Positions 1 through 29,272 of a stretch of DNA of 29,272 nucleotides are shown here, piece by piece. The notes beneath the pieces are model-generated. The model ran no database searches. It saw nothing but the letters and a program-made list of their open reading frames with translations, and was not told where the DNA came from. Made by a program: the position numbers and the translations under genes. Source of the stretch: Sulfitobacter sp. (GTDB lineage: Bacteria > Pseudomonadota > Alphaproteobacteria > Rhodobacterales > Rhodobacteraceae); contig JAGXHC010000038.1 in assembly GCA_024636405.1 (NCBI GenBank), positions 1 to 29,272 on the forward strand. The letters are read 5' to 3'. Positions within the stretch are counted from its first letter, which is position 1, and each line of letters opens with the position of its first letter.

Positions 1-1044
1 CGAACAGACCGCCCGGAATACGCCGCCAGCCATTGTCAGGGCGTGGCCGAGGTTGGCACCCGAAGTGTCGTGGCCGTCGGCCCCACCCGCGCCCCGCACC
101 CCCGCATCTACGCCGAGTGGACCGATGGCAATCGCACCGAATACCCGGTGACGTTTGAGCAGCAGATGCAAACCTGTCGCAGCATCGTGCAAGACTGGCA
201 CGGCACCCACGATGGCTGCATCAACATCGCGATGCTTTACCCCGTTTTGCGCGACGAGCATGAGCGCGAAATGGACCCGCAGGATTACGCAACCGCCTGC
301 GCGCAATCGCGCAGCGTGCGCGAATATTCACGCGACAAGGGGTTGGTCTTTACCCAGGACGGCCATTGGCGCGGCTCCATCCGGCGCGCGGAAACGCTGG
401 GTTTGCTGGGGCCAGATGCGCTTTTGTCTCATTGCATTGATTTGCATGATGACGAGATTGACCTTGTCGCCCGGACCGGCACGAAGATCGCGCACAACCC
501 GTCGGCCAATGCGTCCATTGCGGGGCGTTGTCCCGCGACCGAACTGATGGCGGCAGGCGCCTGCGTGGCGCTGGGGTCCGATGCGACGGCACCGGACCGA
601 TCCGGCGACATGTTCCGCCACATGCAGCAGGCGATGCATTATCACCGCCGTCATTTCCGCGATGCTTCCGTTCTGCCCATCGGTCAGGTGCTTGAGATGT
701 GCACGATCAGCGGTGCAAAGGCGCTTGGCATGGCCGACCGTGTCGGGTCCATCGAGGCGGGCAAGGCTGCTGATATCGTATCGCTTGATGCGCGCCGCGC
801 CCATCTGTATCCGCCCAACATGGCGCTGCACAGATTGGTATGTTTTGCCAACGGCAACGATGTGACGAACGTCATGGTCGGAGGCGAGATGGTGTTGCGC
901 GATGGCAAGGCGACACGGGTCACCGAGGCGGACATCCTCGGCGATGCCGCGCAGCAAGCGGCGCTTATGATCGACAGAATTGGCGGCGCTGCGGATCTGG
1001 CATTGCCCGCAGATTTCTGGGGACCGCGCGCCTCAGACGCTTGA
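1..1044 (+). CDS. TRZ/ATZ-family metal-dependent amidohydrolase/deaminase, 5'-truncated by window edge
   Basis: The reading frame is open from base 1, so the true start lies upstream; the GTG at 43 is internal. The visible 347 residues are the C-terminal two thirds of a chlorohydrolase/cytosine-deaminase-like TIM-barrel hydrolase. Seen are the barrel histidine in LLSHC, the segment HNPSANASIAGR, the metal-binding aspartate in ALGSDAT, and the C-terminal composite domain with KAADIVSLD. The N-terminal HxH metal site is outside the window. The family hydrolyses C-N or C-Cl bonds in purines, pyrimidines, triazines and related compounds. The gene converges on the FAD oxidase with a 47-bp gap, so it may belong to the amine island, but the exact substrate cannot be read from the sequence. 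Confidence 0.9.
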   Translation, partial: RTDRPEYAASHCQGVAEVGTRSVVAVGPTRAPHPRIYAEWTDGNRTEYPVTFEQQMQTCRSIVQDWHGTHDGCINIAMLYPVLRDEHEREMDPQDYATACAQSRSVREYSRDKGLVFTQDGHWRGSIRRAETLGLLGPDALLSHCIDLHDDEIDLVARTGTKIAHNPSANASIAGRCPATELMAAGACVALGSDATAPDRSGDMFRHMQQAMHYHRRHFRDASVLPIGQVLEMCTISGAKALGMADRVGSIEAGKAADIVSLDARRAHLYPPNMALHRLVCFANGNDVTNVMVGGEMVLRDGKATRVTEADILGDAAQQAALMIDRIGGAADLALPADFWGPRASDA

Positions 1045-1091
1045 ATCCAACTGCGGACCGATCTTTGAGACCCCCGTCGGTGGCGCGACGT

Positions 1092-2474
1092 TCAGGAATC
1101 AAAGCCGACGCCAAAGGCGTCAAGCAGCCGAAGAAACCCAGGGCGCCGGCCTGTTGCGTCCTCATCGGCAAGGCCCCTTTGCGCCAGACGCACAGCCAAG
1201 CTGCGCAAAGGTTCAGGTGGAAACGGCACCGGCCAGCGGCGTGACATGCGCAGCTTTGTGCGCTGGGTGGGGGTGCCTGACAGCAGGTCCAGCATGGTCA
1301 GGGCAGCAAATCTGCTGGCCGATACCCCCTGCCCGGTGAACCCCATTGCATAGGCGACCTGTCCTTTGAAGGCCAACCCGGAAAAGAATGTCGTGCGCGC
1401 CGAGGTGTCGATGATCCCACCCCAGGTGTAATCAAACGTCACATCCGCCAGCGGTGGGAAAGTGGCTGCAAATTGATCTGCAAGGCGGTCAAAGCTTTGC
1501 TGGCGCTGCAAGAGCGCCTCGCTGCGGTTGCTGCCATAATGATAGATCGCATCGTAGCCGGCCCAAAGCATGCGGTTGTCAGGCGTCTTGCGGAAGTAGT
1601 GAAACTGATTGCCGCTGTCGGCAATGCCGTAGCGGCCAGTCCACCCGATGCTGGCCCATTGCGCGTCGCTTAATGGTTGGGTCACCAGCGAATAATCATA
1701 GATCGGTATGAACGACATCCGCAGACGCTTGAGCAGCGGTTTTGCCGAATTGGTGGCCAGAATGACCTGCCGTGCCCTGATCTGTGCCTGACTTGTTTGC
1801 AGACGAATCAATGCACCATCGCGCGACAAATTATCTATGGCGGTGTTCTCATGTATCAAAACCCCATTTGCCATGCAGATGCGGCGCAGCTCGGCCACCG
1901 TTTTGGCGGGGTTTATCAGCGCGTAGTTCGGTTCAAACAGGGCCGCGTTGTACGCTGGACTGTTCAGCTTTTCCGCAAGCGCGCCGCCCGTTAACAGCGT
2001 ATGCTCGATGCCAAAGCGATCATAATTGCGGGCCATGCCCTGCAATCCTTCGACCTGCCAGGGTGTGGCCGCGACAGTCAGCTTGCCACATCGGTCAAAC
2101 CCTGTGTCCATGCCATAACGATCCAGATCGGCGGCGTAAGCATCAAGGTTTTCCTGACCCAGCCGGATCAATGTGGCCGCTTCATTGGCATGTCGCGCCA
2201 GCGCATTTGACACCCCATGAGAGATTGACGGCGCGCAAAAGCCACCGCTGCGTCCACTGGCGTCTTGCCCGCAGCGTTTTGCGTCGACAACAACGATGGT
2301 GGCGTCGGGATTGCGCTCGCGTGCTTTCAGCGCGCTCCATAACCCGCTAAATCCACCCCCGACGATTGCCAGATCACAGATAATATCACGGGTGACCGGG
2401 GCGCAGGCCGGGTCGTGGCAGAGCGTGGTTGCCCAATAGGGGACCGGTCGCGCATTGGCGAATTTCGATGTCAT
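1092..2474 (-). CDS. FAD-dependent amine/amino-acid oxidoreductase (DAO family, PuuB/OrdL-like)
   Basis: This 460-aa protein begins with about 33 variable residues, followed by the Rossmann FAD motif GGGFSG (residues 39-44) and the ASGRSGGF motif (72-79) typical of gamma-glutamylputrescine oxidase and related DAO enzymes. A second FAD-binding segment near the C-terminus reads YAMGFTGQGVS. The family oxidises primary or secondary amines to imines or aldehydes, releasing ammonia or amine with H2O2. It is the last gene of the potD operon, and the ALDH just upstream could take the aldehyde product. No Shine-Dalgarno is visible before this ATG. Its ATG overlaps the stop of a possible 28-aa ORF, which suggests translational coupling. 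The substrate is unknown; an amine carried in by the Pot-type transporter is the simplest guess. Confidence 0.9.
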   Translation of the reverse strand: MTSKFANARPVPYWATTLCHDPACAPVTRDIICDLAIVGGGFSGLWSALKARERNPDATIVVVDAKRCGQDASGRSGGFCAPSISHGVSNALARHANEAATLIRLGQENLDAYAADLDRYGMDTGFDRCGKLTVAATPWQVEGLQGMARNYDRFGIEHTLLTGGALAEKLNSPAYNAALFEPNYALINPAKTVAELRRICMANGVLIHENTAIDNLSRDGALIRLQTSQAQIRARQVILATNSAKPLLKRLRMSFIPIYDYSLVTQPLSDAQWASIGWTGRYGIADSGNQFHYFRKTPDNRMLWAGYDAIYHYGSNRSEALLQRQQSFDRLADQFAATFPPLADVTFDYTWGGIIDTSARTTFFSGLAFKGQVAYAMGFTGQGVSASRFAALTMLDLLSGTPTQRTKLRMSRRWPVPFPPEPLRSLAVRLAQRGLADEDATGRRPGFLRLLDAFGVGFDS

Positions 2475-2557
2475 GCCAAATCTGCGATCCGGTCAGGATA
2501 GCGCAACGATTTTACCGACACCTTCGCGCCGCAACGCGTGATCTGTATCATTTGCAC
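2471..2557 (-). CDS. Possible 28-aa small protein or coupling ORF between ALDH and FAD oxidase
   Basis: A GTG start at 2557 is preceded, with a 6-nt gap, by a good ribosome binding site (AAAGGA, 2569-2564) that begins just after the ALDH stop. The ORF runs 28 codons, is basic (K/R-rich) in its middle, and stops with TGA inside the ATG of the FAD oxidase (ATGA overlap, 2474-2471). The layout of stop, SD, start and ATGA overlap is that of a normal operon gene, and the downstream oxidase has no SD of its own. I recognise no family. It may be a small protein or only a translational relay. An in-frame ATG at 2551 is an alternative start but is too far from the SD. Confidence 0.45.
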   Translation of the reverse strand: MQMIQITRCGAKVSVKSLRYPDRIADLA

Positions 2558-2573
2558 CTGTTGTCCTTTGGTC

Positions 2574-4079
2574 TCAGGAAATCTTGCGCCCGCCTGCATC
2601 AAGGAACCAATCGTCAGGATAAGGATACCACCAGTCCTGCCGGACCGGTTTGTGATCCAGAATGACCATCTTGGAACGGCGAAAGGTATCAAGCCCCATC
2701 CGTCCCAATTCACGTCCCAGCCCCGAATTTTTCCAGCCGCCAAAGGGCAATGCGTCATTGTCGATCATCGGATTGTTGATCCAGATCATACCGGCCTCAA
2801 GCCGGTCATGGGCCTCGTGCGCCTCTTCCAGAGACGTGGTAAAAACGCAGGCGCCCAGACCAAATTCAGAAGCATTTGCGCCGGCGATGGCGGCATCGAA
2901 ATCGTGAACACGCACGATGGCGACCACGGGGCCAAAGCATTCGCGATGCAGGATGTCCATGTCCGGGGTGCAATTCGTAAGGATCGTAGGTTCATAAAAC
3001 CACCCCGTCTGGTGCGCGGGCGGGATGCGACCCCCACAAACAACAGTAGCACCTTTGGTCACGGCATCCGCGATCAGTGTTTCGATCTTGTCGCGCGCGA
3101 CTTTGCTGACCATCGGACCGATTTCGGATTTGTCCAACCCGTTGCCGATCCGCAGGCGTGTGGTCTCAGCCTTGAAGGCCGCGACAAATTCGTCATGCAC
3201 AACGTCCACGACATAAATGCGTTCGGTTGACGTGCACACCTGCCCGGACATGTGAAACGCGCCGGTCACGGCGCCCGCGGCGGCCACGTCAATGGGCGCG
3301 TGGGCTGTGATGATCATCGGGTCTGATCCGCCGGCCTCTATCACGGCCGGTTTCATTCTGGATGCGGCAGCGGCGGCGACAGCCTGGCCTGCTGCAACCG
3401 AACCGGTAAAGGCCACAGCATGGGTGGCGCGGCTTGCCACCAGCGCCTTGCCCACCTCTGCCCCACCGGGCAGACACGCCACAAGACCGTGAGGCAATGC
3501 GCCGAAAACCTTCATGAATTCCAGCGTTGACAGGGTTGTGGCCTCTGCCGGTTTGATGACACAGCCGTTGCCCGCTGCCAGCGATGCGGCCACCGTCCAG
3601 CACATCAGCAACACCGGGAAATTGAATGGCATGATGTGGACGGACACGCCCAGTGGTTCGTATTTCGCGAACTGAAAAGATCCTGCCTGCGTGGTGCCCG
3701 CGACCTTGCCGTCCTCATCGCGCGCCATTTCGGCGTAATAGCGGAAAATCGGCGCGCAGTTTGCCAATTCGCCAATCGCTTCGGGATAGGGCTTGCCCAT
3801 TTCGCGGGTCATCAGAATGGCGCAGTCTGACAGATCGGTCGTTTCAATCAGGTTGGCCAATCCATGCAGCACGCGCGCGCGCGATTTGGCGTCCGTGGCT
3901 TTCCATTTGGCCTGTGCGGTGGTGACCTTTTCCAGCGCAGCTGTTATTTCCGCGTCTGTCACAACCGCGCGGACGCCCACAGTATTCAGCGTGGCAGGAT
4001 CGATAACCGGGTGGCCCGCACCTTCCGCCGCATGGAAACCCGGCGTGACAAAGTAGCAGGGGGATTGAATATCCAGCAT
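2574..4079 (-). CDS. NAD(P)-dependent aldehyde dehydrogenase
   Basis: A 501-aa ALDH-superfamily enzyme. The start at 4079 is chosen because AAGGAA lies just upstream; an upstream in-frame ATG at 4148 would run into the kinase gene. Conserved elements in order are the catalytic Asn in PFNFP (N153), the cofactor lysine in VIKPAEA (K177), the Rossmann FTGSVAAG (225-231), the general-base Glu in VIEAGG (E248) and the nucleophile Cys in GQVCTS (C282), with CFGPV further on. All catalytic residues are present, so it should be active. It oxidises an aldehyde to an acid. In this operon the likely source is the amino-aldehyde made by the neighbouring FAD oxidase, as PuuC follows PuuB. A succinate-semialdehyde type activity cannot be excluded. 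Confidence 0.93.
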   Translation of the reverse strand: MLDIQSPCYFVTPGFHAAEGAGHPVIDPATLNTVGVRAVVTDAEITAALEKVTTAQAKWKATDAKSRARVLHGLANLIETTDLSDCAILMTREMGKPYPEAIGELANCAPIFRYYAEMARDEDGKVAGTTQAGSFQFAKYEPLGVSVHIMPFNFPVLLMCWTVAASLAAGNGCVIKPAEATTLSTLEFMKVFGALPHGLVACLPGGAEVGKALVASRATHAVAFTGSVAAGQAVAAAAASRMKPAVIEAGGSDPMIITAHAPIDVAAAGAVTGAFHMSGQVCTSTERIYVVDVVHDEFVAAFKAETTRLRIGNGLDKSEIGPMVSKVARDKIETLIADAVTKGATVVCGGRIPPAHQTGWFYEPTILTNCTPDMDILHRECFGPVVAIVRVHDFDAAIAGANASEFGLGACVFTTSLEEAHEAHDRLEAGMIWINNPMIDNDALPFGGWKNSGLGRELGRMGLDTFRRSKMVILDHKPVRQDWWYPYPDDWFLDAGGRKIS

Positions 4080-4089
4080 CTGGGTTCCT

Positions 4090-5115
4090 TTACGGTCTTT
4101 GTGCCATCTGCGGCCCGGCATCACGCCAGCCCGGCAGCGTGGTATCAATGAAGTCGGCGATTTCGGTCATCCGGGCATCCGCCAGCGCGGTCTGCATCTG
4201 GCGCATGACGCGGGGCATGAACCGCAGATAGCCGGGTTTTCCATCACGGACATTAAGCCGCAGGAACTGGCCGGCCAGCCGCGTGTGTCGCTGTGCCGCC
4301 ATAAGATAATAGCGTTGCAGGATCTCCTCTGCGGTGCCACGCGACCGGGGGATCTTGGCAAGATAAAGGTCAAGCATGGCCTGCTCAAGTCCCGGCGCAA
4401 GGTCACGGCGGGCATCCTGAAGCAGCGACATCAGATCATATTCCGCCGCCCCCAGCACCGCGTCCTGAAAATCAAGCAGGCCGCAGGCTGCGATGCCGTC
4501 ACGGGTCTCCAGAAGCATCAGGTTATCGATATGAAAATCCCGCAAGACGAGCGCTGCTGGTGCGGCTTCAATCGGGCGCAGGGCGCGCCGCCACATGTCA
4601 CGGAACGTCGCGTCAAACTGGGCCACGTCCACGTCCGCCCGGAAGGCAGGGACGAACCATTCGGAAAACACCGATATTTCTTTCAACAACAATGCCATGT
4701 CGTACTCGGGAACTGTGACTGCGGTCGCTTGCGGATGGCTGTGCAAATGCACAAGCGTGTCGATCGCAAGCTCATAAAGAGATGTCTCATCATGGCCGTC
4801 CCTGAGCAGCGCACCATAGGTGGCAGTCCCGAAATCCTCGATCAGGGCAAGGCCCGTCGCGGGATCGGCGCCAAAGACTCGCGGTGCGCTGAGCCCCAGC
4901 GCACCGAGATGTCGCGCCAGTCGGATAAAGGCCGCAAAACCCACAGGGTCCGTGCGATCCTCCATCACCAATTGCCCGGCGCCGACGACGCGGATGTAGC
5001 TTCGCGGCGAGGCATCGCTTGGCAATGGGTCAAGCGGTGCATCATTTAGCTCATGACGCGCCAGAAAGGTGGCCATCGGCGGGGCGGGCGACCAAGGGGC
5101 TTTCACCAATGTCAT
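4090..5115 (-). CDS. APH-fold small-molecule kinase, AmgK-like (anomeric sugar or amino-alcohol kinase)
   Basis: A 341-aa kinase of the aminoglycoside phosphotransferase/choline kinase fold. The N-terminal LPSDASPRSYIRV (31-43) and the later DFQDA with YDLMSLLQDARRD are the signature of the N-acetylmuramate/N-acetylglucosamine anomeric kinase AmgK. The catalytic loop is RDFHIDN (D193, N198) and the Mg-binding Asp is D215 in LLDFQDA. AmgK normally sits beside a MurU-type nucleotidyltransferase, which is absent here, so this looks like a paralogue recruited to another substrate. Given the glycosyltransferase upstream, a sugar or glycoside is plausible; an amino alcohol is the alternative. Its ATG overlaps the cupin stop (5115-5112), and a 10-nt gap separates it from the ALDH. 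Confidence 0.85.
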   Translation of the reverse strand: MTLVKAPWSPAPPMATFLARHELNDAPLDPLPSDASPRSYIRVVGAGQLVMEDRTDPVGFAAFIRLARHLGALGLSAPRVFGADPATGLALIEDFGTATYGALLRDGHDETSLYELAIDTLVHLHSHPQATAVTVPEYDMALLLKEISVFSEWFVPAFRADVDVAQFDATFRDMWRRALRPIEAAPAALVLRDFHIDNLMLLETRDGIAACGLLDFQDAVLGAAEYDLMSLLQDARRDLAPGLEQAMLDLYLAKIPRSRGTAEEILQRYYLMAAQRHTRLAGQFLRLNVRDGKPGYLRFMPRVMRQMQTALADARMTEIADFIDTTLPGWRDAGPQMAQRP

Positions 5116-5456
5116 CGGATCATATAGACCTTCTTGATTGTTTCATGGACGGTGCAGACGCCTTTCCAGTCCTTGGGAAAGAACGCGGCGGTATCTGGCG
5201 TGATTTCGATAACGTCGCCGCTTTGATGCACATAGGTGCAGCGTCCTTCGAGAAAATGGCAGAACTCATCGCTGGTGACATGGCAATCCCATTTGCCGGG
5301 CGTGCAGATCCACAGGCCGCATTCGGATTGCCCGTCCGGGCCCTTGTGCAGCACGACGCCGCTGACATGGGATGCGCCTTCGATCATGGTGGGGATGATG
5401 CCCCAGTCGGCGGTTTCGGTAATCTCGAGCGGTTTGTGCATAACGGGTGTCTTCAC
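5112..5456 (-). CDS. Small cupin protein (DUF861/EutQ-like), copy 2 of a tandem pair
   Basis: A single-domain cupin of about 114 residues. I chose the GTG at 5456 because GAGG lies about 8 nt upstream and the start is 10 nt beyond the preceding cupin stop; an ATG at 5441 (109 aa) is the alternative. The beta-barrel core reads GLWICTPGKW, then DEFCHFLEGR, then ITPDTAAFFPKDWKG, matching the cupin_3 group found in EutQ and ureidoglycine-aminohydrolase-like proteins. The classic HxH motif is not evident; the DEFCHF segment supplies possible Asp, Glu and His ligands. Such proteins act as small isomerases or hydrolases or as ligand-binding proteins, and the function here is unknown. It closely resembles the next cupin upstream, so the two are a tandem duplication. 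Confidence 0.85.
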   Translation of the reverse strand: MKTPVMHKPLEITETADWGIIPTMIEGASHVSGVVLHKGPDGQSECGLWICTPGKWDCHVTSDEFCHFLEGRCTYVHQSGDVIEITPDTAAFFPKDWKGVCTVHETIKKVYMIR

Positions 5457-5466
5457 GGTGCTGACC

Positions 5467-5826
5467 TCAACTGAGCATGTAGATATTGCGGATGGTTTCA
5501 AAGATTTCGGCCTGTCCGGTCCAGCCCGCCGGGAACAGGACGCAGGTGCCGGGGGTTATGTCGATCACCTCTGACGTGTCAGAGGTATAACGCGCGCGGC
5601 CACTGACGAAATGGCAAAATTCGTCGCGCGGCACCGATAGTCGCCAACGCCCCGGCGTGCAATCCCATATGCCGGTTTCGGGGATGTTGCCCGGCCCCTT
5701 GAAGAGCAGCCGCCCTGTGGAATGTGACGACCCCGCCAGCGCATCAGGCTGCGGTCCCCAATCTGCAAGATCACCAAATTCAGACGCATTGTTGATATAC
5801 GGGGCGCTCGCGGCGAGGTTTGTCAT
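5467..5826 (-). CDS. Small cupin protein (DUF861/EutQ-like), copy 1 of a tandem pair
   Basis: A 119-aa cupin starting at the ATG at 5826, which overlaps the glycosyltransferase stop as ATGA (5826-5823). The longer reading frame to 5970 would lie inside the glycosyltransferase gene and is not credible. Shared with the downstream copy are LADWG, a FKGPG/HKGPD segment, CTPGRW, DEFCHF, an ITPGTCVLFPAGW strand and a terminal IYM. The pair may form a heteromer, or each may act on one of two related intermediates. It is embedded between a glycosyltransferase and a sugar-kinase-like gene, so a carbohydrate-linked substrate is possible. No experimentally known relative comes to mind. Confidence 0.87.
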   Translation of the reverse strand: MTNLAASAPYINNASEFGDLADWGPQPDALAGSSHSTGRLLFKGPGNIPETGIWDCTPGRWRLSVPRDEFCHFVSGRARYTSDTSEVIDITPGTCVLFPAGWTGQAEIFETIRNIYMLS

Positions 5827-7100
5827 GTCACCAGCCCTGCCAGCAAATTGGCCGCCTTTACCGGGCCTTCGCAAGATTGCATATGCGCGGACAACTTGGC
5901 GAGTTTTGCGTGCATTTCGGCGTCGCTCAGGCAGGCTTCGATCTTGGTGATCAGGTCCTGATCCGTCCATTCGTACCGGTCCGACCGGAAACCAAAACCG
6001 GTCTCTTCAATGCGCATGGCGTTGTCATGCCCGTCCCAGACATAGGGCATGATGATCGCAGGTTTGCCAAAGTACAGACATTCCGTAAAAGAATTGTTGC
6101 CCCCGTGATGGATAACCGCATCGACCTGCGGAATGACCGAGGGTTGCGGATACCAGCCCTCAATGATCACATTCGGTGGAATATCGGTATATTCGTCCTT
6201 GTAATCGCCCACATTGACCAGCGCGCGATAACGCGTTTTCCCCACCAGCGTGATCAACCGCTTGAGCAGATCTGTATCCCCCGCGCCCAGCGAACCGAAA
6301 GAGATATAAAGAAGCGGACCATCGTTGTTTGCGGCAAATTCCGGCACAACATAGGCTTCGTCCTGACGCACACAGCCTTCAAGGTACTGAAAACGCGCGG
6401 GGTCCAACGGCGTTGCGCGGTCATAGGTCAGCGGTGCGGGATACAGCATCAGATTCAGATGCGGTGACGGTTCAAAGAACTCGCCCAGCGTGTATGGGTC
6501 TTCGCCACAGGATTTAATGAAGGCGTTGAAATCATCGTGGATCGGCTTGATCACCTCGTTGAATTTCGCACGGAATGCGGCGTGGCCTCTGGTATCATTC
6601 TCGGACATGCCTGACAGATGCGGCGGGATGGCGGGATCTTCGATTTCGTTTTCGGAACACGATATGATCCGCACCCACGGCACACCGAACTGTTTGATCG
6701 CCGGGAACAAGATCACATTGTCGACGGCGATCACGTCGGGATTGATCTTGGCCAGCACGGTGGGCAGGTCCTTTTCGGCCCACTTCGCACTGTCCACGAT
6801 CGCCTCCCAACATTCCTTGACGTAGTTGTCGATCTGGTCAATCGGCGCCTTGCGGAAGTTCGGGATATGGCCGTTAATGAAGTCCTCCCAGAACTTCGCC
6901 ATCTGTTCGGGTGGCATGGGTTCGGACAATGCGACGGGGTGCGTTTCAAACCCGTAGCCTTCGTAAATTTCGACAAAGCCGGGATCGGACAGGAACACGG
7001 CCTTGTGGCCCAATGCCGTGATCGCCTGCGCAATTCCAACGGAATTCAGCGCCGGGCCAAACGCGGCCTCCGGGAAGAATGCAAAAGTTTTCTGTTCCAT
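5823..7100 (-). CDS. UGT/MGT-like GT-B glycosyltransferase 1, canonical catalytic His absent
   Basis: A 425-aa GT-B enzyme. The ATG at 7100 is preferred because AGGAG sits 6 nt upstream; an in-frame ATG at 7124 overlapping the potA stop would add 8 residues. The C-terminal nucleotide-sugar domain has LLYISFGSLGAGD (264-276), WYPQPSVI (316-323) and a PSPG-like box with HHGGNNS (331-337) and WDGHDNA (355-361). The normal DQxxNA is altered to DGHDNA. At the N-terminus the usual GHxxP catalytic His is a Pro (residue 16, in AFGPALN). A paralogue lies at 12089-13393. The family moves a sugar from an NDP-sugar to small acceptors. Being fourth in a polyamine-type transport operon suggests that the imported amine or its product is the acceptor; this is inference. 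Confidence 0.88.
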   Translation of the reverse strand: MEQKTFAFFPEAAFGPALNSVGIAQAITALGHKAVFLSDPGFVEIYEGYGFETHPVALSEPMPPEQMAKFWEDFINGHIPNFRKAPIDQIDNYVKECWEAIVDSAKWAEKDLPTVLAKINPDVIAVDNVILFPAIKQFGVPWVRIISCSENEIEDPAIPPHLSGMSENDTRGHAAFRAKFNEVIKPIHDDFNAFIKSCGEDPYTLGEFFEPSPHLNLMLYPAPLTYDRATPLDPARFQYLEGCVRQDEAYVVPEFAANNDGPLLYISFGSLGAGDTDLLKRLITLVGKTRYRALVNVGDYKDEYTDIPPNVIIEGWYPQPSVIPQVDAVIHHGGNNSFTECLYFGKPAIIMPYVWDGHDNAMRIEETGFGFRSDRYEWTDQDLITKIEACLSDAEMHAKLAKLSAHMQSCEGPVKAANLLAGLVT

Positions 7101-7120
7101 GGTGTCTCCTTTTGGTTGGT

Positions 7121-8182
7121 TCATGCCGGATAGATATGCGTGTCAGAGGCGGACCAGTTGACCGATATTGTCTGGCCCACTGCGGGCGCGTGGCGGTCTG
7201 CCACATCCGCAGTCATCCGTGCCACGACGGGGGTGTCCGTAAGGTCGGTTGTGATGTGCAAAAGCAGATCAAGACCGTGGTAGGCGATGGTGGAAATCTT
7301 GCCTTGCAACCTGTTGTCGCCCGTCGCGCCAACGCGCAAGCGCTCCGGCCGCATCGCCGCCACCGCCGGCGCCTTATCGGCAAGCGTGACCGTGCTGGCA
7401 GAGACAATAGGGCTGCCATCCAAGGCAATATAACCGCTCCCGTTGCGCTGCACCGGAACAAAGTTCATGACCCCGATGAAATCAGCGGCAAACCGGGTTT
7501 CGGGCTTCTCGTAAATTTCATGCGGCGTGCCCACTTGCAGCAACGCACCGTCCTTCATGATGGCAATGCGGTCCGCCATCACAAGTGCCTCTTCCTGATC
7601 ATGGGTGACGACGATGAAGGTGATCCCGAATTCGCTTTGCAGCCGTTTCAGTTCCAACTGCATTTCGCTGCGCAGCTTTTTGTCCAGCGCGCCGAGCGGT
7701 TCATCAAGCAATAGAACCTTGGGGCGTTTGACCAATGCGCGGGCCAGGGCAACACGCTGGCGCTGACCCCCCGAAAGCTGATCAGGCTTGCGCTTTGCCA
7801 GATGGGCCAGTTGAATGACTTGCAGTATTTCTTCCACGCGGGCGGTGATCGCCGCGCGGGGCAGCTTTTCCATCTCAAGCCCGTATGCAATGTTCTGAGC
7901 CACCGTCATATGTGGAAAAAGCGCGTAGGACTGGAACATCAGATTGACGGGGCGCTGGTTGGGCGGCTGATGTGCTATGCTGGCCCCTTCAAGTTGGATA
8001 TCGCCTTTGGTCAGCACCTCAAAACCGGCCAACATACGCAACAGCGTCGTTTTGCCACTGCCCGATGCGCCCAGAAGTGCGAAGAATTCGTTCTCGTGGA
8101 TATCCAGCGTGACACCGGCCACAGCCTTTACTGCGCCGAAATTCTTTTGGACATTTTGAATGCTCAGAAACGGATGGTTCAT
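7121..8182 (-). CDS. potA: Polyamine-type ABC transporter ATP-binding protein
   Basis: A 353-aa ATPase of the PotA/MalK type. Walker A is GASGSGKT (38-45), the signature LSGGQRQR, Walker B LLLDEPLGALD and the H-loop VVTHDQ. The last 120 or so residues form a TOBE-type regulatory domain with MRPERLRVG. It drives import through the two adjacent permeases. Its start overlaps the permease stop (8182-8179) and its stop overlaps an alternative glycosyltransferase start (7124-7121), so the genes are translated as a unit. The Pot assignment for the family is secure; the actual substrate is not. Confidence 0.93.
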   Translation of the reverse strand: MNHPFLSIQNVQKNFGAVKAVAGVTLDIHENEFFALLGASGSGKTTLLRMLAGFEVLTKGDIQLEGASIAHQPPNQRPVNLMFQSYALFPHMTVAQNIAYGLEMEKLPRAAITARVEEILQVIQLAHLAKRKPDQLSGGQRQRVALARALVKRPKVLLLDEPLGALDKKLRSEMQLELKRLQSEFGITFIVVTHDQEEALVMADRIAIMKDGALLQVGTPHEIYEKPETRFAADFIGVMNFVPVQRNGSGYIALDGSPIVSASTVTLADKAPAVAAMRPERLRVGATGDNRLQGKISTIAYHGLDLLLHITTDLTDTPVVARMTADVADRHAPAVGQTISVNWSASDTHIYPA

Positions 8183-8970
8183 TGACCCGGCAGACCTCCC
8201 TTGTTCAGCCGCTGAGACAGGGCAAGTGCGACGACCGAGACAGCCATGACGATGGTGGCAAGCGCGTTGATTTCAGGCGTGACCCCAAAGCGGATCATTG
8301 CGAAAATCTGCATCGGCAATGTGATCGAAGACCGCCCCGCACCCGCCGTGAAAAACGCGATGATGAATTCGTCCACCGACAGTGTGAAGGCCAGCAGCGC
8401 ACCGGCCACGATGGCAGGCATCAACACGGGAATGATGACCCGCGTCAATGTGGTGACAGTGGACGCGCCCAGATCGGCAGAGGCTTCGACAATTGACCAA
8501 TCAAAGCTTTTCAGCCGCGCCCGGACGACAGCGCAGACAAAGGCGAGATTGAACACCACATGGCTGACGATGATTGTATGCAGTCCCATCTTGGCGCCCA
8601 GCAATGAGAAAAAGCTCAGCAAAGCGATGGCCAGAACAATGTCGGGGATAATCATCGGGGCAAAGATCATGGTCTCAAGCCACTTGCCATTGCGCCGCCG
8701 GATTTCGACCCCGACCGCCAGCAATGTACCCAGCAGCGTTGCCAGTACGGTCGAGAAGATCGCGACCACCAGCGTATTGCGCGCAGCCCCGAGAATATCG
8801 CCATTCTCAAGCAAAGCGCTGTACCATTTTACGGAAAACCCGGTCCAGGCGGTGGGCAGGCCGCTTTCGTTGAAAGACAGCCCCACAAGGACGGATATCG
8901 GGATGTAGAGAAAGGCAAAGACAACGCCGAGGATCAGCAGCATCAGCCGAAAGGTGCCACGTTCAACCAT
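8179..8970 (-). CDS. potC: Polyamine-type ABC transporter permease (PotC/PotI-like)
   Basis: A 263-aa inner-membrane permease with six predicted hydrophobic segments. The start at 8970 is chosen because AGGGG lies 8 nt upstream and it gives an 8-nt overlap with the end of the other permease; an ATG at 9006 is possible but has no clear SD. The EAA loop, which contacts the ATPase, is EASADLGASTVTTLTRVIIPVLMP. The segment SVDEFIIAFFTAGAG is typical of PotC/PotI. It pairs with the PotB-like protein encoded just before it. Confidence 0.92.
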   Translation of the reverse strand: MVERGTFRLMLLILGVVFAFLYIPISVLVGLSFNESGLPTAWTGFSVKWYSALLENGDILGAARNTLVVAIFSTVLATLLGTLLAVGVEIRRRNGKWLETMIFAPMIIPDIVLAIALLSFFSLLGAKMGLHTIIVSHVVFNLAFVCAVVRARLKSFDWSIVEASADLGASTVTTLTRVIIPVLMPAIVAGALLAFTLSVDEFIIAFFTAGAGRSSITLPMQIFAMIRFGVTPEINALATIVMAVSVVALALSQRLNKGGLPGQ

Positions 8971-9823
8971 TGCTGTCGCCCCTGATGCCCGATGCGCGTT
9001 CGGCAACCACCGCCTGTAGCATCAACAATCCCAGCATGACCGCGATCAGCACCATTGAAAGCGCCGCACCAAAGGGCCAGTCGTTGGCGGTCAGGAACTG
9101 GGCATAGACAAGATTGCCGATCATCTGGAACTGGCCGCCGCCCAACAGGGCAGGGGTGACGAAATTGCCGATCGACAGCACGAACACAAAGACAAACCCC
9201 GTCGCAATGCCCGGCACGGTCATCGGTAACGTCACCCGCCGAAACGTGGTCCAGCCCGATGCACCCAGATCGCGGGACACTTCGGTGATTTCGGGGTTCA
9301 TCCGCGACAGCGGCGCGTAGCAACTGAGGATCACGAAGGGCAGATAATTGTAGACCAGTCCGATCACCACGGCCTGTTCGGTATAAAGCATGCTGGGAAG
9401 TTCGCCCTCAAACCCCAGCCAGCGGGCCAGGTTCACGATCAGCCCTTCACGGTTCAAAAGCACGATCCAGGCATAGGTGCGTACAAGATAATTCGACCAG
9501 AAAGGCAGCACCGCAAAGAAGAGCAACATCGGCTGGTGACGGCGCGGCATGGCGGCGATGGCATAGGCCGCCGCATACCCCAACACACAGGCAATCGCGC
9601 CACAAAGGCCCGCGATGCCGGCAGATTTAAGGAAGATCCTGAAATAAAGCGGATCAAACACCAACGCCAGGTTTTCAAGTGTCCAGGTGTATTCGATGCC
9701 GCCATAAATCCCGCGGCGAAAGAAGGCGAGCACCAGGATCAGAACGCAAGGGACGACCATCAGCGCAAACAGCCATATCAGGGCCGGTGACATCAGGATC
9801 AGGGGTCTGCGATCATTGGTCAT
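8963..9823 (-). CDS. potB: Polyamine-type ABC transporter permease (PotB/PotH-like)
   Basis: A 286-aa permease; the ATG at 9823 has GAAGG about 8 nt upstream. It starts with a membrane anchor (LILMSPALIWLFALMVV). Also seen are FWSNYLVRTYAWIVLL and the EAA-like loop EVSRDLGASGWTTFRRVTLP, both typical of PotB/PotH. Five or six membrane segments are visible. It is the first gene after an intrinsic terminator that follows potD, so it probably depends on read-through and is made at a lower level than the binding protein. Confidence 0.92.
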   Translation of the reverse strand: MTNDRRPLILMSPALIWLFALMVVPCVLILVLAFFRRGIYGGIEYTWTLENLALVFDPLYFRIFLKSAGIAGLCGAIACVLGYAAAYAIAAMPRRHQPMLLFFAVLPFWSNYLVRTYAWIVLLNREGLIVNLARWLGFEGELPSMLYTEQAVVIGLVYNYLPFVILSCYAPLSRMNPEITEVSRDLGASGWTTFRRVTLPMTVPGIATGFVFVFVLSIGNFVTPALLGGGQFQMIGNLVYAQFLTANDWPFGAALSMVLIAVMLGLLMLQAVVAERASGIRGDSNG

Positions 9824-9864
9824 GCGGGGCGCCTTCACCGGTGGGGCACCGATGCAGTTGTGCG

Positions 9865-9899
9865 AAAAAAGACCTCCGGGCAGCATGTGCGCGGAGGTC
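9865..9899 (-). terminator. Intrinsic terminator/attenuator after potD
   Basis: Read on the minus strand there is an 8-bp perfect stem, GACCTCCG pairing with CGGAGGTC (9899-9892 and 9878-9871), with a 13-nt loop, followed directly by six T (9870-9865). It lies between potD and potB in an 87-bp gap. No promoter is evident after it, so it likely lets a fraction of transcripts continue into the permease and enzyme genes. Confidence 0.8.
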
Positions 9900-9910
9900 A
9901 GTGGGAGAGA

Positions 9911-10960
9911 TCAGTTTGCGGCCTTGATTTCCGACACGATGCGAGAATAATCACGCTGTGCAGCGCCAACGTCCCGCAGCTGTTCAAACTTCAGCATATC
10001 GGCCGGGGCCATGCCCATATTCGGGTATGTATCCAGCAATTTTGGATCGACACCCGTCATCGCGGCCTCATTGGGCACTTTGTACAGGATGTTCTCAGCC
10101 GCCCAGCGGTGATTGTCCGCGTCCAGAATATAGTTCACGAACTCATAGGCCGCTTCCTTGTTTTCGGACGCCTTGAGGATCACCATTGTATCGACCCAAA
10201 GGTCCGAACCTTCCTTGGGAATCATGTATTTGATGTCTGCGTTTTCACCGATCCCGTAGTTGCACCAGCCATCCCAAGCCTGCACCAATTCGGCCTCGCC
10301 GGACACCAGCTTGGCGTAGAAAGTGGTGTCATCATAGGCCAGCAGGGTCTTTTTGGCTTCGATCAGAAGGTCGCGAACCTGCGCCATCTTGTCAGGGTCG
10401 GTTTCGTTTACGGAATACCCCAGATTAAGCTGAGCCGCAGCAAGCAGCCAGCGGTCCGTGGCCAGCATCGTTGTTTTGCCAGCGACATCCTGCGCAGGCG
10501 TCAACAGATCGCCCCAGGATGTGGGCGCGTCCACCAGATCGGAGCGATAGCACAATCCCGTCGTGCCCCAGGCATAAGGAATGGAAAATGCGTTGCCGGG
10601 ATCATGCGGCAGTTCCGTCGCCTGAGAATAAAGGTTCGCCAGGTTCGGGATCTTGTCATGATCCAGCGTTTCGGACAGTCCCAGATTGTGCAGCACTTCT
10701 GCAAAAGGCGATGAGACAAAAACCACATCGTAACCCGCCCCCTTGGACGCGATCAGTTTGCCCATTATCTCTTCGTTCGTGGCGTGCAGAACCAGTTCTG
10801 CATCGTTGCCGGTTGCGGCATTGAAATTGTCGACCGCATCGGGCGCCATATAGCCATCCCAATTCGAAATCGTCAGCGGGTCAGCCAGTGCAGAACCGGC
10901 AAATGCACTGAGTGCAGTCAGCATGCACGCGGTGCTGCGCAAGGAATATCGTGACATCAT
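9911..10960 (-). CDS. potD: Periplasmic amine-binding protein of polyamine-type ABC transporter (PotD/PotF-like)
   Basis: About 349 aa. Two adjacent ATGs (10960, 10957) follow GGAGG, and either could be used; the longer in-frame ORF upstream has no support. A Sec signal peptide ends near GSALA-DP. The mature start LTISNWDGYMAP matches the NWxxY motif of PotD. A later AWDGW and LWVDTM keep the Trp-x-Asp pair that holds the amine in PotD. By my recalled alignment the Asp/Glu that grip the second and third amines in E. coli PotD are replaced here (TMLATDRW segment), so the ligand may not be spermidine or putrescine. It is the first gene of the operon, divergent from the GntR regulator. Confidence 0.9.
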   Translation of the reverse strand: MMSRYSLRSTACMLTALSAFAGSALADPLTISNWDGYMAPDAVDNFNAATGNDAELVLHATNEEIMGKLIASKGAGYDVVFVSSPFAEVLHNLGLSETLDHDKIPNLANLYSQATELPHDPGNAFSIPYAWGTTGLCYRSDLVDAPTSWGDLLTPAQDVAGKTTMLATDRWLLAAAQLNLGYSVNETDPDKMAQVRDLLIEAKKTLLAYDDTTFYAKLVSGEAELVQAWDGWCNYGIGENADIKYMIPKEGSDLWVDTMVILKASENKEAAYEFVNYILDADNHRWAAENILYKVPNEAAMTGVDPKLLDTYPNMGMAPADMLKFEQLRDVGAAQRDYSRIVSEIKAAN

Positions 10961-11052
10961 TAGTACCTCCAAGGTGATCTCATCCGTCGGATTGCCGCCC
11001 GATCTTGGGCAGCGGATTTTTTGTTGCGTTTCTATGTCGACGCTGTAGTTCA

Positions 11053-11079
11053 GTATTAATGTTATCAATTGTACGTCAA
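11053..11079 (-). promoter_or_regulatory. Candidate potD promoter with overlapping GntR-type operator
   Basis: On the minus strand TTGACG (11079-11074) could be a -35 box, with TAATAC (11058-11053) as a -10 at a short 15-nt spacing. The -35 is covered by the imperfect palindrome TTGTACGTCAA (11069-11079), close to the TNGTNNNACNA operator form of FadR/FCD-type GntR proteins. A second TTGTA half-site occurs at 11081. The divergent GntR gene makes this a likely autoregulated control region. The rest of the gap (10961-11159) is AT-richer than its flanks and holds no gene. Confidence 0.4.
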
Positions 11080-11159
11080 ATTGTATTTGCGGTCTTTTTC
11101 TGTCTCCCTGATGGGCATGGCGTGCGTTGTCGTGCACCGGGTCAGTGGCGGACGCGTCA

Positions 11160-12092
11160 ATGCTGAGGCCGCGCAGCAATACCAGGCAGAACCATCTGAC
11201 GCTGGCACGGCAGATCATTGACGTTGTGCTGGAACGGGGATTGACCGAAGGCGACCACCTGCCAGAATCGACTTTGTCAAAGGCGTGTGGCGTCTCGCGT
11301 ACTCCAATCCGGTCAGCTCTTAAGATATTGGAGAAAAACGATATTGTGCGGCGACGCGAGGAAGGCGGCTATTTTCTGCATGTGCCGCCGGAAAAAATGG
11401 TTTCCGATGCTGTCGCGGGCCTCGAAGATCTGGAGGATTCTCTTGCCGCGCGCATTTTGTCGGATCGCGCAGAGCGGCGCATTACGGATGTTCAATCCGT
11501 CAGCGCCTTGGTGCGCCGCTATGATGCGCCGCGATCTGCTGTACTAAATGCGTTAAAAATACTGAACGGTGATGGTGTGGTTGTACAACTTCCGGGCCGG
11601 GCCTGGGCGTTTCAGCCGATTCTTGATACGCCGAATGCGCGCGAAGAAAGCCTTGCGTTCCGGCTGACGATGGAGCCACAGGCGATTGTGGCCACAGGCT
11701 TTCAGATGGACAGCCAGAAAACCGGCCTGCTACGGCAACAAACGGAAGAGTTTCTTGCACGCCCCGATGGCACCTTGAGCGCGGTCGCATTTTTGCACTT
11801 GGATTGCGCGTTTCACAGCTTTATCGCGGAAAGCTCCGGCAACCGCTTTATCCGCGGTGCGCTGCTTGCGCATCAGCGGCTGCGCCTCACGACGCAAAAG
11901 GATCACACCATTCCTGATTTCCGTCTTCGCCAGTCGCTGGACGAACACCTTGATATTCTCGACAGTCTGGACCGGATGCAGCTTCAGCTGGCAGCGGATC
12001 AGATGGTGTTGCATCTGCGACGCAGCCAAATCCGCAAACCACAGGCCGTCAATCGCGGCATCCTGCCTGTCGGGCGGGGAGGCGGGATATGA
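11160..12092 (+). CDS. GntR-family regulator with two winged-helix domains and an FCD ligand domain
   Basis: A 310-aa protein from the ATG at 11160; an upstream in-frame TTG at 11127 would add 11 residues. Residues 15-75 are a standard GntR helix-turn-helix (STLSKACGVSRTPIRSALKIL, ending in GGYFL). Residues 95-153 form a second, degenerate winged helix (SALVRRYDAPRSAVLNALKIL, then PGRAWAFQP). The C-terminal part (about 165-290) is an all-helical FCD domain with likely metal or ligand residues D215, H219 and H263. Such proteins usually repress a divergent catabolic operon until an acid metabolite binds. The gene diverges from potD and overlaps glycosyltransferase 2 by ATGA, so it probably controls the whole amine island. 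Confidence 0.88.
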   Translation: MLRPRSNTRQNHLTLARQIIDVVLERGLTEGDHLPESTLSKACGVSRTPIRSALKILEKNDIVRRREEGGYFLHVPPEKMVSDAVAGLEDLEDSLAARILSDRAERRITDVQSVSALVRRYDAPRSAVLNALKILNGDGVVVQLPGRAWAFQPILDTPNAREESLAFRLTMEPQAIVATGFQMDSQKTGLLRQQTEEFLARPDGTLSAVAFLHLDCAFHSFIAESSGNRFIRGALLAHQRLRLTTQKDHTIPDFRLRQSLDEHLDILDSLDRMQLQLAADQMVLHLRRSQIRKPQAVNRGILPVGRGGGI

Positions 12093-13393
12093 CCAAGCCC
12101 ATCATCGCCATGTTCCCCGAAGCCAGCTTTGGCTCGGCGCTGAATTGTGTTGGCATTGCCCAGCAGTTGCAGCGTGCAGGTGCCGTGCCGGTATTCCTGT
12201 GCCATCATGGCTTCACCGGCGTCTTCGCGGAATATGGCTTCAAGGAATACCGACTGCCCGCCGCGACCGCAACCAGCCGACAGACCGATGAGACATGGCA
12301 GGCCTTTGTCACGGCCCATCTGGGGCACTTCAACCAAGACCCGACTGCCCAGTTGATAACTTATGTAGCACCCACTTGGGAGGCGATCGTAGATACCGCA
12401 ATTCAGGCCGAAAACGGGCTTGAGACCCTGTTGAAGCGGATCAAACCGGATGCGATTGTGCTGGACAATGTGATCATGTTTCCGGCCATCGCCAATGCGG
12501 GCGTGCCGTGGGTCCGTGTTGTTTCCTGCGCAGAGACAGAAATACCCGATGCGAACGTCCCGCCCTATCTGTCGGGCATGGCCGCTGATGATCCCGCGCG
12601 CCCCGCGTTCGAGGCCGCTTACCTTGCCGCCACTTTGCCCGCCCATCGGCGCTACAACCGCTTTCGCCGCCGGTGTGGATTGCCCGCACTGCCTGCGGGG
12701 CGGTTTCTGGAACCATCACCACATCTGAACCTCCTTCTGGCACCGCAAGCAATACGCCACGACCGGTCAACTGCGTTGTCCGATGACCGCTTTGTGTTTC
12801 TGGAGGGGTGCGTGCGCGAAGAGGCGCAGTTTGATCCACCGCCGCTGCCGTGCAATAACGGCCCCATCATCTATCTCAGTTTTGGCAGCCTTGGTGCGAT
12901 TGATACCGATCTGATCGGCCGGATGATTGACACTTTCGCGACCTTGCCCGCGCGTTTCTATGTAAATGTGGGCGGTTTTCTTGAAAGCTATCAACATGTC
13001 CCTGACAACGTCTATCTGGGCAGCTGGTTTCCGCAGCCGTCCATTGTTGCCCAGGCGGATCTGTTTATCCATCACGGCGGCAACAACAGCTATTGCGAGG
13101 CGCTGTATTTCGGGGTGCCGTCCCTGATCATGCCGTATTGTTGGGACGGGCATGACAACGCCCTGCGTGCCGAACAGACCGGCACGGGCATCAACCTGCG
13201 GCGTGACGACTGGACCGCCGAACAGCTCAGCGGTACGATGCTGTCGTTGCTGAACGACGCTCAGATGCTTACGCGGCTGGCGCAAATCTCGGCGGACATG
13301 AAGGCGGGCAATGGCGTGGTCAAGGCGGCACAGTCAATTCTGCGCAAGCTCGATCAGCGCCAAGGACCACCGGCCACGGCACGGGCTTACTGA
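12089..13393 (+). CDS. UGT/MGT-like GT-B glycosyltransferase 2, paralogue of the one at 5823-7100
   Basis: A 434-aa GT-B glycosyltransferase whose ATG overlaps the GntR stop (12089-12092), so it is co-translated with the regulator. It shares long conserved blocks with glycosyltransferase 1: MFPEASFGSALN at the N-terminus, an EPSPHLNL block (208-215), FLEGCVR, IYLSFGSLGA (261-270), FPQPSIV, HHGGNNS (328-334) and WDGHDNA (352-358). As in the paralogue the GHxxP catalytic His is missing; position 16 is Ser. The sugar donor and acceptor are unknown. Having one copy in each divergent arm suggests two related acceptors or a heterodimer. Its 3' end overlaps that of the dipeptidase by 7 bp. Confidence 0.88.
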   Translation: MTKPIIAMFPEASFGSALNCVGIAQQLQRAGAVPVFLCHHGFTGVFAEYGFKEYRLPAATATSRQTDETWQAFVTAHLGHFNQDPTAQLITYVAPTWEAIVDTAIQAENGLETLLKRIKPDAIVLDNVIMFPAIANAGVPWVRVVSCAETEIPDANVPPYLSGMAADDPARPAFEAAYLAATLPAHRRYNRFRRRCGLPALPAGRFLEPSPHLNLLLAPQAIRHDRSTALSDDRFVFLEGCVREEAQFDPPPLPCNNGPIIYLSFGSLGAIDTDLIGRMIDTFATLPARFYVNVGGFLESYQHVPDNVYLGSWFPQPSIVAQADLFIHHGGNNSYCEALYFGVPSLIMPYCWDGHDNALRAEQTGTGINLRRDDWTAEQLSGTMLSLLNDAQMLTRLAQISADMKAGNGVVKAAQSILRKLDQRQGPPATARAY

Positions 13394-14457
13394 ATTGTCG
13401 GTTTCCATGTCCGGTCCAGAACGCTCAGCCAGTTCTCATGACACAGCTTGGCCAGCAAGGCCGCGCCGTAGCCATGTGCAGCAAGCGCTTCGCGCAACGC
13501 GCCAAGACCCGCCGCGTCCTTTAGGGCGGCAGGCACCTGAGCGCCGTCAAAGTCTGATCCAAGACCGACGCGATCTTCGCCAAGTCGCTCAATCAGGTGG
13601 TCAAGGTGGCGCAGCATGGGATCAAACCCTCTGTCGTCTGCCTTGCGACCATCGAGATTGAGAAACCCTGTCGCGAAGTTCAACCCGACCATGCCATCGC
13701 TGGCGCGGACGATGTCCAGTTGCCGGTCCGTCAGGTTGCGCGAGGAGGCGGTTATTGCATGTGCGTTGGAATGGGTCGCGACCAACGGCGCATCGGAAAG
13801 CGCGGCCACATCGTTGAAGCCCGCCTCGTTCAGATGTGAAAGATCAACCATGATCCCCATCCGGTTGCAAAGCCTGACCAGATCCTTGCCTGCATTGGTC
13901 AATCCCGGCCCCGTGTCAGGCGATGATGGAAAGGCAAAGGGCACACCGTGGCCAAATATCGTTGGCCGGCTCCAGACCGGGCCGATGGACCGCAGACCCA
14001 TGTCGTGAAACAGATAAAGCGCGTCCAGATCGGCACCGATGGCCTCGGCTCCTTCGATGTGCATGATGGCGGCGATGATACCTTTGGCCAGACAATTACG
14101 CAGTTCGGCAACGGTGCGGCAGATCTTGAACTTGCCATCCGAAGACCGTTCCATCCATTTTAGATGCCCGGCCATGGCCAGCGCCACAGGTTGTGCGACG
14201 GCGGCGTCGATCAGTGGCGGCAGCGCCAGGTTATAGGGCGGGTTTTCCATCTCGTCGTCGATGTCGGTCGGCAAATCCGGCGATGAAATGTAGATCGCAA
14301 AGAATCCGCCACCAAAGCCGCCCTGCATCATCCGGGGCAGGTCCAGATGGCCCTTGCCGGTGTCCGTCAACCATGTGGTTTCGCGGTTTTCCGGATCGCG
14401 CAGCAAGCGCAGAAGAAAATCATTGTGCCCATCAAAGATGAGTGGTGTCGCGGTCAT
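13387..14457 (-). CDS. M19 (renal/membrane dipeptidase-like) dipeptidase
   Basis: A 356-aa zinc dipeptidase. The binuclear metal ligands of the family are present: H11 and D13 in FDGHND, E135 in HIEGAEAI, H208 in VDLSHLN and H229 in ATHSNAH, with D302 in GLGSDFDG closing the barrel. No signal peptide is seen, so it acts in the cytoplasm on imported dipeptides. M19 enzymes tolerate D-residues and dehydropeptides. Its start lies one base past the last ABC ATPase stop, so it is the final gene of the dpp operon and likely cleaves what that transporter brings in. Confidence 0.93.
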   Translation of the reverse strand: MTATPLIFDGHNDFLLRLLRDPENRETTWLTDTGKGHLDLPRMMQGGFGGGFFAIYISSPDLPTDIDDEMENPPYNLALPPLIDAAVAQPVALAMAGHLKWMERSSDGKFKICRTVAELRNCLAKGIIAAIMHIEGAEAIGADLDALYLFHDMGLRSIGPVWSRPTIFGHGVPFAFPSSPDTGPGLTNAGKDLVRLCNRMGIMVDLSHLNEAGFNDVAALSDAPLVATHSNAHAITASSRNLTDRQLDIVRASDGMVGLNFATGFLNLDGRKADDRGFDPMLRHLDHLIERLGEDRVGLGSDFDGAQVPAALKDAAGLGALREALAAHGYGAALLAKLCHENWLSVLDRTWKPTIQ

Positions 14458-14458
14458 G

Positions 14459-15217
14459 TCACGTCCCTTTAAAGCCTTCGCTCGCGGTCAGGAGTTCTTG
14501 TGTATAAGGCATCTGCGCCGCCCGATTTTGCAGCGCGTCGCGGGTCAGTTCCTCAACCCGTGCGCCATGCTGCATTACCAGCAGGCGTTCGCACATGTGC
14601 GCCACCACGGCAAGATCGTGACTGACCAACAGGTAGGTCAAACCACGGTCCATGCGCAGCGCGTCCAGCAGGTTCAGCACCTCCGCCTGAATAGAAGCGT
14701 CAAGCGCCGAGGTCGGTTCATCCAGCAGCAGGATCTTTGGTTCCAGGATCAGGGCACGGGCAATCGCGACCCTCTGGCGCTGACCCCCCGAAAGCTGGTG
14801 CGGAAACCGAAAGCGGAACCCCTTGCCCAGACCGACATCCTCCAGCGCCTTTTCCACGCGCGCCTCGGCACCCTTGAAGCCATGAATCGCAAGCGGCTCT
14901 GACAGGACCTTGTCGACCGTGTGGCGCGGGTGAAGGGATGCATAGGGGTCTTGAAACACCATCTGCACCTGACGGTAGAACGCACGGCTGCGCGGGTTTG
15001 CCAGCGGCACGCCGTCAATGCGGATTTCCCCGCGTGTCACAGGTGCAAGGCCACAGATCGCCCGCAGGACGGTCGATTTGCCCGATCCGCTTTCGCCCAC
15101 GATACCAAAGCTTTCGCCCTCGGCCTCGTCAAAGCTCACGCGGCGCACGGCCTGCACGGCATTCGCGCCGTGGCCAAAGGTAACGTCCAGATCAGAGACG
15201 GAAACCAGCGCGTTCAT
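14459..15217 (-). CDS. dppF: Dipeptide/oligopeptide-type ABC transporter ATP-binding protein (DppF-like)
   Basis: About 252 aa from the ATG at 15217, which overlaps the previous stop as ATGA; a GTG at 15226 would add three residues. Walker A is GESGSGKST (41-49), followed by QMVFQDPYASLHPRHTV typical of Opp/Dpp F subunits, the signature [15 protein letters not shown] and Walker B LLLDEPTSALD. It is short for DppF because it lacks the long C-terminal tail. It forms the ATPase heterodimer with the DppD-like protein. Confidence 0.92.
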   Translation of the reverse strand: MNALVSVSDLDVTFGHGANAVQAVRRVSFDEAEGESFGIVGESGSGKSTVLRAICGLAPVTRGEIRIDGVPLANPRSRAFYRQVQMVFQDPYASLHPRHTVDKVLSEPLAIHGFKGAEARVEKALEDVGLGKGFRFRFPHQLSGGQRQRVAIARALILEPKILLLDEPTSALDASIQAEVLNLLDALRMDRGLTYLLVSHDLAVVAHMCERLLVMQHGARVEELTRDALQNRAAQMPYTQELLTASEGFKGT

Positions 15218-16047
15218 TCCAGCCACGCCGCATCGCGGTTCAGTGTCTTGAGCGGACGCTGCCCGCTTTCGATCCGGGGCAGACAGTTCAACAGCCCTTG
15301 GGTATAGGGATGCTGCGCTGCGTGCAGATCCTTGGCGGCAATTTCTTCGACCACGCGGCCCGCGTACATCACCAGCACCCGGTCACAGAAGGTGGACACC
15401 AGCCGAAGATCATGGCTGATGAAAATAAGCCCCATCCCGCGTTCTCGTACCAGATCATCGAGGATCTTCAACACATCAAGCTGTACCGTGACGTCCAACG
15501 CCGACGTCGGCTCATCTGCGATCAACAGGTCAGGTTCCGCGATCAGCATCATGGCAATCATCGCGCGCTGGCCCATGCCGCCCGACAATTCATGCGGATA
15601 GGCGTTGAACACGCGGCCGGGATCGCGGATCTGCACGGCCTCAAGCATGTCGATGGCGCGTGCACGAGCGTCGGCGCGGGTGGCGTCACCGCGTCTGCGG
15701 TAGGCCTCGACGATCTGCCGCCCGATGGTCATCACGGGATTAAGCGAAAATTTCGGGTCCTGCATCACCATGCTCATCCGGCGCCCGCGCAGGCTTCGCC
15801 AGGTCTTGGTCGATGCACCGCGCAGATCAATGCCGTCGAACTCCAACCGCTTGGCGGTCAAGCGCCCCGAAGGCGGCGTCAGCCCAAGAAGCGCACGACC
15901 TGTCTGGGATTTGCCGGACCCGGATTCGCCCACGATGCCCAGCCGTTCGCGGCCCAGCGTGAACGACACATCGCGCACCACACGCACCGGTCCATCGCGC
16001 GAGGGAAAAGCAACGTTCAGCCCTTCGACCTGAAGCATGTCGGTCAT
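15214..16047 (-). CDS. dppD: Dipeptide/oligopeptide-type ABC transporter ATP-binding protein (DppD-like)
   Basis: 277 aa. Walker A is GESGSGKS (40-47), MVMQDPKFSLNPVMTIG is the Q-loop region, Walker B is LLIADEPTSALD and the H-loop FISHDL. The signature reads LSGGMGQR, where LSGGMRQR is usual; a small change at a variable position. The C-terminal HPYTQGLLNCLP motif is typical of D/F subunits. It overlaps its neighbours on both sides by ATGA (16047-16044 and 15217-15214). Confidence 0.93.
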   Translation of the reverse strand: MTDMLQVEGLNVAFPSRDGPVRVVRDVSFTLGRERLGIVGESGSGKSQTGRALLGLTPPSGRLTAKRLEFDGIDLRGASTKTWRSLRGRRMSMVMQDPKFSLNPVMTIGRQIVEAYRRRGDATRADARARAIDMLEAVQIRDPGRVFNAYPHELSGGMGQRAMIAMMLIAEPDLLIADEPTSALDVTVQLDVLKILDDLVRERGMGLIFISHDLRLVSTFCDRVLVMYAGRVVEEIAAKDLHAAQHPYTQGLLNCLPRIESGQRPLKTLNRDAAWLE

Positions 16048-16955
16048 TTTTCACCTTTCGGGTCAAGCACGTCACGCAGACCGTCGCCCAACAGGTTAAA
16101 GCCCAGTGACACAACAAAAATCGCGATCCCCGGCATGGTGGCGACCCACCAGAAATCAATCAAAAAGCGCCGCCCCGATGCAATCATTGCGCCCCATTCC
16201 GGTTGCGGCGGCTGTGCGCCCAGCCCCAGGAATCCAAGGCCCGCCGCCGTCAGAATGATCCCCGCCATATCCAGCGTGACCCGCACAATGACGGAACTCA
16301 TGCACAGCGGGACCACATGCCCCCAGATGATCCGGGGCGCCCCGGCACCCTGAAGGCGGATCGCGTCGATGTAATCGGTGTTGCGAATTGTCAGGGTTTC
16401 CGCGCGCGCAAGGCGTGCATAGGGTGGCCATGATGTGATGGCGATGGCGATGATCGCGTTCTCAATCCCCGGACCAAGGGCCGCGACGAACGCCAGTGCA
16501 AGTATCAGGCGGGGGAAGGCCAGAAAGATGTCGGTGATGCGCATCAGCACGGTATCAACCCAGCCGCCGAAATATCCCGCCGTTGTCCCCACAGCGAGAC
16601 CGATTGGCGTGGCAATCACCGCAACCATCGCCACAACCATCAGCGTCAGCCGCGAACCGTGTACAATGCGGCTGAAAATATCGCGGGCCTGATCGTCCGT
16701 GCCCATCAGGTGCGCCCATGAAGGCGGCAGCAGCCGCGCCGTGCGCAGATCGCCACCGCGCAACGGATCATAGGGCGCGATGAGGTCCGCAAAGATCGCC
16801 ATGACGATCAGAACGATGACAATGCCCAGCCCCAGCATCGCCAGCCGGTTGCGCCGCAGTTGCGACCAGGTCCGGTAGGCTTGCCCCAGACGGGCCTGTC
16901 GGCGCGAAGCGGGCTGATCGCTCAGCAACCAGTCACGGGTGGACAGGTCGGTCAT
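16044..16955 (-). CDS. dppC: Dipeptide/oligopeptide-type ABC transporter permease (DppC-like)
   Basis: 303 aa with a cytoplasmic N-terminus of about 40 residues, a first membrane helix (LAMLGLGIVIVLIVMAIFADLI) and the HLMGTDDQARDIFSRI segment characteristic of DppC/OppC. The EAA loop lies near DAIRLQGAGAPRIIWGHVVP. The C-terminus NLLGDGLRDVLDPKG is the conserved family ending. It is co-translated with the DppB- and DppD-like genes through ATGA overlaps. Confidence 0.94.
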   Translation of the reverse strand: MTDLSTRDWLLSDQPASRRQARLGQAYRTWSQLRRNRLAMLGLGIVIVLIVMAIFADLIAPYDPLRGGDLRTARLLPPSWAHLMGTDDQARDIFSRIVHGSRLTLMVVAMVAVIATPIGLAVGTTAGYFGGWVDTVLMRITDIFLAFPRLILALAFVAALGPGIENAIIAIAITSWPPYARLARAETLTIRNTDYIDAIRLQGAGAPRIIWGHVVPLCMSSVIVRVTLDMAGIILTAAGLGFLGLGAQPPQPEWGAMIASGRRFLIDFWWVATMPGIAIFVVSLGFNLLGDGLRDVLDPKGEK

Positions 16956-18019
16956 TTGCGCCGCCTGACACGCGGATCAAGCACGGTATAAAGCAGATCG
17001 GAAAGCAGGTTCAGCCCCACGAAGATCACGCCGATCACCAAGGTGCCGCCCAGCACCGCGTTCATATCCGCGTTTTGCAAACTGTTGGTCAGGTATTGTC
17101 CCAGTCCCGGCCAAGCAAATACCGTTTCAGTCAGCACAGACCCCTCAAGCAGGCCCGCATAGCTGAGCGCGATCACCGTCACCAGCGGCACGGCGGCATT
17201 TCGCAGCGCGTGCACCCAGATGATCCGCCATTCCGCCACACCCTTGACCCGCGCGGCGGTGATGTATTCCTGTCCCAGTTCAGCAAGCATGAAAGACCGC
17301 GTCATTCTGCTGATATACGCCATTGAAAAATAACCCAGAAGTGTCGCAGGCAGCGCCAGATGCGCCAGCACATTGCGAAAGGCGGCCCACTGGCCCTGCA
17401 TCGCGGTGTCGATCAGCAGCAAGCCGGTTTTTTGCGTGATGGTGTATTCATAAGCAATATCAATCCGCCCCGGCCCTGCGACCCAGTTCAGTTTGGCGTA
17501 AAACACCAGCAGCCCCAAAAGCCCGAGCCAGAAGATGGGCGCGGAATAACCCACCAGTCCTACTATGCGGATAATCTGATCGGGCAGGCGCCCCTGGCGC
17601 ACCGCGCCCCAGACCCCCAGCGGAATACCGACGATGGTGCCCAGGATAATGCCCGCCGTCGCCAGTTCCAGCGTGGCAGGGAAGACGCGTGCAATGTCTT
17701 CGACGATGGGCTTTTTCGTCAGCATCGACGTGCCCAGATCACCGCTGAAAGCCTGCGAGAGATAGATCCAGAACTGATGGTAAAGCGGTTTGTCCAACCC
17801 CAGCGCAATATATGCCGCGTCGTAGGTGGATTGCGACGCACGATCACCCACAACGGCAAGCACAGGGTCCACAGGAACCACACGCCCGATCAGGAAGGTG
17901 ACGACAAGCAGCCCCAGAAAGGTGATGGCGACGGTGACGATAAGCCTGCCCGCCTTCATCCCATAGATGGAGAGGGCGCCCCAGCGCCCTCCCGCGTTTG
18001 CCGGTGACGTTGCCGTCAT
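16952..18019 (-). CDS. dppB: Dipeptide/oligopeptide-type ABC transporter permease (DppB-like)
   Basis: 355 aa. After a short basic N-terminus comes the first helix and the VVPVDPVLAVVGDRAS segment, then the large domain with six membrane spans, a YISRMTRSFMLAELGQEYITAARVKG coupling loop and the FAWPGLGQYL motif, all standard for DppB/OppB. The ending LYTVLDPRVR is also conserved. The start overlaps the dppA stop by ATGA (18019-18016). Unlike the two other transport operons here, no terminator separates it from the binding-protein gene. Confidence 0.93.
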   Translation of the reverse strand: MTATSPANAGGRWGALSIYGMKAGRLIVTVAITFLGLLVVTFLIGRVVPVDPVLAVVGDRASQSTYDAAYIALGLDKPLYHQFWIYLSQAFSGDLGTSMLTKKPIVEDIARVFPATLELATAGIILGTIVGIPLGVWGAVRQGRLPDQIIRIVGLVGYSAPIFWLGLLGLLVFYAKLNWVAGPGRIDIAYEYTITQKTGLLLIDTAMQGQWAAFRNVLAHLALPATLLGYFSMAYISRMTRSFMLAELGQEYITAARVKGVAEWRIIWVHALRNAAVPLVTVIALSYAGLLEGSVLTETVFAWPGLGQYLTNSLQNADMNAVLGGTLVIGVIFVGLNLLSDLLYTVLDPRVRRRK

Positions 18020-19617
18020 TCGCTCTTGGTCACTTTCCGGAACGAGTTGTCGTTGAAAGATGGCCCGATGATGAACCCGTCAACATTTTTGCGCATGCCC
18101 AGCACTTCGATTTCCTGGAACATGATCACGAAGGGCGACACTTTCTGGTGCTCTTCCTGCAAGGCCACATACATCTTGGCGCGGGTGTCCGCGTCCTTTT
18201 CAAGCACGGCAGCGTCGGCTTGCTTGGTCATCTCCGGGATGTCCCAGGCGTTGCGCCATGCCAGCGGTTTGCTTGCTGCATCATCGCCGTTGTCGGGGTT
18301 GCGCGCAAAGGTATCGGCATTGGTGTGCGGGTCCTGATAATCCGGGCCCCAGCGTCCGATATAGATGTCGTGGTTGCGTGCGCGGTACTTGGTCAGCGTC
18401 TGCTGGCCATCACCGGGGATCAGCTCCATCTTGATGCCGGCCTCAGCCATGGTTTGCTGAATTGCCTCGGCAATCGCCGTGATCTCTGGCGTGTTGCGGG
18501 TGTCCATCGTGACGGTAAAGCCGTCCGGCAGACCCGCCGCAGCCAGCAGTTCTTTGGCCTTTTCGACGTTCAGCGCATAGGGATTGTCGTTCAGCGCCCC
18601 AAGGAAACCTTCGGGCAGGAACGCCTGATGGACTTTGACTTTGCCGTTCATGATCGTATCGGCGATGGTCTGGTAATCCACCAGATATTTCATCGCTTCG
18701 CGCACTTCAGGCTTCATCAGGTTTTCGTTCTTCTGGTTCAGACCCATGTAATAGATCGACCCCTTGATACCGCTTTCGATATTGATATCGGCGTTATCCT
18801 TCAGGGCGACGATCTCTTCTGCGCCAAGGTTGCGGGCGATATCAACGTCGCCTTGTTCCAGCAGCAGTCGCTGGGTCGAGCCTTCTGGAATATGGCGATA
18901 GATCGCGCGCGCCATTGCCGGTGCATCCCCCGAGAAGTTCTCGTTGCGCTCCAGCACGACGACTTCGTTCGCGCGCCAGTCGCGGATCGTAAAGGCGCCC
19001 GATCCGGCATAGTTGGTTTTCAGCCATTCATAACCGAAATCCCCGTCTGCCTCGTGGCTCATCACCAGTTCCTTGTCGACGATGAAACCCACTGTCGCGG
19101 TCAGACAATAAAGCAAAAGCGTGGGGGCATAGGCCTTGTCCATCTCCAGCTCAAACGTCATATCACCGGTCTTGCGGACCATCTGTTCGACGTTGTCGCC
19201 GCTCAGGCCGAACTGCGTCAGGATAAATGCGGGCGATTTATCAAGCTTGACCGCACGCTGCAACGAAAAGACAGCGTCTTCGGCCGTGATCGGATTGCCG
19301 GACGCAAATTGCAGACCGGGTTTGATGACAAACGAAAAGGTCTTGCCGTCTTCGGATACTTCCCAGCTTTCGGCAATGACGCCGAAAATCTTGGAGACAT
19401 CATTTACGTCATAGCCGACCAGCGGCTGATAGCTGTTGCCCAGCACTTCGGAGGCTGTAAATTCGAAGACTTCGGCAGGGTCGAGCGAAATGATATCGTC
19501 AAGTTGCCAGGCTTGAATCAAGGTGTCTGGTGGCGTTTCGGCAGAGACTTGTGTGGTTGTCAGGCCCATCGTGAGCGAAACGACCGCAGAAGCGATAAAT
19601 CTGGAATAATATCTCAT
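18016..19617 (-). CDS. dppA: Periplasmic peptide-binding protein (SBP family 5, DppA-like)
   Basis: 533 aa from the ATG at 19617, with GGGAG six bases upstream; the longer ORF to 19656 lacks an SD. A Sec signal peptide ends near QVSA-ET. The body is a family-5 solute-binding protein with LDPAEVFEFTASEVLGNSYQPLVGYD near the start, KFASGNPITAEDAVFS-like folding (GLQFASGNPITAEDAVFSL) and GRWGPDYQDPHTNADTFARN near the C-terminus. It delivers a peptide, or possibly another small ligand, to the DppB-C-D-F transporter. The M19 dipeptidase at the operon end supports dipeptides. Confidence 0.92.
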   Translation of the reverse strand: MRYYSRFIASAVVSLTMGLTTTQVSAETPPDTLIQAWQLDDIISLDPAEVFEFTASEVLGNSYQPLVGYDVNDVSKIFGVIAESWEVSEDGKTFSFVIKPGLQFASGNPITAEDAVFSLQRAVKLDKSPAFILTQFGLSGDNVEQMVRKTGDMTFELEMDKAYAPTLLLYCLTATVGFIVDKELVMSHEADGDFGYEWLKTNYAGSGAFTIRDWRANEVVVLERNENFSGDAPAMARAIYRHIPEGSTQRLLLEQGDVDIARNLGAEEIVALKDNADINIESGIKGSIYYMGLNQKNENLMKPEVREAMKYLVDYQTIADTIMNGKVKVHQAFLPEGFLGALNDNPYALNVEKAKELLAAAGLPDGFTVTMDTRNTPEITAIAEAIQQTMAEAGIKMELIPGDGQQTLTKYRARNHDIYIGRWGPDYQDPHTNADTFARNPDNGDDAASKPLAWRNAWDIPEMTKQADAAVLEKDADTRAKMYVALQEEHQKVSPFVIMFQEIEVLGMRKNVDGFIIGPSFNDNSFRKVTKSE

Positions 19618-19648
19618 CTTGAACTCCCAAGTGGTTAGAGGCGGGTGG

Positions 19649-19716
19649 TGCGCCATTCTAATGCGTGGCGCATTTCACCGATACATCATTGCGTCTTAGC
19701 ACAGCCCAACTGTCAA
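19649..19716 (-). promoter_or_regulatory. Candidate dppA promoter and palindromic operator
   Basis: Reading the minus strand, a consensus TTGACA lies at 19716-19711; no clear -10 box could be fixed downstream. Between it and the gene sit two nested palindromes: TGCGCCA-N10-TGGCGCA (19649-19672) and AATGCG-TGG-CGCATT (19660-19674, partly outside the first). They cannot both form a hairpin at once and look like an operator for a dimeric regulator. The whole dppA/Na-Pi gap (19618-19895, 278 bp) holds no recognisable gene. Confidence 0.35.
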
Positions 19717-19895
19717 GGGGCCAATGGCGAAGTTGCGCGGTGACGCGCGCAGTGCAGGCCATCGTGCGCCTTGTCGCCGGACAGTCAACTTGCGCATCGG
19801 CGCTGGTTTTCCGCCGCCCCAAGGCGTAACCATTCAGGTGGCCACAAGAATTGTGGCGCAAACCACGGACAAGACCCCGGAGCAAAGACCACGTC

Positions 19896-21578
19896 ATGAT
19901 CATCATCTCGTTTCTTGTCGAACTTATGGGGGCGACCATGTTGTTGCTCTTTGCGGTGCGCATGGTCAGGACCGGTATCGAGCGGGCGTTTGGGCCGTCG
20001 TTCAAGCGCATCGTGACAGAAAACCGCAACCGTGGCAGCGCCGCGGCCACGGGGCTGGTGCTGGCGGTCGTTCTGCAAAGCTCGGCCGCGGTTGCCTTAT
20101 TGGTTGCGGGGTTCTCGGCGGCGGGGGCCGTTTCATTCGGTGTGGGTCTATCGGTGGTGCTGGGGGCCGACCTGGGATCGGCGCTGTTGATCCAGATCTT
20201 TTCTTTCAATCTGGCGTGGCTTGTGCCTGTCCTGCTGGCGGTTGGCGGCGGGCTTTTTGTCAAATCCGAACAGCGCAAGCTGCGCCAGGCCGGGCGTATC
20301 ATCCTTGGGATTGCGTTCATCCTGATTTCGCTGCGGTTCCTGCGCGAAACAATGGAACCGATCCGCGACAGTTCCTTTCTGCCGGTGATCGCCGATTATC
20401 TGGCAACGGATTTTCTGACCGCGTTTATTGTCGGCAGCCTGCTGGCCTTTTTGATGCATTCCAGCGTTGCAGTGATATTGATGTGCGTCACGCTGGTGTC
20501 GGTGGGCGCAATTCCGGTGATCGCCGGGGTGTCGTTGGTTCTGGGTGCAAATCTGGGCAGCGCGATCATCCCGGTCTGGCTGAGCCGGGGCATGCGCAAT
20601 GCGGCACGGCGTGTGCCGGTGGCCAATCTGGCGGTGCGCGGAACGGGCGCGCTGATTGCGGTCTATGCGATCAACAGGTTCGGGCTGCTGGCCTATATCG
20701 GGTCGCCGACATCGCCGCAGACCCTGATCAACGCGCATATCCTGTTCAACATGCTGCTGCTGAGCACGCTTGTCTTTGCCAACCGGCTGGAGGCGCCGTT
20801 TGTGAAACTGCTGCCCGATGACCAGCCCACCTTCGAGGAACAATCCCCGATCTACCGATCGACGCTGGATGATAGCGTGCTGGACAAGCCGCATCTGGCG
20901 GTGGCGAACCTCAAGCGGGAAGTGCTGCGCATGGTGCAACTGGTCGAAACCATGATGACGCCGGTGATGGATTTTTATACCAAATATGATCCCGACCATG
21001 CCCGCACGGTGCTGGCGCAGGACAGTTATGTGAATGCGGCACTGGATGACGTGCGGCGCTACGCGGCGGCGCTGCAAAACACGAAACTGTCGAAACAAGA
21101 AGCCAAACGGGTGCGCGAAATTACCGAATATGCGATCGCGGTCGAGACCGCCGGGGACATCGTGGTCAAGCGTCTGGTGCCGCTTGCCAAGGAAAAGTCC
21201 GAAAAGGGCATCCGGTTCTCTGAAAACGGCAAGGCCGAAATCGCCAATATGCATGAGCAATCAATGACAAACATCATGCTGGCGTCAAACCTGCTGGTGT
21301 CCGACGATCTGGAAAGCGCGCGGTTGCTGCTGGAGGAAAAACAAGAGATGGCACGGTTGGAGCGCAAAAGCCGCAAACGCCACCTGAAGCGCCTGAGCGA
21401 CGGCGTGCAGATCAGTTTCGATTCAAGCGACATTCACCTTGAAACAGTCGGCTCCATCCGCGACTTTAACAGTCATCTGGCCTCGGCCGCCTATCCGATC
21501 CTGCACCGGGGCGGCCAACTGCTTGAGACCCGCCTGATCGAACAGGACTTCGAAGATCTTGACGTGCGACAGAGGTGA
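19896..21578 (+). CDS. Na+/phosphate cotransporter family protein with PhoU-like C-terminal domain
   Basis: 560 aa from the ATG at 19896; an in-frame TTG at 19851 is less likely, and the nearest SD-like GGAG is rather far from the ATG. Two inverted repeats of the Na_Pi_cotrans domain are visible, each with its hallmark: LQSSAAVALLVAG (about residues 63-75) and MHSSVAVILMCVTL (about 187-200), each followed by a GA(D/N)LGSA motif. About 310 residues of membrane domain precede a soluble helical domain (about 350-530) of PhoU type. Members move phosphate with sodium, often outward. It is transcribed alone between two minus-strand operons, and no link to their substrates is apparent. Confidence 0.92.
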   Translation: MIIISFLVELMGATMLLLFAVRMVRTGIERAFGPSFKRIVTENRNRGSAAATGLVLAVVLQSSAAVALLVAGFSAAGAVSFGVGLSVVLGADLGSALLIQIFSFNLAWLVPVLLAVGGGLFVKSEQRKLRQAGRIILGIAFILISLRFLRETMEPIRDSSFLPVIADYLATDFLTAFIVGSLLAFLMHSSVAVILMCVTLVSVGAIPVIAGVSLVLGANLGSAIIPVWLSRGMRNAARRVPVANLAVRGTGALIAVYAINRFGLLAYIGSPTSPQTLINAHILFNMLLLSTLVFANRLEAPFVKLLPDDQPTFEEQSPIYRSTLDDSVLDKPHLAVANLKREVLRMVQLVETMMTPVMDFYTKYDPDHARTVLAQDSYVNAALDDVRRYAAALQNTKLSKQEAKRVREITEYAIAVETAGDIVVKRLVPLAKEKSEKGIRFSENGKAEIANMHEQSMTNIMLASNLLVSDDLESARLLLEEKQEMARLERKSRKRHLKRLSDGVQISFDSSDIHLETVGSIRDFNSHLASAAYPILHRGGQLLETRLIEQDFEDLDVRQR

Positions 21579-21636
21579 GGGTTGGTTCGCGGTGCCGACA
21601 TCGCGTCTGGATCTTGGCACGCCGGACGGTTGTGCG

Positions 21637-22665
21637 TCAGCGATGATCGTTCCCGAAGCCTTCCAGCACGCTGGTCAGATTATCCGACAGCGCATCGCAA
21701 AGATACCCGCCTTCCTGCACAAAAAGACAGGGCAGACCCAGCTTGGCGATGGCACTTCCGATGCGGGCAAACCCCGGTGTCGTGATCGCCAGGCCCTTGA
21801 GCGGATCATCGACATAGGCATCAAGGCCAAGGGCCACGACGATAACATCAGCACCAAAGCTGGTGATCTGCGCCAACGCGACGTCCAGCGTGTCCAGATA
21901 TGTCCGATCATCGGTGCCGCGCGGCAGCGGCAAATTCACATTATACCCAAACCCCGCGCCCGCGCCGCGTTCATGCGCCTGACCCCAGAAGAACGGATAG
22001 AACCGCTCTGGATCGGCATGCAGCGAGACGGTAAGCACATCTGCGCGTTCATAGAAAATGCCTTGGGTGCCGTTGCCGTGATGCACATCCACATCAAGAA
22101 TTGCCGCGCGCAGCCCCCGCGCCCTGAGACGTTCAGCGGCGATTGCGGAATTGTTGAGAAAACAAAACCCACCCGCCAGATCGCCAAACGCGTGATGGCC
22201 GGGTGGGCGCGCCAAGGCATAGACCGCACGGGTGCCACCCGCCACCAAATCAGCCCCGGTGATCGCACTTTGGGCGGACCAATAGGCCGCTTCCCAAGTG
22301 CCCGCCGCGATGGGGCACGCGGTGTCGGCCTGATGAAACCCGGCCTGACCCACTGCGGATTTGGGATAGCTGTCCGTGCGATTGGCGGGGTGGATATTCG
22401 GGATCACCTCGTCGCCCGCGCCGTCGATATATTGCCAGCGGCGGTATATGTTTTGCAAAAACGTCAGGTATAGCGGCGAATGCAGCGCCGCGATGGGGCC
22501 AATACCGGCATCATCAGGCGCCTGCACCTCACATCCAGCGGCCTTTGCCCCGGCCAGCAACCGCTCGATCCGTTCGGGCTGTTCTGGGTTCGGCATGGTC
22601 GCCCCATTGGCCATGAAATGCTTTGGGTCGTGTTTCCGCTGGCGGTCGTCAAAAATGGTTTTCAT
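21637..22665 (-). CDS. Acetylpolyamine amidohydrolase-like deacetylase (histone deacetylase superfamily)
   Basis: 342 aa, the same length as the acetylpolyamine amidohydrolase of Mycoplana ramosa, which it resembles throughout. Active-site elements are RPPGHH (H157, H158), the zinc ligands D193 and H195 in LDVDVHHGNG, D282 in LGLDAY, and the transition-state Tyr Y321 in EGGY. The enzyme removes acetyl groups from aminoalkyl chains in the cytoplasm. Its ATG overlaps the acetyltransferase stop (22665-22662). It is the last gene of an operon with an aminotransferase and a beta-keto-acid cleavage enzyme. This suggests an acetamido acid or its CoA ester, such as 4-acetamidobutyryl-CoA, as substrate; a plain acetylpolyamine is the alternative. 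Confidence 0.92.
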   Translation of the reverse strand: MKTIFDDRQRKHDPKHFMANGATMPNPEQPERIERLLAGAKAAGCEVQAPDDAGIGPIAALHSPLYLTFLQNIYRRWQYIDGAGDEVIPNIHPANRTDSYPKSAVGQAGFHQADTACPIAAGTWEAAYWSAQSAITGADLVAGGTRAVYALARPPGHHAFGDLAGGFCFLNNSAIAAERLRARGLRAAILDVDVHHGNGTQGIFYERADVLTVSLHADPERFYPFFWGQAHERGAGAGFGYNVNLPLPRGTDDRTYLDTLDVALAQITSFGADVIVVALGLDAYVDDPLKGLAITTPGFARIGSAIAKLGLPCLFVQEGGYLCDALSDNLTSVLEGFGNDHR

Positions 22666-23132
22666 GGGGATCCTTTCAAACGTAACAGCGCCGCGCCGTG
22701 CAATATCATCGCGGTCTCGCCGGTTTGGGCGGTGAACCCGATGCGATCATAAAACCGCTGCGCCGCTGGGTTGTCGGTATAAACGGCAAGTTTCAGGAAC
22801 TGCGCATGCCATAGCTGCGCGGCAGTCGTCAGCAGACGCGTGCCCAATGACCGGCCACGCGCGGACGGCGATACCCAAAGATCGGTCACATAAAGCCCCC
22901 GACCGCCGCGCGTGGTGGAAAATATCGGCGAACACACAAGCACACCCAGCGGAGCATCACCGTGCAGTGCCAGCAGGGCGCGGTAGGCAGGGCAGGGGCC
23001 AAAGCCCTCGTCCTCCAGTTGCGCGGTAGTGGCAGTGTGGTCATCCCCCAAATCGGCGCTCAGCCGCATGAGGGCGCCGTGCAGCAGCGGCACCTGTGAT
23101 CTTGTAACGACGTTGATCGCGATATCCTGCAC
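22662..23132 (-). CDS. GNAT N-acetyltransferase, diamine acetyltransferase (SSAT)-like
   Basis: 156 aa, GTG start at 23132, three bases past the BKACE stop. The GNAT core is GLYVTDLWVSP (79-89), the acetyl-CoA P-loop RGRSLG (92-97) and NPAAQRFYDRIGF (121-133), the pattern seen in spermidine/diamine and thialysine N-acetyltransferases. It transfers acetyl from acetyl-CoA to an amine. With a deacetylase encoded next to it, the acetyl group may serve as a temporary blocking group during catabolism, for instance on the distal amine of a diamino acid. A different amine target is possible because GNAT specificity is hard to read. Confidence 0.88.
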   Translation of the reverse strand: MQDIAINVVTRSQVPLLHGALMRLSADLGDDHTATTAQLEDEGFGPCPAYRALLALHGDAPLGVLVCSPIFSTTRGGRGLYVTDLWVSPSARGRSLGTRLLTTAAQLWHAQFLKLAVYTDNPAAQRFYDRIGFTAQTGETAMILHGAALLRLKGSP

Positions 23133-23135
23133 GGT

Positions 23136-24062
23136 TCAGATTGCCGTCCGGTCACCACCCTTGAGGTGCAGCATCTCGCGGGCCTCTTGCGGGGTGGCGA
23201 CGGTACGGCCAAGCTCCTGTACGATGCGGCGGATCTTGGCCACCTGTTCAGCGTTGGATTTCGCCAGCGTGCCACGCGCGATCATCAGGCTGTCTTCCAG
23301 TCCAACCCGCACATGGCCGCCAAGGATCGCGGACATGGTGATCAGCGGCATTTGGTGACGCCCTGCGGCCAGCACCGAAAAGGCATAATCGTCGCCAAAC
23401 AGCTTGTCGGCAATCAGCTTCATATGGGTCAGATTTTCAGGATCCGTCCCGACGCCGCCCAGCACGCCAAAGACGAACTGAATGAAGACGGGCGCCTTGA
23501 CCAGCCCGCGGTCCATGAAATGACGCAGCATGTAAAGGTGGCTAAGATCGTAACATTCAAATTCGAATTTTGCGCCGCGCTTTTCGCCCATTTCGGTCAG
23601 GATATGTTTCAGATCCCGCGGTGTGTTCTTGAACACCAGATCATCAGACTCCTCCAGAAAGGACTTTTCCCAATCGAATTTCCAGTCGGTGATCTTGTCC
23701 GCCGCCGGATAAAGCGCAAAGTTCATCGAGCCCATGTTCAGCGAACACATTTCAGGTTCCGCCAGCAACGGGGCCGCAAGGCGCTGATCCAGCGTCATGG
23801 TGGCGCTGCCGCCTGTCGTGATGTTCAGCACCGCATCGCTGGCCTGTTTGATACGCGGCAGGAAGGCAGCGAAATGGGCAGGATCAGCAGACGGGCGGCC
23901 GTCGTCGGGATGGCGCGCGTGAAGGTGCAGGATGGCAGCCCCGGCTTCGGCCGCACCAAGCGCGTTTTGCGTGATCTCATCGGGTGTGACAGGCAGGTAG
24001 GGCGACATGGAAGGGGTGTGGATTGACCCGGTAATGGCACAGGTAATGATGATCTTGGACAT
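23136..24062 (-). CDS. BKACE-family beta-keto acid cleavage enzyme (DUF849, Kce-like)
   Basis: 308 aa. The zinc ligands H46 and H48 occur in ILHLHAR, at the numbering of the reference enzyme Kce, and the C-terminal Glu-Asp pair is in VRVGLEDS (E256, D257). These enzymes use acetyl-CoA to cleave a beta-keto acid into acetoacetate and an acyl-CoA. The founding member acts on 3-keto-5-aminohexanoate in lysine fermentation. The ATG lies two bases past the aminotransferase stop, with an AAGGAAGC SD. Next to a class III aminotransferase the simplest substrate is the beta-keto acid made from a beta-amino acid. Confidence 0.93.
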   Translation of the reverse strand: MSKIIITCAITGSIHTPSMSPYLPVTPDEITQNALGAAEAGAAILHLHARHPDDGRPSADPAHFAAFLPRIKQASDAVLNITTGGSATMTLDQRLAAPLLAEPEMCSLNMGSMNFALYPAADKITDWKFDWEKSFLEESDDLVFKNTPRDLKHILTEMGEKRGAKFEFECYDLSHLYMLRHFMDRGLVKAPVFIQFVFGVLGGVGTDPENLTHMKLIADKLFGDDYAFSVLAAGRHQMPLITMSAILGGHVRVGLEDSLMIARGTLAKSNAEQVAKIRRIVQELGRTVATPQEAREMLHLKGGDRTAI

Positions 24063-24064
24063 GG

Positions 24065-25411
24065 TCAGCTTCCTTGGGTTGTGCCCGAAAGGCCGGGCAT
24101 TTCGGCGGCAAACTGAGCCAGCGATCGGTCCAGCAGATCGGTGAGTTCATCCAGTTGCGCCTCGGTCACGATCAGCGGTGGGCACACAAGAAAATGGTCC
24201 CCCGATGCGCCGCCTCGCGTGCGCCGCGAATAGATGATCAGCCCATTGTCATAGGCAATATCGACCAGCCGCGCATGGGCGTTCAGCGCAGCGGGCAGGG
24301 GTTCCTTGGTGCCGCGATCAGCCATGAGTTCAAAGGCCATCAGCAGCCCCTTGCCCCGCACGTCACCGATCATGGCATACCGCTGCATCAGCCCATCCAG
24401 CCGCGCCCGCAACAGCGATCCCATGCGGGCGGCGTTTCCGGTCAGGTCGTGGGTTGCTATCTGGTCCAGCACCGCATTGCCCGCAGCACAGGCCAGCGGG
24501 TTGCCGGCATAGGTGAACCCGTGGATAAACCCGCCACCGGTCATGACGGCGTCTACGATGTCGTCACGCGCGATCATCGCGCCAAGGGGCACGTAGCCAC
24601 TGCCGAATCCTTTGGAAAGCGCAATAATATCCGGTGTCACCTCCCAGTGGTCGGCGCCAAAGAACGCACCGGTCCGTCCGCCGCCCGTCATCACTTCGTC
24701 ATGGATCAACAGGACGCCGTACTGTGTACAGATTTCGCGGATGCGTCGCATATAGCCCGCAGGCGGCACCAGCGCCCCGGTCGATGCACCGCCAACCGGT
24801 TCCACAATAAAGGCAAGGACGGTTTCGGGGCCTTCCTCAAGGATCTTTTGCTCCAGCAGGTTGGCATAGAATAATCCGGTGGCCGGATCGTCTGCGTCCA
24901 GCCCATCAAGATAGGCGCGCGGTGCGGCAATTTTCGGCATCCGTTGCATCATCGGATCAAACGGGGCGGTCATCGGCGCATAGCCAGTGATTGCAAGCGC
25001 CCCCAGCGTGCACCCATGATAGCTGGGCATCCGCGAGATCACCTTGAACCGCTGTGCCTCGCCTTGGATCAGCGCATATTGCCGCGCCAGTTTCAGGGTG
25101 CTTTCCACCGCCTCGGACCCGCCGGAGACAAAGAAGACCTTGTTCAATCCGTCAGGCGCAAGCGCTGCGGTCTTGCGTGCCAACTCCTCGGAGCTTTCGG
25201 TCTGAAAGTGCAAGCGGTAGCCAAAGGTTGATTTTTCCATCTGTGCGCGCATCGCGTCCAGCACGGCGGGATTGGAATGACCGATGTTCGACACCATCGC
25301 GCCGGACGATCCGTCAATATACCGTTTGCCGGACGCATCCCACATATAGATACCCTCGGCGCGGTCCAGCACGGGGCGGGCGGATTTTGATTGGTAGAAC
25401 AGATTGGACAT
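24065..25411 (-). CDS. Class III PLP-dependent aminotransferase
   Basis: 448 aa fold-type I aminotransferase. PLP contacts are FVSGGSEAVES (94-104) for the phosphate, Y131-H132 stacking on the ring, D238 in LIHDEV and the Schiff-base lysine K267 in ALSKGFGSGY; the family residue T295 or so lies in GFTYAGNPL. The class moves amino groups from omega- or beta-positions, usually to pyruvate or 2-oxoglutarate. Located directly before BKACE, it probably converts a beta-amino acid to the beta-keto acid that BKACE cleaves; N6-acetyl-beta-lysine is a specific candidate. An 11-nt gap separates it from the transporter ATPase. Confidence 0.93.
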   Translation of the reverse strand: MSNLFYQSKSARPVLDRAEGIYMWDASGKRYIDGSSGAMVSNIGHSNPAVLDAMRAQMEKSTFGYRLHFQTESSEELARKTAALAPDGLNKVFFVSGGSEAVESTLKLARQYALIQGEAQRFKVISRMPSYHGCTLGALAITGYAPMTAPFDPMMQRMPKIAAPRAYLDGLDADDPATGLFYANLLEQKILEEGPETVLAFIVEPVGGASTGALVPPAGYMRRIREICTQYGVLLIHDEVMTGGGRTGAFFGADHWEVTPDIIALSKGFGSGYVPLGAMIARDDIVDAVMTGGGFIHGFTYAGNPLACAAGNAVLDQIATHDLTGNAARMGSLLRARLDGLMQRYAMIGDVRGKGLLMAFELMADRGTKEPLPAALNAHARLVDIAYDNGLIIYSRRTRGGASGDHFLVCPPLIVTEAQLDELTDLLDRSLAQFAAEMPGLSGTTQGS

Positions 25412-25422
25412 GATTTTTCAGT

Positions 25423-26199
25423 TCAGTTCTGGTTTTCGTTGCGCGACAAATGTTTGCGCAGAAAGTTTTTGGTGCGTTCGTGTTCGGGGTTGCGGAACAG
25501 CACGCTGGGCGGGCCTTCTTCGACCACCACACCCTGATCCATGAACAGCACCCGATCACAGACGGAGGCGGCGAAATCCATCTCGTGGGTCACGATGATC
25601 ATGGTCATATGCTCTTCTGCCAGTTGCTTCATCACCTGGTTCACCTCTTCAACCAGTTCCGGATCAAGCGCCGATGTCGCCTCGTCGAACAGCATCACCT
25701 TGGGCTTCATCGCCAGCGCGCGCGCAATCGCCACACGCTGTTTTTGGCCACCTGACAGGCGCGAGGGATATTCGTCGATCTTCTCGGAAAGGCCGACCTT
25801 GGCCAGTTGCTCTTCGGCCAATGTATTGGCTTGCTCGGTCGATAACCCCTTGAGCATCTTGGGCGCCAGCGTGATGTTTTCGCGGACGTTGAGATGCGGA
25901 AACAGGTTGAAGTGCTGGAACACCATGCCGATCTCCTGTCGCACCTGATTGACGTGCTTTTCGTACTGCCGCGGCGGCAGCTTGCGGTTGATCTGGACGC
26001 CCTCCAGCCAAACCTCGCCGGAACTGAGGGGGTCCAGTTCATTGATGGCGCGCAGCAACGTGGATTTGCCTGACCCGGACGGGCCGATGATGGCGACAAT
26101 CTGGCCGCGCTCCACCTGCAGGCTGATGTCCTTGAGCACCTCAAGCGCGCCAAAGCTTTTTGCGGCATGGCGAATGTCAACAAAGGCGGAATCGCTCAT
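25423..26199 (-). CDS. Polar amino-acid ABC transporter ATP-binding protein (GlnQ/HisP type)
   Basis: 258 aa from the ATG at 26199, with AGGAG six bases upstream; an in-frame ATG at 26220 would add seven residues and overlap the repaired permease stop. Walker A is GPSGSGKST (39-47), followed by [48 protein letters not shown] and IVTHEM, all standard for the PAAT family. It powers uptake with the two permeases just before it. The reading frame of the damaged permease runs on into this gene to 26177, which may disturb its translation. Confidence 0.94.
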
Positions 26200-26872
26200 C
26201 TGGGTCTCCTTCATGGTCATCGGGTTGCCGCAATGCGCCGTTCGATCCGGCGCAGTCCGGCCTCAAGCGCCAGATTGATAACGTAATAGCACCCTGCCGC
26301 CGCAAGGTAGAATTCAAACGGGCGGTAGGTGCGGCTGATGCCTGTTGCGCCGCCAGCGTAAGTTCCATCACGCCGATAACAGAAACCAGCGCGGAATCTT
26401 TCAGAAGCGCGATCATGTTGTTGCCCATCGGCGGGATCACGGCGCGCACCGCCTGGGGGATCACGATACGGCGCAGGGTCTGGCCGCGGCTTAGCCCCAG
26501 TGTCCGCGCGCCCTCGTATTGGCCTTTGTCCACGGCCAGGATCGACGCCTGAATCAGTTCGGAATTATAGACCGCAAAGTGCAGGCCCAGCCCGATGACC
26601 CCGGCGACAAAGGCGGGCAGGTCAATCCCGATCTGGATCAGTCCAAAGTAGATCAGGAACAATTGCAGCAGCAGCGGTGTGCCCATGAACAGGAACGCAA
26701 AGCCACGCACCGGCAGCCGAAGCGCCCAGTGGCCATAAAGCGCGATGACCGCAAAGACGATACCGCCAAAAAAGCTGAGCAGAACCGCGCCAATCGTGAT
26801 GGCAATGGTCCAACCCATGCCCCAAAGCAGCACGCCGAAATACGAAGGCACCACCGTGAAATCAAGCCCCAT
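26177..26872 (-). pseudogene. Polar amino-acid ABC permease with a C-terminal frameshift
   Basis: The gene starts at the ATG at 26872 (AAGGG upstream) and is a normal PAAT permease through GVMELTLAAQQ. After that (at about 26338-26347) the frame is lost. The bases beyond it, read one frame over, encode the expected ending SRTYRPFEFYL followed by a membrane helix and [12 protein letters not shown], and stop at 26217 in an ATGA overlap with the alternative ATG of the ATPase at 26220. As written, the frame replaces the last ~40 residues with unrelated sequence and ends at 26177. One missing base (or four or seven) would restore a 218-220-aa protein. No slippery heptamer is seen, so programmed frameshifting is unlikely. 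It is either a sequencing error or a recent mutation that removes the last helix. Confidence 0.85.
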
Positions 26873-26902
26873 GGCTGTTACCCTTATGAAAGTGCGGTGC
26901 CA

Positions 26903-27550
26903 TCATGTGATGCGCGCCCGGCGGTCGAGCCAGTTGATGCCATGGCCCGTAATGAAGATTATGATCATATACAGCGATCCAGAAAGCAGGAACATCTCGA
27001 ACGGTTTGTACGTACTGCCGATGTAGCGCTGCGCGGTATAGGTCAGCTCAACAACTGAAATCGCGGCGACCAGCGCGGTGCCCTTGATCAATGCGTTGAT
27101 ATTGACGCCCAGCGGTCGGATCATCAGGCGCATCGCCTGCGGCAACACGACCTTGCGCATGGTTTCCCAGCGGCTCATGCCCAGCGTGCGTGCCGCTTCG
27201 GTCTGGCCCTTGTCCACCGACATGATCGCGCCGCGCATGGTCTCCGTCATATAGGCACCGATGTTGACACCAAGCCCGATCACACCGGCCTCGAACGCAT
27301 CAAGCTGGATACCGATTTGCGGCCCGCCAAAGTACAGGATGAAAAGCTGGATCAGCGCAGGCGTGCCGCGGAACACGCTGACATATGTGGCACCGATCCC
27401 GCGCAGGATGCGGCTGCGCGACATCCGCAGGGTTGCCCCCAGCGCGCCACAGGCCAGCCCCAGCGCAGTCGTCAGCAAAGACAGCTTGATGGTGACGAAT
27501 GCCGCTTCGATAAAAAAGGGATAAACCTTCAGGATCAGTTCAATATCCAC
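26903..27550 (-). CDS. Polar amino-acid ABC transporter permease (HisM/GlnP type)
   Basis: 215 aa, GTG start at 27550 with AGGAA seven bases upstream. Membrane helices lie near residues 14-36, 55-75, 87-106 and in the C-terminal third. The family loop EAARTLGMSRWETMRKVVLPQA contacts the ATPase, and the intact ending ELTYTAQRY...TYKPFEMFLL shows what the neighbouring permease should look like. It would form a heterodimeric channel with that frameshifted permease; if the partner is dead, a homodimer is the only option. It is the first gene after the terminator that follows the binding-protein gene. Confidence 0.93.
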   Translation of the reverse strand: MDIELILKVYPFFIEAAFVTIKLSLLTTALGLACGALGATLRMSRSRILRGIGATYVSVFRGTPALIQLFILYFGGPQIGIQLDAFEAGVIGLGVNIGAYMTETMRGAIMSVDKGQTEAARTLGMSRWETMRKVVLPQAMRLMIRPLGVNINALIKGTALVAAISVVELTYTAQRYIGSTYKPFEMFLLSGSLYMIIIFITGHGINWLDRRARIT

Positions 27551-27711
27551 AGCGTTTCCTGCATTCTGTCATCAATGATGATCCCGGCATTGCGGCATCT
27601 GCAATTTCTGCAATTTGCGTGTCCAGCGGATCGGCGCATTTCCAGGCGGCGTCGCGCGGCCTTTTTCATGCCTGATGGCCGTGGCTGGGCAATGCGTTCA
27701 TGCCGCTGGAA

Positions 27712-27745
27712 TACAAAATGGCCTGCCGAAACATCCGGCAGGCCA
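27712..27745 (-). terminator. Intrinsic terminator/attenuator after the amino-acid binding protein gene
   Basis: On the minus strand a 10-bp perfect stem, TGGCCTGCCG pairing with CGGCAGGCCA (27745-27736 and 27728-27719), carries a 7-nt loop and is followed by TTTTGTATT. It begins 13 bp after the binding-protein stop. The rest of the 208-bp gap to the permease (27551-27758) shows no gene and no clear promoter, so the downstream genes probably rely on read-through. Confidence 0.8.
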
Positions 27746-27758
27746 AGGTCTTAGCGGT

Positions 27759-28547
27759 TCAACGAATGTCGCCGCCGACCCATTCTTCAGCAATCGTGAG
27801 GTAGGTGCCGTCTTCCATCATGGAATCAAGCGCGGCTTTCATTGCAGCGGCAAGTTCGGGGTTGCCTTCGCGGATCGCGATACCAGCACCGACAGGCTCT
27901 GCCGACGGGTCATTGATCACGGCAAGGTCATACTGGCCCGCTTTCATCGCCAGCATAACGGGGATGGAATCGTTCACGATGGCATCCACGCGGCCATTGG
28001 TCAGTTCCAACAGCAACTCCGGCAAGCCCTTGTAGGTGTTGATATTATAGCCCTGATCGCGCGCCCATTGTTCGTGCGTTTCGCCCAGAGTTACGCCCAC
28101 CTTCACATCGGCAAGCTGTTCAACAGTGGTGACATCGGAGCCTTGTTTGGTGAAAATCGCGCGCTTTGTGGTGTAATAGGGGCCGACAAAATCGATCACC
28201 TTGTCACGCTCTTCCGTGATCGACATGGAGCCGACGACCGCATCGTATTTGTTGGCCAGCAGACCGCCGATGATGCCATCCCATGCGGTGGTGATGATCT
28301 CTACCTCCAGCCCCATGCGCTTGGCGATTTCCGTGCCGATGGCGGGGTCGAAACCGACAACCTTGTTCTCGGTGTTGACGAAGTTGAATGGCGGATACTG
28401 CCCGCTCATTGCGATCCTGAGAACGCCGCGCTCCTTGATTTCTGCCAACTCTTCGGCACTGGCGGCGACAGGTGCGATGGCAAGCCCGACAACAGCGACG
28501 CTGCCTGCAAGAAAGGTCCGACGCAGAATATTTTTGAAAGTGATCAT
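27759..28547 (-). CDS. Polar amino-acid ABC transporter periplasmic binding protein (SBP family 3)
   Basis: 262 aa, ATG at 28547 after a GGGAG-type SD. The signal peptide contains RRTFLAGS (9-16), which could be a twin-arginine signal, and cleaves near AASA-EE. The family-3 fold shows GVLRIAMSGQYPPFNFV, VVGFDPAIGTEIAKRMG, the hinge segment DAVVGSMSITEERDKVIDF and YYTTKRAIF. Such proteins bind polar or charged amino acids. The downstream enzymes suggest a beta- or diamino acid. The gene is first in its operon and divergent from the LysR regulator. Confidence 0.94.
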   Translation of the reverse strand: MITFKNILRRTFLAGSVAVVGLAIAPVAASAEELAEIKERGVLRIAMSGQYPPFNFVNTENKVVGFDPAIGTEIAKRMGLEVEIITTAWDGIIGGLLANKYDAVVGSMSITEERDKVIDFVGPYYTTKRAIFTKQGSDVTTVEQLADVKVGVTLGETHEQWARDQGYNINTYKGLPELLLELTNGRVDAIVNDSIPVMLAMKAGQYDLAVINDPSAEPVGAGIAIREGNPELAAAMKAALDSMMEDGTYLTIAEEWVGGDIR

Positions 28548-28605
28548 TTAGGGTCTCCCGTTGGTGATTAGTAATGCGTTGGCTGACTGCAAGCCGGGCC
28601 TTCCG

Positions 28606-28630
28606 GTCTGCGCGCCAATTCTGCGCAGAC
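28606..28630. promoter_or_regulatory. Perfect 8-bp inverted repeat in the LysR/SBP divergent region
   Basis: GTCTGCGC and GCGCAGAC (28606-28613 and 28623-28630) flank a 9-nt spacer. It lies 60-83 bp upstream of the binding-protein start and has no T-run, so it is more like an operator than a terminator. A looser pair, TTGCAC-N14-GTGCAA (28632-28657), follows it towards the LysR gene. Confidence 0.4.
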
Positions 28631-28679
28631 GTTGCACCGCGCCGCATCATAGTGCAAATAGATAATGAAAATGTTCACG

Positions 28680-28694
28680 ATAGATAGAATCTAT
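28680..28694. promoter_or_regulatory. T-N11-A palindrome overlapping the LysR start, candidate autoregulatory LysR box
   Basis: ATAGAT-AGA-ATCTAT is a perfect inverted repeat that contains the LysR-type T-N11-A form (T28681 to A28693) and covers the first bases of the regulator's ATG. The half-site ATAGAT also occurs at 28658-28663, 22 bp away or about two helical turns, as expected for a LysR tetramer contacting two sites on one DNA face. Confidence 0.5.
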
Positions 28695-29272
28695 GTTAAA
28701 AACTTACGAACAACGCTTCCCCTGGCAACTTGACTGGAACCTGCTGCGCACCTTCATGGTGGTGGTGGACGAAGGCGGGATCACCCCGGCCGCGAATTTC
28801 CTTGGGCTCAAGCAACCCACAATCAGTGCCGCGCTGAAACGGCTCGAAGACAGTCTGGGCCGCAAGTTGGTCAACCGCACGCCAAACCATTTCAGTGTGA
28901 CACCACTGGGTCAGGTGCTTTATGCCGAGGCACGGTCGATGTTTGGCATGGTGGCGCAATTGCCTGATCTGATGAGCGGACTGGATGACGAAGTCACCGG
29001 TCACATCAGCATTGCAGTGGCCAGCCATGTCGTGTCGACACATTTCGATACGGTGCTGGAGCAGTTCAATGAACGCTATCCGCAGGTGACATATTCCATC
29101 TCCACGCTGGAAAGCGCCCAAGTGGTGGGGCATGTGCAGCAGAACGGCATGACGCTGGGTATCTGTCTGTTACAGGAAATCCCCACGCGGCTGGACACGG
29201 TTGTGCTTTACCGCGAATTCTTTGGATTTTATTGCGGCCCCCGGCACCGGCTTTTTGGGCAGGACAATATCC
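28693..29272 (+). CDS. LysR-family transcriptional regulator, 3'-truncated by window end
   Basis: The frame is open from the ATG at 28693 to the window edge (193 codons). Residues 16-75 are the winged helix-turn-helix: WNLLRTFMVVVDEGGITPAA, LKQPTISAALKRLED, and a wing ending near VNRTPNHFSVTPLG. The substrate-sensing domain begins near residue 105 with GHISIAVAS and runs off the end. There is no clear SD. It diverges from the amino-acid binding protein gene and is the obvious candidate activator of that operon, with autorepression through the palindrome at its start. The effector is unknown; an imported beta-amino acid or an intermediate is plausible. Confidence 0.93.
   Translation, partial: MLKTYEQRFPWQLDWNLLRTFMVVVDEGGITPAANFLGLKQPTISAALKRLEDSLGRKLVNRTPNHFSVTPLGQVLYAEARSMFGMVAQLPDLMSGLDDEVTGHISIAVASHVVSTHFDTVLEQFNERYPQVTYSISTLESAQVVGHVQQNGMTLGICLLQEIPTRLDTVVLYREFFGFYCGPRHRLFGQDNI

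Follow-up and report, generated by a model that had tools for sequence, protein, structure and literature searches.

Beta-lysine is an unusual amino acid, which occurs as a salt protectant, an archaeal osmolyte, and an antibiotic building block. Aerobic degradation of L-beta-lysine in a Pseudomonas was reportedly described by enzymology in the 1970s-80s: the compound is said to be acetylated on N6 and transaminated, whereupon the resulting 3-keto acid is cleaved and the acetyl group removed. EC 2.6.1.65, 3.5.1.51, and 3.5.1.63 presumably belong to this route. To our knowledge, several beta-lysine degradation activities lack sequences. The preliminary description of the DNA studied here had stated that it knew of no gene assignment for the route as a whole, and none was found in those parts of the literature that the search covered.

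In lysine fermentation, the keto acid used by Kce derives from beta-lysine. Kce cleaves its keto acid as a member of the PF05853 family (PMC4922564, in part). In a variant of this fermentation, an acyl-CoA beta-transaminase is linked with the Kce-type pathway and acts on a CoA ester (PMC3149608, in part). Another PF05853 enzyme, BKACE15 of Paracoccus denitrificans (structure 8RIP), has Zn and Glu-Asp residues and was assayed on unacylated keto acids (PMC11961710, in part). No acetamido substrates were found in the available parts of PMC12133276, PMC10915406, PMC12421898, and PMC10971088.

Gene content of the operon

The window (the whole stretch of 29,272 nucleotides analysed, from Sulfitobacter sp.) contains a single operon on the - strand at 21637-28547. 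ORFs and family profiles agree with the earlier claim that one operon encodes uptake, an aminotransferase (AT), BKACE, an acetyltransferase, and a deacetylase. The genes, with a divergent neighbour, are as follows.

28693-29272 (cut by the window end), + strand: LysR-type regulator gene, divergent, from sequence and translation
27759-28547, - strand: family-3 solute-binding protein (PF00497, 135.1 bits), aligned with E. coli ArgT and HisJ
26903-27550, - strand: first permease (PF00528, 90.8 bits)
26177-26872, - strand: second permease (PF00528), with a frame change near 26339
25423-26220, - strand: ABC transporter ATPase, polar amino-acid type (PF00005); a relative's start aligns at 26199
24065-25411, - strand: class III aminotransferase (PF00202, 344.5 bits), proposed maker of a beta-keto acid
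23136-24062, - strand: BKACE (PF05853, 368.1 bits against a cut-off of 24.8)
22662-23132, - strand: GNAT acetyltransferase (PF00583, 53.9 bits), proposed to N6-acetylate beta-lysine
21637-22665, - strand: HDAC-fold deacetylase, acetylpolyamine-amidohydrolase-like (PF00850, 238.1 bits), proposed to remove the N-acetyl group

By their ORF coordinates, AT and BKACE as well as BKACE and GNAT are separated by 2-3 bp, and the GNAT and deacetylase genes overlap by 4 bp. A LysR relative is divergent at the same place in related loci. In this contig the gene of the second permease carries a frameshift: a relative matches it in two frames (26872-26339 and 26339-26223), so that by this match it spans 26223-26872. 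The preliminary description was silent on both the divergent LysR gene and the frameshift.

The window BKACE shares with BKACE15, whose structure 8rip is its fourth best solved match, the zinc and Glu-Asp residues that had already been noticed in it; His46, His48, Arg252, Glu256, and Asp257 show no variation in 94 relatives. While BKACE15 was assayed on unacylated keto acids, an N-acyl substrate is proposed here. Although of the same family as Kce, the window BKACE stays below the Kce cut-off (NF052387, 248.5 bits against 382), and no aminomutase genes were found beside the operon. It passes the cut-off of NF053538 (3,5-dioxohexanoate:acetyl-CoA acetone transferase) with 514.6 against 430. Because L084 and L085, where a BKACE has an unrelated context, pass as well, this name was dropped as a substrate call. 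At the thresholds used, no position discriminates 84 BKACEs whose locus includes AT from 10 whose locus does not, so that BKACE sequence by itself does not tell the substrate.

The deacetylase belongs to a group that public annotation names histone deacetylase family proteins. Its closest solved relatives are acetylpolyamine amidohydrolases, and it has the fold and catalytic motif of these enzymes (M. ramosa APAH, P. aeruginosa PA0321/PA1409, and PsApaH). In 76 operon deacetylases the RPPGHH stretch and Asp193, His195, and Asp282, which we take by homology to form the Zn site, are invariant, and Gly-Tyr of the XGGY motif is present in 75, with a gap in the remaining one. Unlike the amidohydrolases, these enzymes sit in an AT-BKACE operon, and none of the 76 has an acid at the positions aligned with Glu106 or Glu117 of M. 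ramosa APAH, which are occupied by V/I/T/A/S/G and A/S, respectively. PsApaH, however, is active on polyamines despite having His for Glu106 (PMC11532494, in part); since it shares the loss in part, these acids are not obligatory in the family, and the lost polyamine-binding acids make a weak argument.

The nearest solved relative of GNAT is thialysine acetyltransferase (E 4.8e-07), with diamine acetyltransferase 2 lower. The name of AblB-type beta-lysine N6-acetyltransferase is not among its seven NCBIfam matches at E<=0.001. An acetyltransferase and a deacetylase within one operon point to temporary protection of an amine.

Cleaving systems and deacylases across genomes

Among 390 Rhodobacterales genomes surveyed for AT, it is present in 95, at 96 places. 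At 90 of these it adjoins a beta-keto-acid cleaving system, which is either BKACE (60) or a 3-oxoacid CoA-transferase, CtfAB (30), and never both; the subunits of the latter score above cut-off as 3-oxoacid CoA-transferase. The deacylase differs with the cleaving enzyme. HDAC-fold deacetylase is found in 56 of the 60 BKACE loci and an ArgE/DapE deacylase in 29 of the 30 CoA-transferase loci, while the reverse pairing (BKACE with ArgE/DapE or CtfAB with HDAC-fold) has no case in the Rhodobacterales sample. Outside this sample there are exceptions: L073 combines BKACE with ArgE, and L131 and L132 have both deacylases. The AT tree contains at least five changes between BKACE and CtfAB. The deacylase changes together with the cleaving enzyme in all three independent pairs on well-supported branches, which is below significance, as at least six concordant pairs would be needed.

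From the BKACE side, AT lies within 9 kb in 72 of 80 relatives, and 66 of those 72 also have the deacetylase, so that the clustering is not due to chance. GNAT is less constant, being absent from 17 of the 72 BKACE-AT loci, although these 17 keep the deacetylase, and from 15 of the 60 BKACE loci and 22 of the 30 CtfAB loci. The preliminary description had suggested a survey of the four families, to be read against the proposal if they did not stay together. AT, BKACE, and deacetylase do occur together across genera; the four do not stay together in the case of GNAT, nor where BKACE and deacetylase are both replaced.

Replacement by CoA-transferase and ArgE implies that a beta-keto acid is cleaved and an N-acyl group removed. 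Even without the substrate, the operon's reactions can be read from the joint exchange of the cleaving enzyme and the deacylase. By comparative genomics, it is well supported that the operon would carry out transamination to a beta-keto acid, its cleavage, and N-deacylation. Of the four-step route put forward earlier, these three reaction types are upheld by the swap; the gene proposed for the acetylation step is present in the window and missing from part of the relatives.

Proposed pathway and source of the substrate

The best candidate substrate, with roughly even chances, is (N6-acetyl-)beta-lysine. The ABC transporter would take it up, and GNAT would convert free beta-lysine to the N6-acetylated form, whose later 3-keto acid should consequently not cyclise. 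AT would then produce 3-keto-6-acetamidohexanoate; unlike the acyl-CoA beta-transaminase, it would use the free acid, ahead of the cleavage step. With acetyl-CoA, BKACE would cleave this product to acetoacetate and 4-acetamidobutyryl-CoA, and the HDAC-fold enzyme would deacetylate either this CoA ester or the corresponding free acid, yielding 4-aminobutyrate. In related operons, 3-oxoacid CoA-transferase (often with thiolase) and the ArgE/DapE deacylase would replace the last two steps. The operon may offer one gene type for each step of the Pseudomonas route; cleavage and deacetylation come in two unrelated versions in the operon family, unlike in that route. The six of 96 AT loci without either cleaving system count against the pathway, as do the loci that lack GNAT, the exceptions to the deacylase pairing, the accessory enzymes of relatives, and the lack of an aminomutase gene beside the operon.

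The binding protein lacks Asp11 of ArgT in the alignment with ArgT and HisJ. Given the presumed role of this residue, its absence would agree with a side chain made neutral by acetylation. As for the origin of beta-lysine, no lysine 2,3-aminomutase scores above cut-off in 30 operon genomes, and none was found adjoining the operon in the operon genomes and the phylum sample. Linkage to KamA was accordingly rejected as a tie of the operon to lysine, and beta-lysine would need to be imported. Absence of the aminomutase is not general: of the 21 phylum-sample genomes whose AT reaches at least 53% identity, 10 have an aminomutase family match at E<=1e-30. Seven of these matches have a recorded place, on another contig or 1.3 Mb off; the other three are those of G062, G121, and G414. 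A YbgC-like thioesterase gene, which adjoins the operon in three loci (L086, L133, and L140), speaks for the pathway.

Alternative substrates

That the operon takes up and breaks down a beta-amino acid whose omega nitrogen is acylated, with N6-acetyl-beta-lysine and/or beta-lysine as the most likely substrates, is about as probable as not. Chain length, acetyl as the acyl group, stereochemistry, and the substrate can only be inferred. A narrower version appears rather unlikely: genes of aerobic (N6-acetyl-)beta-lysine catabolism in two convergent cassettes of Alphaproteobacteria from marine and soil habitats, with the HDAC-fold enzyme as a small-molecule deacetylase acting on 4-acetamidobutyryl-CoA and ArgE/DapE on the free acid. 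A CoA thioester substrate would account for the pairing of the HDAC-fold enzyme with BKACE, and in the CoA-transferase cassette CoA would be handed on before deacylation, leaving the free acid. Similarly doubtful is that the same reactions serve another omega-N-acyl beta-amino acid, such as 3,5-diaminopentanoate (giving beta-alanine), 3,5-diaminohexanoate, or a beta-lysine conjugate. These are, we assume, rarer in nature, yet comparative genomics limits the reaction types and not the chain length. The related BKACE15 accepts several uncharged beta-keto acids (PMC11961710, in part).

The accessory genes of relatives vary with transporter type (amidases, racemases, and a DauA-like enzyme), and many relatives carry such D-amino-acid enzymes or amidases although a simple beta-lysine scheme has no use for them. 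The racemase is nearest to lysine and broad-specificity racemases and the FAD enzyme to D-arginine dehydrogenase (DauA), similarities that are suggestive of a basic amino acid. Of the 96 AT loci, 13 have M20 and racemase and 20 the DauA-like enzyme. Homologues of both DgcA and DgcN, known from the D-glutamate pathway, come after the operon in part of the Liv-type relatives, but they fall below the curated cut-offs (184.7 against 400 and 217 against 480) and are absent from the window. They suggest chemistry at the alpha carbon, which is not a stereocentre in beta-lysine. The operon could instead serve basic D- or N-acyl alpha-amino acids of lysine/ornithine type, with racemases, DauA-like enzyme, and amidases as principal entry enzymes and AT and BKACE working on a metabolite of these amino acids. 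We consider this distinctly improbable, since the accessory genes are absent from the window operon and many relatives, these loci have no known route that would turn alpha-lysine into a beta-keto acid, and AT with BKACE or CtfAB calls for a beta-keto acid. Alanine recycling as the role of racemase and DauA-like enzyme was rejected: transporter types differ, and M20 and DgcA/DgcN would be left without a role. Another alternative is acetylpolyamine catabolism, with a polyamine transporter supplying GNAT as an SSAT and the deacetylase as a true acetylpolyamine amidohydrolase. It would agree with the presence of a Pot-type transporter at 38 of the 80 loci, with the polyamine or thialysine enzymes nearest to deacetylase and GNAT, and with the activity of PsApaH. 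Its probability is small, as AT and BKACE or CtfAB would have no role and the operon deacetylases have non-acidic residues at the two places where M. ramosa APAH has acids. Least probable of all is that 3,5-dioxohexanoate, or some comparable neutral beta-keto acid, is what BKACE cleaves and that its neighbours are incidental: the NF053538 score would favour it, but L084 and L085 share this match, and adjacency to AT at 60 of 96 places is not incidental.

If the (N6-acetyl-)beta-lysine proposal is true, sequence-less degradation activities would gain genes, and a group of HDAC-fold "histone deacetylase family proteins" would be reassigned. It would also become possible to trace in genomes where this compound, an osmolyte of archaea and a component of antibiotics, is consumed in nature, with AT in 95 of 390 sampled Rhodobacterales genomes.

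This type of operon occurs in both marine and soil bacteria, with its cleaving and deacylating parts in two interchangeable chemical versions.

Operon structure and conserved partners

The features of the window that concern the proposed pathway are:

28547 to 21637, minus strand: single operon encoding a family-3 binding protein, two permeases, an ATPase, a class III aminotransferase (AT), a beta-keto acid cleavage enzyme (BKACE), a GNAT acetyltransferase and an HDAC-fold deacetylase (HDA)
start at 28693, divergent from the operon: LysR gene, incomplete, cut by the window end

ORFs and family matches thus confirm the gene content given for 21637-28547 in the preliminary description. The four enzyme genes are separated by gaps of 2-3 bp or overlap by 4 bp (ORF coordinates). 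Compared with its relative in locus L002, the second permease gene (26223-26872) has a frame change near 26339 (residue 178/179), reflecting either a sequencing or assembly error or damage to the transporter gene. A Na/Pi cotransporter gene with a PhoU domain (19851-21578) is convergent to the operon and lies outside it in mapped relatives.

A BKACE scan of named genomes gave 461 related loci, of which the best 80 were used. Co-occurrence counts in these 80 are lower bounds, some loci stopping at contig edges (e.g., L011 and L049). AT lies within 9 kb of BKACE in 72 of the 80, and among those 72 HDA is found in 66, GNAT in 52, and HDA without GNAT in 17. The expected co-occurrence of the four families therefore holds well for AT and HDA but less so for GNAT. 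AT was not found within 9 kb at the threshold used in L033, L051, L061, L065, L070, L076, L077 and L079; in L076 the contig start truncates AT, and L033 has only a 34% AT match, adjoining BKACE and HDA. The transporter type varies among the 80 loci (Pot in 38, amino-acid in 23, Liv in 4), and two of them carry, downstream, an M14-like gene together with one for an oligopeptide-type binding protein.

Alternative cleavage cassettes beside the aminotransferase

A plasmid of Rhodobacteraceae bacterium M382 carries a similar LysR gene, transporter and AT (64.7% identical), without BKACE and HDA after AT. In their place are CoA-transferase subunits A and B (CtfAB), both exceeding the cut-off as 3-oxoacid CoA-transferase, an ArgE/DapE deacylase (ArgE), a thiolase, an M20 amidohydrolase and an alanine racemase. 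In 390 Rhodobacterales genomes searched with AT (E<=1e-140, 61-85% identity), AT is present in 95, at 96 places. BKACE lies within 2.5 kb at 60 of these (median gap 28 bp), and CtfA adjoins AT in 30 of the 35 searched genomes without adjacent BKACE, among the places listed.

All 96 regions were retrieved and gene-mapped. The 60 BKACE loci include HDA in 56, neither deacylase in 4, GNAT in 45, and ArgE or thiolase in none, whereas the 30 CtfAB loci include ArgE in 29, neither deacylase in 1, thiolase in 19, GNAT in 8 and HDA in none. BKACE and CtfAB were found together at none of the 96 places. Six have neither cleaving system: L180 and L181 retain GNAT and HDA, L233 ArgE and L192 GNAT, while L262 and L264 have none of these. 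Fisher's test for the pairing of cassette and deacylase gives 2e-23 with kinship ignored. The AT tree needs at least five changes between BKACE and CtfAB; the deacylase changes alongside the cassette in all three independent pairs on well-supported branches (p 0.25, too few for significance). In an earlier quick tree of 97 ATs, made without bootstrap, CtfAB-type L093, L126 and L127 cluster with BKACE-type L028, L041 and L044.

In the simplest reading of this comparison, AT would produce a beta-keto acid, for which the cleaving system would be BKACE in some loci and CoA-transferase with thiolase in others, and an N-acyl group would be taken off by one of two unrelated deacylases. The reaction types proposed in the preliminary description are thereby supported. 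The relative BKACE15 accepts several uncharged beta-keto acids (PMC11961710); the tail of the keto acid 3-keto-6-acetamidohexanoate would carry no charge either. A YbgC-like thioesterase gene, expected if an acyl-CoA product is formed, adjoins the operon in L086, L133 and L140; it was not found in the 96 Rhodobacterales regions at the threshold used.

In a sample of 398 Pseudomonadota genomes, AT was matched at E<=1e-110 in 33, with at least 53% identity in 21. In these 21 short loci, BKACE adjoins AT in 17, CtfAB in two and neither in two; the last two genomes (G085 and G201) have a 59% identical BKACE elsewhere. No close BKACE was found in three CtfAB genomes (best match 36% in G268, none in G414 and G204). 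Outside the order sample the pairing has exceptions: L073 combines BKACE with ArgE, and L131 and L132 have BKACE, HDA and ArgE. AT-GNAT-deacetylase operons without a cleaving enzyme occur at L180:7501-11466, L181:7501-11467, L135:7982-11095 (G085) and L141:8504-11618 (G201).

Candidate substrate

Beta-amino acids with a second amine, which would have to be acetylated, are few, and beta-lysine is the best-known case. An aerobic Pseudomonas route for beta-lysine with matching steps has reportedly been described by enzymology. Lysine 2,3-aminomutase exceeded the cut-off in none of 30 operon genomes; in a second set, a family member occurs somewhere in 10 of 21 genomes; none was seen adjoining the operon, and in the seven genomes with listed places it is remote from it. 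Beta-lysine would therefore be imported, and an outside source agrees with the transporter genes in the operon. In the operon's binding protein, Ser aligns with Asp11 of E. coli ArgT, and the Arg and Asp of the ligand site, presumably the holders of the amino acid's carboxylate and amine, are retained.

A polyamine substrate has to be weighed for HDA. In the M. ramosa acetylpolyamine amidohydrolase, two sources name Glu106 (PMC11532494) and Glu117 (PMC5454378) as binding the polyamine amine; according to the former, the acetylpolyamine-active PsApaH carries His in place of Glu106. In an alignment read by eye, the window HDA has Val105 and Ala116 at these places. Across 76 AT+BKACE loci, the position aligned with Glu106 is V in 56, I in 11, T in 5, A in 2, S in 1 and G in 1, and that aligned with Glu117 is A in 60 and S in 16. 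The missing acidic residues speak only weakly against a polyamine, in view of the His in PsApaH and because chain 9gkz, presumably PsApaH, carries Gly at the position aligned with Glu117. The chances that the substrate is beta-lysine or N6-acetyl-beta-lysine are about even. In agreement with the preliminary description, no assignment of these genes was found in the part of the literature searched (pathway, intermediates, enzymes, orphan enzymes and BKACE operons); subscription journals, mostly outside its scope, may hold one.

Accessory genes and related gene groups

Accessory genes track mainly the transporter type, and both cassettes have them except for DgcA. Within the 96 Rhodobacterales regions, a creatininase-like gene occurs in 10 CtfAB, 6 BKACE and 1 other locus, M20 with racemase in 10 CtfAB and 3 BKACE loci, a DauA-like gene in 1 CtfAB, 17 BKACE and 2 other loci, and DgcA in 4 loci, all of BKACE type. 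GNAT was not found at the threshold used in any of the 13 M20-racemase loci. The racemase is nearest to broad-specificity and lysine racemases and the FAD enzyme to D-arginine dehydrogenase; DgcA/DgcN-like proteins match N-acetyl-D-Glu racemase/N-acetyltransferase below the cut-off. In rhizobial relatives, a protein annotated as N,N-dimethylformamidase-like precedes AT. These enzymes may convert imported stereoisomers or conjugates for use by AT. The accessory genes do not yet fit the scheme, and alpha-carbon chemistry has no obvious use for beta-lysine.

L089:6709-9023 lacks both AT and BKACE and pairs a 67% identical HDA with an ArgE/DapE deacylase and an oligopeptide-type ABC transporter; its target may be a related N-acyl compound. 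In L137:7567-9745, a 45% identical AT adjoins a gene distantly resembling BKACE (25%), and no acetyl-related gene among those queried was mapped; this pair possibly serves a different beta-amino acid. Class III aminotransferases and an APH-type phosphotransferase share gene groups at L092:1600-10468 with two HDAC-fold deacetylases (44% and 55%). In the window, an M19 dipeptidase gene (scanned) is followed by apparent oligopeptide-type ABC transporter genes (from ORFs) at 13387-18019. A further group at 43-14457 centres on a Pot-type ABC transporter and includes an amidohydrolase, a DAO-type FAD enzyme, an aldehyde dehydrogenase, an APH-type phosphotransferase, two EutQ-like cupins and two macrolide-type glycosyltransferases.
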